A DNA stretch of 64,000 bases from Bacteroidales bacterium. Lineage in GTDB: Bacteria > Bacteroidota > Bacteroidia > Bacteroidales > Bacteroidaceae. The stretch covers positions 62,001-126,000 of the forward strand of contig SUXQ01000002.1 in NCBI GenBank assembly GCA_015060905.1, written 5' to 3'. The first letter of the stretch is position 1, and each line of letters starts with the position of its first letter. Both the position numbers and the translations under genes were made by a program. The notes beneath the pieces were generated by a model, which was not told the origin of the DNA, ran no database searches, and was given only the letters and a program-made list of their open reading frames with translations. Shown here piece after piece: positions 1-64,000 of this stretch.

Positions 1-980
1 CCTGTTGCGCTGTCAGCATAACCTGTTACTGTAAGTTTCACACCTGTCTCTTTAGCAGCGTTAGCCAAAGCCTTGAGGTTAAGAATCTCCTTCTTAGAAT
101 CAATCTTAGAAGAGTTGATTGCAAAGAATACAGACTGAGCAGCATCAAACATCTCAACATCTTTGGGAGCATTCTGACACTTAGCGAGAGCAGCCTTAGC
201 AGCAGCAAGCTGTGACTTCAACTGTGCATTCTCGCTCTCTTTTGCCTGTAACTGAGCGTTGAGAGCAGCAAGAGCAGCAGCGTTAGCAGCCATGATTGCG
301 TCTACATCAGGAGTATTCTCCCAACCGGTCTTGTTGAATTTGTAAGTAACACCGGCTGTAGCTGCAAAAATCATGTCATAACCGTTTCTTTCGGGAATAT
401 AACCTGCGAAACCACCTTTAGCAGCAGTAGCTGAAAGCTCAAGGTTGATTGCCCAATGTTTAGCTACGCGGAAAGTATTCAAGATACCGGCGTTAGCTGT
501 CAAAGAACCATGTTTGCCGTTGCCGTTTGCACCATCAACATCCAAGTTTGCAGCATAACCAAGACCCATGTAAGGAATTACATTCCAAACGCGTTTCTCG
601 TTGTAACCGCAGAGCATATTGCTGAGGTTGAACATAGCGTCAGCGTGTACATTGTAGAAGCTGAATTTGTCAGCATCCTCGAAAGGTTTAAGTTCGTAAC
701 CATTGTAAGCTACTCTCCAACCAAAACCGGGAGTGTGCCATTTACCTACATAAGCAGAGATTGCTGCTGTTCCGTGGTCGAACATGCTCTCGCCGTTAGT
801 TGCAACACCGTTGAACAACTGATAACCGCCGTTCGCACTGATAAACCAATTACTCCAGAAGCCGTTAGTAATAACGCTCTTCTTCAAAGTAGGAACTACG
901 ACTTCGCTAGTAACAGTCTCCTGTGCAAAAGAAACCATTGCAATGCCGGCAAAAGCCAGCGCCATCATAAATTTTTTCAT
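1..980 (-). CDS. OmpA-family outer membrane protein, 3' end beyond window
   Basis: Read on the minus strand from an ATG at 978-980; the frame stays open to the left edge, so the C-terminus is missing. It begins with a signal peptide (MKKFMMALAFAGIAMVSFAQ), continues as an aromatic-rich region of alternating polar and hydrophobic residues typical of an N-terminal beta-barrel (about residues 30-220), then an Ala/Gln/Lys-rich coiled-coil linker, then the start of a C-terminal OmpA peptidoglycan-binding domain (FFAINSSKID, then VTGYADSATG at the edge). Proteins of this type anchor the outer membrane to the peptidoglycan and are abundant in Bacteroidales. It is separated from mutL by 244 nt and probably has its own promoter. 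Family assignment is firm; specific function is not. Confidence 0.88.
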   Translation of the reverse strand, partial: MKKFMMALAFAGIAMVSFAQETVTSEVVVPTLKKSVITNGFWSNWFISANGGYQLFNGVATNGESMFDHGTAAISAYVGKWHTPGFGWRVAYNGYELKPFEDADKFSFYNVHADAMFNLSNMLCGYNEKRVWNVIPYMGLGYAANLDVDGANGNGKHGSLTANAGILNTFRVAKHWAINLELSATAAKGGFAGYIPERNGYDMIFAATAGVTYKFNKTGWENTPDVDAIMAANAAALAALNAQLQAKESENAQLKSQLAAAKAALAKCQNAPKDVEMFDAAQSVFFAINSSKIDSKKEILNLKALANAAKETGVKLTVTGYADSAT

Positions 981-1136
981 ACTTTTTGCTATTAATTAGA
1001 CACTAAAAATTTCCTAAACCTAATTTTTTACAAAAACAGTCTTTTCACTATAACGTTTGCAGCGAAAAAAAGTTTCTGTCACCACCCAAACACCTATAAA
1101 ACAACATTTTTGCTTATGGGCGCAATTGTAGTTGTG

Positions 1137-1144
1137 CAAAATTA
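1137..1144 (-). promoter_or_regulatory. Putative -7 element of the OmpA-type gene
   Basis: The minus strand reads TAATTTTG, a match to the Bacteroidetes -7 consensus TAnnTTTG, preceded by a T-tract and no clear -33 TTTG. If used, the mRNA would have an untranslated leader of about 150 nt. The rest of the 981-1224 gap is AT-rich, with no further gene seen. Confidence 0.4.
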
Positions 1145-1224
1145 CAAAAAAAAAATTAACGTTATAAATTTCAGAAAAGCAAACTTATACCTTTAACAAT
1201 TATTAACCATTCACTTAATTTGCA

Positions 1225-3081
1225 TCACTTTGCAAAATAGCGCATAATTTCGTTGTCCGACTGTACATATATTATAGTCTTTCCATCGGGCGTACGTCCA
1301 TGAATGGAACATTTAAACAAATTGCTTATCAAAGAATTCATTTCGTCATTAGTAAGCACCTGTCCTACAACGACAGCCACCTGTTTGGCCATTGTCAGCG
1401 CAAGCGTATCAAACATTTTTTCGCCAACATCGCACGTTGCATCCATCACCGAGTGCAGAATATCCATTAAAAGAGTTACAGGATTAAGCCCGTCAATGCC
1501 GGCCGGCACTCCCTGTATAGCGTAGCTCGAGCCACCGAGCGAAGATAATTCAAAGCCCAGATAAGATAGTTGCTCCATTATACTTTCGAGAGCAACACCT
1601 TCATTGACAGTAAGGTCCACACGCTCGGGGAAGAGCACACGTTGTATATTCCCTTTACGTTCATCAAGTTGTTTCCTATACTCATCGTAAAGCACCCTTA
1701 TGTGCGCACGACGCTGATGCACCCACATAAGCCCCGACTTTACAGGAATAAGAATGTATTGCCCCTTATATTGGGAAATAGGAAGATACTCCTCATTTAC
1801 CTCCTTTGTAACCTCGACGGTCGGTTTTTCAAGCCCACCACTTTGCTCGTTCACTTCGGGCAAAGGCTCTGACGAGGAATCAACGCCCATATACTTTTTA
1901 TCTATGCCCAACCCCTCATAAAAAGTCTCCCACGGCATCTCCTTTTTCATATATTCGCGCGAAGATGGAGTATTAAAAGGATTATAATTGGGGTTATACG
2001 AAACTTTTGGTGCCGAAACAGCTTTACTATTATCCTCGAATACCGGAATTTCGGGAATATCGCCCATTTCAAAATCGAGGCCGGGAACCGCGTTGAAACG
2101 TCCCAAAGATTCACGCACGGCAGCCGAGAGTATTTTCCAAATATTCTGTTCATCCTCGAATTTTATCTCGGTCTTTGTTGGATGAATATTTACATCTATC
2201 TTTTCCGGGGCAACCTCGAGACACACAAAGAAAGGAATCATTTCTCCGGCAGGAATCAGTTGACTGTAAGCCTCGAGGATAGCCTTTGCAAAATAGGGGT
2301 GACGCATATATCTGCCATTGACAAAGAAATATTGCAACGCTCCCTTCTTGCGAGCACTTTCGGGCGTACCTACAAAGCCCGAAATATTTATCATGGAACT
2401 TTTCACAGAAACCTCTATCAGTTGCGAGTTTACTTTCTTTCCAAAAAGATTGGAAACCCTTTTGCGGAAAGAGGATACAGGCAACGAAATAATCTCAACA
2501 TCATTGTTGAACAACGTAAATTCAACATCACAATTAACAAGAGCCACACGTTCGAACTCTGTTATTATATTGTTAAGCTCTGTTTGTGTAGTCTTTAAAA
2601 ATTTGCGACGCGCCGGAATATTGTAAAAGAGATTCTTAACCTTAAAATTACTACCGACAGGAGCCGCCACAGGCTCTTGTTCCTCGAGATGCGAGCCCGA
2701 AATAACCACTTTCGTGCCAAGCTCATCATCGGAGCGGCGCGTAACAAGCTCAACCTGAGCAACAGCGGCAATAGAGGCTAAAGCCTCGCCACGGAACCCC
2801 ATAGTAGACAAAGAGAATAAATCCTCGGCTTTTTTTATTTTGGAAGTTGCGTGACGTTCAAAAGCCAGACGCGCATCAGTCTCGGACATACCCGCGCCAT
2901 CATCTATCACCTGAATAGAAGTGCGACCGCCATCGACCACAAGCACCTTTATTTTTGCAGCACCCGCATCGACAGCATTCTCCATAAGCTCCTTAACAAC
3001 CGAGGCCGGACGCTGCACAACCTCGCCGGCTGCAATCTGATTGGCCACCGAATCGGGCAATAAACTTATTACATCTTTCAT
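1225..3081 (-). CDS. mutL: DNA mismatch repair protein MutL
   Basis: Couples MutS mismatch recognition to downstream repair. The N-terminal GHKL ATPase is clear: IAAGEVVQRPASVVKELMENAVDAG-type motif at residues 16-40, DDGAGM near 60 and GFRGEAL near 95. A variable linker (about 330-430) leads to the C-terminal dimerisation domain. At 618 aa it is of normal length. In this domain the metal-binding motif usually written DQHA(X)2E is changed: the sequence reads WVHQRRAHIR, so the Asp and His of DQH are replaced. It is the last gene of the long minus-strand run and follows the small membrane protein by 49 nt. Identity is firm; loss of endonuclease activity is inference. Confidence 0.96.
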   Translation of the reverse strand: MKDVISLLPDSVANQIAAGEVVQRPASVVKELMENAVDAGAAKIKVLVVDGGRTSIQVIDDGAGMSETDARLAFERHATSKIKKAEDLFSLSTMGFRGEALASIAAVAQVELVTRRSDDELGTKVVISGSHLEEQEPVAAPVGSNFKVKNLFYNIPARRKFLKTTQTELNNIITEFERVALVNCDVEFTLFNNDVEIISLPVSSFRKRVSNLFGKKVNSQLIEVSVKSSMINISGFVGTPESARKKGALQYFFVNGRYMRHPYFAKAILEAYSQLIPAGEMIPFFVCLEVAPEKIDVNIHPTKTEIKFEDEQNIWKILSAAVRESLGRFNAVPGLDFEMGDIPEIPVFEDNSKAVSAPKVSYNPNYNPFNTPSSREYMKKEMPWETFYEGLGIDKKYMGVDSSSEPLPEVNEQSGGLEKPTVEVTKEVNEEYLPISQYKGQYILIPVKSGLMWVHQRRAHIRVLYDEYRKQLDERKGNIQRVLFPERVDLTVNEGVALESIMEQLSYLGFELSSLGGSSYAIQGVPAGIDGLNPVTLLMDILHSVMDATCDVGEKMFDTLALTMAKQVAVVVGQVLTNDEMNSLISNLFKCSIHGRTPDGKTIIYVQSDNEIMRYFAK

Positions 3082-3130
3082 ACTGACTATTTTCTACAAA
3101 GCCTATATGCCATTAACAACAAAAAGATAT

Positions 3131-3427
3131 TTAAAATGTCCAACTGCCCGTAAGCAGATAATGCAACAGAAACAAGCTTGCAATCAGCGCCACCACTATT
3201 GCACGGGTAGACAAACGTTGCCCCTGTTCCTTGCGACGTTTCAAGTGAGTAGTCTCTTTCGCAAAAGCCCCACGCAGTTTCTCTTCGTAACTGCGCTCTT
3301 CGGGTGGAAGAAGCCCCAGGTCGCGTTTGGCATTTTCCTCAATCTTACGCAATTTCTCTTTGCGCTCATCAACATAAATGTAATTATGGTTGAAGCGTCG
3401 AGGCTCAGGCATTTTGAAATATCCCAT
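3131..3427 (-). CDS. Small conserved single-pass membrane protein
   Basis: A 98-aa protein beginning MGYFKMPEPRRFNHNYIYVD, with a long charged Arg/Glu/Lys-rich helical middle (about 20-70) and one C-terminal hydrophobic segment (AIVVALIASLFLLHYLLTGS), so it is probably tail-anchored in the inner membrane with its charged part in the cytoplasm. It starts 12 nt after the OstA-like gene and ends 49 nt before mutL, so it is cotranscribed with both. Similar small proteins sit at this place in other Bacteroidales, to my knowledge without a known function. The conserved setting beside the LptA/OstA-like gene hints at an envelope role, which is inference. Confidence 0.8.
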   Translation of the reverse strand: MGYFKMPEPRRFNHNYIYVDERKEKLRKIEENAKRDLGLLPPEERSYEEKLRGAFAKETTHLKRRKEQGQRLSTRAIVVALIASLFLLHYLLTGSWTF

Positions 3428-3439
3428 CGCGTTTCTCTT

Positions 3440-5095
3440 TTATTTATTATCCTTTTTGAACCTATCAAGCGTGGGCAAAGGGATAGAGCTGCGCTTAATC
3501 TTTTTAAGTTCCTGACCCTTGTGTTTGCCTCGCCAATGAAAAATATCATCCTTGTCCACCGGTCGAATATAATCGAACCACACAAAATTCTCAAGGTACC
3601 TATCTTTGGCCGGAATTTGGCTCATTGGGTAAAATACCCCGTTCGACTTTGTGGGAATTACCAATTTATGCATTTTGCCATCCTTCATTGTCCCCACAAG
3701 TTTGCCGGCAACAGTAGTATTCATGCCCAGCATAGTACTATCATCATCAAGCGGGAAATAGACTATATTCACCCCGCCAATAACCTGCATTTCGCTTAGT
3801 TTTTTATCTCTGAAGATAAACTTCATCTCCTTGCCGTTTATTTGATTATATTCATCCTCGCCCATCTTTTCTGCATACAAAGATTGATTAATCACATGCA
3901 CATAGTCGATAAAACTGCTGTCCATATACATTTTTATCTCCTCGCCGACAAGTTGCTGACCATTGTGCCACAGAATAGGATTATCATACATTGTCATACA
4001 AGAGTCGCGCGAGTCGAAAATAAGCGAATCGCACACAGCCTGAATATCTGTTCTGTAAGCACGCACTTTGTTATATGCCCTCATCTGACGATACATAGAG
4101 TCGCTCTTAGCATCAAGCGTAACCATCCAAATGGTATCTGCGTGTAAATAGAGTGAATCGCCCTGAGAGTAATCAACGGCTAAGGCTGTGCCTGTTATAT
4201 AAACAGAGTCCTTGAAATTGTTGAAATATCCATATTCACCGGCAAGCAGATTTTTATTCACCGTATCGTTCATCACTATATTGCCAAAGGCTTCGCTTAT
4301 GCCCGTAATTTCATCGTTCAGAAGAGAGTCGGCGGTAATGTCTCTGTTGCCGTTGGTAACGACCGACCTGTCGAGCAACGTTGCCTGACGCAGACGAGTA
4401 TCGTAATATCCAAGTTCGGAATATATTTTACTCTGCCCGCTGAGCACCCGCGTGGGACCGACAATCTTCGCCATTTTCGTTCCTGTATTGTAGTGCAGCG
4501 TGTCGGAACTCATTATAAATTGCGGATTCTGAAGATCGACATTGTATCTGAAGACAGCCTCTTTGGTAACAGTGTTATATTCACCCCACTCCGACTCGAG
4601 AGTACTTTCATCATCATACAAAGCACCGCCGTCAAAGTAGTAGCCGAGATTAAGAGTGCGATTGTAGTCCAGGCTATCCGTTTCCAATATAGAGGTTTTA
4701 TCTTCGAGACGAACATTGTTACGTACACGAGCGAGATTGGCGTCACCATCATAGTCAAGATAATCGCCATAAAGGAACAATGTGTCACCCTGCTCCATAC
4801 GAACATTGCCAAAGGCCTTAAGAGCATTTTTGCGATTGTAAAAATAGGCACTGTCACAATACATATACATACTGTCGTGACGGAACGTAACATCGCCTAT
4901 CAAGACCCAAACATCCGGATTTATCTGTTTGTTGTATTTTGTAACATCCGCATGCAACAAATGCACATAATTTCTTCTTACTTTTGTCGTATCGGCCGAA
5001 GAGGATTGCGACGGCTGCAACACTCTTGCGTCAAGCCCCACAGTCACCATCGGTAATGCCAATATAAGAAGTATCAAATATTTAAGTTTCGCCAT
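3440..5095 (-). CDS. OstA/LptA-like periplasmic protein
   Basis: 551 aa with a signal peptide (MAKLKYLILLILALPMVTVG). The body has repeated beta strands of the OstA/LptA type, such as WVLIGDVTFRHDSMYMYCDS and FGNVRMEQGDTLFLYGDYLDY, over residues 60-400; these beta-jellyroll repeats bind lipid A in LptA and the LptD N-domain. It is much longer than enterobacterial LptA (about 185 aa) and lacks the LptD barrel. The likely role is the periplasmic lipopolysaccharide bridge or an accessory to it, matching the SurA-type chaperone genes just upstream. The family is clear; the exact transport step is inferred. Confidence 0.85.
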   Translation of the reverse strand: MAKLKYLILLILALPMVTVGLDARVLQPSQSSSADTTKVRRNYVHLLHADVTKYNKQINPDVWVLIGDVTFRHDSMYMYCDSAYFYNRKNALKAFGNVRMEQGDTLFLYGDYLDYDGDANLARVRNNVRLEDKTSILETDSLDYNRTLNLGYYFDGGALYDDESTLESEWGEYNTVTKEAVFRYNVDLQNPQFIMSSDTLHYNTGTKMAKIVGPTRVLSGQSKIYSELGYYDTRLRQATLLDRSVVTNGNRDITADSLLNDEITGISEAFGNIVMNDTVNKNLLAGEYGYFNNFKDSVYITGTALAVDYSQGDSLYLHADTIWMVTLDAKSDSMYRQMRAYNKVRAYRTDIQAVCDSLIFDSRDSCMTMYDNPILWHNGQQLVGEEIKMYMDSSFIDYVHVINQSLYAEKMGEDEYNQINGKEMKFIFRDKKLSEMQVIGGVNIVYFPLDDDSTMLGMNTTVAGKLVGTMKDGKMHKLVIPTKSNGVFYPMSQIPAKDRYLENFVWFDYIRPVDKDDIFHWRGKHKGQELKKIKRSSIPLPTLDRFKKDNK

Positions 5096-5162
5096 TTTAA
5101 AAGAGAAGTTCCTGATTATTATTCAAGTAACTGATTTTCCTCTACACGCACAAAAAAAGCAA

Positions 5163-6542
5163 CTACTTACTTTCGTCGTAAAAATTCCAATTGGGGTAAA
5201 GAAAATCGCAGTTGCGATTTTCTTTATTAATACGCACATATGTATTTTTTTGTTTCTCCTTTATCCATTTACTTACTTTTTCCTCGCCCATTTTTGCCGA
5301 GTAAAGTTGTTTAAGATAGTCATAATCGTCACGCATATTAGCCTTATGTCCATCGATACGACTCTTCAACTTAACAATTGCACAAACAGTACCATCGCGT
5401 TGCTCCATGATAAAAGGCTTGGAAACCTCTCCCACTTTCATTTTTTCCACAGCAGCAGCAACCTCGACAGGCAGATTCTGAAGCTCGAACTTAGAGTTTG
5501 ACATTCCCTGGTCGCTGTAGAACATCACACCGTTGTTATTGCGAGTATCCTTATCGTGAGAAATCTGCGAAGCACCATCTTCGAAAGAAAAAAGACCGTT
5601 AGCAATATCATCTTTTATCGAGTCGAGACGTGCAAGCATAGTCATAATACTATTTTCCGACACCTGAGGTTTACGCAATATATGACGAACCTTTACCCTG
5701 TCACCGCGTTTCTCTACAAGCTGAATTATATGAAAGCCAAACTCCGTTTCTACAATTTTAGAAACCTTGTTCGGGTCGGTAAGATTAAAAGCTACTGCCG
5801 AAAATTCGGGTGCCCATTCACCCCTGCCGCTAAAAGGAAGTTCACCGCCCAAACGCGCCGAGCCTTTATCCTCGGAATAAAGCAGAGCAAGTGTCGAAAA
5901 AGAAGTTTCGCCGCTATTTATACGTTCGGCATATTCGCGAAGCTCACTTTTTACACGTTCAACCTCTTCAATCTCAATCTCGGGTTTCTGAGTAATAATC
6001 TGCACCTCAACCTGTGAAGGGATATAAGGAATACTATCCTCGGGAAGAGCATTGTAGAACTTACGAACAAGAGCCGGAGAAACTTTTATATCCCCTATTA
6101 TATTCCTGCGTACAGACTCGGTAAGCATCATATTCTCTACATATTCGTAATACATTTCTCGTATCTGGGAATATGACTTTCCAAGATACTCCTCCAACTT
6201 TTCTTTTGAACCGGCACGAGCAATATTATTTTCCATTATCCTATCAACCTCTTTCATCACATCCATTTCGCTGACATTGACACTGTCAAGCCCTGCTTGA
6301 TGTATGAATAATTGTTGAACAGCCAGGTCCTCACCAACCACACAATAAGGGTCGCCCTCGAATTTTTTATTCTCTTGTACCCAAAAATCTATTGCAGCCT
6401 CAATATCCGAACGCAATATAGCCTTATCACCAACGACCCATTCAACCCGGTCGATAACATTTTCCTGTGCCGACGATAAAGTGATAAAGCAGCAACAGAG
6501 TGCTGCCATCATCCATTTACCAAACAAAATATTAAAATTCAT
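5163..6542 (-). CDS. SurA-like periplasmic peptidyl-prolyl isomerase
   Basis: 459 aa with a signal peptide ending in TLSSAQE. It has a SurA N-terminal chaperone region (about 30-170) and two parvulin-type PpiC domains, the first with the typical YSEDKGSARLGGELPFSGRGEW stretch and GFHIIQLVEKRGDR (about 215-285), the second weaker (about 290-400). SurA proteins escort unfolded barrel proteins across the periplasm. This is the member of the three adjacent PpiC-type genes that best matches classical SurA. The gaps to its neighbours (42 and 67 nt) support one transcript. Confidence 0.9.
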   Translation of the reverse strand: MNFNILFGKWMMAALCCCFITLSSAQENVIDRVEWVVGDKAILRSDIEAAIDFWVQENKKFEGDPYCVVGEDLAVQQLFIHQAGLDSVNVSEMDVMKEVDRIMENNIARAGSKEKLEEYLGKSYSQIREMYYEYVENMMLTESVRRNIIGDIKVSPALVRKFYNALPEDSIPYIPSQVEVQIITQKPEIEIEEVERVKSELREYAERINSGETSFSTLALLYSEDKGSARLGGELPFSGRGEWAPEFSAVAFNLTDPNKVSKIVETEFGFHIIQLVEKRGDRVKVRHILRKPQVSENSIMTMLARLDSIKDDIANGLFSFEDGASQISHDKDTRNNNGVMFYSDQGMSNSKFELQNLPVEVAAAVEKMKVGEVSKPFIMEQRDGTVCAIVKLKSRIDGHKANMRDDYDYLKQLYSAKMGEEKVSKWIKEKQKNTYVRINKENRNCDFLYPNWNFYDESK

Positions 6543-6584
6543 CCTTTTTCAGTTTATTGCAATTTCCGGCAACCCCTAGAATCA

Positions 6585-7454
6585 TTATTCGGAAGTTTGC
6601 CCGTTATTATAAAAAATCACATCTCCACTTTTCAACGCCTTATCATATATATCGCGTTTAACCCTTTGCAGAAACTCGGCTTTACGCGAATTCACCAACA
6701 ACTCTTTTATCTCATTCTCGGCAAGGTCAAGAGGCTTAAACCCACCGACAGGCAGATAGTCTGTCACATTTATCAAATACACAGATGCCGAGTCGCTAAA
6801 TTCAACCATTTTCTTTTCGGACACCTTACGATGTAATTCATCCTCGCCCAACGACACTTTTGGGGCAATTACCGAAACAGACGTCCATGTATCGTAAAAA
6901 TACTCATACGCCTGAGCATTGGTAAGGGTATATTTCTCCAATTTCTCCAACTCCTCGGGGTCTGAACTTTTGCACCAACGGCGCACGGCATCCAATTTTG
7001 GTGCCTTTTTCGACACCTTAAGCAACAACCCTTTTATCATTGGTTCCTCCATCTTGAACATAGACTTATTGCTCTCATAAAAAGCCTCTATTTCGCCGGG
7101 AAGAATTTCTTTATCAAGTTGTTGAGTAACCAATCTCTCTTGATAGATATTCAACAGCAATGATTTTTTGTAATTATCTATCAAGCGAATAATATCCTTT
7201 GAAGAAGCGACGTTACGTTTCGCCTGATTATACAAAAGAATATCCTCGAGCCAATGTTCTATATATTTTTTTACAAATTCGGCACTATCCTTTATCATTC
7301 TGTCCGATGCAAGCATCTGCTCAACATCTTCTTGATACAAAAAATCCTCACCCACGCCTACCAAAGGAGTTTTTCCCCCATGGTCTATTTTGTTACCACA
7401 CGACGTCCACACGAACATAGCAACAAGGAGCAAAAGTATCTGTTTCAGTTTCAT
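6585..7454 (-). CDS. SurA/PpiC-related lipoprotein
   Basis: 289 aa starting with a lipoprotein signal peptide whose lipobox is WTSC with Cys19, so it is lipid-anchored. The helical body contains VGEDFLYQEDVEQML, the start of a SurA/trigger-factor-like chaperone fold in which a beta strand is followed by a helix. No recognisable catalytic PpiC domain follows; the second half (KMEEPMIKGLLLKVSKKAPK) looks like a degenerate parvulin. It lies between two PpiC genes with gaps of 31 and 42 nt. Most likely a chaperone without isomerase activity; alternatively a fast-evolving isomerase. Confidence 0.75.
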   Translation of the reverse strand: MKLKQILLLLVAMFVWTSCGNKIDHGGKTPLVGVGEDFLYQEDVEQMLASDRMIKDSAEFVKKYIEHWLEDILLYNQAKRNVASSKDIIRLIDNYKKSLLLNIYQERLVTQQLDKEILPGEIEAFYESNKSMFKMEEPMIKGLLLKVSKKAPKLDAVRRWCKSSDPEELEKLEKYTLTNAQAYEYFYDTWTSVSVIAPKVSLGEDELHRKVSEKKMVEFSDSASVYLINVTDYLPVGGFKPLDLAENEIKELLVNSRKAEFLQRVKRDIYDKALKSGDVIFYNNGQTSE

Positions 7455-7485
7455 ACAGGCAAATATAGTGACTTTGACAGTAGCA

Positions 7486-8895
7486 TCAATGATTATTAAC
7501 TGTTTTTAAAATATCTTGATAAACTTCAACTTTATACTTTTTACGCAAACTTTTAAGCCACTCTTTTTCGAGATACTGTTGATAGTCACTCACAACAAAG
7601 CCGCTGACATCTTTGTAAGTCTCGGGTTTTTTCTTAAGAATTTTTCCGACAGTCCCGACCATTTTATAGCCTTTTTTCAAGCTGCCGCCTTTACCCTGTC
7701 CAAAAACCTCTTTATCGACCCACGCATTCTCACCAATGGCAAAAACACCTGCTTCGACCCTTATTGTACACACCGAGTCTTTTGTAAAATTAGTCTCGAC
7801 AATATTTTTATACTCACTTATCGCTGCATTTTTAAGCAGGCTCTGAGCCTTACGCAACTCCTCATCGCTGTTGCAGTATATTACAGCACCACGAAAATGC
7901 GGAACATCGAATTTATATTTTTTCTTGTTCTTCTTAAAGAATTTCGCAAGCCCCTTTTCGTCAGCAGCAGCCTTTTGCCACACCTCGCGATTGCTTATTT
8001 CAAAAAAAAGAAGCCCCTCGCGATACTCACGCATCAGATTGCCAAATTCGGGATATTTTGTCTCGAGCAGACTATCTTCGTGCGCCAAAGCCTGTTCGGG
8101 AGTTGTACCGGGAGCCATTTGCTTGGCAAGCCGGTAACCCAATCTGTATCGCGCAACAGCCTTTACATTGCGTTTTTCGAGTATAGACATAATATTCGCA
8201 CGATACTTTTGATACGAGCCGAAGGGACGATGCGAATAACGTTTGATTATATGATAGCCCGCCGGCGAAAGTACCGGATGCGAAAAGCCACCATCATTAA
8301 GAGCAAATGCCGCATCCTCGAATTCTTTGAACGCCTGCCCGCGAAGAATCTCGAATGTATCGACAGCAGTGTTCATATACTTTTTCACCACCGACTCGAA
8401 ACTTGCACCCGCATTAAGCATCTGAAAAGCAGAATCTGCACGCGCCCTTGAAGCAGCTTTAACCTCGGCCGTTGCATCCTGACGCATAGGAAACATAATT
8501 TGGGACAATTTTATAAAACCATCCTTGCCGATAGTAGCAGAATCTTTGGCATACATTTTGTACGCCTCGCGCTCCATATAATCCTTGTCTATAAGATAAT
8601 CCTCGGCGTGACGCGCACGGTCGGCCTTAAACTCCTCAATAAAAGAAGTTAACGTATCAATCCCCTGCGCCTTGGCCTCGGCAACCTTCAGTTTAAAATC
8701 AATGTACATAGGCAGATATTCCTTAGCCGCCTTTTCCTTGCCCGACAACGTTGCATTATTCTTGTTCAACGCATATTCAAATTCGGACCTTGTAACATCC
8801 TCGCCATTGACCTTCATCAACACCGGGTCGGCACCCTGCCCCATAATAGAGACAGAAGCAAGAAACATCAAACCTAATACACTGCCTTTTTTCAT
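7486..8895 (-). CDS. PpiC-type periplasmic peptidyl-prolyl isomerase
   Basis: 469 aa with a signal peptide (MKKGSVLGLMFLASVSIMGQG). The chaperone-like N-terminus (VLMKVNGEDVTRSEFEYALNK) is followed by a parvulin domain at about 120-220 (IKLSQIMFPM, then FALNDGGFSHPVLSPAGYHIIK), where the GYHIIK end of PpiC domains is clear. The long C-terminal half is helical and without recognised motifs. It starts 14 nt after guaB and is the first of three related chaperone genes, so one assembly pathway seems to have three specialised members here. Confidence 0.86.
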   Translation of the reverse strand: MKKGSVLGLMFLASVSIMGQGADPVLMKVNGEDVTRSEFEYALNKNNATLSGKEKAAKEYLPMYIDFKLKVAEAKAQGIDTLTSFIEEFKADRARHAEDYLIDKDYMEREAYKMYAKDSATIGKDGFIKLSQIMFPMRQDATAEVKAASRARADSAFQMLNAGASFESVVKKYMNTAVDTFEILRGQAFKEFEDAAFALNDGGFSHPVLSPAGYHIIKRYSHRPFGSYQKYRANIMSILEKRNVKAVARYRLGYRLAKQMAPGTTPEQALAHEDSLLETKYPEFGNLMREYREGLLFFEISNREVWQKAAADEKGLAKFFKKNKKKYKFDVPHFRGAVIYCNSDEELRKAQSLLKNAAISEYKNIVETNFTKDSVCTIRVEAGVFAIGENAWVDKEVFGQGKGGSLKKGYKMVGTVGKILKKKPETYKDVSGFVVSDYQQYLEKEWLKSLRKKYKVEVYQDILKTVNNH

Positions 8896-8909
8896 CCTTC
8901 AAAAAACTC

Positions 8910-10397
<1,488 letters not shown>

Positions 10398-12572
10398 TTA
10401 ATTTGCCATTTCTGAAATAAATTTAACACGTACGAGTCTGACCTCTTCTTCGCTATAATCAGCACCAAGCTCATTCATCGCAATATCCAGATTATCTGTG
10501 TCGGAATTCTTGAAATACGAATAAATATCTTCAAGATTCTCCTCGTCCATAATCTCTTCGAGGAAATAATCTATATTGAGTTTTGTACCCGAATATACAA
10601 TTGCCTCAATTTCGTCGAGTAGCTCCTCGAACTCTACACCCTTGCTTATTGCAAGGTCGTCCAACGCAACCTTGCGGTCGATTGCCTGTATGATGCTGAC
10701 CTTTATCTTGGACTTATTCACCACCGTGCGCACGCGGAAGTCATCGGGACGCACAATCTCATTCTCTTCGCAGTGACGTCTGATAAGTGCGCAGAATTCC
10801 TCGCCGTATCGTTTGGCCTTTCCGGCCCCGACACCCGTAATATTCTGCAATTCCTCTATTTTCACAGGATAGGTCGTAGCCATTGCCTCGAGCGACGGAT
10901 CCTGGAATATAACATACGGAGGAAGTTCAAGCTGCTTAGCAATCTTCTTGCGCAGATTCTTAAGCATTGCATAAAGTTCGGGGTCTACGGCAAAAGTGCC
11001 ACCGCCGCGCATCACAGTCTCCTCTTCCTCGAAGTTTTTATCCTCCACAATCTTGAAAGAGCAAGGTTTTTCAAGAAAAGCACGACCTTCGTCAGTCACT
11101 TTCAAAAGACCGTAATTTTCAACATCCTTGCTTATATAACCGGCAATAACAGCCTGACGGATAACAGCGTTCCATCTTTTTACATCATCGTCGCTACCGG
11201 CGCCGAAACACTCAAGCTCCTCGTGCTTGTGCGACAGCACATCGCTTGTTTCCTTACCTACAATAACATCAACCACATGCTCGGCCTTGAAATTCTCTTT
11301 CACGGCAATAACAGTCTCTATAAGCATTTCGAGCATATCCTTTGCCTCGACCTGTTTTTTAGGATTGATACAGTTGTCGCAATTTCCACAATTTTCAACC
11401 TCGTATGCCTCGCCGAAATAGTGCAACAACAGTTTACGGCGACAAACAGACGACTCGGCGTATGCAGTAGTCTCGCGCAAAAGCTGTCGGCCAATATCCT
11501 GCTCGGCAAGAGGCTTGCCCTCGAGGAATTTCTCGAGTTTCTGCAAATCTTTATTATTGTAGAATGCTATACAGCGTCCCTCGCCACCGTCGCGACCGGC
11601 GCGTCCCGTCTCTTGATAATAACCTTCGAGACTTTTGGGAATATCATAGTGTATCACGTATCTGACGTCAGGCTTGTCAATTCCCATTCCAAAAGCAATG
11701 GTAGCCACAATAACGTCAATTTTCTCCATTATAAAGTCATCCTGAGTCTGCGACCTCATCACCGAGTCCATGCCTGCATGATAAGCCTTAGCCTGAATAT
11801 CGTTAGCTTGCAAAATTTCGGCAAGTTCCTCTACTTTTTTACGGCTCAAGCAATATATAATACCCGACTTTCCTTGGTTCATCTTTATGAACTTAATAAC
11901 ATCCTTATCGACATTTTTAGTCTTTGGACGAACCTCGTAGTACAGATTGGGACGGTTAAACGACGACTTAAAATCTTTAGCCTTCTGAATACCGAGACTC
12001 TTTTTAATATCGTCACGCACCTTTTTTGTGGCAGTAGCCGTCAAAGCGATTACCGGCGCACTGCCTATTTCATTTATAATGGGACGAATGCGTCTATATT
12101 CCGGGCGGAAGTCGTGTCCCCACTCCGAAATACAATGTGCCTCATCCACCGCATAGAATGATATTTTTATCGTCTTAAGAAACTCCACATTCTCCTCTTT
12201 TGTCAAGGACTCGGGAGCTACATACAAAAGTTTAGTCTTACCTGAAAGGATGTCGGCTTTAACATCTTCTATTGCTTGTTTGGTCAATGAAGAGTTAAGA
12301 AAATGCGCCACGCCATCCACCTCATTCAAGTTTCTTATAGCGTCCACTTGATTTTTCATCAAGGCAATCAACGGAGAGATGACTATGGCTGTACCGTCCA
12401 TAATTAGTGATGGAAGTTGGTAACACAAAGACTTGCCGCCACCTGTCGGCATAAGCACAAAAGTGTCTTTGCCGTCAAGCAAATTCTTAATGACAGCCTC
12501 TTGATCCCCCTTAAATGCGTCGAAACCGAAATTCCTTTTTAGAACTTCAAGTAAATTGTACTTTTTACTCAT
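10398..12572 (-). CDS. recQ: ATP-dependent DNA helicase RecQ
   Basis: 3'-5' helicase acting in recombination and fork repair. 724 aa: Walker A MPTGGGKS (41-48), DEAH box at 143-146 (AVDEAHCISEWGHDFRP), motif VI with QETGRAGRDG, the RecQ zinc module (CRRKLLLHYFGE, then NCGNCDNC), winged helix, then an HRDC domain near 520-600 (PPYVIFQDPSLEAMA). It is longer than E. coli RecQ (about 610 aa) because of an acidic tail after HRDC, common in Bacteroidetes RecQ. First gene of the long minus-strand run that ends with mutL. Confidence 0.96.
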   Translation of the reverse strand: MSKKYNLLEVLKRNFGFDAFKGDQEAVIKNLLDGKDTFVLMPTGGGKSLCYQLPSLIMDGTAIVISPLIALMKNQVDAIRNLNEVDGVAHFLNSSLTKQAIEDVKADILSGKTKLLYVAPESLTKEENVEFLKTIKISFYAVDEAHCISEWGHDFRPEYRRIRPIINEIGSAPVIALTATATKKVRDDIKKSLGIQKAKDFKSSFNRPNLYYEVRPKTKNVDKDVIKFIKMNQGKSGIIYCLSRKKVEELAEILQANDIQAKAYHAGMDSVMRSQTQDDFIMEKIDVIVATIAFGMGIDKPDVRYVIHYDIPKSLEGYYQETGRAGRDGGEGRCIAFYNNKDLQKLEKFLEGKPLAEQDIGRQLLRETTAYAESSVCRRKLLLHYFGEAYEVENCGNCDNCINPKKQVEAKDMLEMLIETVIAVKENFKAEHVVDVIVGKETSDVLSHKHEELECFGAGSDDDVKRWNAVIRQAVIAGYISKDVENYGLLKVTDEGRAFLEKPCSFKIVEDKNFEEEETVMRGGGTFAVDPELYAMLKNLRKKIAKQLELPPYVIFQDPSLEAMATTYPVKIEELQNITGVGAGKAKRYGEEFCALIRRHCEENEIVRPDDFRVRTVVNKSKIKVSIIQAIDRKVALDDLAISKGVEFEELLDEIEAIVYSGTKLNIDYFLEEIMDEENLEDIYSYFKNSDTDNLDIAMNELGADYSEEEVRLVRVKFISEMAN

Positions 12573-12601
12573 TTCGCTATATATGGCAATGTTTGGAATT
12601 A

Positions 12602-12609
12602 CAAAAATA
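12602..12609 (-). promoter_or_regulatory. Putative promoter -7 element for recQ and its operon
   Basis: The minus strand reads TATTTTTG, fitting TAnnTTTG, 30 nt before the recQ ATG. No clear -33 TTTG at the usual distance. The remaining part of the 12573-12872 gap is AT-rich and holds only the clpX terminator. Confidence 0.4.
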
Positions 12610-12834
12610 GAGCAAGTTGGTGAAAATTAATTTTCATTAGCAACGAACATAGCCTATGTTTGCAATATTATATGACAAAGTTATAAAACAAGTAAGCAAA
12701 AGAGCAAATTTTTCCGAACATTTTTTCATACAAAATTGTAAATTTGAGAATCACTTTTTACAAAAAGCCATTTTCACAATTTTCTTATCCGAAAAAAAAC
12801 ATTTCAACTACCGCAAATACAACCATTTACCAAC

Positions 12835-12871
12835 AAAAATGCCCAACCGGATATAGCGGTTGGGCATTTTT
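12835..12871 (-). terminator. clpX terminator, possibly bidirectional
   Basis: A perfect 15-bp inverted repeat (arms AAAAATGCCCAACCG and CGGTTGGGCATTTTT, 7-nt loop), with a T-run at the end on either strand. It starts 1 nt past the clpX stop codon. Confidence 0.92.
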
Positions 12872-12872
12872 G

Positions 12873-14096
12873 TCAATTTTGGAAACCCGAAGGGTCACAC
12901 TTTGCAAACTGTGTACTTGCATACTCTTTTGTTATGTGACAACTTTTTTCGGTCATCGACGGCATTTCGTACATCTTGTCCATCATCACCGACTCTACTA
13001 TCGACCTTAGTCCGCGTGCACCCAATTTATATTCGAGAGCTTTATCGACTACATATTCGAGCGCATCATCATCGAAAATAAGTTCTATTCCGTCCATTTC
13101 CATAAGCTTTATATACTGCTTCACGATGGAATTTTTAGGCTCGGTGAGAATATTTCTTAAAGCTGCACGGTCGAGAGGCTTCAAGAATGTCAATATCGGC
13201 AAACGTCCCACAATCTCGGGAATGAGGCCGAAGGAGCGTAAATCTTGCGGAAGAATATATTGCATAATATTTTCCTTGTCCACATTCTTGTTATTCTGCA
13301 CAGAATTGTAGCCGACGACATGAGTGTTCAACCTTTGTGCAATTTTTCTCTCTATTCCGTCGAATGCTCCGCCACATATAAATAATATATTGCGTGTGTT
13401 TACGGGAATCATCTTCTGTTCGGGGTGCTTGCGCCCGCCTTGCGGGGGAACATTCACAATGGAGCCCTCGAGCAATTTAAGAAGCCCCTGCTGGACACCC
13501 TCGCCGCTGACGTCGCGAGTTATTGAAGGATTGTCACCCTTGCGGGCAATCTTGTCAATCTCATCTATAAAGACAATACCCCTTTCGGCAGCCTCAACAT
13601 CATAGTCGGCAGCCTGCAACAGACGTGTCAAAAGGCTTTCAATATCCTCGCCCACGTAGCCTGCCTCGGTAAGCACCGTAGCATCCACAATGGTAAAAGG
13701 CACCTTTAACAGTCGGGCAATGGTACGCGCCAACAGAGTCTTGCCCGTACCGGTGCTACCCACCATTATAATGTTGCTTTTCTCAATCTCAACATCGTCG
13801 CCACTATCATGTTGCATCAGGCGCTTATAGTGATTGTAGACCGAGACAGAAAGCACACGTTTGGCCTCATCCTGACCAATCACATAATTATCGAGAAAAG
13901 CCTTTATTTCCTTGGGTTTAGGAAGTTCTTTCAATTCAAAATCGGGCTTTGCAAGCAGATTCTCCTCGCGCAATATTTCGTGAGCCTGCTCTACACACTC
14001 CGTACAAATATAACCGTCTATGCCGCTTATGAGCATTCCGGCCTCATTTTCCGTCCTGCCGCAAAAACTGCACCTTCTTTTGGTTTTTTCAGCCAT
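12873..14096 (-). CDS. clpX: ClpX, ATP-dependent unfoldase of ClpXP
   Basis: AAA+ unfoldase that feeds tagged proteins to ClpP. 407 aa: N-terminal zinc-binding domain with Cys9, Cys12, Cys31 and Cys34, Walker A GSTGTGKT (113-120), Walker [10 protein letters not shown] and the sensor/arginine region [10 protein letters not shown]. It follows clpP by 3 nt and a strong terminator follows it, so the tig-clpP-clpX transcript ends here. The gene order matches many other bacteria. Confidence 0.97.
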
Positions 14097-14099
14097 AGA

Positions 14100-14777
14100 T
14101 TATTTCTTACGAACAAGCACCCTGTCTATCATTCCGTACTCCTTTGCCTCCTCGGCAGTCATCCAATAGTCGCGGTCGCTGTCGGCCCACACTTTGTCAT
14201 AGGGCTGATGACTATGGTCGGCTATGATAGTATAGAGTTCTTTCTTCAACTTTTGAATTTCGCGCGCTGTAATTTCAATATCGCTTGCCTGTCCCTGTGC
14301 ACCACCCATAGGCTGATGTATCATCACCCTGCTGTGCGTCAGAGCCGAACGTTTACCCTCGGCACCGGCTACAAGCAACACAGCAGCCATACTTGCAGCC
14401 ATGCCCGTACATATTGTAGCAACATCGCTGCTGATATACTGCATTGTATCGTAAATACCCAAGCCTGCGCTTACCGACCCGCCGGGAGAGTTTATATATA
14501 TTGAAATATCCTTGCCACTATCGACCGAGTCAAGGTAAAGCAGTTGCGCTTGCAGGGTATTTGCTGTGTAGTCGTCTATAGGAGTTCCCAAAAAGATGAT
14601 TCTATCCATCATCAATCGCGAAAATACATCCATCTGAGTAACATTAAGCTGTCTCTCTTCGAGGATATAAGGATTAAGATACTGCGACTGTGCCTTAATA
14701 ACATCGTCGAGCACCATGCTGTTTATACCCATATGCCCTGTGGCATATTTTCTAAAATCATCTTTCATCATAACCAA
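14100..14777 (-). CDS. clpP: ClpP protease subunit
   Basis: Serine peptidase subunit of the ClpP barrel. 225 aa counted from the first Met: INSPGGSVSAGLGIYD (95-110), catalytic Ser129 in CTGMAASMAAV and catalytic His154 in RVMIHQPMGGA. Four Met residues at the N-terminus (MVMM) leave the exact start uncertain by up to three codons; the propeptide region is in any case usually removed. It lies 25 nt after tig and 3 nt before clpX. Confidence 0.97.
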   Translation of the reverse strand: MVMMKDDFRKYATGHMGINSMVLDDVIKAQSQYLNPYILEERQLNVTQMDVFSRLMMDRIIFLGTPIDDYTANTLQAQLLYLDSVDSGKDISIYINSPGGSVSAGLGIYDTMQYISSDVATICTGMAASMAAVLLVAGAEGKRSALTHSRVMIHQPMGGAQGQASDIEITAREIQKLKKELYTIIADHSHQPYDKVWADSDRDYWMTAEEAKEYGMIDRVLVRKK

Positions 14778-14802
14778 TCATCAATTTAGGATTCTCTATA
14801 TA

Positions 14803-16149
14803 TTAATCGTTTTCAGATACTTTTTTGTTGAAGTCCTCAACAGAAATTTCCTCTTCAACGAGTGTAGCAGATTCTTTAATTACAGAGATAAGTTTAACAT
14901 CGATTGCTCTGTTTACAAGCATTTCGCGTGTCTTGTCCTGCTTGAGCATCTCTTTTGCGTAGTTCTCGAGAAGTTCGTCGGGTACATTGCCCATTCCGTA
15001 CTGTGCAAACTGCGCACGTGTAGCCTCTTTCGCTGCGCCAAGAATGTCATTCTCGTCAATCTTGATGCCTGCCTTCTTAACCAACTGTTCTTTGATGAGG
15101 TGCCATGAAAGTTCTGTAAGGCTTTTCTGGAAAGTCTCGTCGTCGATGGTTGCATTCTCGTCGGCACGGTTGGCCATCATAAGCTCGCGGAGAATCTCCT
15201 CGTTGAACTCCATCTTGCCTACACGGTTCATCAAATATGTGCGAGCGTCGAGCATCATCTTATAGTCGCTCTCAACCTCGAATTGCGAAGCGATATTCTC
15301 TTTGATTTTTGCGCGGAACTCTTCCTCTGTCTTAACAACATCCTTTCCGAAAGCAGCATCAAATACATTCTGATTAAGTTCGCTGGCAACGAAACGTGTA
15401 ATCTCTGTCACTGTGAAGTTAAAGTCACCTGTAACCTCGGCAACCTTCTCTTTCTCAACTTTCAAGAGTGAAGAAAGTTCTGCAGCATTGCCATCGTATG
15501 CAACATTGGGGTTAAATGTAATAACATCGCCCACTTTCTTACCATCGAAAAGAGCTTTCTGTTCGTCATTTTTCATGTACGAAGGCATCATGACAGCATC
15601 CTTAACCTCGATACCCCCCTCGGCAACCTCGGCAATAGAGCCTTTAATCATGTCGCCATTCTCGTAGGCCTCAACCTGCTTGTACTCGCCGCAACGCTGT
15701 GCATAGGCCTTAACCTGACCCTCGATCATTTCGTCTGTGGGCTGTATTCTGTAATATGCAATATTATCGTCCTTTGTAAGTGTAGCATCAAACTGAGGAG
15801 CAAGCGCAATGCGGAATTCAAAATCAAAGTCTGTACCGTTTGCAAGGTCTATTGTACTCTGCTGCTCTGCATCGGGCAAAGGCTCGCCCAACATATCCAC
15901 ATTATTTTCCTTAATATACTCGAAAATCTTAGTCTGCAACAATTTGTTAATCTCCTCGGCCTTAACAGATGTACCATACTGTTTTTTTATCAAGCCCATA
16001 GGCACCATTCCGGGACGGAAGCCGGGAATATTGGCTTTCTGTTTGATGTTTTTAAGTGTTTTTTCTACCAATGCAGCGTAGTCTGCCTCTTGTACACTAA
16101 CAACCAAGCGGGCGCTCGTAGCGTCCTGATTTTTCAATGTAAAATTCAT
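14803..16149 (-). CDS. tig: Trigger factor
   Basis: Ribosome-associated chaperone. 448 aa. The ribosome-binding domain includes IPGFRPGMVPMGLIKKQYG, the family's FRxGxxP signature (residues 42-50). The middle FKBP-type isomerase domain is divergent, as is usual in Bacteroidetes, and the C-terminal helical cradle ends in an acidic tail. First gene of the tig-clpP-clpX operon, behind a near-consensus promoter. Confidence 0.94.
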   Translation of the reverse strand: MNFTLKNQDATSARLVVSVQEADYAALVEKTLKNIKQKANIPGFRPGMVPMGLIKKQYGTSVKAEEINKLLQTKIFEYIKENNVDMLGEPLPDAEQQSTIDLANGTDFDFEFRIALAPQFDATLTKDDNIAYYRIQPTDEMIEGQVKAYAQRCGEYKQVEAYENGDMIKGSIAEVAEGGIEVKDAVMMPSYMKNDEQKALFDGKKVGDVITFNPNVAYDGNAAELSSLLKVEKEKVAEVTGDFNFTVTEITRFVASELNQNVFDAAFGKDVVKTEEEFRAKIKENIASQFEVESDYKMMLDARTYLMNRVGKMEFNEEILRELMMANRADENATIDDETFQKSLTELSWHLIKEQLVKKAGIKIDENDILGAAKEATRAQFAQYGMGNVPDELLENYAKEMLKQDKTREMLVNRAIDVKLISVIKESATLVEEEISVEDFNKKVSEND

Positions 16150-16191
16150 ATAATCAATTATTATTTAAAATTCTTCGCTAAAATAGAACTG

Positions 16192-16223
16192 CAAAATTAC
16201 GACATATTAAGCATATTTTCAAA
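16192..16223 (-). promoter_or_regulatory. Promoter of tig-clpP-clpX
   Basis: On the minus strand: TTTG, a spacer of exactly 20 nt, then TAATTTTG. This matches the Bacteroidetes sigma-ABfr-type consensus at both elements. The predicted start of transcription is about 35 nt before the tig ATG. Confidence 0.8.
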
Positions 16224-16331
16224 AAAAATGCCGTTTTTTGCTTATTCGACAAGAGTTTTTATGTTTATTCTGCAGCAAAAATAGCAAAATACAGGCATTA
16301 TCATTCATTTTCGCACAACGATTGCCTGCAC

Positions 16332-16363
16332 AAAAAACCGGACGTAACATCAATTACATCCGG
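16332..16363 (-). terminator. lptB terminator
   Basis: On the minus strand a 10-bp stem (CCGGATGTAA with TTACGTCCGG, one T-G wobble, 6-nt loop) is followed by TTTTTTG. It lies 23 nt past the lptB stop. Confidence 0.85.
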
Positions 16364-16386
16364 CCTATAATCATAAAAATAGAGTT

Positions 16387-17193
16387 TTAAAGACTCACTG
16401 CTCTTGCATCATCCTCTTGAAATACTTTCTTGCGCAGTTCGAAAGTGCTGCCAAGGTATTTTTCTCGCACGACAGGATTTTCGGCAAGAACCTCGGGTGT
16501 ACCCTCGAACAGGATACGTCCCTCGAACAACAGATAGGCTCTGTCGGTGATACTCAGCGTCTCTTGAACATTGTGGTCGGTGATGAGAATACCTATATTC
16601 TTATCCTTTAATTTCCACACAATATACTGAATATCCTCGACGGCAATAGGGTCCACGCCTGCAAAAGGCTCGTCGAGCATGATGAATTTCGGGTCGATTG
16701 CCAGACAGCGTGCAATTTCGGTACGTCGGCGTTCGCCACCCGATAGACGGTCGCCAAGATTCTTGCGCACCTTTTCGAGACGAAACTCTTTTATAAGGCT
16801 CTCGAGTTTCTCGCGCTGATACTCCTTAGGCTTATTGGTAAGTTCGAGTACCGACGCAATATTATCCTCGACCGTCATTTTGCGGAAGACACTCGCCTCC
16901 TGCGCAAGATAGCCGATGCCTATACGCGCCCGTTTATAAACGGGATATTTTGTAATCTCTGCATCATTCAAAAAAATATGCCCGTCGTTAGGCACCACAA
17001 GACCGGTAGTCATATAGAAAGAGGTTGTCTTTCCGGCGCCATTCGGTCCCAAAAGCCCCACAATTTCACCCTGTTTGACGTTGAACGAAACATTGTTCAC
17101 AACAGTACGCTTGCCATATTTTTTGACAAGATTCTCGGTCCTGAGCACCATGCACTCCTCGGTGCCGGTTATAATATTGTCGTTATCTGCCAT
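16387..17193 (-). CDS. lptB: LptB, lipopolysaccharide export ATPase
   Basis: ATPase of the LptBFG transporter that extracts lipopolysaccharide from the inner membrane. Walker [10 protein letters not shown] (49-57), Q-loop [17 protein letters not shown] typical of LptB, signature LSGGERRR, Walker [15 protein letters not shown]-loop ITDHN. The first 14 residues precede an internal Met ([15 protein letters not shown]) that matches the usual LptB start, so translation may instead begin at 17151. It stands alone with its own terminator, divergent from mlaE; lptF/lptG are not in the window. Confidence 0.94.
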
Positions 17194-17357
17194 TTACTGA
17201 AATATAAATAGAAGTTCAAGTGGCGAAGATAATATATTTTTCTCTCATGCCCAAAAACAGACTTCAGAATAATAAATTTAGAGCAAATTTATACTATTTA
17301 TTAACACTCCGGAAAAACATTTACGGCAAAAATCATCGTCAATAGAACAAAAAGGCG

Positions 17358-17365
17358 TAACTTTG
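17358..17365 (+). promoter_or_regulatory. Putative -7 element of mlaE-mlaF
   Basis: TAACTTTG, 59 nt before the mlaE ATG, matches TAnnTTTG. No TTTG is seen at the expected -33 distance. The rest of the 17194-17423 gap is AT-rich and would also hold the lptB promoter (TATCTTCG on the minus strand at 17224-17231). Confidence 0.4.
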
Positions 17366-17423
17366 TCCATCATTTATCCCTTATAGGGAACTTCCACAAA
17401 CATTTCGGAATTAAACAGAAAAA

Positions 17424-18173
17424 ATGATTATAGTAGATTCAATAGCAACATTCGGAAAATATCTGATGCTGATGAGACGCGTACTTACACGTCCCGACAA
17501 AGGCCGTATGTTTCTCAAACAATACATACGCGAAATGTCACAGTTGGGCATAAATTCCATTCCCATAGTGCTGATTATCTCATTTTTCATCGGAGCGGTA
17601 ATATGCATACAGATGAAACTGAACGTCGAGAGTTCGTGGATGCCCAAATTTGTAACCGGTTACGCCACGCGCGAAATTCTGCTGTTGGAATTTTCGTCGT
17701 CCATCATGTGTCTTATACTCGCCGGCAAAGTAGGTTCGAACATCACCTCCGAGATTGGTGCAATGCGCGTGACGCAACAGATAGACGCGCTCGAAATTAT
17801 GGGAGTAAACTCGGCCAACTACCTTATCTTTCCAAAGATCACAGCCCTCGTCACAATGATTCCCATACTTGTAATCTTCAGCATCTTTGCCGGAGTGATG
17901 GGAGCATACGGCATATGCATTTTCACAGGCATAATGACGCCCGCCGACCTTACCTACGGCCTGCAATATGAATTTTCTCAGTGGTTCATCTGGTGCAGCA
18001 TCATAAAATCACTCTTTTTCGCCTTTATCATCACTTCGGTAGCCTCGTTCTATGGCTACACTGTCGAAGGAGGCTCGATAGAGGTGGGAAAAGCAAGCAC
18101 CGACGCAGTAGTAAGCTGCAGCGTGCTGATACTTTTTGCCGACATAATACTCACACAACTTCTGATGCAATGA
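17424..18173 (+). CDS. mlaE: MlaE-type lipid ABC transporter permease
   Basis: 249-aa integral membrane protein of the MlaE family (domain formerly DUF140), with about five hydrophobic segments and the family regions SIPIVLIISFFIGAVICIQMK, EIGAMRVTQQIDALEIMGVN and VASFYGYTVEGGSIEVGKAST. With MlaF it forms the inner-membrane engine that moves phospholipids between the membranes. It overlaps mlaF by ATGA. The substrate-binding MCE protein MlaD, often adjacent, is not in this window. Confidence 0.93.
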   Translation: MIIVDSIATFGKYLMLMRRVLTRPDKGRMFLKQYIREMSQLGINSIPIVLIISFFIGAVICIQMKLNVESSWMPKFVTGYATREILLLEFSSSIMCLILAGKVGSNITSEIGAMRVTQQIDALEIMGVNSANYLIFPKITALVTMIPILVIFSIFAGVMGAYGICIFTGIMTPADLTYGLQYEFSQWFIWCSIIKSLFFAFIITSVASFYGYTVEGGSIEVGKASTDAVVSCSVLILFADIILTQLLMQ

Positions 18174-18925
18174 TAGAACTTCAATCTGTTTCAAAAAAGT
18201 TTGAGTCGCAGATTGTTCTCGACAATATAAACGCCACTTTTGCCGAAGGTAAAAGTAACTTAATCATAGGACTGAGCGGTGCCGGAAAGACAGTGCTGCT
18301 GAAGTGCATCGTAGGGCTTCTCACACCCGACACAGGTAAAGTGCTGTACGATGGCCGCAACATGATAACTTTGAACAAAAAAGAGAAACTGATGCTGCGT
18401 CGCGAAATGGGCATGCTTTTTCAGAGTGCTGCACTGTTCGACTCTATGAGTGTACTCGAAAATGTCATGTTCCCGCTGGATATGTTCTCCGATAAGAATC
18501 GCGACGAACGTATCGCCCGCGCCCGTTTCTGTCTGGAAAGAGTAAACCTGCTCGACGCACAATACAAAAGCCCGGCCGAACTTTCGGGAGGAATGCAGAA
18601 ACGCGCTGCCATTGCCCGCGCCATTGCCCTTGAGCCGCGTTACCTTTTCTGCGACGAGCCAAACTCGGGCCTCGACCCGCAAACATCACTCATCATCGAC
18701 GAGCTTATACACGACATTACCCGGGAGTTTAAAATAACGACCATTGTAAACACTCACGACATGAACTCTGTAATAGGCATCGGCGACCATATTATATTTC
18801 TTGCCGGAGGAAAAAAATCGTGGGAGGGGACAAAAGATGAGATTCTTTACACAGACAATAAACTGCTGAACGATTTTCTCTTCTCCTCGGACCTTCTTAA
18901 AAAGGTTCGCAAGATTGAAAAATAA
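18170..18925 (+). CDS. mlaF: MlaF-type lipid ABC transporter ATPase
   Basis: 251 aa from the ATG that overlaps the mlaE stop; an upstream extension of the frame has no support. Walker A GLSGAGKT (34-41), Q-loop MLFQSAALFDSMSVLENV, signature LSGGMQKR, Walker B YLFCDEPNSGLDP, H-loop VNTHD. The Q-loop wording is typical of the MlaF/Ttg2A group. It works with MlaE in phospholipid transport and outer-membrane lipid asymmetry. A perfect hairpin terminator begins inside its last codons. Confidence 0.94.
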   Translation: MIELQSVSKKFESQIVLDNINATFAEGKSNLIIGLSGAGKTVLLKCIVGLLTPDTGKVLYDGRNMITLNKKEKLMLRREMGMLFQSAALFDSMSVLENVMFPLDMFSDKNRDERIARARFCLERVNLLDAQYKSPAELSGGMQKRAAIARAIALEPRYLFCDEPNSGLDPQTSLIIDELIHDITREFKITTIVNTHDMNSVIGIGDHIIFLAGGKKSWEGTKDEILYTDNKLLNDFLFSSDLLKKVRKIEK

Positions 18926-18958
18926 CAACAACAGCGTCTTTCGACGCTGTTGTTGTTT
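18924..18958 (+). terminator. mlaF terminator
   Basis: Perfect 15-bp stem (AACAACAACAGCGTC with GACGCTGTTGTTGTT) and TTTC loop. It starts at the mlaF stop codon and lies 29 nt from the end of the convergent lipoprotein gene, so it may serve both. Confidence 0.85.
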
Positions 18959-18986
18959 AACATTGCTAACGTACAAAAACACTCAT

Positions 18987-20456
18987 TTATTTCACGCAGC
19001 AGCAAGCCTGTTCGCCCTTGCCCAGCTTAACCTCGACAAAAGAGACTGTGGCACCCATTGCGTCTGTGCGTTTCTGCGCTTTTACGCTTGTGCCGTTCAC
19101 AAGAATATTCTCGTAATCGCCGACAAAAGCAGCCTCCCATGTAATTTCGGCGGGAGTATTATTCACAAAAGCTGAAGTTTTATTATCATTGTGACGTACA
19201 CTTACTGTTCCACCGAGCATAGGCAGATTGTTCACTTGAAGATAATTATCGCCTGTTATCTGCGGTAGAGTAGTCACACGTTTCTGCGATGCGCTGGGCT
19301 GAATACCCATTGTTCCGCTGACAATACCCTCTATCATTCCGTAAGAAACTTCGGGATACTCGCAACGTTTGGCAAGAACTATGTCCTTAAGAATTTTATA
19401 CGCCTCGTCCGAATAATTATAGCGGTACCACAAAAGGGGGAAATAAGAGATATTTTCGATGTTCCACTCTTTGCGGGCAAGCATTTTCTCGACAGTACCT
19501 TTGATGCGTGCAGGCTCTTTTACCGCGCCGAACCATATTACGTGTGTAAGGCCCTCGCCATCGGCAAATGTACCATCTTTTGTCCAGAATGTATGATAGG
19601 TGTTTATTTCGGAGTTCCACCACTTTTCGTCAAGATGCTTGCGGTAATCCTCGGCGCGAGCAGCCATCTGCGCACTTTTCTCTTTGTCGCCCGCCTCGGC
19701 AAGAATTTTACTATAAGCGTCGTAACCGCCATAGATGGTTGCCACAAGGTCCGAACTACTGTAAAGGCCACCGAAAGTTTCGACATACGAGGGAACGCCG
19801 CGTGAGCCGCCGAAACGTTTCGCATCGGGCTTGCGGTTCACTTCGCGTGTGCGGGTGAGCATCTGCTCAGGGTTCAACTGCCAACTATCGACATAATTTT
19901 TTGCCGAGAGGGAGTAGAAATTATTGAACGCCTCATCATTCAAATAGCGTTTGTCGCCTGTCCACTCGTATAGTCGCCAGCAAGCGTACATTACGTCGAA
20001 ATTGGCATTCAGATTGTACCAAAAATCATCGTCACTTTCATAGTCGGCACGACAAGGATTATCATTTTTGTCAATCTCCCAATATGTGCACCAATCTTTT
20101 GCCTCGCTGATGTTGGCGGCGAATTTATACATCATATTGTAGTTATGTTTGGAAAGACCGAGAATTTCGGCACCGATACTTTGATGCGCCGCGTCGCGCA
20201 TACAGAATGCCTGACGGTTGGGTAGAGCCGCTTCGTACCAACAACCTACAGGGTCGCCACCATCGTGAGCGTATGAGAGTGCCATCTTCTTTGCCCAATA
20301 GAATGTAAGTTCAAGGTCCTTATCCGACGATTCAAAAGAGAGCTCTTTGCTACCATTGTCAGATACCACGCAACACTTTTGGGGACAATCGCCCGAGCCA
20401 CACGACGCAACAATCATCAATAATGCTGTTGCAATGAATAGTTTGATTTTTTTCAT
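18987..20456 (-). CDS. Secreted lipoprotein, probable (alpha/alpha) barrel glycosidase
   Basis: 489 aa with lipobox MIVASC (Cys19). The body is rich in Trp, Tyr and acidic residues in helical repeats (RQAFCMRDAAHQSIGAEILG; WYNLNANFDVMYACWRLYEWTGD; YEWTGDKRYLNDE-type hairpins), the look of (alpha/alpha)6 glycosidases. The end (SGTMGIQPSASQKRVTTLPQ, then a beta-rich region with ILVNG) resembles the C-terminal sandwich of GH78-like enzymes. I cannot assign a family or catalytic residues. It ends close to mlaF (convergent) and starts 11 nt after pflA, so it may be cotranscribed with pflA. Confidence 0.7.
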   Translation of the reverse strand: MKKIKLFIATALLMIVASCGSGDCPQKCCVVSDNGSKELSFESSDKDLELTFYWAKKMALSYAHDGGDPVGCWYEAALPNRQAFCMRDAAHQSIGAEILGLSKHNYNMMYKFAANISEAKDWCTYWEIDKNDNPCRADYESDDDFWYNLNANFDVMYACWRLYEWTGDKRYLNDEAFNNFYSLSAKNYVDSWQLNPEQMLTRTREVNRKPDAKRFGGSRGVPSYVETFGGLYSSSDLVATIYGGYDAYSKILAEAGDKEKSAQMAARAEDYRKHLDEKWWNSEINTYHTFWTKDGTFADGEGLTHVIWFGAVKEPARIKGTVEKMLARKEWNIENISYFPLLWYRYNYSDEAYKILKDIVLAKRCEYPEVSYGMIEGIVSGTMGIQPSASQKRVTTLPQITGDNYLQVNNLPMLGGTVSVRHNDNKTSAFVNNTPAEITWEAAFVGDYENILVNGTSVKAQKRTDAMGATVSFVEVKLGKGEQACCCVK

Positions 20457-20467
20457 AGTATATGATT

Positions 20468-21196
20468 TTAATTAATATAAACTTTTGGAAAATATTCGTC
20501 GAACAGAGCCTTTGCAGCATCCAACTGTTCGGGAGTATTCTCTTTTACGCCCGTCAGTTTATACTCCTGCCCCATTGCCGCATATTTGTGTACGCCCAAT
20601 GTATGATAAGGAAGAATTTCGACACGTTGCAACATTTTGTAATCTTTAAAATGGTTGCCCAACGAGCGTATATCCTCTTCTATCGCACTGTAGCCCTGCA
20701 CAAGCACATAGCGCAACCAAAAAGGCTTGCCGACAGATTCGAGCCATGCGGCTGTACGCAGGGTCTGTTCGTTGCCACGTTCGGTAAGATGTTTGTGACG
20801 GGCGGGATTATATTGCTTAACATCGAGGAGTATAAGGTCGGCAAGCGTAAAAAGCTCTTTAACATCGTCGTTCCAAATGCTGCCGTTAGTGTCCACACAG
20901 ATGTTTATGTCCACCTCTTTCAAACGACGGAAGAGAGGGATAAGCTCTTTTGCCTGCACCGTAGGCTCGCCACCGCTGAATGTGACACCGCCCTTTTTCC
21001 CGAAAAAGGGCTTTTGGCTCATAGCCATTTGCAGAATCTCTTCGGGCGAGGTCTCTTTACTCTCGCCCTTAAGGTCTATTGTATCGGGATTCGCACAATA
21101 GAGGCAACGAAAATTACAACCTTGCAGAAATATCACAAGGCGAAGGCCGGGGCCATCGAATGTACCCATCGACTCATACGAATGCACACGTATCAT
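20468..21196 (-). CDS. pflA: Pyruvate formate-lyase activating enzyme
   Basis: Radical SAM enzyme that installs the glycyl radical in PflB. 242 aa. It has the cluster motif CNFRCLYC (CxxxCxxC), the GPGLR start typical of PFL activases, and GGVTFSGGEPTVQ, the SAM-binding GGE region. Normal length. It follows pflB in the same direction but is separated from it by a terminator and the DUF1232 gene, so it probably has its own promoter in the 21197-21305 gap. Confidence 0.95.
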   Translation of the reverse strand: MIRVHSYESMGTFDGPGLRLVIFLQGCNFRCLYCANPDTIDLKGESKETSPEEILQMAMSQKPFFGKKGGVTFSGGEPTVQAKELIPLFRRLKEVDINICVDTNGSIWNDDVKELFTLADLILLDVKQYNPARHKHLTERGNEQTLRTAAWLESVGKPFWLRYVLVQGYSAIEEDIRSLGNHFKDYKMLQRVEILPYHTLGVHKYAAMGQEYKLTGVKENTPEQLDAAKALFDEYFPKVYIN

Positions 21197-21305
21197 ATTC
21201 GCAAACTTTTAGAGCACAAAGGTATAATATTTTTCTCAAAAGACACATTATACATTCTTTATATCTGAAAATCTTCCACACTTACAGACATCCGTCAAGC
21301 ATAAA

Positions 21306-21653
21306 TTACCCCAGAAGTTCATTAAGTTTTTCTTCGGCCTGTGCTTTTATTTGGGGAGTAATATAATCGGCGCACATTTTTACAACAGCAATTAATGCAG
21401 CCGCATCATCAGTATACCCCGCCACCGGAATAAAATCGGGAAGTATATCCAATGGCAGTATCAAATATCCTAATGCACCGGCAATTGTACCTTTTACAGA
21501 AAGTGGAACATCGGGAGACTTCATCACATAAAAGAGTAACATTGCAGGCTTAAGAACATTCTTGCCAAGCGACTTTACTTTTTTCCGGAATTTGGACTCC
21601 GAATAGTGTTTCTTATAAGGAGTTACATCCTTTGGTCCTTTTATTTTGCTCAT
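21306..21653 (-). CDS. DUF1232 (YkvA-like) membrane protein
   Basis: 115 aa. It contains the DUF1232 core: VKGTIAGALGYLILPLDILPDFIPVAGYTDD, with a hydrophobic hairpin and the PLDxxPDFIPxxGYxDD signature at residues 60-90, followed by AALIAVVKMC. The function of this family is unknown; it is widespread and inner-membrane associated. It lies between pflB and pflA, behind the pflB terminator; no functional link is evident. Confidence 0.85.
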   Translation of the reverse strand: MSKIKGPKDVTPYKKHYSESKFRKKVKSLGKNVLKPAMLLFYVMKSPDVPLSVKGTIAGALGYLILPLDILPDFIPVAGYTDDAAALIAVVKMCADYITPQIKAQAEEKLNELLG

Positions 21654-21695
21654 CGTTTAAAGACATTGAATATTAAAAACAACCTTGCAAAAAAC

Positions 21696-21736
21696 AATTC
21701 AGGCTACACGAAATTTTAAATAGTGTAGCCTGAATT
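21696..21736 (-). terminator. pflB terminator
   Basis: Perfect 14-bp stem (AATTCAGGCTACAC with GTGTAGCCTGAATT, 13-nt loop), 14 nt past the pflB stop, AT-rich on both sides. Confidence 0.85.
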
Positions 21737-21750
21737 TATAAGAATTAAAA

Positions 21751-23979
21751 TTACATCTTCTCGTGGAAGCTACGCGAAATTACCTCTAACTGATGTTCGC
21801 GGCTCAGTTTGATGAAGTTCACCGCATATCCCGACACGCGAATCGTCAGCTGGGGATATTTCTCGGGGTGTTCCATTGCATCGAGCAACATTTCGCGGTT
21901 GAGCACATTCACATTAAGGTGGTGCGCACCCTTTGTAAAGTATCCGTCCATCATGGTTACAAGATTCTCCACACGTGTCTCGTTGTCCACACCCAAAGAC
22001 TTGGGAACAATGGAGAATGTGTTACTGATTCCATCCTGCGAGTCGCGGTAGCGCAATTTTGCAACGGAGCTGAGCGACGCAATCGCACCATTCTTGTCGC
22101 GTCCGTGCATGGGGTTGGCACCGGGGGCAAAAGCCACGCCTTTGGCACGACCATCGGGGGTTGCACCGGTTTTTTTACCGTACATTACGTTAGAAGTAAT
22201 TGTAAGCAACGACAATGTGGGGCACGCACCTTTATATACAGGATGTTTCTTTAGCTCTTCGTTGAAGAAGTACACAAGGTCCACACCCAGATGGTCCACA
22301 CGGTCATCGTCGTTACCGAAGCATGGGAATTCTTTCTCTATCTCAAAGCCCTCGGTAAGGCCAATTTCGTTGCGTTTAACAGTTACCTTGCCATACTTTA
22401 TAGCCGAGAGTGAGTCGAGCACAATAGAGAGACCCGCAACACCGTATGCGAGGTTAATCTGCGGATTAGTGTCGATGAGAGCCATCTGTGCCTTCTCGTA
22501 GTAATATTTATCGTGCATATAGTGGATGATATTCATCGCGTCGTTGTATACGCGTGCCACCTGCATAAGCACTTTTTTGTAGTTGCAGAGAACCTCTTCG
22601 TAGTTGAGAAGTTCGCCTGTAAGCACGGGAATATCCTCGACAATCACAGTGCCGGTATTCTCGCAACGTCCGCCGTTGATGGCGAGCAGCAGAGCCTTGG
22701 CAAGATTGCAGCGTGCGCCGAAGAACTGTATCTGCTTACCGATAGCCTGATAAGATACGCAGCAGGCAATTCCATAGTCGTCACAGTTGCGCACTTCGCG
22801 CATGAGAGTGTCATTCTCGTACTGCACCGAAGAAGTATCGATGGACACCTTTGCACAGAACTCTTTGAAGCCGTCGGGAAGTTCGGGACTCCACAGCACT
22901 GTCATATTTGGCTCGGGCGAAGGACCGAGGTTGTAAAGTGTCTGCAAGAAACGGAACGAGGTCTTTGTAACCTTCGTGCGACCATCGTTGAAACGTCCGC
23001 CTATAGCCTCGGTCACCCATGTGGGGTCGCCGGCAAAAATATCGTTGTACGATTGCATGCGCAGGTGACGCACCATGCGTAATTTAATAACAAATTGGTC
23101 GATAAGTTCCTGTGCAAAAGCCTCGTCAATATTGCCTTTGTCAAGGTCATACTGAATGTAAATATCGAGGAACGACGATACGTTACCCAGCGACATTGCA
23201 GCACCATCCTGCTCCTTTACGGCTGCAAGATAGGCCATATACACCCACTGTACAGCCTCCTGAGCGGTTGTTGCGGGGCGGCTGAGGTCGAGCCCGTAAT
23301 ATTCGCCCATTATTTTCATTTCGCCCAATGCCTTTATCTGCTCGGAGACCTCTTCGCGCAAACGGATGGTAGCGTCAGTCATGGGGCTTGTGAGTTTCTT
23401 AAGGTCCTCTTTTTTCGCCTCTATCAGACGGTCAATACCATAGAGTGCCAGACGGCGGTAGTCGCCGATTATACGTCCGCGAGCATAGTTGTCGGGCAAG
23501 CCTGTGAGGAAGCCCAACGAACGGAACTTGCGAATTTCTTCGGTGTAAGCGTCAAACACGCCATCATTGTGAGTCTTGCGATAGTGGTAGAAAATATCCT
23601 TAACCTTTGCATCCACCTCGACACCATTCTCGAGACAAGCCTTCTCCACAACCTTAATGCCACCGTAGGGCTTAATGGCACGTTTAAGAAGTTCATCTGT
23701 CTGAAGCCCGACGATAAGTTCATTTTCACGGTCAATATAACCCGCCTTGTGAGAAGTGATTGTAGAAACAGTTACATTGTCAAGTGAGCGTACGCCATTG
23801 TTGGCTCTCTCCTCTTCGAGAGCCTTCAGACACGCGTTCCAAACTTTTTTTGTTCTTTCGGTGGGACCGGCCAAGAAAGAGGCGTCACCTTCGTAGGGAG
23901 TAAGGTTTCTCTGCACAAAATCAGACACATTAATCTCCTTGCACCAGAGACCTTCTTTAAACATATTATTCATTTTCAT
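21751..23979 (-). CDS. pflB: Pyruvate formate-lyase
   Basis: Converts pyruvate and CoA to formate and acetyl-CoA in anaerobic fermentation. 742 aa. The active-site pair Cys-Cys is in [12 protein letters not shown] (about residues 405-406) and the glycyl-radical site is Gly717 in [10 protein letters not shown]. Other family regions ([33 protein letters not shown]) are intact. It is expressed alone, with its own terminator. The oxygen-sensitive radical supports an anaerobic host. Confidence 0.97.
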
Positions 23980-24011
23980 AGTATTTAATTTGCAAACATA
24001 GAAGTTTACGA

Positions 24012-24019
24012 CAAAGATA
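24012..24019 (-). promoter_or_regulatory. Putative pflB promoter -7 element
   Basis: The minus strand reads TATCTTTG, a full match to TAnnTTTG, 32 nt before the pflB ATG. The -33 element is weak. Confidence 0.55.
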
Positions 24020-24077
24020 CTACTTTTTACGGAGTAAACATAAAAAATCGGACGTTATTATAATATAAAAATTGTTA

Positions 24078-24144
24078 GCAGAATTCCCCGAGACTTTACG
24101 CCTCGGGGAATTTTGCATATTCTGCTATTTTACATCGTTCCAAC
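24078..24144. repeat. Degenerate direct repeat, copy A (fossil esterase gene end plus terminator)
   Basis: About 84% identical by eye to 25160-25228. It contains an 11-bp hairpin (AATTCCCCGAG with CTCGGGGAATT, 24082-24112). On the minus strand it also encodes WNDVK and a stop, the same five last residues as the sialate O-acetylesterase; homology stops beyond that. So it is a remnant of a copy of that gene's 3' end and terminator, now stranded 1 kb from the gene. Confidence 0.75.
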
Positions 24145-24258
24145 ACGATTGCCCCACATTTGAAATAAGATTTATATTTTCAACTTAAAATGATAAATCT
24201 ACAACCTTTTCACTACATTTGTTAAGTAATTTTGCTCCCCCAAAAAACAATAATAATC

Positions 24259-24735
24259 ATGAGAAACTATTTTATCAATGGGCGAAGAATGCCCAACATT
24301 TTCGAGAGAGCAATGATGTACAATGTACACACAAAAGACATCCTTAGAAAATACAAAAGTCTTTCTGAAGATGAAAAAGATTTCATAGTTAAACATCCTA
24401 TGACATCTTTTCAATTTTACAACAATTCCGTAAAAGCAGAGAATGCTGCAAGTAAATTTGGAGGTCTAACCAACGGATATGGCGATGCAATAAGGCATTG
24501 TTATTGGTGTGCGTTAAATAAAATGGATGCCGGGAAAAGTTCAACCCTCGCAGAAGAATATGGCGATGCCCATGAAAACAAGCCTAATAATTTTGCAAAA
24601 GAAATGGATTTACACAATAATTCCGTAGGATATTCGTTGGGTATAAAGGCTATAGAGAACGAATGGAGCGACGAAGAATTATTAAAAAACGTGATAAAAG
24701 CAGCAGACGATGGAATTTTACAAATTGGTTATTAA
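24259..24735 (+). CDS. DUF6973-type protein, candidate effector
   Basis: 158 aa from the ATG; a TTG further upstream is in frame but unlikely. No signal peptide. The C-terminal half has the pattern I associate with DUF6973: NGYGDAIRHCYWCALNK (72-88), LAEEYGDAHE (98-106) and MDLHNNSVG (116-124), with conserved Asp76, Arg79, His80, Trp83, His105, Glu106, Asp117, His119 and two Asn. This domain also forms C-terminal parts of larger exported or polymorphic-toxin-like proteins; its activity is unknown to me. The gene overlaps the following lipoprotein gene by 26 nt and is more AT-rich than its neighbours. Confidence 0.7.
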   Translation: MRNYFINGRRMPNIFERAMMYNVHTKDILRKYKSLSEDEKDFIVKHPMTSFQFYNNSVKAENAASKFGGLTNGYGDAIRHCYWCALNKMDAGKSSTLAEEYGDAHENKPNNFAKEMDLHNNSVGYSLGIKAIENEWSDEELLKNVIKAADDGILQIGY

Positions 24736-25153
24736 GATTTTCACACTCACATTTATTTTGCCATTTGCGTTTATTAGTTGTAAAGAATTTGAACAAACTT
24801 TGGAGCTATCGCTGGAGAAACAGAAAATCGGAGAGGCTTTTACCCTTGCCGAATATTGCGAGGGGGATTATGACAGTATATATATTATATACCCATATGA
24901 TACTCCAGAGACTATTCAAAAACTGCCTTATAAAATGTCAAAACCATTGAGAAACTATTGCTCTTGCACATCGTCCGACTCATATTCGACAATATTATTT
25001 ATAAGTAATGGGGTGGTTGAAGCCTATTCAGAGGTAACATACGATAAAGTGATATTTTCATCACCACAGTTACCGGAAAACATACGCACTTTCTCTTACA
25101 ATCAATCTTTTATTTTAGACAAGGATAGAAGGGCCCATATATACAAGAATTAA
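24710..25153 (+). CDS. Small lipoprotein, candidate partner or immunity protein
   Basis: 147 aa. An N-terminal hydrophobic segment ends in lipobox AFISC with Cys24, so the mature protein is lipid-anchored outside the cytoplasm. The core LAEYCEGDYDSIYIIYPYDT (47-65) has the pattern C-x-x-D-x-D followed by a beta strand and PYD, which recurs in small uncharacterised bacterial envelope proteins. The remainder alternates short beta strands. Its start lies inside the DUF6973-type gene, implying translational coupling. An immunity role is inference from size, location and overlap. Confidence 0.65.
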   Translation: MEFYKLVIKIFTLTFILPFAFISCKEFEQTLELSLEKQKIGEAFTLAEYCEGDYDSIYIIYPYDTPETIQKLPYKMSKPLRNYCSCTSSDSYSTILFISNGVVEAYSEVTYDKVIFSSPQLPENIRTFSYNQSFILDKDRRAHIYKN

Positions 25154-25159
25154 ACTTAT

Positions 25160-25228
25160 GCAAATAATCCCCGAGACATTGAACCTCGGGGATTATTTGC
25201 ATATTCGACTATTTAACATCGTTCCAAC
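25160..25228. repeat. Direct repeat copy B with 16-bp hairpin terminator
   Basis: A perfect 16-bp stem (arms GCAAATAATCCCCGAG and CTCGGGGATTATTTGC, 25160-25200) between the convergent lipoprotein and esterase genes; it can terminate both. The repeat extends into the last codons of the esterase (to 25228) and matches copy A. Confidence 0.85.
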
Positions 25229-26669
25229 GGTCGGTGCGGAAAGGAATTGCCGGAACACCGAAAAGATTTTTCAAGTTAACCTCGCCGCAAACGTTTCGAA
25301 AAGCGTAACGCACAGCCACAGGCGTCGGAACCTTTTCGCTCCACACAGTAACCACACTGCCCCACACGCGAGCCTCGGCCGGATGAAATTTACGATCCTC
25401 GCCGGCAAGTTCGAAGCCCTTTACAGGCACATTGCTCCACGGAGCAAGCCCCATCGGCGCATTCTTCATCTTCACCTTCACCTTGCCATCCTTCTGAACC
25501 TCGTGCGACTCATATTGCGGAGCCTTTGCCTCGAAACCCTTACAACCATAAGTCTGCGCCATTGCCAATGCCGCCAGACGCTCACCAATTTCAAATTTCT
25601 TAGGCGGATGCAGACAAGTAGCGTCGCCAAGGTCGGTGGTGCTTGCCATTCCGCTGTTGGGAATAATATCCATTGCCCGCTCCTGACACTCCACAAACAG
25701 CGGAAGCGTCGTATCGGTGTACGAATTACAATAATAGTAAGAAGGAATCATCACATAGTAAAAAGGCATCTTATTTTCCGTATCGCCCCAATCCTCGCGC
25801 CACTGCCTGACCATACGCGCAAGCATAATATCATAATGGTCAATGTCGCCAAGATATTCGAGGCTCTGATAGCCGAGGTTAGCCTCGCCCTGATACCACA
25901 AAAAGCCCTTTGCATTATAGTTGCGAACAGGGGCAATCATACCGCAATATAGCTCGGAGGGGGTGAGCGGATGCAACGTATGCTTGTGCTTAATCTGCTC
26001 CTCGGTTGCAACATCTCTCAATGCCGATAATGGCATCCACGCCTCGACGCGCGAGCCGCCCCAACCGGCAGTTATAATGCCGATAGGGTAATTAAGTTCG
26101 TGCGACAGCTCATGAGCAAAAAAATATGACACGGCAGATGTTTCGGCCACACTTTGCGGCGCAGCCTCGCGCCACTCGCCCACACAATCGTCAAGGTCTT
26201 TATCGTAAGAACGAGCCTTTTTTACTGTGAACATGCGAATTTTGTCTTTCATCGCACTGCCGCGACGTATGAAGGTCATGGAATTTTCAATAGGCTGATG
26301 CATATAACCCTGAACAGGCATTTCCATATTACTCTGCCCGACACACACCCACACGTCGCCTATAAGAATATTTTCGAGCATGAGTTTTTCGCCGTCACTG
26401 ATGGTTATTGTATGTTTATCGAAAGACGCAGACGGCGTTGCGACCTTTACAGCCCAATTACCATCCTTGTCGCTGCGCGTGCGCACCTTATCCTTGCTCC
26501 ACGACACACAGATTGTCACCTTTTTGTCAGGGTCGGCCTTGCCCCACAGATTAACCTCACTCTGCTGTTGCAGCACCATATTACTGCCCAAAATACGCGG
26601 CAACACCACTTTTGCCGACGCAGAGAAACATACACATGCGGCGACAATGGAAACTAATAACTTTTTCAT
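25209..26669 (-). CDS. Sialate O-acetylesterase (SGNH-type)
   Basis: Removes O-acetyl groups from sialic acids, exposing them to sialidases. 486 aa with a signal peptide (MKKLLVSIVAACVCFSASA). Family landmarks: LPRILGSNMVLQQQSEVNLWG, the SGNH serine block VCVGQSNMEMPV, GWGGSRVEAWMP and FLWYQGEANLGY, and the His region DLGDATCLHPP near the C-terminus. Normal for family SASA (PF03629). It starts 8 nt after the alanine dehydrogenase, so the two are cotranscribed. Acts in the periplasm or outside. Confidence 0.9.
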   Translation of the reverse strand: MKKLLVSIVAACVCFSASAKVVLPRILGSNMVLQQQSEVNLWGKADPDKKVTICVSWSKDKVRTRSDKDGNWAVKVATPSASFDKHTITISDGEKLMLENILIGDVWVCVGQSNMEMPVQGYMHQPIENSMTFIRRGSAMKDKIRMFTVKKARSYDKDLDDCVGEWREAAPQSVAETSAVSYFFAHELSHELNYPIGIITAGWGGSRVEAWMPLSALRDVATEEQIKHKHTLHPLTPSELYCGMIAPVRNYNAKGFLWYQGEANLGYQSLEYLGDIDHYDIMLARMVRQWREDWGDTENKMPFYYVMIPSYYYCNSYTDTTLPLFVECQERAMDIIPNSGMASTTDLGDATCLHPPKKFEIGERLAALAMAQTYGCKGFEAKAPQYESHEVQKDGKVKVKMKNAPMGLAPWSNVPVKGFELAGEDRKFHPAEARVWGSVVTVWSEKVPTPVAVRYAFRNVCGEVNLKNLFGVPAIPFRTDRWNDVK

Positions 26670-26677
26670 TATATAAA

Positions 26678-27784
26678 TTACAATTCTATCGGTTGATAAG
26701 GAATATTATAGTAGTCGGCAATAGCCTTAAAGGTAACCTTACCATCAACAATATTCAATCCCGCAGCAAGGCTGGCATTATCCTTGCACGCCTGTTGCCA
26801 CCCCTTTTCGGCAAGCTGAAGCACATAGGGGAATGTTGCATTTGTAAGAGCCATTGTAGAAGTATATGGCACCGCTCCCGGAATATTGGCAACAGCATAA
26901 TGCACAACACCATTAATCTCGTAAACAGGGTCGCTGTGAGTGGTTGCATGAGAAGACTCGAAACATCCACCTTGATCGATAGCAACATCCACCATCACCG
27001 AGCCGGGAGCAATATATTGCAACATATCTTTTGTCACAAGATGCGGACAACGTGCACCGGGAATAAGCACCGAACCAATAACAGCATCGACAGTTTTTAA
27101 CTCTTCGATAATTGCACCCTTGCTCGAACATAATGTCTTTACATTCGCGGGCAACACCTGTGCCAAATAGCGCAAACGAGGCAACGAAACATCAGCAATA
27201 GTAACGTCGGCACCCATGCCTGCCGCCACCGTTGCAGCAGTTGCTCCCACAACACCCGCGCCAAGCACCAACACTTTTGCAGGCTTTACACCCGGAACAC
27301 CACCCATCAATTTTCCTTTGCCACCCTGCGGAGCCGTAAGGAAACGAGCCGCAACCTGCGCAGCCATCTTTCCTGCAATCTCACTCATGGGCACAAGCAG
27401 AGGCAAGGTTTTATCGGGCAACTGCACAGTCTCGTAAGCCAGGCAGACAGCACCGCTCGCAAGCATAGCATCCGTAAGAGCCCTGTCCGATGCAAAATGA
27501 AAATAAGTGAAAAGCAACTGACCGGGACGCACAAGATTATATTCGGGAGCAATAGGCTCCTTAACCTTTACAATCATTTCAGCCTTAGCATAAACCTCCT
27601 CGGCAGCCTGTAACATACACGCGCCTGCAGCAGCATACTCATCGTCGGGGAAGCCACTGCCCGCACCCGCCGACATTTGAACATACACAATATGTCCGCG
27701 CTCGACCAACTCTTTTACACCCGCAGGAGTCAAAGCCACTCGATTCTCATTATTCTTTATCTCTTTAGGAAGTCCTATTATCAT
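26678..27784 (-). CDS. ald: Alanine dehydrogenase
   Basis: NAD-dependent interconversion of L-alanine and pyruvate plus ammonia. 368 aa from MIIGLPKEIKNNENRVALTP, the canonical N-terminus; an in-frame extension to 27847 is not supported. The NAD-binding loop KVLVLGAGVVGATAA and the substrate region SEIAGKMAAQVAARFL are clear. It shares a transcript with the sialate O-acetylesterase, whose gene follows after 8 nt. Confidence 0.94.
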   Translation of the reverse strand: MIIGLPKEIKNNENRVALTPAGVKELVERGHIVYVQMSAGAGSGFPDDEYAAAGACMLQAAEEVYAKAEMIVKVKEPIAPEYNLVRPGQLLFTYFHFASDRALTDAMLASGAVCLAYETVQLPDKTLPLLVPMSEIAGKMAAQVAARFLTAPQGGKGKLMGGVPGVKPAKVLVLGAGVVGATAATVAAGMGADVTIADVSLPRLRYLAQVLPANVKTLCSSKGAIIEELKTVDAVIGSVLIPGARCPHLVTKDMLQYIAPGSVMVDVAIDQGGCFESSHATTHSDPVYEINGVVHYAVANIPGAVPYTSTMALTNATFPYVLQLAEKGWQQACKDNASLAAGLNIVDGKVTFKAIADYYNIPYQPIEL

Positions 27785-27991
27785 AATCTCATAATTTTTA
27801 GTTAAACATCGGCGCAAGATACTCAAAAAGTTTCGTAAAAATGACAAAGAACAAAAAAAATCAACCGTAAATCATCTTATTATTTAAAAAAACGCATGAA
27901 AATCCACAAAAAATCACGACCTTCGTACAGTTTGGCACATTTTTATTAAAAATTATATACTAATCGCAAAAATGCCACGTTAAGAGAAAAG

Positions 27992-28933
27992 ATGAAAAAG
28001 ATTCTGATTACCACAATAGTGCTACTGTGTGCGTTTCTCGAACTGCACGCACAATACGACGTACACTATACACACTATTGGAAGATGCAGAATTTTTACA
28101 ATCCGGCAGGTGCGGGAGCCACAAAGAAAATGCACATTTTTGCAGGATACAGCAACCAAATGTCAGGCTTCGAGAATAACCCCAAAAGCATGCTCTTCAA
28201 CCTTGACGCCCCACTGACAATGCTCAAAGGCGACCACTCGATAGGCCTGGGCATACTGAGCGACGAAGCAGGAATGTTCACCAACCAGCATCTTTTTTTA
28301 AACTACGCCTTTGCCCTGAAACTTTTTGGCGGACGCCTTGCCATAGGAGCACAAGTGGGACTGCTGAACGAAAAATTCGACCCCTCGGGAATAATTCTGG
28401 GACAAGATAAAAACGACCCGGCATTCCCCACAAAAACAGAGAATGGCAACAAGATGGATTTTGGCGCCGGAGTACTGTACCAGCATAAATATTTTTATTC
28501 GGGAATATCGGCACTGCACATAAACGCACCACTCATATATTTAGGTGAAAAAAACCAAATGCAGATAGACCCTTTTTATAATTTTATAGCCGGAGGCAAT
28601 ATTCCGTTAAAAAATACGTTAATAACCATACAGCCCTCTATAATGATAATGACCGACCTTGTATCCTACCGAACGGATATTACGGCAAAAGGCTGCTACA
28701 AATACAAAAACCGCACCTTTTTTGGTGGAGCAACATACAGCCCATCAACATCAGTAGCCATGTTTTTGGGAATAGAGGTAATGAACATTACACTAAGCTA
28801 TGGATACGAACTGTTCACGTCGGGAGTAGGAGCCTCACACGGCAACCACGACATTTACTTGGGCTACGACTTTGATTTTGATATATTTAAAAAAGGGAAA
28901 AACAAACATAACAGTATAAGAATACTACAATGA
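27992..28933 (+). CDS. porP: PorP/SprF-family outer membrane protein
   Basis: 313 aa, signal peptide (MKKILITTIVLLCAFLELHAQ), then the PorP/SprF signature start YDVHYTHYWKMQNFYNPAGAG and a barrel of alternating strands. PorP-type proteins belong to the type IX secretion outer-membrane complex and serve attachment or PorK ring function. It overlaps porK by ATGA and opens the operon. The upstream gap to ald (27785-27991) is AT-rich and must contain both divergent promoters; I could not pick a convincing one. Confidence 0.92.
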   Translation: MKKILITTIVLLCAFLELHAQYDVHYTHYWKMQNFYNPAGAGATKKMHIFAGYSNQMSGFENNPKSMLFNLDAPLTMLKGDHSIGLGILSDEAGMFTNQHLFLNYAFALKLFGGRLAIGAQVGLLNEKFDPSGIILGQDKNDPAFPTKTENGNKMDFGAGVLYQHKYFYSGISALHINAPLIYLGEKNQMQIDPFYNFIAGGNIPLKNTLITIQPSIMIMTDLVSYRTDITAKGCYKYKNRTFFGGATYSPSTSVAMFLGIEVMNITLSYGYELFTSGVGASHGNHDIYLGYDFDFDIFKKGKNKHNSIRILQ

Positions 28934-30357
28934 AAAGAATAACACTCTGTTTATCGGCAATTCTCACGATGCTTATGTTCGCATCATGCATGGGTGCGCA
29001 AAGCAGCAACGCCATCGGTGGCGAACTTACCGGAATAGGCGGCACATCCATCAACGAGCCCTCACCCTACGGAATGGTGCTTGTAGAGCGCGGTTCCATA
29101 AAATTGGGCAACGAAGAGACAGATTCACTATGGGGAACAACCTCCACCGTAAAGGATATTTCGGTCGATGCCTTCTGGATGGACGAGACAGAGGTAACAA
29201 ACGCCGAATACAGACAATTTGTATTCTGGGTGCGCGACTCCATCATACGCGAACGTCTCGCCGACCCCGCATACGGCGGCGACGAAACATATAAAATAAC
29301 AGAAGACAAGTTCGGCGAGCCTGTCACACCCCACCTTAATTGGAGCAAGCCCATCCCCTGGCGCAAGCCCAACGAGGACGAGCTTCGCGCAATAGAGAGT
29401 GTCTACACGACAAACCCCGTAACAGGCGCAAAAATGCTCGATGCCTCACAGATGAACTACCGCTACGAAATTTACGACTACACCCTCGCCGCACAACGTC
29501 GATACAACCTCGACCCCGCGAAGCGCAATCGCAACACCGATATTCCCGTAAGCACCGAGGCGGTAACAATCTCCAAAGACACAGCATACATCGACGACGA
29601 AGGCCGCATCATCAGCCAGACAGTCACACGTCCCCTATCGAACCCCTTCGACTTTCTCAACACCTACATAGTAAACATCTACCCCGACACCACATGTTGG
29701 GTAAACGACTTTCCCAATTCCAACAACGAAGTATACCTTAATTTATATTTCAGTCACCCCAACTACAGCGACTACCCCGTCGTAGGCGTCAGCTGGGAGC
29801 AAGCAAACGCATTCTGCGCATGGCGCACAGAATTTCTGCTCAAGGGTCTTGGCGGACAAGCAAAATACATACAACGCTACCGTCTGCCCTCGGAAGCCGA
29901 GTGGGAATACGCCGCACGTGGCAAAGAGGGAACAAAATTCCCCTGGGAGTCGGGCGACACAAAAAGCGACAAAGGATGCTATTATGCCAACTATAAACCC
30001 GGCGAGGGCAACTACACACAAGATGGCAACCTTATAACCTCGAAATGCGGAATATACTCGGCAAACACCAACGGACTATATGACATGGCAGGAAATGTAG
30101 CCGAATGGACATCAACCGTTTACACCGAAGCAGGAATATTACAAATGGGCGACATTAACCCCGACCTGCAATATCGTGCAGCCAAAGAGGACCCCTACGC
30201 ACTAAAGAAAAAGGCCATACGCGGCGGCTCGTGGAAAGACCCCGTAAAATTCATACAAGGCGCGACACGCTCCTATGAATATCAAAATGAAGCACGCTCG
30301 TACATAGGATTCCGTTGCGTGCGCAGCTTCACAGGAATAAGCAGAAACAGAAAATAG
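28930..30357 (+). CDS. porK: Type IX secretion lipoprotein PorK/GldK
   Basis: 475 aa, lipoprotein signal with lipobox MFASC (Cys20). The body is the formylglycine-generating-enzyme-like (SUMF1) fold: DETEVTNAEYRQFV, YPVVGVSWEQANAFCAWR, RLPSEAEWEYAARG, NGLYDMAGNVAEWTS, AIRGGSWKDP and YIGFRCVR. In PorK this fold is structural: with PorN it forms the ring under the outer membrane. An insert at about 180-270 is typical of PorK/GldK. Position between porP and porL supports the call. Confidence 0.95.
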   Translation: MKRITLCLSAILTMLMFASCMGAQSSNAIGGELTGIGGTSINEPSPYGMVLVERGSIKLGNEETDSLWGTTSTVKDISVDAFWMDETEVTNAEYRQFVFWVRDSIIRERLADPAYGGDETYKITEDKFGEPVTPHLNWSKPIPWRKPNEDELRAIESVYTTNPVTGAKMLDASQMNYRYEIYDYTLAAQRRYNLDPAKRNRNTDIPVSTEAVTISKDTAYIDDEGRIISQTVTRPLSNPFDFLNTYIVNIYPDTTCWVNDFPNSNNEVYLNLYFSHPNYSDYPVVGVSWEQANAFCAWRTEFLLKGLGGQAKYIQRYRLPSEAEWEYAARGKEGTKFPWESGDTKSDKGCYYANYKPGEGNYTQDGNLITSKCGIYSANTNGLYDMAGNVAEWTSTVYTEAGILQMGDINPDLQYRAAKEDPYALKKKAIRGGSWKDPVKFIQGATRSYEYQNEARSYIGFRCVRSFTGISRNRK

Positions 30358-30383
30358 GAATAATCTTGATAGACAATAAAATT

Positions 30384-31124
30384 ATGGGCAAGACAAAAGG
30401 CACAATAAGACGCATACAGTCGTTCATGGACTCCCCCAAAGGAAGAACATTTACAAACTACATATACAGTTGGGGAGCAGCAATCGTTATTTTGGGTACA
30501 CTATTCAAACTGACACACATAGCCGGTGCCAACCTGATGCTGTTCGTGGGCATGGGCGCCGAAGTAATAGTATTCTTTTTCTCGGCCTTTGAACGCCCCT
30601 ACGAGCTTGCCGAAGAAGATAGAAAGGAGGACCGTGCCGAACGACGCGCCGAGCGCGACAGCATAGGCAACCTGCCAAGCGGAGCAACAGTCATCATCGG
30701 CGGCAATGCAAATGCCGTTCCCGCTGCAGCATCAGCCGCAACATCTGCCACAGCAAATTCCGGCACAGGAATAACCATTGGAGCAATAGCAAACTCCAAC
30801 AGCCCCGAGCTTATGCCCCAAATGGACGAAGTAACAGAAGAGTATATAGAAAAGGTACGCACACTGAACGAAGCAATAAAGCACATATCCGACCAGACAG
30901 AAGCCCTGGGCCGCAATATGGAAGAAATGGAAACACTCGCACGCAACCTTACAGCCGTAAATGCCATGTACGAAATACAGCTTCGCGGCGCAAGCAGCCA
31001 GCTTAACAACCTCGACAGCGTAAATGACCAGACAAAGAAAATGGCCGAGCAGATAGAAGAACTCAACCAAGTATACAGCCGCATGCTCGAGGCCATGACC
31101 GCCAACATGAACAAACCCCAATAA
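30384..31124 (+). CDS. porL: Type IX secretion motor protein PorL/GldL
   Basis: 246 aa from ATG at 30384 (MGKTKGTIRRIQ); an extension to 30315 would overlap porK and lacks support. Two transmembrane helices occur at about residues 24-68 (WGAAIVILGTLFKLTHIAG; LMLFVGMGAEVIVFFFSAF), then a long cytoplasmic coiled coil. PorL with PorM forms the proton-driven rotary motor of type IX secretion. An Ala/Asn-rich linker separates membrane and coil. Confidence 0.94.
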   Translation: MGKTKGTIRRIQSFMDSPKGRTFTNYIYSWGAAIVILGTLFKLTHIAGANLMLFVGMGAEVIVFFFSAFERPYELAEEDRKEDRAERRAERDSIGNLPSGATVIIGGNANAVPAAASAATSATANSGTGITIGAIANSNSPELMPQMDEVTEEYIEKVRTLNEAIKHISDQTEALGRNMEEMETLARNLTAVNAMYEIQLRGASSQLNNLDSVNDQTKKMAEQIEELNQVYSRMLEAMTANMNKPQ

Positions 31125-31146
31125 TCACACAGAACCCCCGAAGAGC

Positions 31147-32724
31147 ATGAAAATCAAAAAGAACAAAGTCTCTCCGCGTCAGAAGATGATAAACCTGATG
31201 TATGTACTTCTGATGGCAATGTTGGCACTGAATGTCTCGTCGGATGTTCTTAACGGCTTTACGATTGTAGACGAAAGCCTCACAAAAAGTACAGCCAACT
31301 CCAGCGAGCAAAACCTTGCACTATACAGAGAATTTGCCCGTTTCATGGAGCAGAATCCCGAGAAAGTACAAGAGTGGTTCAACCGCGCAAGGACAGTAAA
31401 GGAAAAGTCCGACTCACTTTATAATTTTGCCGACCAACTGAAAGACCTCATAGCCAAAAAGGCCGACGGCAAGGATGGAAACTACAACCAACTAATAAAC
31501 CGCGAAGACCTTGAAGCCTCAACCTACATAATGTTAGGCACAAGCGAGAAATACGGCCAAAAACTCTATGACGCCATAAACAGCTACCGCGAAGAGATAC
31601 TTACAATGATAACCGACACAGTACAACGTCGCATCGTCAAAGACCTCTTCAACACCGACGTACCTAAAAAAGATATCTCGCTATTACGTAATTGGCAAGA
31701 ATATTACTTTGAGAATATGCCCGCCATTGCAGCAATCACCATGCTCACAAAATTACAAAGTGACGTACGTTACACCGAAGGCGAACTACTCCACGTCCTT
31801 GCAAAAAACATCGACGAAGGCGACGTACGCGTAAACCAGATAAGCGCACTTGTAATACCAAACTCCAAGAACATTGTACGTGGCAGCGACTTCAGCGCGC
31901 AGATAATTCTTGCAGCGATAGACTCCACACAACGCCCCGAAATATACATCAACGACAAAAAGTTCGACACAGAGAACGGCGAGTACACCGTAACCTGCAA
32001 CCGCACAGGCGACTACACCCTTAACGGCTATATGCTCGTAAACGACGGTTCAGGAACATCCTCGCGATACGATTTTTCACAAAAATACACAGTCGTAGAC
32101 CCCACAGCCACCGTCAGCGCATCACTGATGAACGTGCTATACGCAGGCTTTGAAAACCCCGTAAGCATTTCCGTTCCCGGCGTACCCGCAAAAAACATTT
32201 CGGCAAGCGTAGTAGGCGGCAACGGCACCCTGAAAGCCGATGGCAAGGGAGGCTTCATAGCCGTCCCCAAGCAGATAGGCAAAAATCTGGAAATTGAAGT
32301 AACAGCCAACCACGAAGGCGGTCGTCGCCAAAGTATGGGCAAATACTCCTTCCGCGTGAAGCAACTGCCCGACCCCACCCCCTTCATCGAGTACAAAGAT
32401 GGCGACGGAAACACCAAACGCTACCGCGGAGGCACACCATTCGGCAAGCGCGACCTGATGTCCACCAACGGCATTGTAGCAGCCATCGACGACGGACTTT
32501 TGAACATAGGCTTCAAAGTACTCTCCTTCGAGACAGTATTCTATGACAATATGGGCAATGCCGTCCCCGTAATATCAGAAGGCGCAAACTTCTCGACACG
32601 CCAAAAAGAGATGTTCCGTCGCCTCTCCACCGGCAAACGCTTTTACATTTCACACGTAAAAGCAGTAGGTCCCGACGGAGTCGAGCGCATATTGCCAACA
32701 TCCATGGAAGTAATCCTTAAATAA
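31147..32724 (+). CDS. porM: Type IX secretion motor protein PorM/GldM
   Basis: 525 aa. The N-terminus has one transmembrane helix (MINLMYVLLMAMLALNVSSD, residues 14-33) followed by the large periplasmic part with helical D1 and three Ig-like domains that couple the motor to the PorK/N ring. The GldM family start SPRQKMINLMYVLL is strongly conserved. Next to porL (22 nt) and porN (20 nt). Confidence 0.95.
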   Translation: MKIKKNKVSPRQKMINLMYVLLMAMLALNVSSDVLNGFTIVDESLTKSTANSSEQNLALYREFARFMEQNPEKVQEWFNRARTVKEKSDSLYNFADQLKDLIAKKADGKDGNYNQLINREDLEASTYIMLGTSEKYGQKLYDAINSYREEILTMITDTVQRRIVKDLFNTDVPKKDISLLRNWQEYYFENMPAIAAITMLTKLQSDVRYTEGELLHVLAKNIDEGDVRVNQISALVIPNSKNIVRGSDFSAQIILAAIDSTQRPEIYINDKKFDTENGEYTVTCNRTGDYTLNGYMLVNDGSGTSSRYDFSQKYTVVDPTATVSASLMNVLYAGFENPVSISVPGVPAKNISASVVGGNGTLKADGKGGFIAVPKQIGKNLEIEVTANHEGGRRQSMGKYSFRVKQLPDPTPFIEYKDGDGNTKRYRGGTPFGKRDLMSTNGIVAAIDDGLLNIGFKVLSFETVFYDNMGNAVPVISEGANFSTRQKEMFRRLSTGKRFYISHVKAVGPDGVERILPTSMEVILK

Positions 32725-32744
32725 ACACGAAAATAAGAAAAGCC

Positions 32745-33797
32745 ATGAAATATATCAGTAAAATTCTTTTGATAGTATGTATATCCTTGTTAGGACAACA
32801 TGCAGCAGCACAACCCCCCAAACGCAAAAAGGAAGCTGCCGCAAAAGAGGCAACTGCGGTAAACATCCCCATGACCGACCGTGCAAAAGCACAATTCCCC
32901 ACAAACGTCACCCCAACGGATGTTGTATGGAAACGCGAAATGTACCGCACACTCGACCTTCAGAAAGAGAAGAACGCATCACTCTACTACCCCGTAGAGC
33001 CACAAGGCGAAAATATGAATCTCTTTACATATTTGTTTAAGCTTTTCATAAACAAACAAATACCCGCCTACCGATACAATTTCGACGGCGATGAATCTTT
33101 CGCCGCCGAGAACAGAGAGGACGTAAAAGAACTACTCGACAACTACAGCATTTATTACGAAGAGAAAGATGGAGCAATCGTCGTAGAACAGAGCGACATT
33201 CCCAGCGCACGTGTACTAAGCTACTATATTAAGGAAAGCTACTACTACGACCAACGCACAGCCACCTACAGCCGGCGTGTCACAGCCATATGCCCGGTGA
33301 TGCACAAAGCCGGAGACTTTTCATCGGAAGTTGTAAAATACCCCCTATTCTGGTTCAAATTCGACGAAATTGAGCCTTTACTCTCGCAACAGAAAGTAAT
33401 GTCAAGCAGCTACAATAACGTATCGACAATGACACTTGCCGACTACTTTACAAAAAATTGCTACGAGGGAGAAATCTACAAGACAGTAAACCTGCGCAAC
33501 CAATCGCTGAGCCAATATTGCAAAAATGATTCTGCAGTAAAAAAGGAGCAGAAAAACATTGAAAAACAGCTTAGCGACTTCCGCAAGAATCTGTGGGTAC
33601 AGCCCGCAGCGGCTGCAGACAGCACAACAACCGTCGCAACCGACAGCGCCTCTACCGTAAAAGCCGAAGCAAAAGAAGAAAAGCCCAAAAGAACAACAAA
33701 AAAAGAGACAGAGAGCAAAGCAAGCAAAAAAAGCAGCAACAAGAGCAGCGGAAAAAGTGGCGCGCCCCGCGTATCTGTAAGGCGAGTAAGAAGATAA
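32745..33797 (+). CDS. porN: Type IX secretion ring protein PorN/GldN
   Basis: 350 aa with a signal peptide ending HAAAQ. The GldN core runs from VVWKREMYRTLDLQKEKNAS through RRVTAICP and the FTKNCYEGEIYKT stretch (about 60-275). After it comes a low-complexity Lys/Ser/Thr/Glu-rich tail of about 60 residues ending VRRVRR. A basic tail of this size goes beyond the compact core that binds PorK. Last gene of the operon, followed by a 14-bp terminator. Confidence 0.93.
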   Translation: MKYISKILLIVCISLLGQHAAAQPPKRKKEAAAKEATAVNIPMTDRAKAQFPTNVTPTDVVWKREMYRTLDLQKEKNASLYYPVEPQGENMNLFTYLFKLFINKQIPAYRYNFDGDESFAAENREDVKELLDNYSIYYEEKDGAIVVEQSDIPSARVLSYYIKESYYYDQRTATYSRRVTAICPVMHKAGDFSSEVVKYPLFWFKFDEIEPLLSQQKVMSSSYNNVSTMTLADYFTKNCYEGEIYKTVNLRNQSLSQYCKNDSAVKKEQKNIEKQLSDFRKNLWVQPAAAADSTTTVATDSASTVKAEAKEEKPKRTTKKETESKASKKSSNKSSGKSGAPRVSVRRVRR

Positions 33798-33819
33798 ATT
33801 AAAGACTCAATAACAATAA

Positions 33820-33855
33820 AATAAGGATTATCGAAATTTTCCGATAATCCTTATT
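33820..33855 (+). terminator. Terminator of the porPKLMN operon
   Basis: Perfect 14-bp stem (AATAAGGATTATCG with CGATAATCCTTATT, 8-nt loop), 23 nt past the porN stop. Confidence 0.85.
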
Positions 33856-33886
33856 TGTTGCCTAATTAGAACTTTTTCAGATAAAA

Positions 33887-33918
33887 GTTGTTGTTTTTAA
33901 GGAAAAACAATACATTTG
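33887..33918 (+). promoter_or_regulatory. Promoter of the outer-membrane barrel gene
   Basis: GTTG, a 20-nt spacer, then TACATTTG (matches TAnnTTTG), 28 nt before the ATG at 33946. Confidence 0.65.
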
Positions 33919-33945
33919 CGAAGTATTAACATTAAAAAAAACACT

Positions 33946-34554
33946 ATGAAAAGGATTTTAGGTTTACTTTTTGTGATAAGTCTCTTTGTAGCAATACCCG
34001 CACAGGCACAGTTCAAATTCGGTATAAAAGCCGGTGCAAACCTCGCAGGAACACCCAGCGACCTTAAGAGCGAAGGTCTCAGCGCCGATGGTACAACAGG
34101 ATTCTTTGTCGGTCCTATGGCAAAATTCACAATTCCCGTCCTCGGGCTCGGGCTCGAAGCAGACGTACTCTACTCACGCACAGGCGCGGAAGTTGAAGGT
34201 GAAAAAATAAATAAAAACAGTATCGAGATTCCCGTATATCTGCGTTACGACTTTTCACTCCCCATCGTAAGCAAAGTGGCAGTGCCCTTCGTTGCAGTAG
34301 GCCCTCAGTTCGGCTTTGCATTCGGCTCGACAGATGAAGCCATCAATGACTTTGCCAAATACGAATACAAAAAGAGCAACATCAGCCTTAACCTCGGTGC
34401 GGGAGCAATCTTGCTGAGCAAAATACAACTGCATGTAAACTACAATATTGCGCTTGGAAAAACAAGCGAACTTAAAGGCGTAGGCGAGGCCGTTGGTGAA
34501 GCAATCGACTCAAAGACAAACACATGGCAGGTGTCTGCTGCTTATCTTTTCTAA
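33946..34554 (+). CDS. Outer-membrane beta-barrel protein (PorT-like family)
   Basis: 202 aa with a signal peptide (MKRILGLLFVISLFVAIPAQAQ). FKFGIKAGANLAG opens the typical small barrel of the outer-membrane beta-barrel family, and the protein ends in an aromatic strand (WQVSAAYLF). I chose the ATG with a full signal peptide. The role is unknown; such small barrels are common in Bacteroidales and only some take part in type IX secretion. It has its own promoter and terminator, so its place just after porN does not prove a shared role. Confidence 0.85.
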   Translation: MKRILGLLFVISLFVAIPAQAQFKFGIKAGANLAGTPSDLKSEGLSADGTTGFFVGPMAKFTIPVLGLGLEADVLYSRTGAEVEGEKINKNSIEIPVYLRYDFSLPIVSKVAVPFVAVGPQFGFAFGSTDEAINDFAKYEYKKSNISLNLGAGAILLSKIQLHVNYNIALGKTSELKGVGEAVGEAIDSKTNTWQVSAAYLF

Positions 34555-34575
34555 AAAGGGAAAATTAACAGCATA

Positions 34576-34610
34576 AATATAGTCCGACATTTTGTGTCGG
34601 ACTATATTTG
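34576..34610 (+). terminator. Terminator of the barrel gene
   Basis: Perfect 15-bp stem (AAATATAGTCCGACA with TGTCGGACTATATTT, 5-nt loop), 21 nt past the stop. Confidence 0.85.
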
Positions 34611-34628
34611 TAACATCAAACTAAAAAA

Positions 34629-36878
34629 ATGGCAAAATTCGTCGATGTACTTCTGCCCCTACCGCTGCCCACAACCTACACCTACTCTGTCCCCGCCGAA
34701 CACAGCAAGCAGGTAGCAACAGGCTGCAGGGTCATTGTGCCGTTGGGTAAAAGCAAGAAATACACTGCACTCATCATGCGGACACACGACGAAGAGCCGC
34801 AAGAGTACGAAACGCGTCCATTCAGTGAGCTTCTCGACGAAGCACCCATACTGCTGCCCACGCAACTAAGGCTGTGGGAGTGGATAGCAAAATACTATCT
34901 GTGCACACAAGGCGAAATATACAAGGCAGCCGTTCCGCAAGGGCTCAAAGGAGAATTCAAGGCACGCACCGAACAACGCATAAGAGTGGCACGCGCCTAT
35001 CGCAACAACCGAGGCATAGAGCTTGCCCTCGCATCGCTTGCACGCGCACCGCGACAAAAAAGACTGCTCAGCACCTATCTGCAATATATAGGCAACGACA
35101 TTAAAAATGCCGAGAAAGAAATTTCGCGCCACAGCCTTATAGAACTTGCCGAAGTAAGCCCCACCGTCTGCAAGGAACTTATCGACAAAGGAATATTCGA
35201 ATGTTACGAGGTTGAGATTGGACGCCTTGCCGAAATAGACGACACCCCCGTCGAACTAAACAAATTGAACCCCGCGCAACAAAAAGCATTCGACCGGATA
35301 AACGAATCCTTTACCCGAAAAAACACCACGCTGTTACACGGAGTAACATCCGCCGGAAAGACCGAAATATACATACACCTGATAAAAGCGGCACTCGACC
35401 GCAAGGAACAGATACTCTATCTTCTCCCCGAAATTGCCCTGACGAAACAAATTATCGAACGTCTGCGCAAAGTATTCGGCAACCGCATAGGACTTTACCA
35501 CTCGAAATTCTCGGACGCCGAACGTGTGGAAATATGGAAAAAACAGTTGAGCGATACACCTTACGACATTATTCTGGGCGTACGCTCGTCACTCTTCCTG
35601 CCATTCAAAAAGCTGGGGCTTGTCATTGTGGACGAAGAGCACGAAAATAGCTACAAACAACAAGAACCCGCGCCGCGCTACAATGCAAAAAACGCAGCGA
35701 TAGTGCTTGCATCGTTCTTCGGCGCAAAGACCCTGCTGGGCACCGCAACGCCGGCAATAGAAAGTTACTATAATGCCACGACCGGCAAATATGGCCTTGT
35801 AACGCTCACCGAACGTTACCGCTCGATAAAAATGCCCAAAATAGAGGTTGTAGACATAAAAGAGCTTGGACGCAAAAAGCAAATGGAAGGACAATTCTCG
35901 GACCCTCTGATAGAGGCAATGAGCAACGCCCTGAAAGAGAAAAAACAGATAATACTCTTTCAGAATCGCCGAGGATACTCACCACTGCTCGAATGCCGCA
36001 CCTGCGGATGGGTACCCCACTGCAAACATTGCGACGTCAGCCTGACACTGCACAAAGCCGCCGGCAAACTCACCTGCCACTATTGCGGCTACACAATCCC
36101 CGCACCCAAAATGTGCCCCAACTGCGAAGAGTCCAATTTTATCAATCTGGGTTACGGCACCGAAAAGATAGAAGAGGAACTGAGCAATATGTTCCCCCAT
36201 GCACGCATAGCCCGCATGGACCTTGACACCACCCGCACCCGCACAGCCTACGAAAAGATAATCAACGACTTTCAGCAAGGAAAGAGCGACGTGCTTATAG
36301 GCACGCAAATGGTCTCAAAAGGGCTGGACTTTGACAACGTCTCGGTTGTCGGCATTCTAAATGCCGACATTCTGCTCAACTACCCGGACTTCAGAGCCGC
36401 CGAACGTTCGTTTCAACTGATGGCACAAGTTGCCGGACGCGCCGGACGAAAAAACGAGCAAGGCACCGTCTATCTGCAAACAAAGACCCCCGACGCGACA
36501 ATAATTCCGCAGATAAAAGATAATGACTATCTGCAATTCTACAATACGCAGTTGGGCGAGCGCATGCTTTTCCACTACCCCCCATACTATCGGTTAGTAT
36601 ACGTCTATCTGAAACACCGCAACATAAGATTCCTCGATGAAACGGCCGAAAAATTCGGCAATCGCATGAGAGAAATATTCGGCTCGCGCGTGCTTGGTCC
36701 CGACCTTCCACCGGTAGCAAAAGTGCAACAACTGTACATACGTAAAATTATGCTAAAGGTAGAAACAAACACCTCGCAATACAAAATAAACGACGCACTT
36801 TTGACGCTGAAAGAGGAATTTCTGTCACAAAAAAAATACAACAGCCTCACAATCTACTACGACGTAGACCCACTGTAG
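34629..36878 (+). CDS. priA: Primosomal helicase PriA
   Basis: Restarts collapsed replication forks. 749 aa: N-terminal DNA-binding domain (VDVLLPLPLPTTYTYSVP), Walker A GVTSAGKTE, Walker B VIVDEEHE, the PriA zinc-binding module with eight cysteines (CRTCGWVPHCKHC, then CHYCGYT and MCPNC) and helicase motifs VI (QVAGRAGR). The 18-nt gap to the preceding terminator means its promoter overlaps that hairpin region or read-through occurs. Confidence 0.96.
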   Translation: MAKFVDVLLPLPLPTTYTYSVPAEHSKQVATGCRVIVPLGKSKKYTALIMRTHDEEPQEYETRPFSELLDEAPILLPTQLRLWEWIAKYYLCTQGEIYKAAVPQGLKGEFKARTEQRIRVARAYRNNRGIELALASLARAPRQKRLLSTYLQYIGNDIKNAEKEISRHSLIELAEVSPTVCKELIDKGIFECYEVEIGRLAEIDDTPVELNKLNPAQQKAFDRINESFTRKNTTLLHGVTSAGKTEIYIHLIKAALDRKEQILYLLPEIALTKQIIERLRKVFGNRIGLYHSKFSDAERVEIWKKQLSDTPYDIILGVRSSLFLPFKKLGLVIVDEEHENSYKQQEPAPRYNAKNAAIVLASFFGAKTLLGTATPAIESYYNATTGKYGLVTLTERYRSIKMPKIEVVDIKELGRKKQMEGQFSDPLIEAMSNALKEKKQIILFQNRRGYSPLLECRTCGWVPHCKHCDVSLTLHKAAGKLTCHYCGYTIPAPKMCPNCEESNFINLGYGTEKIEEELSNMFPHARIARMDLDTTRTRTAYEKIINDFQQGKSDVLIGTQMVSKGLDFDNVSVVGILNADILLNYPDFRAAERSFQLMAQVAGRAGRKNEQGTVYLQTKTPDATIIPQIKDNDYLQFYNTQLGERMLFHYPPYYRLVYVYLKHRNIRFLDETAEKFGNRMREIFGSRVLGPDLPPVAKVQQLYIRKIMLKVETNTSQYKINDALLTLKEEFLSQKKYNSLTIYYDVDPL

Positions 36879-36912
36879 TCCCCTGTCAATAAATATATTT
36901 TAGCACATAATA

Positions 36913-36944
36913 TTTGCTAAAATCGGCTCTAATAAGTAATTTTG
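36913..36944 (+). promoter_or_regulatory. Promoter of the DUF2723 operon
   Basis: TTTG, exactly 20 nt, then TAATTTTG: a full-consensus Bacteroidetes promoter 83 nt before the ATG. A dyad (ATTTTAGC at 36897-36904 with GCTAAAAT at 36916-36923) overlaps the -33 element and could be an operator. Confidence 0.78.
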
Positions 36945-37026
36945 CCGAAATTTCGTGTATTGTGCCAACATATTACCGTTTGACACACAGCCGAAAAACA
37001 TACAGAGAGAATAATAACAACAAAAT

Positions 37027-40000
37027 ATGAAAAGCTACAAAACCGTAAACAACATCTTCGGCTGGCTCTGTTTCATTATTGCAGCAGTAACATACTGCCT
37101 GACAGTAGAGCCCTCCGCAAGTTTCTGGGACTGCCCCGAATTTATCCTCTCGGGTAACAAATTAGAAATCGGTCACCCGCCCGGCGCACCCTTCTTCATG
37201 CTCACAGCAAACTTCTTCTCGCTCTTCGCGTCACCCGAGAATGTAGCACTGATGGTAAACATAATGTCAGCCATTCTCAGTGCCGCAGGCATAATGTTCC
37301 TCTTCTGGAGCATCACCCACCTTGTGCGCAAACTGATAGTTGCAAAAGAGAGTGAAATTACAACCTCGCAGATAGTGACAATCATCGGCTCGGGCCTTGT
37401 TGGCGCACTCGCATACACATGGAGCGACACATATTGGTTCAGTGCCGTCGAGGGCGAGGTATACGGATACTCGTCGCTCTTCACCGCCGTAGTATTCTGG
37501 CTGATACTCAAATGGGAAGATAATGCCGACGCCCCCCACAGCGACAGATGGCTGATACTCATCGCCTACCTTGTGGGACTCTCCATAGGCGTACACCTTC
37601 TGAACCTTCTCTGTATCCCCGCCATAGTACTTGTGGCCTATTATAAAAAAGCCCCAAATGCCAACCTCAAAGGCTCGCTCGTGGCACTCGCACTCTCTAT
37701 GGTGCTTGTGGCAGCAGTGCTTTACGGCATTGTACCCGGAGTAGTAAAAGTAGGCGGATGGTTCGAACTGTTCTTTGTAAACACATTGGGAATGCCCTTT
37801 AACACCGGACTTATAATATATTTGATATTACTGCTCGCAGCCCTTATATGGGGAATATACGAAAGCGAGACAGGCAAAAGCCGCAAACGCCTTGTAGCAT
37901 CGTTCCTTACGACAGTAGGCCTTTTGGGAATTCCCTTCTACGGTTACGGATTCTCGAGCATATTCATAGGCGCAATAGTGCTTGTGGCACTCGCATTCCT
38001 ACTCTATTATAAGATAAAAGACAAATACATTGTAAGCATACGCACACTGAACACATCACTGCTGTGCATGATGCTCATAATGGTAGGATACTCATCATAC
38101 GCACTTATAGTCATCCGTTCGGCGGCAAACACCCCCATGGACCAAAATTCGCCCGAAGATATATTCTCGTTAGGAGCCTATCTGGGACGCGAACAGTACG
38201 GTGACCGCCCCCTTTTCTACGGACAGGCATACGGTTCGGAGCTTAAGTACAAACAAGTTGGCAATAATTGGCAGGCTGTTATAAACTACGGAGCACCCCA
38301 ATATGGAAGAAAGGAAAAAGCCTCGGCCGACGAAAAAGACTCGTACGAACTATTAGACCACAAAAGAGAATACGTATACGCACAAAACATGTTGCTCCCG
38401 CGTATGTACGACCCACGATTCGCAGCATTCGGACGTCACAAAGTAAACCTCTACGAAAAATGGGTAGGCGGAAAGATTGGCCGCAAAATAAAATACGAAG
38501 TTGCCGGTCACCAGATGGACGTAACAATGCCCACACAATGGGACAACCTGCGATTCTTCCTCAACTACCAGCTAAACTACATGTACTGGAGATACTTCTT
38601 CTGGAATTTCGTGGGACGACAGAATGACCTTCAAGGACACGGCGACCTTGACAAAGGAAATTGGATAACAGGCATCAGTTTCATCGACAACCTGTTTGTG
38701 GGCAATCAAGAGAAACTCCCCACAATATTGAAAGAGAACAAAGGACGCAACGTATTCTTTGCCCTGCCCTTAATATTAGGAATTTTAGGCCTACTGTGGC
38801 AATGCAAGAAAGGCGACGCAGGCATACGTCAATTCTGGGTAGTATTCTTCCTGTTCTTCATGACAGGAATCGCCATAGTCCTTTACCTGAACCAGACACC
38901 CATGCAGCCCCGTGAACGCGACTACGCATACGCAGGCTCTTTCTACGCATTTGCAATATGGATAGGAATGGGCGTTGCAGCAATCACCGAGTGGTTCAAG
39001 AAAAGAAACACAGCCATCAGCGTGGCAGTAGCAGCCGCAACACTGCTTGTCCCCATACAAATGGTGTCACAAACATGGGACGACCACGACCGCAGCGGAC
39101 GATACGCCTGCCGCGACTTTGGACAGAACTACCTGAACTCCATTTCTCAGGACAAAAACCCGATAATATTCACATGCGGCGACAACGACACATTCCCCTT
39201 GTGGTACAACCAAGAGGTTGAAGGTGTAAGAACCGACGCACGCGTATGTAACCTCTCGTACCTACACACCGATTGGTACGTAGACCAGATGCGCCGCCCC
39301 GCATACGACTCGCCCTCGTTGCCTATAAGCTGGGAGCGTATAGACTATGCAGGAAACGCCAACGAGCAGATTAAAGTACTGCCCGAGTACAAGGAGCGCA
39401 TAAAGAAAATGTACGCTCAAGACCCGGAAGGATACAAAAAGCTATTAGGCGAGAATCCCTTCGAAATTAAGAACATAATGAAAAATTGGGTACGCTCAAA
39501 AGACGAGCGTGTACACTATATACCCACCGACACAATCTACATTCCCATAGACAAAGAAGCAGTAATGCGCTCGGGCATGATAATACCACACGAGTATCGC
39601 GACACCTTGCCACAGTATATGGCAATATCATTGAAAGGCCGTCAAGCACTGATGCGCGGCGACCTGATGTTGCTCGAAATGCTATCCGAAGCTAACTGGG
39701 AACGTCCGCTTTATATGTCACGCACAGTAGGCTCGGACAACTACATTTCATCACTTTCGGACTTTTTCGTAACCGAAGGACTCGCCCACCGCATCACCCC
39801 CTTCAATTGGAAAGAACTTGGTTACAGCTCGCCATATGAGACTATCATCGACTCGGAAAAAATGTACGACAATGTGATGAACCGTTTCAAATTCGGAGGT
39901 CTTGCAGAAAACCCCGACTATTATCTGGACGAGACTATACAGCGCATGGTATACACCCACCGTATACTTTTCGCCTCACTAGCCGAACGCCTTATCCATG

Positions 40001-40377
40001 AGGACCAGAAAGAGAAAGCCCTTGAAGTACTCGATTATGCCGAAAAAGTAATACCCGGCAGTTTGGTCCCCCACTCGGCACAATTGGGAGCAATATTAAT
40101 GGCCGAATCGTACATTAAGCTGGGCGAAAAGAGCAAGGCACTGAATATAATCAAAGCTACAGCCGACGAGACAATAGAATACCTTCAGTGGTACGAAAGC
40201 CTAAGCAACCGTCACAAAACAGCCGTATCCGGCGACTACGGAATGAAACTTGGCGAATTGCAAACAATGGTAGAAATTCTAAACGGAGCCGGCGAGCCCT
40301 ACAAGGCCGAAGCTGCACGCTACGCAGCGGAATTCGGCAAATTCTACAAAAATTGGCGCAACAAAAAACAATCGTAA
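37027..40377 (+). CDS. DUF2723 multi-spanning membrane protein, glycosyltransferase-like
   Basis: 1116 aa. The N-terminal two-fifths holds about ten hydrophobic segments with the DUF2723 signature (CLTVEPSASFWDCPEFILSG, then KLEIGHPPGAPFFML), whose Asp/Glu pair is reminiscent of the acidic site of GT-C protein O-mannosyltransferases. After further membrane segments (to about 680) a large soluble domain follows, including HDRSGRYACRDFGQNYL and FTCGDNDTFPLWYNQEVEGVRTD, and a helical C-terminal end. Bacteroidetes glycosylate exported proteins, and this family is a candidate for such a transferase; that is inference. It starts a four-gene run. Confidence 0.85.
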   Translation: MKSYKTVNNIFGWLCFIIAAVTYCLTVEPSASFWDCPEFILSGNKLEIGHPPGAPFFMLTANFFSLFASPENVALMVNIMSAILSAAGIMFLFWSITHLVRKLIVAKESEITTSQIVTIIGSGLVGALAYTWSDTYWFSAVEGEVYGYSSLFTAVVFWLILKWEDNADAPHSDRWLILIAYLVGLSIGVHLLNLLCIPAIVLVAYYKKAPNANLKGSLVALALSMVLVAAVLYGIVPGVVKVGGWFELFFVNTLGMPFNTGLIIYLILLLAALIWGIYESETGKSRKRLVASFLTTVGLLGIPFYGYGFSSIFIGAIVLVALAFLLYYKIKDKYIVSIRTLNTSLLCMMLIMVGYSSYALIVIRSAANTPMDQNSPEDIFSLGAYLGREQYGDRPLFYGQAYGSELKYKQVGNNWQAVINYGAPQYGRKEKASADEKDSYELLDHKREYVYAQNMLLPRMYDPRFAAFGRHKVNLYEKWVGGKIGRKIKYEVAGHQMDVTMPTQWDNLRFFLNYQLNYMYWRYFFWNFVGRQNDLQGHGDLDKGNWITGISFIDNLFVGNQEKLPTILKENKGRNVFFALPLILGILGLLWQCKKGDAGIRQFWVVFFLFFMTGIAIVLYLNQTPMQPRERDYAYAGSFYAFAIWIGMGVAAITEWFKKRNTAISVAVAAATLLVPIQMVSQTWDDHDRSGRYACRDFGQNYLNSISQDKNPIIFTCGDNDTFPLWYNQEVEGVRTDARVCNLSYLHTDWYVDQMRRPAYDSPSLPISWERIDYAGNANEQIKVLPEYKERIKKMYAQDPEGYKKLLGENPFEIKNIMKNWVRSKDERVHYIPTDTIYIPIDKEAVMRSGMIIPHEYRDTLPQYMAISLKGRQALMRGDLMLLEMLSEANWERPLYMSRTVGSDNYISSLSDFFVTEGLAHRITPFNWKELGYSSPYETIIDSEKMYDNVMNRFKFGGLAENPDYYLDETIQRMVYTHRILFASLAERLIHEDQKEKALEVLDYAEKVIPGSLVPHSAQLGAILMAESYIKLGEKSKALNIIKATADETIEYLQWYESLSNRHKTAVSGDYGMKLGELQTMVEILNGAGEPYKAEAARYAAEFGKFYKNWRNKKQS

Positions 40378-40389
40378 AAACTCAAAGGC

Positions 40390-41001
40390 ATGTTTTTAGA
40401 GCAGGTACCACCCTTTTTCCGCAACCTCTACCCAAAGGCTCTCTGGAGAATGAATCCGGAGGAAAAAGCGGTGTACCTGACCTTTGACGACGGCCCGATA
40501 CCCGAAGTTACCCCTTGGGTGCTTGGGCTTCTGGCAAGATACAATATAAAAGCAACATTTTTCATGGTGGGGGACAATGTGCATAAATTCCCCGAAGAAT
40601 ATCGTATGGTTGTCGAGGGCGGGCACCGCATAGGCAACCATACATTCAACCACCTGCAGGGACTGTATACCCGCACACGAAAATACATAGAAAATGTGGA
40701 CCGCGCCGATGCCTTTCTGCACAGCAATCTTTTCAGGCCCCCGCACGGCATAATACGCCGTTCGCAATATAAGGAGCTGAGCAAACGATACAAAATTGTA
40801 ATGTGGGACCTTGTCACACGCGATTATAGTTTCCGCCTATACGGCGAGGATGTGCTTGCAAACGTCAAACGTTACGTAAGAAACGGCTCAATAATCACGT
40901 TCCACGACTCGCTACGCTCATACTCGAATCTTAAATACGCCCTTCCACGCTCAATAGATTGGTTGCTGGAGCAAGGATACAGTTTCAAAGTGATAGAATG
41001 A
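40390..41001 (+). CDS. Polysaccharide deacetylase (NodB-type)
   Basis: 203 aa, carbohydrate esterase 4 fold: metal-binding TFDDGP (35-40), GHRIGNHTFNH with the HxxxH metal pair, RPPHG and ITFHDS. No signal peptide, but the N-terminus (MFLEQVPPFFRNLYPKALWR) is that of membrane-near deacetylases in Bacteroidetes. Substrate not clear: peptidoglycan, lipid-linked sugar or cell-surface glycan. 12 nt after the DUF2723 gene and ATGA-overlapped with queG. Confidence 0.88.
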   Translation: MFLEQVPPFFRNLYPKALWRMNPEEKAVYLTFDDGPIPEVTPWVLGLLARYNIKATFFMVGDNVHKFPEEYRMVVEGGHRIGNHTFNHLQGLYTRTRKYIENVDRADAFLHSNLFRPPHGIIRRSQYKELSKRYKIVMWDLVTRDYSFRLYGEDVLANVKRYVRNGSIITFHDSLRSYSNLKYALPRSIDWLLEQGYSFKVIE

Positions 41002-41909
41002 CCGAGAAACAGAAATTATCCCGGCTGATAAAGCAACGAGCCGCCGAGCTTGGATTTTCGGCCTGCGGCATTGTAAAAGCCGAGGATGTAAACGCCGCCA
41101 CACGCACAGAATTTGAAGAGTGGATAGCACAAGGCTCGCACGGAGAAATGAGCTATATGACACGCAACCTCGAGAAACGCATGAGCCCCACACAGCTTGT
41201 CGAGGGGTGTCGCAGCATAGTTGTTGTTGCACAAAATTATTTCCCCGAAGCATCATCACCCTATATTTCCAAATACGCACAAGGGAAAGACTATCATCGT
41301 GTCGTAAAAGACAAACTCTTTCTTCTGCTCGAATATATAAACAGTCACACGCCTGTAAAAGGTCGTGCCTTTTGCGACTCGGCACCTGTGCTCGAACGCT
41401 ATTGGGCCGTACAGGCAGGCATCGGCACATACGGCCGAAACAGACAACTAATAATCCCCGGACGCGGCACACACTTTTTTCTGGGCGAACTTTTCATAGA
41501 CGCCGAGGCAGAATACGACACTCCCATGCAACAGAGCCTCTGCAGCGGTTGCAACGCCTGCATAAGAAGCTGCCCCACAGGAGCTTTGAGCGAAAATAGC
41601 TTCGACGCACGACGCTGCCTATCGTACCTTACAATAGAATATCGCGGAGAGCTTCCGGCAGGAACAGCCGAACAGATGGGCGAGTGTTTCTACGGCTGCG
41701 ACAGGTGTCAGAGTGCCTGCCCGCACAATCGCATGGCCGAGCCGCACAACGAGCCGCAATTTACCCCCGCAGACGAACTTCTTGCAATGCAAAGTGACGA
41801 CTGGAAAAAACTCACAAAAGAGAAATTCGACAATCTATTCAAGGACAGCGCAGTACAACGATGCGGCTACGAACAACTGATGCGCAACATAAAAGTAAGC
41901 AAATTATGA
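40998..41909 (+). CDS. queG: Epoxyqueuosine reductase QueG
   Basis: Last step of queuosine tRNA modification. 303 aa from the ATG that overlaps the deacetylase stop; an in-frame extension lies within the deacetylase gene and is not used. Cobalamin-dependent N-terminal region (LGFSACGIVKAEDV), then two 4Fe-4S motifs: CSGCNACIRSCP and CDRCQSACPHN. It ends in an ATGA overlap with the next small gene. Confidence 0.94.
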   Translation: MTEKQKLSRLIKQRAAELGFSACGIVKAEDVNAATRTEFEEWIAQGSHGEMSYMTRNLEKRMSPTQLVEGCRSIVVVAQNYFPEASSPYISKYAQGKDYHRVVKDKLFLLLEYINSHTPVKGRAFCDSAPVLERYWAVQAGIGTYGRNRQLIIPGRGTHFFLGELFIDAEAEYDTPMQQSLCSGCNACIRSCPTGALSENSFDARRCLSYLTIEYRGELPAGTAEQMGECFYGCDRCQSACPHNRMAEPHNEPQFTPADELLAMQSDDWKKLTKEKFDNLFKDSAVQRCGYEQLMRNIKVSKL

Positions 41910-42334
41910 AACGTTTCAACTCCTATTTCTACAAAAAATGCAAAGTAATAATAACAACTGCAAGCCTTTATGCAATAATGTTCATTGCTCTTATTGCATT
42001 TACAGCCACAATGTTTGAAACAATATGCGCCGACAGCTACCTGACAATCGCATTTCTGATAATAACCCCATACACGCTTTTCATGCTGTTAAGAGCACTA
42101 TACTTTATATTTGAAAAAATAGAAGTAAACACCGAGAAAAGTGAAATAAGATTCTGCATATTAAGAAAAAGATACCCACTGAACAAGATAAACACCATTC
42201 AACGTGTGCGTCCGGGGCAACTGCGCATAGTGACAGCAAGCAATGTCGTTCCATTTTCGGTCGATGAAGAAGAGGAATTTATAGAATTAATAGAAAAAGT
42301 TGCACCGGAAATAACAGTCTCATCGGCACAATAA
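41906..42334 (+). CDS. Small membrane protein with PH-like domain
   Basis: 142 aa. Two hydrophobic helices (about 10-60) are followed by a beta-rich domain (VNTEKSEIRFCILRKRYPLN, then IVTASNVVPFSVDEEEEFIELIEK) that looks like a bacterial pleckstrin-homology fold. Start chosen at the ATG that overlaps the queG stop. It converges with dacB, overlapping its 3' end by 15 nt. Function unknown. Confidence 0.72.
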   Translation: MKRFNSYFYKKCKVIITTASLYAIMFIALIAFTATMFETICADSYLTIAFLIITPYTLFMLLRALYFIFEKIEVNTEKSEIRFCILRKRYPLNKINTIQRVRPGQLRIVTASNVVPFSVDEEEEFIELIEKVAPEITVSSAQ

Positions 42335-43684
42335 TTCACACACCTTATTCTGCCAACGTCGCGCAAGCTTGGGAGCCATAATATTCTGGTTGAAAATGAC
42401 AAAAGCCAACGTATGCCCGTTACGCGCCTCGGCGTAACCCGCAAGAGTACAAATTCCGCTCACCGTACCGGTCTTTGCACGAATCTTGCGCTCGGCAACA
42501 GTACCCGCCATACGCCCTTTCAGCGTCCCCGTCCACCCGGCAACCGGCAGTCCCCTGAGCACCGCCTCGTAAACAGCCGAATTTCCGTAAATACGACGCA
42601 ACATCTGCAACATAATATCCGCCGAAATATAAGTATAGAGCGAAAGACCCGAGCCATCGGCAATTTCATATTTTTCAGGCATCCTGAGATTATAATCGAG
42701 AAAACCCTTTATTATATTCGTGCCATCCTTGTGAGCAACGGGACGATGACCGTAGAGCGCACCCAGATGAAACGTCAGAGCCTCGGCACACAGATTATTA
42801 CTCTCTTTCAGAGCCTCGTCCACAACCTCCAGAATGGAACGCTGCTTGCAGTGCAACAGCTCAAAAGTATCGGGCGAAGCAGCATAAACAACATTTCCGA
42901 CAGAGACACCACGAGCCGCAAGCTTCTCGCACATCACAGTAACAAAGAATCGCTCCGAGCGGAACAAATTCATTCTTTCGCCACACGCACCGACACAATT
43001 TCCGCGCACCCTTATAACATTGGAATTATCGAGCCAATCGCGCAAAATTGTCAATTTCCCGCACGACGCATCGTGGCTCACAGCCTCGTTCGCCACAGAA
43101 TAGTACGAAGAGACAGGCCTACACTCGACCACAGGCTGCGCCCCTCGCGCCGATGGCTTCACAGAAACATCCACACAACCACCGTTCAGCATCAGTGGCG
43201 ACATATAAGGCTGGAACTCCCACGGCGTATCGTCCCACGACCACCCCGGCCCCCAATAAACAGAATCCATAAAAGAGCAATCGACAAAAAGCGTATCAAC
43301 CACACTGCTGTCGCCCACCGACGCAACCATTGCATCAAGCTCCTGCTCCGAGAAAAGAGGGTCCATTTCCCCTTTAAGCAAAAGATTGCGAAAATCAGCC
43401 CCCCGGGAAACACCAAGCGAAGTACAAATAGAATACTCCACCCCCAAACGCTCAAGAGCAACACCGGCCGTCAGCAGCTTAAGCACCGACGCAGGACGAC
43501 ACATCTTAGCCGAACGATGAGCATACACAAGAGTATCATCGTCAAGATCATAAACAGCAACCGACACGTCACTGTCGGTAAAAAGTTCATCACACAGCAA
43601 AGAATCCATCGCGCCCTTAAACCCCTGAGCCGAAAGAAAAACAGAAACAAATAAAGAAAATATTACAGTGGTCAAAAATCTCAT
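42320..43684 (-). CDS. dacB: D-alanyl-D-alanine carboxypeptidase/endopeptidase (PBP4 type)
   Basis: Trims peptidoglycan stem peptides in the periplasm. 454 aa with a signal peptide (MRFLTTVIFSLFVSVFLSAQ). Active-site motifs: S66-x-x-K69 (PASVLKLL), SNN in KESNNLCAE, and KTG in AKTGTVSG. Long insert between SxxK and SxN as in PBP4. Stands alone on the minus strand between two plus-strand genes. Confidence 0.93.
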   Translation of the reverse strand: MRFLTTVIFSLFVSVFLSAQGFKGAMDSLLCDELFTDSDVSVAVYDLDDDTLVYAHRSAKMCRPASVLKLLTAGVALERLGVEYSICTSLGVSRGADFRNLLLKGEMDPLFSEQELDAMVASVGDSSVVDTLFVDCSFMDSVYWGPGWSWDDTPWEFQPYMSPLMLNGGCVDVSVKPSARGAQPVVECRPVSSYYSVANEAVSHDASCGKLTILRDWLDNSNVIRVRGNCVGACGERMNLFRSERFFVTVMCEKLAARGVSVGNVVYAASPDTFELLHCKQRSILEVVDEALKESNNLCAEALTFHLGALYGHRPVAHKDGTNIIKGFLDYNLRMPEKYEIADGSGLSLYTYISADIMLQMLRRIYGNSAVYEAVLRGLPVAGWTGTLKGRMAGTVAERKIRAKTGTVSGICTLAGYAEARNGHTLAFVIFNQNIMAPKLARRWQNKVCELLCR

Positions 43685-43752
43685 AACAGATAAATTTCCG
43701 CAAAAATAGCTTAGTTTATAATAACTTTAGGAAAAAACTCTCACGATTTTTG

Positions 43753-43760
43753 TACATTTG
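43753..43760 (+). promoter_or_regulatory. Putative -7 element of the GH-D gene
   Basis: TACATTTG, full match to TAnnTTTG, 45 nt before the ATG at 43806. -33 element not clear. Confidence 0.5.
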
Positions 43761-43805
43761 CGCAAAATAACACCGTTTGTTAAATATCAGCAAATACACA
43801 GCCAT

Positions 43806-46229
43806 ATGAAAAAACCGATAATACACCTTTTGCTCATTGTAATTGCCACAATGACAACCATAGCCACAAAAGCCGAAAATTACACAATAACCGAGGGCAA
43901 ATGGACAATAACATACGACGAAACAGTAAAAGGGCTCACCATAGACTACAACGGCAAACGTCTGTTCAACAACGCCTATGCAAGCATACAATATAACAAA
44001 AAAGGCAGTAGCAGCACAACCACCCTCAGGTCAGGCTCTGTAAGCCTTAAACCCACAATAACCACCCACGAAGTAAACGACACACAAGGGACAGGCCGAT
44101 GCTACCAATTTGCATACAACAGAAACGGAGTAACCCTGAAACACCTGTTCACCTTCTACGACAACAAGCCCTATATGATAGTATCGGCAGCACTAGAAGG
44201 CGACGCAGATACAGAAGTAGAGTCACGCCAAATGCTAGCATTGGCAACCTCCAACGAAAGTACCCCTTTCAACGGACAAAATAACCGCGTACTATGGGTA
44301 CCGTTCGACAACGACGGACATATAAAATACAAAAACCGACTACTCGCCGACAACTACGACAAAACCTCACACGAAGTAACAGCCATCTTCGACGGCGACA
44401 GCCGCTACGGCCTCATCGCAGGCTCCATAGACCACGACACATGGAAAAGCGGCATCAGAGTAAAAGGCACCGACGGCAACAAACTAACAGGACTGCAATG
44501 TATTTCGGGCTACACAAGCGATGACACACGCGACAGCCGCAGCCATGGAAAAATCAGTGGCAAAGAAATTTCCTCGGCACGATACTTTGTAGGCATATTC
44601 GACGATTGGCGCGAAGGCCTCGACACATACGCCGCCACCAATGCCCTGATAGCCCCACCCGCCCCGTGGACAAAAGGCAACCCCATAGGCTGGAACTCAT
44701 GGGGAGTGATGCAGACAAAAGTAAACTACAACGGTGTGCTATCTACTGCGCAATTCCTAAAAGACAGCCTGTACAAATATGGTTTCCACGATAAAGAAGG
44801 AAAGACGGTAATAAGCCTCGACTCGTATGCAAAGGATAATATAAAGCCCGAAGACATTCAAAAGCTAGGCACAAAGATATTCTCAAACGGGACATACATA
44901 GAAAATGGAGTAAAACTACCCGGCACCAACCAAACATTAGGCCACTACTATGCACCCTTCCAAATATGGGAGTGGACACGCGACGACAAAGTAGAAGGCA
45001 CCGGAACAGAAGAAATACCCGAATACCTATGGGAAGATGCCGCACTTAAAGTCAATGGCAAAATATACAAAGTATCGAGCAACGGCGGATACGCTACCGA
45101 CCCCACCCACCCTGCCATAAAAGCCAACATAGAATACACACTTAAGCTATGGAACTCGTGGGGCATAAAATATGTAAAAGCCGACTTTCTGAACAGCGGA
45201 ATTATCGAGGGCGACAGTTGGTACAACCCCGAAATAACAACCGGTGTACAAGCATACAACTACGGCATGAAAATATTGCTCGAAACAGCCAAACTCTATG
45301 ACATGTACATAGTAGAATCAATCTCCCCAATATTCCCCTATCAATATGCCCACGGACGCAGAATCTCGTGCGACCGTTTCAGCGAAATTGCCGAGAGCGA
45401 ATATGTGATGAACGCACTATCATACGGCTGGTGGACCGACAAACTATACACCGTAAACGACCCCGACCATCTTGTAATGTGCAAACAAGGCAACAACGCA
45501 AATGAGACATTAGGCGAAAATCGCGCACGCGCAACCACAGGAATGGTAACAGGTGCCTACATATTCGGCGACAACTTCAGCCTTAGAAGCCTTAAGGACG
45601 GCGCAAAACCCGGCTATGCCAGCGAATCGCGCAAACGAGCCATAAAAATAATGGGCAACAAAGACATTAACGAATATGTGCGCAACAATACAGGCTCTTT
45701 CCGACCATTGGAAGGCGACAATCCCTCAGAATCACAACAAGCAGAAAGTTTCTTCATCCGCGACACAGAAAAATATTTCTATCTTGCAATATTCAATTAC
45801 AGCGGCTCCACCGAAAAGCGAGGCACGGTGAGCTTCGAGCGCATGGGCATCGACCCCCAAAATATTGAGAGCATCAAAGAGCTGTGGCTCAACGACAAAG
45901 TGACATACGACAATCAAGAGCTCAGCTACACCATCCCCACAAAAGATGCCCGCGTATACCGCATAACCAAAAGCACAAACACAAGCATCGCCGACACTAA
46001 AGAAGAAACAAACATCTGCATAAAAGCCGAAAGCGACAACGCCATCACCCTAAAAGCCGACAAAGAGATTGGCCTTGTCGCAATATACAGCACAAACGGC
46101 ACACTGCTGTCGAAGAACATATGCAACAACGAAAAAGAGACCACCCTGCCACTCCCCACGAACAACAACATCTATATTATAAAAACAATCTTCGCCGACG
46201 GAAGCAGCAACATAACAAAGTACAAGTAA
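43806..46229 (+). CDS. Secreted clan GH-D glycosidase (alpha-galactosidase-like) with sorting tail
   Basis: 807 aa from the ATG with a signal peptide (MKKPIIHLLLIVIATMTTIATKA). An N-terminal beta-sandwich (30-290) leads to a TIM barrel starting at NPIGWNSWGVMQTK. The proposed nucleophile is Asp460 in KYVKADFLNSG and the acid/base Asp523 in RISCDRFSE, as in GH27/GH36-type enzymes. The last 75 residues (VAIYSTNGTLLSKN, then NIYIIKTIFADGS) look like a type IX sorting domain, linking the enzyme to the por operon. Related to alpha-galactosidases, but the exact GH family and sugar are not certain. Confidence 0.82.
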   Translation: MKKPIIHLLLIVIATMTTIATKAENYTITEGKWTITYDETVKGLTIDYNGKRLFNNAYASIQYNKKGSSSTTTLRSGSVSLKPTITTHEVNDTQGTGRCYQFAYNRNGVTLKHLFTFYDNKPYMIVSAALEGDADTEVESRQMLALATSNESTPFNGQNNRVLWVPFDNDGHIKYKNRLLADNYDKTSHEVTAIFDGDSRYGLIAGSIDHDTWKSGIRVKGTDGNKLTGLQCISGYTSDDTRDSRSHGKISGKEISSARYFVGIFDDWREGLDTYAATNALIAPPAPWTKGNPIGWNSWGVMQTKVNYNGVLSTAQFLKDSLYKYGFHDKEGKTVISLDSYAKDNIKPEDIQKLGTKIFSNGTYIENGVKLPGTNQTLGHYYAPFQIWEWTRDDKVEGTGTEEIPEYLWEDAALKVNGKIYKVSSNGGYATDPTHPAIKANIEYTLKLWNSWGIKYVKADFLNSGIIEGDSWYNPEITTGVQAYNYGMKILLETAKLYDMYIVESISPIFPYQYAHGRRISCDRFSEIAESEYVMNALSYGWWTDKLYTVNDPDHLVMCKQGNNANETLGENRARATTGMVTGAYIFGDNFSLRSLKDGAKPGYASESRKRAIKIMGNKDINEYVRNNTGSFRPLEGDNPSESQQAESFFIRDTEKYFYLAIFNYSGSTEKRGTVSFERMGIDPQNIESIKELWLNDKVTYDNQELSYTIPTKDARVYRITKSTNTSIADTKEETNICIKAESDNAITLKADKEIGLVAIYSTNGTLLSKNICNNEKETTLPLPTNNNIYIIKTIFADGSSNITKYK

Positions 46230-46299
46230 CAAAATGTTACAGCTGTAAAAAGCACAAAATTCATAAAAGTAACCTCAATTTGGCATATTTATCCCATCA

Positions 46300-46333
46300 T
46301 TGAAACATTTTTATCACGAATTTTGTACTTTTG
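46300..46333 (+). promoter_or_regulatory. Putative nadB promoter
   Basis: ATTG, 22 nt, then TACTTTTG (matches TAnnTTTG), 24 nt before the nadB ATG. Spacing is slightly long. Confidence 0.5.
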
Positions 46334-46357
46334 CACAGAAAATTATCCTTGCAGTAT

Positions 46358-47929
46358 ATGGTTAAGAAATTCGATTTTCTTGTTATCGGCTCAGGAATAG
46401 CCGGTATGAGCTTTGCCCTGAAAGTGGCACACAAAGGAAGCGTAGCCCTCGTATGCAAGACTACACTCGAAGATGCAAACACCTATTTTGCACAAGGAGG
46501 CGTGGCCTCTGTTACAAATCTATTAACCGACGACTTCGAAAAACACATTGAGGACACAATGATTGCAGGCGACCGCATAAGCGACCCTGCCACAGTAGAG
46601 AAAGTCGTTCGCGAGGCCCCCGAACAGATAAGGCAGCTTATCGAATGGGGCGTTGAATTCGATAAAAACGAAAAAGGCGAGTTCGACCTTCACCGCGAGG
46701 GAGGCCACTCGGAGCACAGAATATTGCACCACGCAGACAACACCGGTGCCGAGATACAAAAGTCACTGATAAAAGCTGTGCGTAACAACCCCAACATCAC
46801 AGTCCTCGACCACCATTTTGCAATAGAGATTCTCACCCAGCACCATTTGGGAATAAACGTCACACGACAGACCCCCGACATTGAGTGTTACGGAGCATAC
46901 GTGCTTGACCTTAAGACCAACCACGTGGACACCTTCCTGAGCAAAGTGACACTGATGGCAACAGGAGGCTGCGGAGCCGTCTACCAGACAACCACAAACC
47001 CACTCGTCGCCACCGGCGACGGCATTGCAATGGTCTACCGCGCCAAGGGTACGGTGAAAGACATGGAATTTGTACAGTTCCACCCAACGGCACTATACAG
47101 CATAAGCGACCGCCCATCGTTCCTCATCACCGAAGCCATGCGCGGGTACGGAGCAGTACTGCGCACCGCCGACGGCAAGGAATTCATGCACAAATACGAC
47201 CCGCGCCTGTCGTTGGCACCACGCGACATTGTGGCACGCGCCATCGACAATGAGATGAAAAACAGGGGCGAAGATTTTGTCTACCTCGACGTCACACACA
47301 AAGACCCCGAAGAGACAAAAAAGCACTTCCCCTCGATATACGAAAAGTGCCTATCATTGGGCATAGACATAACCAAAGACTATATACCCGTTGCCCCCGC
47401 CGCACACTACCTTTGTGGCGGAATAAAAGTAGACCTTAACGCAGCATCCAGCATACGCCGTCTGTACGCTGTGGGCGAATGTTCGTGCACAGGACTGCAC
47501 GGTGGCAATCGCCTCGCAAGCAATTCGCTTATAGAGGCCGTCGTATATGCCGACGCCGCTGCCAAGCACACCCTTGCCACCATCGACAACTACACATTCA
47601 ACGAAAATATTCCAGAGTGGAACGACGAGGGCACAAAGATGAACGAAGAGCTTGTGCTGATAACGCAAAGCCTGCGCGAAGTAGGACAGCTGATGAGCAC
47701 CTACGTAGGCATCGTACGCACCGACCTGCGCCTGAAACGCGCGTGGGACAGGCTCGACCTGTTGTACGAAGAGACCGAGGAGCTATTCAAACGCAGCGTC
47801 ATCAGCCGAGAGATATGCGAGCTGCGCAACGTCATAAACGTCGGATACCTGATAATGCGTCAGGCAATGGAGCGCAAAGAGAGCCGCGGATTACACTACA
47901 ACCTTGACCATCCGCGCAAAGACTCATAA
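46358..47929 (+). CDS. nadB: L-aspartate oxidase
   Basis: First step of de novo NAD synthesis: oxidises aspartate to iminoaspartate, using fumarate or oxygen. 523 aa from ATG at 46358. FAD-binding GSGIAGMS (11-18), HREGGHSEHRILH, the FVQFHPTALY block, and CTGLHGGNRLASNSL near the C-terminal flavin contact are all present. Length and motifs separate it from the longer fumarate reductase and succinate dehydrogenase subunits. nadA and nadC are not in the window. Confidence 0.95.
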   Translation: MVKKFDFLVIGSGIAGMSFALKVAHKGSVALVCKTTLEDANTYFAQGGVASVTNLLTDDFEKHIEDTMIAGDRISDPATVEKVVREAPEQIRQLIEWGVEFDKNEKGEFDLHREGGHSEHRILHHADNTGAEIQKSLIKAVRNNPNITVLDHHFAIEILTQHHLGINVTRQTPDIECYGAYVLDLKTNHVDTFLSKVTLMATGGCGAVYQTTTNPLVATGDGIAMVYRAKGTVKDMEFVQFHPTALYSISDRPSFLITEAMRGYGAVLRTADGKEFMHKYDPRLSLAPRDIVARAIDNEMKNRGEDFVYLDVTHKDPEETKKHFPSIYEKCLSLGIDITKDYIPVAPAAHYLCGGIKVDLNAASSIRRLYAVGECSCTGLHGGNRLASNSLIEAVVYADAAAKHTLATIDNYTFNENIPEWNDEGTKMNEELVLITQSLREVGQLMSTYVGIVRTDLRLKRAWDRLDLLYEETEELFKRSVISREICELRNVINVGYLIMRQAMERKESRGLHYNLDHPRKDS

Positions 47930-47949
47930 ACAGCAGACAGACAAAAATC

Positions 47950-49611
47950 ATGGAGTGGTTAAACAGCCTATTTTTAGAGCATAGCCCCTTGCAGGCGGTA
48001 ATAATACTGTCAATAATAATAGCGACAGGCCTCGGACTGGGCAAGATACGCATATTCGGAATATCGTTAGGCGTCACATTCGTCTTTTTCGCCGGCATAT
48101 TCGCCGGTCATCTTGGGCTGTCCATCGACAATAAAATGCTCACATACGCCGAGAGCTTAGGCCTTGTGCTATTCGTTTATGAGCTTGGACTGCAGGTAGG
48201 TCCCGGATTTTTCAGTTCCTTTCGCAAGGGTGGACTGCAACTGAACATGCTGGCAATGGGAGTGATAATAATAGGCACAATGATGGCCGTAGCCTTGAGC
48301 TACACGACAAACATCCCCATGAGCGAAATGGTGGGTATACTGTGCGGAGCAACCACGAACACCCCGGCATTGGGAGCAGCACAGCAGACACTTAAAGAGA
48401 TAGGGCTACCATCGACAGGAGCCGCGCTGAGCTGCGCCGTCACCTATCCATTAGGCGTGGTAGGCGTAATATTGGCAATGCTTGCAGTGCGCAAGATATT
48501 TGTTCGCCCCGCAGACATCGACAACGGAGAGCACGACGTTCCCAACCACACATTCATCGCCACATACTGCGTGCAAAATCCCGGCATATTCGACAAGAGC
48601 ATAAAAGAAGTAGCCGAATTTATACACACAAAATTTGTAATTTCGCGTCTGTGGCGCGACAAAAAAGTGAGCATCCCCACATCGGACAAACAGCTGAAAG
48701 AGGGCGACCGTCTGCTTGTGGTGACAACCGAAAAAGATGCCCCCACGCTCACAGCTCTTTTCGGACAGATGGAGGCAAAAGATTGGAACAAAGAGGACAT
48801 CGACTGGAACGCCATAGACAGCCAGCTTGTGTCGCGACACATCGTAATCACCCGCCCCGAGATTAACGGCAAAAGGTTAGGCTCGTTACGTCTGCGCAAC
48901 AGCTACGGGATAAACATCAGCCGCGTTACGCGCAACGGCGTGCGACTGCTTGCAACGCCCAAACTGATACTTCAGATGGGCGACAGGCTCACCGTCGTCG
49001 GCGAGGAAAAAGCCATCGAAAATATCGAAAAACTGCTTGGAAACACCTCGAAGACACTTAACGAGCCCAACCTCGCAGCAATATTCATAGGAATAGTATT
49101 AGGACTTATTTTAGGCTCCATCCCCATTGCCGTACCCGGCATGAGCACCCCTGTCAAATTGGGACTCGCCGGCGGCCCCATAATCGTAGGTATACTTATG
49201 GGTTGCTTCGGCCCCCGTTTCCATCTTGTGACATACACCACCCGCAGCGCCAACCTGATGCTGCGCGGCATCGGCCTGTCACTCTACCTTGCCTGTCTGG
49301 GGCTCGATGCGGGAGCACACTTCTTTGAGACGGTAATGCGCCCCGAAGGAGCCTTGTGGATAGCGTTAGGCTTCATCATCACCTTCGTCCCCGTAGTCAT
49401 TATGGCACTGTTTGCCATGCGTGTCAGCAAGCTCGACTTTGGCAGCGCATGTGGAATGTTGTGCGGCAGCATGGCCAATCCTATGGCGCTTAATTATGCC
49501 AACGACACACTGCCCGGCGACAATCCCGCCGTAAGCTATGCAACAGTCTATCCGCTGGCAATGTTCTGCCGCGTGATTATCGCTCAGGTTATAGTGATGA
49601 TGTTCGTGTGA
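47950..49611 (+). CDS. AspT/YidE-type antiporter (putative aspartate:alanine exchanger)
   Basis: 553 aa. Two membrane halves of the AspT family (duplication domain GLVLFVYELGLQVGPGFF and a C-terminal counterpart GLSLYLACLGLDAGAHFF) flank two RCK_C domains (about 205-365: FVISRLWRDKKVSIPTSDKQ and RLTVVGEEKAIENI). It follows nadB by 20 nt and is probably cotranscribed. Family members exchange amino or dicarboxylic acids; the substrate here is not certain. A 97%-identical copy of its last 244 nt lies at 52786-53029. Confidence 0.88.
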   Translation: MEWLNSLFLEHSPLQAVIILSIIIATGLGLGKIRIFGISLGVTFVFFAGIFAGHLGLSIDNKMLTYAESLGLVLFVYELGLQVGPGFFSSFRKGGLQLNMLAMGVIIIGTMMAVALSYTTNIPMSEMVGILCGATTNTPALGAAQQTLKEIGLPSTGAALSCAVTYPLGVVGVILAMLAVRKIFVRPADIDNGEHDVPNHTFIATYCVQNPGIFDKSIKEVAEFIHTKFVISRLWRDKKVSIPTSDKQLKEGDRLLVVTTEKDAPTLTALFGQMEAKDWNKEDIDWNAIDSQLVSRHIVITRPEINGKRLGSLRLRNSYGINISRVTRNGVRLLATPKLILQMGDRLTVVGEEKAIENIEKLLGNTSKTLNEPNLAAIFIGIVLGLILGSIPIAVPGMSTPVKLGLAGGPIIVGILMGCFGPRFHLVTYTTRSANLMLRGIGLSLYLACLGLDAGAHFFETVMRPEGALWIALGFIITFVPVVIMALFAMRVSKLDFGSACGMLCGSMANPMALNYANDTLPGDNPAVSYATVYPLAMFCRVIIAQVIVMMFV

Positions 49612-49739
49612 TTCCCGCACTACCACATACCGCATTTATTTTGTGTTAATTCTGCAACCACAACTTGTGGAATCGTTACTATCTTCGCACCAAGATTCAT
49701 TGTCCCGCATTTTTACTTGCTTTAATAAACGCTTTTTTG

Positions 49740-50000
49740 TACCTTCGCGGCAATTCCACGCATTGTATATGCCGGAAGGACATATTTTATAGAGCGTTTT
49801 GTTACATATCCAACATTGAAATCTGGACAATTTCAACTACTGAGGATATTAAGCAAGGTGCTCACGTCAGTGTTATATATACACCCACTCGGGTGGACTA
49901 TATACCATTTGGCGTGGGCTATTGTTTGTTACTTAGTAGTGGGCAGTCCAGAGCCTCAATGTTGTAATTAACAATAGTTCCCACGTCTCTTTTTTTTATT
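49740..50000 (+). ncRNA. Structured RNA leader or small RNA before the BspA-like gene
   Basis: A promoter-like CTTG (49716-49719), 20 nt, TACCTTCG (49740-49747) precedes about 245 nt ending in a terminator: GCGTGGG and TATTGTT (49912-49926) pair with AACAATA and CCCACGT (49970-49986), then T8. A second hairpin (CACCC-ACTC-GGGTG at 49882-49895, extended by TATATA strands) lies upstream. CCACGC at 49756-49761 can pair with GCGTGG of the terminator arm, so an alternative fold exists. It matches no RNA family I recognise. The rest of the 49612-50044 gap shows no gene. Confidence 0.5.
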
Positions 50001-50044
50001 CGCACTCATCGGGGAATTGTGAGGGCAAGAAAATAGATAATTCA

Positions 50045-52648
50045 ATGAAAAATTTTTACTTAAAAAAGATGTTACTATCAGTAACCATGCTGCTGTGCAG
50101 TGTAGTTGCGAGTGCCTACGACTTTCAGGTGGATAGTATTTGTTACAATGTAACCTCGGAAACGGATTTAACCGTTGAAGTTACAAGTGGAGAAAATGGT
50201 TATAGTGGCGAGGTTGTGATTCCGGAAACGGTTTCTTATAACGAAAAAACTTATAGTGTTACAAGTATTGGAAAAAGTGCGTTCGGTAGTTGCAGAGGTC
50301 TTACAAGCATTGTGATCCCCAACAGCGTAACAAGCATTGGAGAAGATGCGTTCTATCGTTGCAGCGGCCTTACAAGCATTACAATCCCCAACAGCGTAAC
50401 AAGCATTGGAAAAAATGCGTTCAATGAGTGCTTCCGCCTTAGAAGTGTTACAATCCCAAATAGCGTAACAAGCATTGGAGATGGTGCGTTCTATCGTTGC
50501 AGCGCCCTTATAGGTGTTACAATCGGCAACAGCGTAACAAGCATTGGAAAATATGCGTTTGGTAGTTGCAGCCTACTTACAAGTGTTACAATCCCCAACA
50601 GCGTAACAAGCATAGGGTACAATGCGTTCGGTGGTTGCAGAGGTCTTACAAGCGTTACAATCCCTAACAGCGTAACAAGCATAGGAAGTTATGCGTTCTC
50701 TGGTTGTGCCCTTACAAGCATTACTATCCCTAACAGCGTTACAAGCATTGAAGAAGGTACGTTCTCTGGTTGTGACTTTACAAGTATAACAATACCCAAC
50801 AGCGTTACAAGCATAGGAGATTATGCGTTCTCTGGTTGCAGCGGCCTTACAAGTGTTACAATACCCAATAGTGTAACAAGTATTGGAAAACAGGCGTTCT
50901 ATAATTGTAAAGGCCTTACAAGCATTACAATCGGTAACAGCGTTACAAGTATAGGGGACAATGCGTTCTATTATTGCACCAACCTTATAAAAGTAATTAA
51001 CTTTTCAAACTTGGTATTTGAACCAAGGTCTTCAAATAATGGATATATAGCCTATTATACCTATGAGGTAATTAACGCTCACAATGGTTCAATTGAAGGA
51101 GATTTCATCTTTGGCATAATTGATGGTGTAAATACATTGCAATATTACTTAGGTAATGATACAGAAATAACCTTGCCCAATAATTACAAGGGTGAAAATT
51201 ACGTAATAGGTGATAATGTGTTCAGTTATCGCGCCGGTCTTACAAGCATTACAATCCCCAATAGCGTTACAAGTATAGGGGACAATGCGTTCTCTCTTTG
51301 TTTCGCCCTTACAAGCATTACTATCCCTAACAGTGTGACAAGTATAGGAAATTATGCGTTCGAGGGCTGCACCGGCCTTACAAGCGTTACAATCGGTGAA
51401 AGTGTGACAAGCATAGGAAAATATGCGTTCAATGAGTGCATCCGACTTACAAGTGTTACAATCCCGAGCAGCGTAACAAGCATTGGAGATTATGCGTTCT
51501 CTGGTTGTAGCGGCCTTGCGAGTGTGACAATCCCCAACAGCGTGACAAGCATTGAAGAAGCCGCGTTCGGTGGTTGCACCGGCCTTACAAGTATCATTGT
51601 GGAAGAGGGGAATAGTGTGTACGATTCTCGCGATAATTGCAATGCGATAATAGAAACTGCAAAAAATACAATAATCGCTGGTTGTAAAAAAACTACTATT
51701 CCAAATAGTGTTACAAGTATTGCTGATTATGCATTTTTTGGCAGTAGTATTACCGATATTACAATCCCTAACAGCGTTACAAGTATAGGAATAGGTGCGT
51801 TTTTTGGGTGTGGAAGCCTTGCAAACATTATAGTAGATAAGAACAATAGTGTATACGATTCTCGCAATAATTGCAATGCGATAATAGAAACTGCAACAAA
51901 TAAACTAATAAAAGGTTGCAAAAACACAATCATCCCCAACAGTGTAACAAGCATTGGAGATGGTGCGTTCAATGAGTGCAGCGGCCTCACAAGCATTGTA
52001 ATTCCTAATAATGTTACAAGTATTGGAGTGAGTGCGTTCTCTGGTTGTAGCGGCCTTGCGAGTGTGGCAATCCCCAACAGCGTAACAAGCATAGGAGGTG
52101 GTGCGTTCTATCGTTGCAGCGGCCTTACAAGCATTACTATCTCTAACAGCGTAACAAATATAGAAGAAGGCACCTTCTATGGTTGCAGCGGCCTTACAAG
52201 CGTAACAATCGGCAACAGCGTGACAAGTATAGGAGAATCCGCGTTCAATGGATGTAGCAACATTGTAAGTGTCTATTCATTAAACGAAACACCGGCAAAG
52301 ATTCAATCTTCTTCTTTTTATAGTAAATGCTACACTAATGCCACACTATACGTTCCTCAAGGTTCGCTCGAAGCATATAAAGCAGCCGATGGTTGGAAGA
52401 AATTTGTAAATATCGTGGAATTTGACCCCACAGGCATCGAGGATGTTACAGAGGAGGATGCTCCCGCATTTGAGATTACAGACGGTGGCATTAAGTTCAC
52501 CGATGCCGAGGGCAAGGCTGTTGCTGTTTACACCACCGCCGGTGCGCTTGTAGAGAAAATCGACAGCTACGCCGGCGAGGAGATTACTCTCGACAAGGGC
52601 GTTTATATTGTCCGCGTGGGTAATAAAACCGTAAAGATAGGTTTATAA
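50045..52648 (+). CDS. BspA-like leucine-rich-repeat surface protein with sorting tail
   Basis: 867 aa with a signal peptide ending in SVVASAYD. Residues about 60-770 are some 24 repeats of the 23-residue LRR_5 unit (IPNSVTSIGxxAFxxCxxLTSV), interrupted three times by longer loops (including two similar ones with NNSVYDSRxNCNAIIET). The C-terminal tail (VAVYTTAGALVEKIDS, KGVYIVRVGNKTVKIGL) is a type IX sorting-type domain. BspA-type proteins are associated with adhesion to host or other cells; that role here is inference. DNA repeats are near-identical and codon use is more AT-rich than that of nadB or the antiporter gene. Confidence 0.92.
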   Translation: MKNFYLKKMLLSVTMLLCSVVASAYDFQVDSICYNVTSETDLTVEVTSGENGYSGEVVIPETVSYNEKTYSVTSIGKSAFGSCRGLTSIVIPNSVTSIGEDAFYRCSGLTSITIPNSVTSIGKNAFNECFRLRSVTIPNSVTSIGDGAFYRCSALIGVTIGNSVTSIGKYAFGSCSLLTSVTIPNSVTSIGYNAFGGCRGLTSVTIPNSVTSIGSYAFSGCALTSITIPNSVTSIEEGTFSGCDFTSITIPNSVTSIGDYAFSGCSGLTSVTIPNSVTSIGKQAFYNCKGLTSITIGNSVTSIGDNAFYYCTNLIKVINFSNLVFEPRSSNNGYIAYYTYEVINAHNGSIEGDFIFGIIDGVNTLQYYLGNDTEITLPNNYKGENYVIGDNVFSYRAGLTSITIPNSVTSIGDNAFSLCFALTSITIPNSVTSIGNYAFEGCTGLTSVTIGESVTSIGKYAFNECIRLTSVTIPSSVTSIGDYAFSGCSGLASVTIPNSVTSIEEAAFGGCTGLTSIIVEEGNSVYDSRDNCNAIIETAKNTIIAGCKKTTIPNSVTSIADYAFFGSSITDITIPNSVTSIGIGAFFGCGSLANIIVDKNNSVYDSRNNCNAIIETATNKLIKGCKNTIIPNSVTSIGDGAFNECSGLTSIVIPNNVTSIGVSAFSGCSGLASVAIPNSVTSIGGGAFYRCSGLTSITISNSVTNIEEGTFYGCSGLTSVTIGNSVTSIGESAFNGCSNIVSVYSLNETPAKIQSSSFYSKCYTNATLYVPQGSLEAYKAADGWKKFVNIVEFDPTGIEDVTEEDAPAFEITDGGIKFTDAEGKAVAVYTTAGALVEKIDSYAGEEITLDKGVYIVRVGNKTVKIGL
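50230..52260 (+). repeat. Tandem array of about 69-bp coding repeats
   Basis: Units share the core ATCCCCAACAGCGTAACAAG and variants, repeated about every 69 bp, in frame with the LRR units. Identity is strong at the DNA level, including synonymous sites, which suggests expansion by slippage or unequal recombination. Confidence 0.85.
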
Positions 52649-52664
52649 TAACCACATAGATAAC

Positions 52665-52700
52665 AAATTCCCCCATCGGCAGCTGCCGGTGGGGGAATTT
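52665..52700 (+). terminator. Terminator of the BspA-like gene
   Basis: A near-perfect palindrome (AAATTCCCCCATCGGCAG paired with its inverse, one G-T wobble), 16 nt past the stop, ending in TTT. Confidence 0.8.
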
Positions 52701-52723
52701 CTGTATAAAAGAGAGCCTTAGGT

Positions 52724-53029
52724 TACATGCCCTCGGCATCTTTATAGATGAAGCGACGTATCTTCTTTGTCGCACTCTTTTCAAAAGGCTTCATCATCAC
52801 CTTCGTCCCCGTAGTCATTATGGCACTGCTTGCCATGCGTGTCAGCAAGCTCGACTTTGGCAGCGCATGTGGAATGTTGTGCGGCAGCATGGCCAATCCT
52901 ATGGCTCTTAATTATGCCAACGACACACAGCCCGGCGACAATCCAGCCGTAAGCTATGCAACAGTCTATCCGCCGGCAATGTTCTGCCGCGTGATTATCG
53001 CTCAGATTATAGTGATGATGTTCGTGTAA
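52724..53029. pseudogene. Chimeric scar: acyl-CoA synthetase tail fused to antiporter tail
   Basis: 52724-52790 copies 56241-56307 (last codons of the synthetase, minus orientation) with 2 mismatches in 67. 52786-53029 copies 49368-49611 (last 80 codons of the antiporter, plus orientation) with 7 mismatches in 244 and no gaps. The two overlap by AGGCT, and similar TCATCACC follows in both parents. The open frame across the junction (52748-53029, 93 aa) starts in antisense synthetase sequence, so it is not a real gene. Four of the changes alter amino acids, as expected for a non-functional copy. Confidence 0.9.
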
Positions 53030-53085
53030 AGAAGAAAAGAAACAAAAAAAACGCTTGAGAATATAGCCACTATACATTTTTTCAC

Positions 53086-53093
53086 TACCTTTG
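53086..53093 (+). promoter_or_regulatory. Promoter -7 element of the thi operon
   Basis: TACCTTTG matches TAnnTTTG and lies just before the riboswitch, which places the transcription start at about 53100. Confidence 0.6.
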
Positions 53094-53102
53094 TACAGAA
53101 CT

Positions 53103-53192
53103 CGAATGGTGGTGTCCGGTAACGCCTTTTGGCAACCGTGGCTGAGATTATACACATTGCACCAGTACAGATAATGCTGACGCTGGAAGTTT
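53103..53192 (+). promoter_or_regulatory. TPP riboswitch (THI element)
   Basis: Has the conserved THI-box parts in order: GGTGTCC, then GGCTGAGA (P2/J2-4 core CTGAGA), then ACCAGTACAGATAATGCTGA, which corresponds to the canonical ACCTGATCTGGATAATGCCA, then GACGCTGGAAG. It lies directly upstream of four thiamin genes. It would bind thiamin pyrophosphate and lower expression; the way it does so is not clear, but an 11-bp hairpin follows at the thiD start. Confidence 0.9.
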
Positions 53193-53219
53193 GGAGTCAT
53201 CCTTTAGGTAAATACCGTA

Positions 53220-53258
53220 CCACTATTTTTGAGCAAATTGCAAATATAAAAATAGTGG
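53220..53258 (+). promoter_or_regulatory. Hairpin at the thiD start codon, probable riboswitch expression platform
   Basis: Perfect 11-bp stem (CCACTATTTTT with AAAAATAGTGG, 17-nt loop) whose 3' arm ends 1 nt before the ATG. No T-run follows, so control of translation initiation is more likely than transcription termination. Confidence 0.6.
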
Positions 53259-53259
53259 C

Positions 53260-54099
53260 ATGAATACAAAAAAATCCTATCCAATCGTCTTATCAATCGC
53301 CGGCTCCGACTCTTCGGGTGGAGCAGGAATACAAGCCGACCTAAAAACATTTTCTGCGCTTGGCGTATACGGAGCAACTGCAATAACAGCCGTTACCGCA
53401 CAAAATACACAAGGCGTACATTCACAGTTAGCAATAACCCCACAAATGGTTTTTGACCAAATTGTGGCAGTAATTGACGACCTGCACCCATCATTTGTCA
53501 AGATAGGGATGCTGTCGAATGCAGAAATAGTTGCAACAGTGGCAGAAGCACTTGTCCGACAGCCCCTTTCTATCATTCTCGACCCTGTAATTGTATCAAG
53601 CAGCGGTCATCGTCTGCTGTCAGTCGAAGCACAAGACATTTTAAAGGAAAAACTGCTTCCAATTTCGATGCTCGTCACCCCCAACATTCCGGAGATGACG
53701 GCCCTTACAAATATGCCACTTTCCACATACGAGGAAAAGAAAAATGCAGCATCGTATCTTATGGACTACGGCGTCAAGGCTATTCTTCTTAAAGGCGGGC
53801 ACGAAGAGGGCAACATAAAAAAAGACATTCTTTTCTCACAGTCAGAGTGCGGAATAAAATCCACAACATTCTCATCCGAAACAATTTACACTCGCAACAC
53901 CCACGGAACAGGCTGCACACTCTCCTCGGCCATTGCAGCATTTATGGCACGAGGCTGTCGCATGGAAGAGGCTGTTGCCGAAGCAAAAAAATACATTACA
54001 GAGGCCATTCGCGCCGGAGCGAATATAGAAACAGGACACGGGATAGGCCCTGTTAATCACGCTTTTAACCCCCAAAAAATGTTTCTCAATGATTTCTGA
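53260..54099 (+). CDS. thiD: Hydroxymethylpyrimidine (phosphate) kinase ThiD
   Basis: Phosphorylates HMP and HMP-P to HMP-PP, the pyrimidine half of thiamin. 279 aa: SIAGSDSSGGAGIQADLKTF at the N-terminus, the anion-hole and ATP region HGTGCTLSSAIAAFMARG near residue 210, and LDPVIVSSSGHRLL. Normal length. First gene after the TPP riboswitch; overlaps thiE by 11 nt. Confidence 0.95.
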   Translation: MNTKKSYPIVLSIAGSDSSGGAGIQADLKTFSALGVYGATAITAVTAQNTQGVHSQLAITPQMVFDQIVAVIDDLHPSFVKIGMLSNAEIVATVAEALVRQPLSIILDPVIVSSSGHRLLSVEAQDILKEKLLPISMLVTPNIPEMTALTNMPLSTYEEKKNAASYLMDYGVKAILLKGGHEEGNIKKDILFSQSECGIKSTTFSSETIYTRNTHGTGCTLSSAIAAFMARGCRMEEAVAEAKKYITEAIRAGANIETGHGIGPVNHAFNPQKMFLNDF

Positions 54100-54736
54100 C
54101 AATTACAAATTACAATTTATAACGCATTATAATAAAGAGTATTCCTATATAGATTCGGCACGCATTGCATTAGAAGGAGGCTGCCGATGGATACAGCTCC
54201 GCATGAAAAATGCCGAAGAGTCTTTATTAGAGGGAACAGCCCTTGTGGTGCAGAAAATGTGCCGAGAGTATGGCGCAACATTTATCATCAACGATAATGT
54301 TGCTCTAACAAAAAAGATACACGCAGATGGCGTACATCTTGGAAAGAACGACACGCCAATAGCCGAGGCACGAAGAGTGCTTGGAGAGCAATATATTATA
54401 GGATGTACGGTAAATTCGTTTGAAGACATTTTATTCAATATAAAGAATGCTGTACCCGATTATTTTGGTTGCGGCCCGTTCCGCTTTACGACAACAAAAG
54501 AAAATCTTGCCCCCATAATAGGCTACGAGGGCTACCGCAGCATTACCCACAAGATGCAAAATAACAACATCAAAATTCCGCTTGTCGCCATCGGAGGAAT
54601 ATGCAAGAATGACGTTTCGGAATTATTAGAGTGTGGCGTTGGGGGCATTGCATTGAGCGGCAGCATTCTTAACGCAGACGACCCTATAAGGGAAATGAAA
54701 GAGGTTACAAATAAAATATCAGCATTCAACAAATAA
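54089..54736 (+). CDS. thiE: Thiamin phosphate synthase ThiE
   Basis: Joins HMP-PP and the thiazole phosphate to thiamin phosphate. 215 aa TIM barrel: GGCRWIQLRMKN, FIINDNVALTKKIHADGVHLGKND, the pyrophosphate loop YFGCGPFRFTTTKEN, and VAIGGI followed by GGIALSGSIL. Overlaps the thiD end, so probably translationally coupled. The second ThiE-like gene downstream lacks several of these residues. Confidence 0.93.
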   Translation: MISDNYKLQFITHYNKEYSYIDSARIALEGGCRWIQLRMKNAEESLLEGTALVVQKMCREYGATFIINDNVALTKKIHADGVHLGKNDTPIAEARRVLGEQYIIGCTVNSFEDILFNIKNAVPDYFGCGPFRFTTTKENLAPIIGYEGYRSITHKMQNNNIKIPLVAIGGICKNDVSELLECGVGGIALSGSILNADDPIREMKEVTNKISAFNK

Positions 54737-54760
54737 CAACAAATTTCAAAATTAAGAATT

Positions 54761-55531
54761 ATGATTGAAAGAAAAGTCTCTCAAGGAATTATCAGTTCCT
54801 ATTTTAACAAATTGGAAAGAAATTTAAACTTAGACGTAGCTATTGTCGGAGGAGGCCCATCGGGAATTGTCGCAGCCTATTATCTTGCAAAAGCCGGATT
54901 GAAAGTTGCGCAATTTGACAGAAAATTATCGCCCGGAGGAGGCATGTGGGGTGGAGCTATGATGTTCAACCAGATTGTCGTTCAAGAGGAGGCCCTGCAT
55001 ATTATCAAGGAGTTTGAGATAAACTATGAACAGTACAACGAGAATCTCTATGTGATGGATTCTGTGGAGAGTACTTCGGCATTATTATATAAAGCTGTTC
55101 ACGCAGGTGCAACTATATTCAACTGTTATTCTGTCGAGGATGTTATTTTCAAGAATAATGTTGTCAGCGGCGTTGTTGTCAATTGGACTCCTGTATTAAG
55201 AGAGGGCATGCACGTGGACCCGCTGAATATTATGGCAAAATGCGTGATTGACGGAACAGGGCACGATAGTGAAATGTGTCGAACGGTAGCCCGCAAAAAT
55301 GGCATACGTTTAGCCACCGACACAGGCGATGTTATTGGCGAGCGTTCATTGGATGTTGTTTCGGGCGAGCAGGAGGTTGTAAATGGAACAAAGGAAATTT
55401 ACCCGGGACTTTATGTTTGCGGAATGGCAGCTTCGGCGGTGAGCGGCACGCCTCGAATGGGACCTATATTCGGCGGAATGCTTCTGTCGGGCAAAAAAGT
55501 TGCCGGCCTTATAATTGATGCGTTGAAATAA
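54761..55531 (+). CDS. thi4: Thi4-type thiazole synthase, predicted sulfide-dependent
   Basis: Makes the adenylated thiazole half of thiamin from NAD and glycine. 256 aa: dinucleotide-binding GGGPSGIVAAYYLAKAG (30-46), LSPGGGMWGGAMMFNQIVVQ, and SGTPRMGPIFGGMLLSG near the C-terminus. The residue that is the sulfur-donating Cys in yeast Thi4 is His151 here (GMHVDPLNI), the state found in archaeal Thi4 proteins that use free sulfide catalytically with iron. ThiG/ThiH/ThiS are not seen here. 24 nt after thiE and TAATG-overlapped with the next gene. Confidence 0.9.
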   Translation: MIERKVSQGIISSYFNKLERNLNLDVAIVGGGPSGIVAAYYLAKAGLKVAQFDRKLSPGGGMWGGAMMFNQIVVQEEALHIIKEFEINYEQYNENLYVMDSVESTSALLYKAVHAGATIFNCYSVEDVIFKNNVVSGVVVNWTPVLREGMHVDPLNIMAKCVIDGTGHDSEMCRTVARKNGIRLATDTGDVIGERSLDVVSGEQEVVNGTKEIYPGLYVCGMAASAVSGTPRMGPIFGGMLLSGKKVAGLIIDALK

Positions 55532-56106
55532 TGAGATTCATTGCAATAACAACGCCGAAGGTGGTAGTTGAAGATGTTTATTTAATTCAACGTTTACTTG
55601 ATGGCGGCATTGATATTATACATCTCAGGAAGCCCGAGGCTGATATTCGTGAATGTAGAAAATTGCTGAAAAAATTAACAAAAGGGGAAAGAGCAAAAAT
55701 TGTCATTCATGATTTTCCCGAATTATATGATGAATTTTCTCTGAAAGGGATTCACGTAAACAAAAATGTCACAAGCCTGCCAAATGATTATACAGGCATC
55801 AGGACACGCTCTTGTCACTCTTTCGAGGAGGTTGAAAGGCATAAGAGCGAATATGATTATCTGTTTCTGAGCCCTATTTTCAACAGCATTTCCAAAGCCG
55901 GGTACGAGGCTGCGTTCAGCAGAGAGGAGCTAATTAAGGCCTCGAAAGATTGTATCATTGACGATAAAGTGATAGCCTTGGGCGGAGTGACATTCGACAA
56001 GATTCCTTACTTGAAAATGCTGAATTTTGGCGGGGTTGCAATGATTGGAGGAATTTATAATATTAATGCCTTGAATTGTTTGAAAGAGATTGATTCGTAC
56101 AGATAA
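55531..56106 (+). CDS. Second ThiE/TenI-like protein
   Basis: 191 aa, shorter than ThiE, same barrel: MRFIAITTPK, IDIIHLRKPEA, KIVIHDFPELYDEFSLKGIHVN, YLFLSPIFNSISKAGYEA and VIALGGVTFDKI. The pyrophosphate loop differs from that of ThiE (SPIFNSISK in place of GPFRFTTTK), which fits the TenI-like group that acts on thiazole tautomers in other organisms. Its substrate may be the Thi4 product; this is inference. Last gene of the operon, with a terminator 30 nt on. Confidence 0.82.
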   Translation: MRFIAITTPKVVVEDVYLIQRLLDGGIDIIHLRKPEADIRECRKLLKKLTKGERAKIVIHDFPELYDEFSLKGIHVNKNVTSLPNDYTGIRTRSCHSFEEVERHKSEYDYLFLSPIFNSISKAGYEAAFSREELIKASKDCIIDDKVIALGGVTFDKIPYLKMLNFGGVAMIGGIYNINALNCLKEIDSYR

Positions 56107-56135
56107 TTATTAATATCATCTTTCGGAATAAAATA

Positions 56136-56165
56136 TCCCCAAAGGTTTTTCACAGCCTTTGGGGA
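56136..56165 (+). terminator. Terminator of the thi operon
   Basis: 10-bp stem (TCCCCAAAGG with CCTTTGGGGA, 10-nt loop) followed by AATTTTTAATTG. 74 nt before the end of the convergent synthetase gene. Confidence 0.82.
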
Positions 56166-56239
56166 AATTTTTAATTGTATTTTCAGAGGGTTAAAAGCCG
56201 TTTAAATTTATGTCCTTGAAATTTAACAGTTTCTTAATT

Positions 56240-57895
56240 TTACATGCCCTCGGCATCTTTATATATGAAGCGACGTATCTTCTTTGTCGCAGTCTTTTCA
56301 AAAGGCTCCTTCATCACCTCTACCGAGCCGACCTTAGAGCTTTTATTAACGTTCTTATTTACAATCTTAAGGATGCGCTGTTTGTAACCCTCGAGCTTCT
56401 TGAAGAACTCCTCCTCGCCCTGCTGGTCCCAATCGATGACATTATCGTTGAATGTCACAAGTGCAACAAGTTTGCCTCCACGCTGCATCACGATAGATTC
56501 GTTTACCTCTTCAATGTCGTTGATAACCTTTTCAATCTCCTCGGGGTAGATATTCTCGCCCGATGCACCGAGAATCATATTGTTCAGACGACCCTTAATG
56601 TAATATTTTCCCTTTGCATCCTGACAGGCAAGGTCGTTGGTGCGGAACCAACCATCCTCGGTAAATGCGTTTCTTGTGCGCTCGGGGTCTTTATAATATC
56701 CGAGCATCACATTAGGACCTTTGGCTATAATCTCACCCTCTCCTGTCTCGGGATTAACATTGTACAGTTTAAGCTCTACATTCTTCACAGGAATACCTAT
56801 TGAGCCTGCCACACGCGCCCTTTTCACCGAGAAACTGAGCAACGGCGCAGTCTCGGTCAGTCCGTAACCTATGGCATAGGGGAAATCGGCTTTCAGCAGG
56901 AATGCCTCAATATCCGGGTCGAGCTTCGCGCCACCAATGCCGAAGAAAGTAACCTTTCCACCGAAAGTCTTCTTCAGTTTCATTCCAATGACCTTACACA
57001 TTAGCCCGTACATATTCTTGTTCATCCACGTGAGCAGAGGGCTCTTTTTAATTGTGGGCAGAATGCTGTTCTTATAGATTTTCTCGATGATAAGCGGCAC
57101 TGCGAGTATTGTGGTGGGACGCACCTCTTGCATCGCCTTGAGAAGAAGTGAGGGCACAGGAGGCTTTGACATATAGTAGACGCTTGCACCCACATACATG
57201 GGGTAGAGCATACCTATCGTCATCTCAAATGTGTGAGGCATGGGCAATATCGACAGCCATCTATCCTTTTCGCCACGACGACAAGCATCGTAGCACGAGT
57301 GTACGCACGAAATGAGGTTCCTGTGGCTGAGCACCACTCCCTTCGCATTTCCTGTTGTACCCGAAGTGTAGTTTATGGTCGCAATATCATCGGGCATTGG
57401 TTGCGACACTTTCCCGTCACATGTAAATTTACTGTCGTCTCTCTTAATCTCGTCGAAAGTTTCAATATCAATGACAAGAGTCATTTTGTCCATGCACTCT
57501 TTGCTGACATTGGGCAACAGTCGCTTGGAGACGAAAAGTACCTTGCTCTCGGAGTGATTAAGGATGTTTGTAATCTCATTCTCGGAACATTCGGGAAGAA
57601 TGGGGATAGAAATTCGACCAAAGGGCACGGTGCTGAAAAAAGCAACCGTCCAATTGGGCATATTCTGTGAAAGGATAGCCACTTTGTCGCCTGCCCCAAT
57701 GCCAAATTGCGTGAGACGCTTGGAAAGAGTATCGCACTTTTTCTTAAGCTCTTCGTAGGTGTAACCACCCTCGCCGTCCACAACTTTCGAAAGAGTATTC
57801 TTTGCAAAAAAAGTGGTGGCATATTCGTAAAGCTTACCTAATGTATCTACATAATTCTCGCGTACTGATTTTATTCTTCTATACAGATATTTCAT
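56240..57895 (-). CDS. Long-chain acyl-CoA synthetase (AMP-binding)
   Basis: Activates fatty acids via acyl-AMP to acyl-CoA. 551 aa: P-loop-like INYTSGTTGNAKGVVLSHRN, GYGLTETAPLLSFS, the hinge WFRTNDLACQDAKGKYYIKGR, and a C-terminal lysine-rich KTATKKIRRF with the catalytic Lys. Monocistronic, on the minus strand. Its 3' 67 nt are also found 3.5 kb away in the chimeric scar. Substrate chain length not certain. Confidence 0.9.
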   Translation of the reverse strand: MKYLYRRIKSVRENYVDTLGKLYEYATTFFAKNTLSKVVDGEGGYTYEELKKKCDTLSKRLTQFGIGAGDKVAILSQNMPNWTVAFFSTVPFGRISIPILPECSENEITNILNHSESKVLFVSKRLLPNVSKECMDKMTLVIDIETFDEIKRDDSKFTCDGKVSQPMPDDIATINYTSGTTGNAKGVVLSHRNLISCVHSCYDACRRGEKDRWLSILPMPHTFEMTIGMLYPMYVGASVYYMSKPPVPSLLLKAMQEVRPTTILAVPLIIEKIYKNSILPTIKKSPLLTWMNKNMYGLMCKVIGMKLKKTFGGKVTFFGIGGAKLDPDIEAFLLKADFPYAIGYGLTETAPLLSFSVKRARVAGSIGIPVKNVELKLYNVNPETGEGEIIAKGPNVMLGYYKDPERTRNAFTEDGWFRTNDLACQDAKGKYYIKGRLNNMILGASGENIYPEEIEKVINDIEEVNESIVMQRGGKLVALVTFNDNVIDWDQQGEEEFFKKLEGYKQRILKIVNKNVNKSSKVGSVEVMKEPFEKTATKKIRRFIYKDAEGM

Positions 57896-57936
57896 TGTAT
57901 TTATAATTTAGTCCCATACGGGGAATTTGCTTTTTA

Positions 57937-57944
57937 CAAAGATA
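57937..57944 (-). promoter_or_regulatory. Putative -7 element of the acyl-CoA synthetase gene
   Basis: The minus strand reads TATCTTTG (matches TAnnTTTG), 41 nt before the ATG. No clear -33. Confidence 0.5.
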
Positions 57945-58019
57945 CTACAGTTTGAGAAATAATATCCGTTTATAAGCTCTTTTTTATCATCATTTATCCA
58001 ATTAAAAGAGTCTATTTAC

Positions 58020-58152
58020 ATAAAAAAACCTAAAGTTATATTTTTTCGCCACAAAAAATGAACAGACAGCACCACTGCATCAATTCCACCCATGCTATAC
58101 GCCACAAGAATATATAATTATATAAATATATAAAAATATAAAAATATAAAAA
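58020..58152. other. AT-rich intergenic stretch, nothing else seen
   Basis: Between the divergent synthetase and M60-like gene promoters. It contains a run of TATAAA-type short repeats (58110-58152) but no gene, hairpin or RNA signature I recognise. Confidence 0.6.
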
Positions 58153-58155
58153 GCG

Positions 58156-58186
58156 TTGCATATTTCACGCAAAATCAAGATATTTG
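58156..58186 (+). promoter_or_regulatory. Promoter of M60-like gene 1
   Basis: TTG, 20 nt, GATATTTG. Almost the same sequence with the same spacing precedes the second M60-like gene, so the element is conserved by duplication and probably in use. Confidence 0.6.
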
Positions 58187-58235
58187 CATAATAAATACCT
58201 CTTAAATTAAAATTCATAAAAAAAATTCCATACAC

Positions 58236-61200
58236 ATGAAAAGAAACTACTCCTCACTTTTTTTCAAAATGCTGTTACCCATCGTACTATTCTTCTGCAG
58301 CGCAGGAAACGCATGGGCAGCAACCGAAGTACATGTGGAAACAGCAGGAACACTATCGACCCTGCTAACCTCCACCGAAACTACACTTAAAATCACAGGC
58401 TCCATAAACGGAACAGACGTTAAATATCTGCGCGAGCTTGTAAAAGACGGAAAAGTAACAGCCATCGACCTCTCCGAGGCAAGCATCGTTAGCGGCGGCG
58501 AAAAATACGATGGAAAAAACTCAACCGAAGATGACGTAATCGGCGCAGAAATGTTCAAAGAGTACACCAATTTGAAAGCCATTGAACTACCCGCCAACCT
58601 TACAGAAATTAAGTCAAACGCATTTGCAAAGAGCGGATTGCGAAAGATTAACATACCCGACGGCGTGTCACGCATTGGCAACGACGCATTTGCTTACATT
58701 GGCACACTCGACACAGTAGTCCTTGGCCGTCGCGTGTCAAGCCTAGGCCAGGGAGTATTTTACCAATCTTCGGTAAAGATGGCCTATGTAAAACCCACAA
58801 CACCTCCGGCAGTACCGGCCTATCTGTTCGGCAGCCCTAAAATATGTGTATACACCAACGCTGTTGAAGACTACAAAGCCAGCGATTGGGGGAGATGGTG
58901 GACTATCGTCGGAGGATTAGAAGAAATCTATCCACAGCCCATAGACCACACTGATGTCGTAAACAAGCTCTGTGGTAACTACTTCGAAGATGCAGCATGT
59001 ACACAGCTCAAGGCCGAATACCTTGCAATGAGCGACGAAAATCTTACAAAAGCATTCACCGAGGGAGGAATGCCACAATTCATGGTAGACATTGCCCTAA
59101 AGATAAAGAATAACAACTGGGCACCCTACGAAAAAGACTTCCGCATACACAGTTACAAGCCCTATAGCGACGCAAACTACTGGAACGAAAAAATGAAGAG
59201 TAGCGGCGGCTCTTACATGGGTAACCCCACAGGTATTTACGCCGGTAGCATTGAGTCGCTTTACATATTTGTAGAGAACGACATCCCCGAGGATGCAACC
59301 CTTTACATAGCACCATGTACAGACAGAGAACTTATCAGCAATGCAACCAGCGGTAAATGCCTGAAAAAAGGATTGAACATAATCGACGGCATAAAGGATG
59401 CACTATATTACATTCTCTACACAGCCGACACAAAATCAATGACAAAAACCCTCGACGAGTGGCCCGAGATTAAAATACACATTCAGGGTGGTAAAGTAAA
59501 CGGATATTACGACGTTGCACGCGCAAGCGACAAAGAGTACGTAGAGCTACTCAACGCCGCCAGCCACAAGTACTTCACCATCAAGAGTAAACACGCACTT
59601 TTCAATTTCGAAACCACAGCCTACAAAGAAATATGGCCCAGAACCATCGACCGCAGCATCCAGTGGTTCGACAGCCTCACAGTATGGCAGCAATCGCTGA
59701 TGGGCTACCGCGCCGAGGTTGCAAACGGCCAGCGCAACTACGCCCCCTTCTACCTCACAGGCGGCGAAGCTATTGCCCCCATCTACTACAACAACCCCAA
59801 TTTCGCAATTCAAGGCGACGAAAATGACGGCGGTTACGCAAACTCAAGCGCCTACCGTACATGCTACAACTCAGTAAACTGTATCAGAAACTCATTCGAC
59901 GTAAGCCTTAAAGACATGGACGAATGGTGCGCAGGTCACGAATGTGGACACAACAACCAAGCAACCATCAACCTCGAAGGCGGTGCCGAAGTATCGAACA
60001 ACTTCTTCTCGAACACTTGTCAATACCTCTTTGGAAGAAAAGTATCAGGCGGCGACCCCCTTCTGACACAAGTTACAGACTTTTTGGACAACAAGCCCTT
60101 CCCTCTTCGTGGCGGCGGTTTCCGCATGTACTACCAGCTTTTCCTCTACTATCACCAGGCACAGAGGAACACCTCTTTCCTTCCCAATCTATTCAAAGAA
60201 TTGCGCAAAGATCCTTTGAAAATCTATACTCCCGGCTCAAGCAATGGAAACAACAGTACACTTAAATTTGTGCGCAAAGCATGCGAAGTAGCACAGGAAG
60301 ACCTTACAGACTTCTTTAAAGTATGGGGATTCTTTGAACCTATGACAAACTACCACATCGAACTCTATGGTTCATACACAATAACCATAAGCAAGACCAA
60401 CATAAACAGAACACTTAATGAAATTGCAAAATACCCCAGAAAGAATCGCGAAATATTGTTTGTAGAGGACCGAGTAGACCACGTACTTACAAACGGCCTC
60501 TTCTCCGAGCCCGGACAAAAGCGTCTCCAATCTGAAAAAATAGGACAGTATGGCGACCTTGGACAGTTTACAGATTATTTGCCCGACTCTATTAAACCCT
60601 CAAGCTACAGCTACATACAGTCCGACTCGCTCTACAATATGTCAGGTAGCGGAGGCGTAGGATTCCTGATGCTCGACAAAGACAGCAACCTCGTCTACGC
60701 AGCAAACACCTTGAGTTTCTCTGTACCCGGCAGCGTCGGCACAGACTTTACCATTTACTCGGTAGACGCCGATGGCACATTGCGCGAAACATACAAAGCT
60801 GGTGACGGAACAGAATATGTAACCCTTACAGAGGCAGGAACATTGGCCGACTCACTTTCGGCAACAGCCATTAAAGCAGTCATCAGCGGTCCCATCAACA
60901 GCACCGACATTAAATATTTGCGCGAGCTTATCAATAATGGCAGCCTGCAGTCGTTAGACCTCTCGAACGTCACCGTAAAAAGTGGCGGTAAGGCATACTA
61001 CGGAACTTACAAAACCCCGGCAAACGCCATAGGTGCTTATTCATTCTACGAATGTAACAACCTTAACACCATCATACTGCCCAATAATATTACCTATATA
61101 TATACAAATGCCTTTGCATATTCGGGACTCACAGGAATAGTTATTCCCGAAAGCGTTAAAACAGTAGCAGCCAGCGCATTTGTACGTTGCGGCAGCCTGG

Positions 61201-61637
61201 AAACAGTAACCATCGGCTCCAATGTTACTACATTAGGAAATGACGCATTTGCATATTGCAGCAATCTTAAGACAGTAACTATTGGCGAGAAGATAAAGAC
61301 TATTAATCAAGGAGTATTCTACAATTCACCTGTAAAAGACGTATATGTACATGCAACGACCCCTCCCACAGTCGATGCACCTTACATATTCTCGAGCAGC
61401 CCCACCGTACACGTTTATAAAGCCTCATTGGAGGCATACAAAGCATCAAAATGGGCCGATTATGCCGGTAAAATCGTGGGCGACCTTGACAACTACACAT
61501 CCATAGAGCAACCGAAACAGGATGTTGAAACAAGCGACGCAAATGCACCTATCTACGACCTTTCGGGACGCAAAGTAAAAGAATTAAAATCCGGTAAAAT
61601 TTATATACGCAAGGGTAAAAAATTTATTGCAAAATAG
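58236..61637 (+). CDS. Secreted M60-like metallopeptidase with two LRR modules and a sorting tail
   Basis: 1133 aa with a signal peptide (MKRNYSSLFFKMLLPIVLFF...WA). Domain order: LRR_5-type module (30-220), an M60 N-terminal beta domain (about 325-440, with YMGNPTGIYAG), catalytic region with zinc motif HECGH (568-572) and Glu581 eight residues further (the family pattern HExxH-x(8-28)-E), a C-terminal Ig-like part, a second copy of the LRR module (about 850-1085), and a tail YDLSGRKVKELKSGKIYIRKG of the Por-sorting type. M60-like peptidases of gut bacteria cut O-glycosylated proteins such as mucins; this role is inferred. A strong terminator follows. Confidence 0.9.
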   Translation: MKRNYSSLFFKMLLPIVLFFCSAGNAWAATEVHVETAGTLSTLLTSTETTLKITGSINGTDVKYLRELVKDGKVTAIDLSEASIVSGGEKYDGKNSTEDDVIGAEMFKEYTNLKAIELPANLTEIKSNAFAKSGLRKINIPDGVSRIGNDAFAYIGTLDTVVLGRRVSSLGQGVFYQSSVKMAYVKPTTPPAVPAYLFGSPKICVYTNAVEDYKASDWGRWWTIVGGLEEIYPQPIDHTDVVNKLCGNYFEDAACTQLKAEYLAMSDENLTKAFTEGGMPQFMVDIALKIKNNNWAPYEKDFRIHSYKPYSDANYWNEKMKSSGGSYMGNPTGIYAGSIESLYIFVENDIPEDATLYIAPCTDRELISNATSGKCLKKGLNIIDGIKDALYYILYTADTKSMTKTLDEWPEIKIHIQGGKVNGYYDVARASDKEYVELLNAASHKYFTIKSKHALFNFETTAYKEIWPRTIDRSIQWFDSLTVWQQSLMGYRAEVANGQRNYAPFYLTGGEAIAPIYYNNPNFAIQGDENDGGYANSSAYRTCYNSVNCIRNSFDVSLKDMDEWCAGHECGHNNQATINLEGGAEVSNNFFSNTCQYLFGRKVSGGDPLLTQVTDFLDNKPFPLRGGGFRMYYQLFLYYHQAQRNTSFLPNLFKELRKDPLKIYTPGSSNGNNSTLKFVRKACEVAQEDLTDFFKVWGFFEPMTNYHIELYGSYTITISKTNINRTLNEIAKYPRKNREILFVEDRVDHVLTNGLFSEPGQKRLQSEKIGQYGDLGQFTDYLPDSIKPSSYSYIQSDSLYNMSGSGGVGFLMLDKDSNLVYAANTLSFSVPGSVGTDFTIYSVDADGTLRETYKAGDGTEYVTLTEAGTLADSLSATAIKAVISGPINSTDIKYLRELINNGSLQSLDLSNVTVKSGGKAYYGTYKTPANAIGAYSFYECNNLNTIILPNNITYIYTNAFAYSGLTGIVIPESVKTVAASAFVRCGSLETVTIGSNVTTLGNDAFAYCSNLKTVTIGEKIKTINQGVFYNSPVKDVYVHATTPPTVDAPYIFSSSPTVHVYKASLEAYKASKWADYAGKIVGDLDNYTSIEQPKQDVETSDANAPIYDLSGRKVKELKSGKIYIRKGKKFIAK

Positions 61638-61658
61638 ATACAACCCTTATAAAAGCCC

Positions 61659-61690
61659 AAATAGCGTCTGAATATTTTCAGACGCTATTT
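61659..61690 (+). terminator. Terminator of M60-like gene 1
   Basis: Perfect 14-bp stem (AAATAGCGTCTGAA with TTCAGACGCTATTT, 4-nt loop) followed by TTTTATTTG, 21 nt past the stop. Confidence 0.9.
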
Positions 61691-61716
61691 TTTATTTGCT
61701 CTTTACAGCAAAAAAA

Positions 61717-61747
61717 TTGCATATTTCGCACAAAATAAAGATATTTG
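61717..61747 (+). promoter_or_regulatory. Promoter of M60-like gene 2
   Basis: TTG, 20 nt, GATATTTG, the duplicate of the element before gene 1, 54 nt before the ATG at 61802. Confidence 0.6.
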
Positions 61748-61801
61748 TACATTATCCTGTTTTTCGATAAAATCAAGTAAAATTCATAAAATTCCATACA
61801 C

Positions 61802-64000
61802 ATGAAAAGAAACTACTCCTCACTTTTTTTCAAAATGCTGTTACCCATCGTACTACTCTTCTGCAGCGCAGGAAACGCATGGGCAGCAACCGAAGTACAT
61901 GTGGAAACAGCAGGAACACTATCGACCCTGCTAACCTCCACCGAAACTACACTTAAAATCACAGGCTCCATAAACGGAACAGACGTCAAATATCTGCGCG
62001 AGCTTATAAACGGCGGCAAGGTAACATCCATCGACCTCTCCGAGGCAAGCATTGTAAGCGGAGGCGAAAAGTACAATGGAAGCTATTCTACCGAAAATGA
62101 CATTATCGGCGACAGAATGTTCCATGAATGCGCCAAATTGAAAGCCATTGAACTACCCGCCAATATTACAGAAATAAAATCCGCAGCCTTTGCAAATACA
62201 GGCTTGCGCAAGATAGACATTCCCAACAGCGTGTCACGCATAGATGGCGACGCATTTGCCTACATTAGTTCACTCGACACAGTAATCATCGGCAGCCGTG
62301 TATCGAGCTTCGGACAGGGAGTATTCTACAATTCTAATGTAAAAATAGCCTATGTAAAATCCACTACCCCCACAAGCACCCCTGCATATTTCTTCTCTTC
62401 ACATCCCCAAATATGCGTATACACCGACGCCCTCGAAGACTATAAACAAAGCGATTGGGCCTCATACGGCACAATCATTGGAGGTTTAGAGGATATTTAT
62501 CCCCAAGAAGAAGACCCTGCCACCATTGTAAACAAAATGCGCGAAAATTACTTCAACGATGCAGCGTGCACCGAGCTTAAATACGAATACCGTACAATGA
62601 GCAACGAAAAGCTTGCCGCCGAATTCACAAAAGAAGGAATGCCCAACTTTATGATAAACATTGCCATAAAACTTAAAAACGAAAATTGGGCAGCCTACGA
62701 AAAAGAGTTCCGCATACACAGCTACAAGCCCTACAGCGACGCAAGCTATTGGAATGAAAAACTCAAAAGCACCGGAGGCTCATATATGGGCAACCCCACA
62801 GGTATCTACGCAGACAACCTAGAGCCTCTATACGTATTTGTCGATAGCGACGTACCCGAGGATGCAACACTCTACATTGCCGGATGCGCAGGCAACGACC
62901 TAATCACAAGCGCCAAAAGCGGCAAACGTCTGAAAAAAGGATTGAACATCGTAGACGGCGTAAAAAATGCCCTCTACTACATTCTCTACACCGCCGACAC
63001 AAAATCAATGACAAAGACCCTCGACGAATGGCCCGAAATTAAAATCCACATTCAAGGAGGAAAAGTAAACGGATACTACGACGTTGCACGCAAAAGCGAC
63101 AGTGACTACAAGGCACTGCTCAATGCCGCCACACACGAGCTTTTCACCGTCAAGAGCGAGCATGCACTGTTCAACTTCCAGACCTCAGCCTACAAAGAAG
63201 TGTGGGCCACAACCATCGACCGCAGCATCGAGTGGTTCGACAGTCTCACCGTGTGGCAACAATCACTTATGGGCTACCGCGCCGAAGTTGCCAACGGACA
63301 ACGCAACTACACCCCCTACAACCTTGCCGGTGGCGAGGCCATTGCCCCCCTCTACTACAACAACCCCAACTTTGCAATTCAAGGCGACGCAGACGACGCC
63401 GGATACGCAAACTCCACCCCCTACCGCACATGCTACAATTCGGTAGAATGTATCAGAAACTCATTCGACGTCAGCCGCGAAAATATAGACGAATGGTGCG
63501 CCGGTCACGAATGCGGACACAACAACCAAGGAACAATAAACCTCGAAGGAGGCACAGAATCATCCAACAACCTATTCTCGAACCTCGGTCGTTTCCTCTA
63601 CGGCAGAAACATATCTACAGGCTCCTCTGTCGAAGAATTCATGATGGAACACGCCCAACGCACCCCCTTCTTCTTCCGCAATGTAAACAGTCAGTTACGA
63701 ATGTACTACCAGCTTTACCTCTACTATCATCAGGCACAAAAGAACACCTCATTCTACCCCGAGCTATTCAAAGCCCTGCGCAACGACCCATTAAAGCTCT
63801 ACAATCCCGGTTCAAGCAGCGGCTACCAAAGTTCACTTAAATTTGTACGCAAAGTTTGCGAGGTTGCACAAGAAGACCTTACAGACTTCTTTACCGCATG
63901 GGGATTCTTCGAGCCAATGACCAATCGCAGCATCGAAGATTACGGCAACCACACTATGACAGTATCAAAATACAATATAAACAAAACACTAAAGGAAATT
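61802..64000 (+). CDS. Second M60-like metallopeptidase, 3' end beyond window
   Basis: 733 codons to the right edge, still open. Same architecture as gene 1: signal peptide, N-terminal LRR_5 module, M60 N-domain (YMGNPTGIYAD) and catalytic motif HECGH (569-573) with Glu582 eight residues on. Only 2 of the first 200 nt differ from gene 1, after which the two diverge steadily; the loop after the catalytic helix (GRNISTGSSVEEFMMEHAQRT) is clearly different and longer. Probably a paralogue with a changed substrate. C-terminal domain composition cannot be seen. Confidence 0.9.
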   Translation, partial: MKRNYSSLFFKMLLPIVLLFCSAGNAWAATEVHVETAGTLSTLLTSTETTLKITGSINGTDVKYLRELINGGKVTSIDLSEASIVSGGEKYNGSYSTENDIIGDRMFHECAKLKAIELPANITEIKSAAFANTGLRKIDIPNSVSRIDGDAFAYISSLDTVIIGSRVSSFGQGVFYNSNVKIAYVKSTTPTSTPAYFFSSHPQICVYTDALEDYKQSDWASYGTIIGGLEDIYPQEEDPATIVNKMRENYFNDAACTELKYEYRTMSNEKLAAEFTKEGMPNFMINIAIKLKNENWAAYEKEFRIHSYKPYSDASYWNEKLKSTGGSYMGNPTGIYADNLEPLYVFVDSDVPEDATLYIAGCAGNDLITSAKSGKRLKKGLNIVDGVKNALYYILYTADTKSMTKTLDEWPEIKIHIQGGKVNGYYDVARKSDSDYKALLNAATHELFTVKSEHALFNFQTSAYKEVWATTIDRSIEWFDSLTVWQQSLMGYRAEVANGQRNYTPYNLAGGEAIAPLYYNNPNFAIQGDADDAGYANSTPYRTCYNSVECIRNSFDVSRENIDEWCAGHECGHNNQGTINLEGGTESSNNLFSNLGRFLYGRNISTGSSVEEFMMEHAQRTPFFFRNVNSQLRMYYQLYLYYHQAQKNTSFYPELFKALRNDPLKLYNPGSSSGYQSSLKFVRKVCEVAQEDLTDFFTAWGFFEPMTNRSIEDYGNHTMTVSKYNINKTLKEI

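Follow-up and report, generated by a model that had tools for sequence, protein, structure and literature searches.

The 307-base scar at 52723-53029 of the window (the whole 64-kb stretch of DNA that was analysed) is most likely the fossil of a recent duplication-type rearrangement and not a working element. It lies between a BspA-like gene and a thiamin operon and is built from the tails of two genes that are both found intact on either side. The left parent (47950..49611, + strand) encodes an AspT/YidE-type antiporter (NCBIfam NF003007, Pfam Asp-Al_Ex). The right parent, acs (56240..57895, - strand), encodes an AMP-binding acyl-CoA synthetase (Pfam AMP-binding, E 1.9e-77).

Part 1 of the scar (52723-52790, - strand) is a copy of the acs tail. 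Its first base falls at the acs stop codon, and base-by-base alignment gives 2 mismatches in 68 bases (66/68 identical to 56240-56307). Part 2 (52786-53029, + strand) is a decayed copy of the antiporter tail, 237/244 identical to 49368-49611 (7 mismatches, no gaps, stop codon counted). It terminates at the antiporter stop codon, which is TAA in the scar and TGA in the gene. A repeat search of 46000-60000 recovered 49368-49609 against 52786-53027 (98%, gap-free) and 52723-52802 against 56240-56319 (95% over 80), the latter pair extending beyond the joint. Chance similarity is excluded, since the own-genome matches of the scar parts (E = 3e-115 and 4.6e-30) are confined to the scar and its two parents. 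No other scar of joined gene tails was found in 195 kb of the same contig (self-comparison, at least 85% and at least 50 bases, judged by coordinates only). Three records of a plasmid collection match the scar, in the antiporter part only.

The two parts overlap by AGGCT, exactly common to both, and from AGGCT onward the parental sequences are identical at 15/17 bases (52786..52802). Microhomology of at least 5 bases is expected at a random joint with a probability of 0.0046 (formula, equal base frequencies). None of 899,811 sampled 17-mer pairs of the antiporter and acs genes reaches 15/17, the joint pair itself lying outside the sample. In a tandem duplication joint, the right end of the unit is joined to its left end and orientation is kept. 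The scar joins right end to left end in the same orientation and through a short homology. Thus both copied tails, the AGGCT joint with similar sequence beyond it and the head-to-tail topology claimed by the original prediction are all borne out.

Judged from its sequence, the scar copy looks dead, and real rather than an artefact. It bears L521Q and L536P, each found in 0/105 antiporter homologues; a functional gene was rejected on account of these two leucine replacements, but a 93-aa frame (52748-53029) is open. At residue 547 (base 49588), the scar still matches all five near relatives in base and residue, and it is the intact antiporter that has changed. Scar and antiporter gene differ at 6/241 coding sites. 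Between this genome and G066, the closest of the genus genomes carrying both genes, 111/250 fourfold sites differ in the antiporter and 108/224 in acs.

The arms flanking the scar carry different cargo. Arm 1 (49612..52722, + strand) is occupied almost entirely by a leader RNA, a gene encoding a BspA-type LRR protein according to family searches (50045-52648; LRR_5) and a hairpin downstream. Arm 2 (53030..56239, + strand) includes a TPP riboswitch (53098-53205), a thiD-thiE-thi4-thiE2 operon and a terminator-like hairpin (56136-56165); family searches identified the operon proteins as HMP-P kinase, ThiE, Thi4 and a ThiE/TenI-like protein. The riboswitch scores 40.8 bits (E 8.6e-6) and is missed by a default Rfam scan because the gathering cut-off is 54.3. 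Arm 49612-52722 gives no blastn match with arm 53030-56239 at word sizes 11 or 7, so the alignment proposed earlier shows no residual similarity. The homology of the scar with acs and with the antiporter gene breaks off at the respective stop codon, and neither side has a common stub, which is not expected of a plain duplication. Scar and native flanks compared at 6 lengths and sides show no significant similarity (smallest p 0.18). A search for intergenic stubs common to the flanks of the scar, the native flanks and those of five relatives comprised 66 comparisons (three lengths, 500 base shuffles each; the G066 antiporter flank started two bases early, within the stop codon), and no p fell below 0.05 (lowest 0.052). 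The two copies of a tandem duplication unit would be homologous and these arms show no homology; the joint is therefore classed as duplication-type and not as a plain duplication. Of the ancestral tandem duplication of the antiporter-to-synthetase interval that had been proposed, the joint topology and the microhomology stand and the simple copying of one interval is not supported. As the arms are dissimilar although the scar is only ~3% diverged, they either differed when joined or were reshaped later. Duplication of a near-empty interval followed by two insertions was rejected as the main model because no stub is common to both sides.

The relatives expected earlier, with the antiporter facing acs or with a single cargo, were not found among the 12 other genus genomes known to carry both genes: the two genes are on separate contigs in 11 of them and, in the twelfth (G066), a single contig carries both tails, separated by 49 kb and ordered and oriented as in the scar. 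Neither acs nor a second antiporter tail was found at 90 antiporter loci (flank up to 10 kb, at least five loci counted twice). Among 43 other genomes of the genus, none has a match spanning the joint, and 23 have no match at all at the DNA sensitivity used. The thiamin operon is identical in make-up in G002, G021 and G028 and located elsewhere there; the three thiamin-operon loci examined (L070-L072) give no match to arm 1, and no relative with both cargoes together was found among them. Relative to block A, acs is on the left in G066 and G002 and on the right in G012 and in this genome, always in the same orientation. G066 has blocks D and E in inverted orientation. Two M60-type copies near the locus match a single G066 stretch, which makes a second tandem doubling nearby. 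Gene order is broken at several places around the locus and the antiporter-acs interval is only one of them; the suggestion of a gene-gaining and gene-swapping site is therefore weak.

A transient tandem duplication resolved through the loss of redundant copies is the favoured reading, held tentatively. The duplication would have arisen in this lineage, probably after the split from G066, by joining within the acs tail and within the antiporter tail at the 5-base microhomology inside the 15/17 match. The BspA cassette and the thiamin operon would both have been part of the duplicated stretch; loss of redundant copies, one cargo per arm, would then have left every gene once and the joint as a drifting, functionless fragment. 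What is seen directly is the joint with its topology, microhomology and decay, and the lack of similarity between the arms; the age of the joint, the inclusion of both cargoes in the duplication and both losses are inferred. Support comes from the topology and identity of the joint, the microhomology, the changes found only in the scar, its divergence from the antiporter gene, low beside that between this genome and G066, the lack of a match spanning the joint in the other genus genomes and the second tandem doubling nearby. The switch of acs from one side of block A to the other with orientation kept also fits, a soft argument because the surroundings are disturbed otherwise (inverted blocks). 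Against this reading, both losses must end precisely at stop codons, no known relative has both cargoes together and the scar could be older than it looks if gene conversion has acted on it.

The main rival, possible but rather unlikely, is the joining of two alleles from an antiporter-BspA-acs lineage and an antiporter-thiamin operon-acs lineage, the second being added behind the first. The incoming DNA would recombine through homology on one side and through microhomology on the other, either by homology-facilitated illegitimate recombination or as a merodiploid arising during DNA uptake. One step then accounts for the differing arms. Homology between this genome and G066 likewise ends at the antiporter and acs stop codons, so that arms running from stop to stop are expected of alleles from different lineages. 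Comparable events are on record (PMC3240628, PMC5361080 and PMC3784515). For this joining, antiporter and acs must already have been neighbours in both lineages, but 0/12 other genus genomes with both genes have a single-cargo arrangement, and there is no donor evidence.

A deletion joint is improbable: a ~49 kb microhomology deletion in one copy of an amplified acs...antiporter region would give the same joint, given the order of the G066 tails, and flanking full copies would provide the intact genes. The position of acs left of block A in G002 too is in its favour, but a 50-kb region must have been present at least three times, several further losses are needed, and the arms would likewise have begun identical. 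About as doubtful is a recurrent duplication-and-loss site at the antiporter-acs interval, with acs repeatedly crossing block A via merodiploids and the scar as a rare datable fossil of a two-cargo-allele intermediate. A chimera of two strains, with a joint present in no cell, is quite unlikely: the genome, 87.5% complete in 31 contigs, is probably metagenome-assembled like its nearest named relatives, but the window is without any N, an assembler requires reads across the joint, and L521Q and L536P are unexpected in a working antiporter of a second strain. Templated filler, with break repair copying first the acs and then the antiporter tail between BspA and thiamin units that were already adjacent, has the least to commend it: both templates lie within 3.6 kb and the units would directly adjoin without the scar, but the exact start and end at stop codons would be coincidental.

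The scar resembles a microhomology-mediated tandem duplication joint in tail order, orientation and short identity, and differs in that neither flanking arm is a copy of the other. Homology-facilitated illegitimate recombination, as described for Vibrio cholerae effector-immunity arrays (PMC5361080) and E. coli conjugation (PMC3240628), likewise adds non-homologous cargo beside conserved flanks while old parts remain; the scar locus differs in having no known donor allele or single-cargo relative. Streptococcus pneumoniae transformation merodiploids (PMC3784515) are also tandem duplications with two different alleles, but are joined at a repeat (IS861 copies) and span ~100-900 kb. The SNAP hypothesis (PMC7055797), in which redundant copies are lost after a duplication, also yields a duplication remnant, genes retained once and an altered order; the scar differs in the small unit of the leading model, and selection for the duplication is only hypothetical. 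Under SNAP, relatives should have the order before duplication and order should change without inversion; acs keeps its orientation on either side of block A, but the inverted blocks D and E of G066 do not fit this pattern.

Insertion of a mobile element is not supported: terminal repeats, a tRNA target and an adjoining integrase or transposase were not found. The 64-kb window has no tRNA. Within 46000-60000, a single inverted pair reaches 30 nt (39 nt, 72%), with its arms in a nadB-like gene and acs. No transposase or integrase family was found in 9 proteins scanned (for two, among the matches listed). A separate PADLOC scan of 3 proteins gave no match.

The leader upstream of the BspA-like gene is a member of an attenuator-like RNA family without Rfam match. 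Its predicted structured core (49792..50026, + strand; fold z -6.64, 13-sequence pair counts, RNAalifold) includes, at coordinates read off the sequence by eye, P1 (49792-49800/49855-49863), kissing loops (49823-49828/49946-49951), strand 1 (49861-49868), strand 2 (49911-49924), strand 3 (49972-49987, followed by a U-run) and strand 4 (50011-50026). Three further leader/gene copies are found in this genome, the matches starting at 49635-49640. The literature search found no paper tying a leader RNA to BspA, or a structured RNA to Bacteroidales, attenuation and leucine-rich repeats. The family could be a new class of regulatory RNA, and this side result may outweigh the scar in importance.

Bacterial gene order changes fast and intermediate steps are seldom observed. 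The scar is a case study and brings no new mechanism; being young, with changes partly assignable to one copy or the other, it illustrates how a rearranged locus may result from a duplication-type event.

The source genome (2.54 Mb, 31 contigs, 87.5% complete) carries the window at positions 62001-126000 of contig C14. By antiporter, the named genomes nearest to it are five MAGs with the label Bacteroidaceae or Bacteroidales; four of these come from the gut of water buffalo or roe deer. From left to right, the locus includes a gene that we take to be nadB-like, the antiporter gene (47950-49611), the BspA-like gene (50045-52648), the scar (52723-53029), the TPP riboswitch and thiamin operon (53098-56106), acs (acyl-CoA synthetase; 56240-57895, minus strand) and an M60-LRR gene. 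The riboswitch (53098-53205) is missed by a default Rfam scan because its 40.8 bits lie below the gathering cut-off of 54.3. The M60-peptidase/LRR gene (58236-61637) and its tandem relative, which runs from 61802 past the window's end (to 65149), both match one stretch of G066, the closest of the other genus genomes compared. Beyond the window's end, the contig carries a nearly tandem 2.5-kb direct repeat, 86% identical (window-based 113902-116395 and 116650-119171).

The scar is composed, as the original prediction held, of copies of two gene tails: that of acs (52723-52790; 2 of 68 bases differ, no gaps) and that of the antiporter gene (52786-53029; 7 of 244 differ, ungapped). The proposed microhomology is also found: AGGCT is common to both parents, and 15 of 17 bases agree from there. 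Sharing of at least 5 bases at a random joint has a probability of 0.0046, and the 15/17 agreement is reached by none of 899,811 17-mer pairs sampled from the acs and antiporter genes, the actual joint pair being outside this sample. The left edge of the similarity falls exactly on the acs stop codon, and its right edge on the antiporter stop codon (TAA in the scar, TGA in the gene).

The scar is a decayed copy. Six coding differences in its antiporter part lead to four amino-acid changes; none of 105 distinct antiporter homologues has Q at 521 or P at 536. All five near relatives have V, A, L, P, L and I at residues 488, 513, 521, 526, 536 and 547. Since all five read I at 547, the scar keeps the older state there and the intact gene carries the new one (V). 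The direction of change is less clear at base 49488 (T in the scar and G066, G in the intact gene and G002, A in the other three relatives). The near relatives give no direction at residue 488, because both copies depart from them. In the acs part, positions 52747 and 52775 have changed: of seven sequences compared, the scar alone has G and C there. Between scar and intact antiporter gene, 6 of 241 sites differ, versus 111 of 250 (antiporter) and 108 of 224 (acs) fourfold sites between the source genome and G066. The event is therefore probably younger than the split of these genomes; gene conversion could mislead this dating.

The proposed comparison of arm 1 (49612-52722, between antiporter gene and scar) with arm 2 (53030-56239, between scar and acs) gave no blastn match. 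Stubs of 40-133 bases beside the stop codons give no significant match of the scar with the native flanks or five relatives (smallest p 0.052, n=66). Arm 1 is a member of a family of dispersed units: the source genome contains 9 other matches to its leader, spread over 8 places (73-88% identical), and in three own-genome copies the match starts at 49635-49640, 24-29 bases past the antiporter stop. In L216 (G000:C19), two very similar frames (1778-2320 and 5698-6240), sigma-factor-like by eye, each precede sequence matching the BspA unit; this pair is perhaps another local tandem duplication. Arm 2 matches the thiamin operons of G002, G021 and G028 from 53086/53095 to 56062/56075 (about 74-75% DNA identity); these operons are on contigs other than those of antiporter and acs. 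Thi4 is found in 4 of 41 genus genomes, source genome included (E up to 1e-30), and not in G066; absence from G066 (84% complete) and G012 (82%) is not certain, because both assemblies are incomplete.

The leader RNA of arm 1 has a predicted fold of -96.5 kcal/mol (z -6.64). Members of its family (window 49736-50047, L212-L219, L227, L228, L235, L245) precede BspA-like and some other genes; judged by eye alone, the frames after L227 and L235 seem not to be BspA-like. A DNA search finds the family in 24 of 44 genus genomes, source genome included; of 294 further genomes sampled from the order, with few candidates scored in each, 3 have it. Rfam gives no match at gathering level anywhere in the window and none overlapping the leader at E up to 5 (49600-53300). 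Because fourteen copies were chosen via a 3' motif, the conservation of that motif partly reflects the selection. One of them, a duplicate of the window's copy, was dropped, leaving the window's copy, 8 from elsewhere in its genome and 4 from other genomes. In these 13, a structure drawn by hand, which includes a kissing-loop pseudoknot, has 86.7% of cells paired; shuffles give 81.4%, and slid versions, over which it is favoured because it was drawn from the same sequences, reach 53.1% at most. Pairs changed on both sides number 18 (10.6 in shuffles); further pair types, at 45 versus 44.3, are not above shuffles. The kissing loops have other, mostly complementary letters in 3 of the 13 copies (L217, L219, L235) and do not pair in one (L213). 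RNAalifold prefers a different fold (strand 1 with 2, strand 3 with 4). A terminator-like helix built from strands 2 and 3 precedes a U-run, and columns 146, 205 and 299, one each in strands 1-3, co-vary in the same 3 copies. The leader looks like attenuation via two exclusive folds; for the family, a covarying kissing loop with mutually exclusive terminator and anti-terminator folds is predicted.

Relatives with antiporter directly facing acs, or with a single cargo, had been expected; none was found among the genus genomes and antiporter loci examined. Searches with both proteins gave both orthologues (identity at least 63% for antiporter, at least 68% for acs) in 11 of 36 other genus genomes, all fragmented assemblies, each time on different contigs; in the four closest, ORF lists have the antiporter followed by other genes. 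A DNA search added a twelfth, G066, in which the two genes lie 49 kb apart on a single contig of 118.6 kb. In 90 antiporter loci, of which at least five are duplicates under a second name and many are truncated by a contig end, flanks of up to 10 kb contain no acs relative at 45% or more and no second antiporter tail; the sole acs match came from a 91st locus, included for carrying G066's acs. A DNA search of 44 genus genomes gave a joint-spanning match only in the source genome; 23 of the 43 others matched nowhere. From these searches of proteins, loci and DNA, the facing pair is therefore, as far as tested, private to the source genome.

Comparison with G066 divides the window and its contig into collinear blocks: A (18988-36877), B (36889-49606, up to the antiporter stop), C (56240-61228, from the acs stop onward), D (65225-82265, interrupted by a gap), E (90873-95110) and F (95159-96675). 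The G066 order, in window orientation, is C, -E, A, 5.8-kb insert, B, -D, F; the insert (G066:C8 30905-36675) has no counterpart at window 36877-36889. By this order, acs precedes A and B in G066 and follows both in the window, its orientation unchanged; in G002 it lies left of where A starts, and in G012 immediately right of where A ends. Such side-switching without inversion is the pattern that duplication and loss would give; another rearrangement is also possible, since D and E are inverted in G066.

The leading explanation, held tentatively, is that a tandem duplication carried both cargoes (BspA unit and thiamin operon) and that each arm would then have lost one of them. Its weak point is that both losses must finish at stop codons. 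The main rival, somewhat less likely, is that two alleles carrying different cargo were joined; it accounts better for these ends, because homology between source genome and G066 at these genes also ends there, but no such allele was observed. Starting from the arrangement in G066, a 49-kb deletion could also have produced the scar; a deletion joint within an amplified region is improbable. An assembly chimera is more improbable still: the sequence changes of the scar make one of two working strains unlikely, and only reads can exclude it. Templated filler is the least probable. Known counterparts, namely homology-facilitated illegitimate recombination (HFIR; PMC5361080, PMC3240628), transformation merodiploids (PMC3784515) and SNAP (PMC7055797), together cover the proposed steps. 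The scar adds one more case to a known kind.
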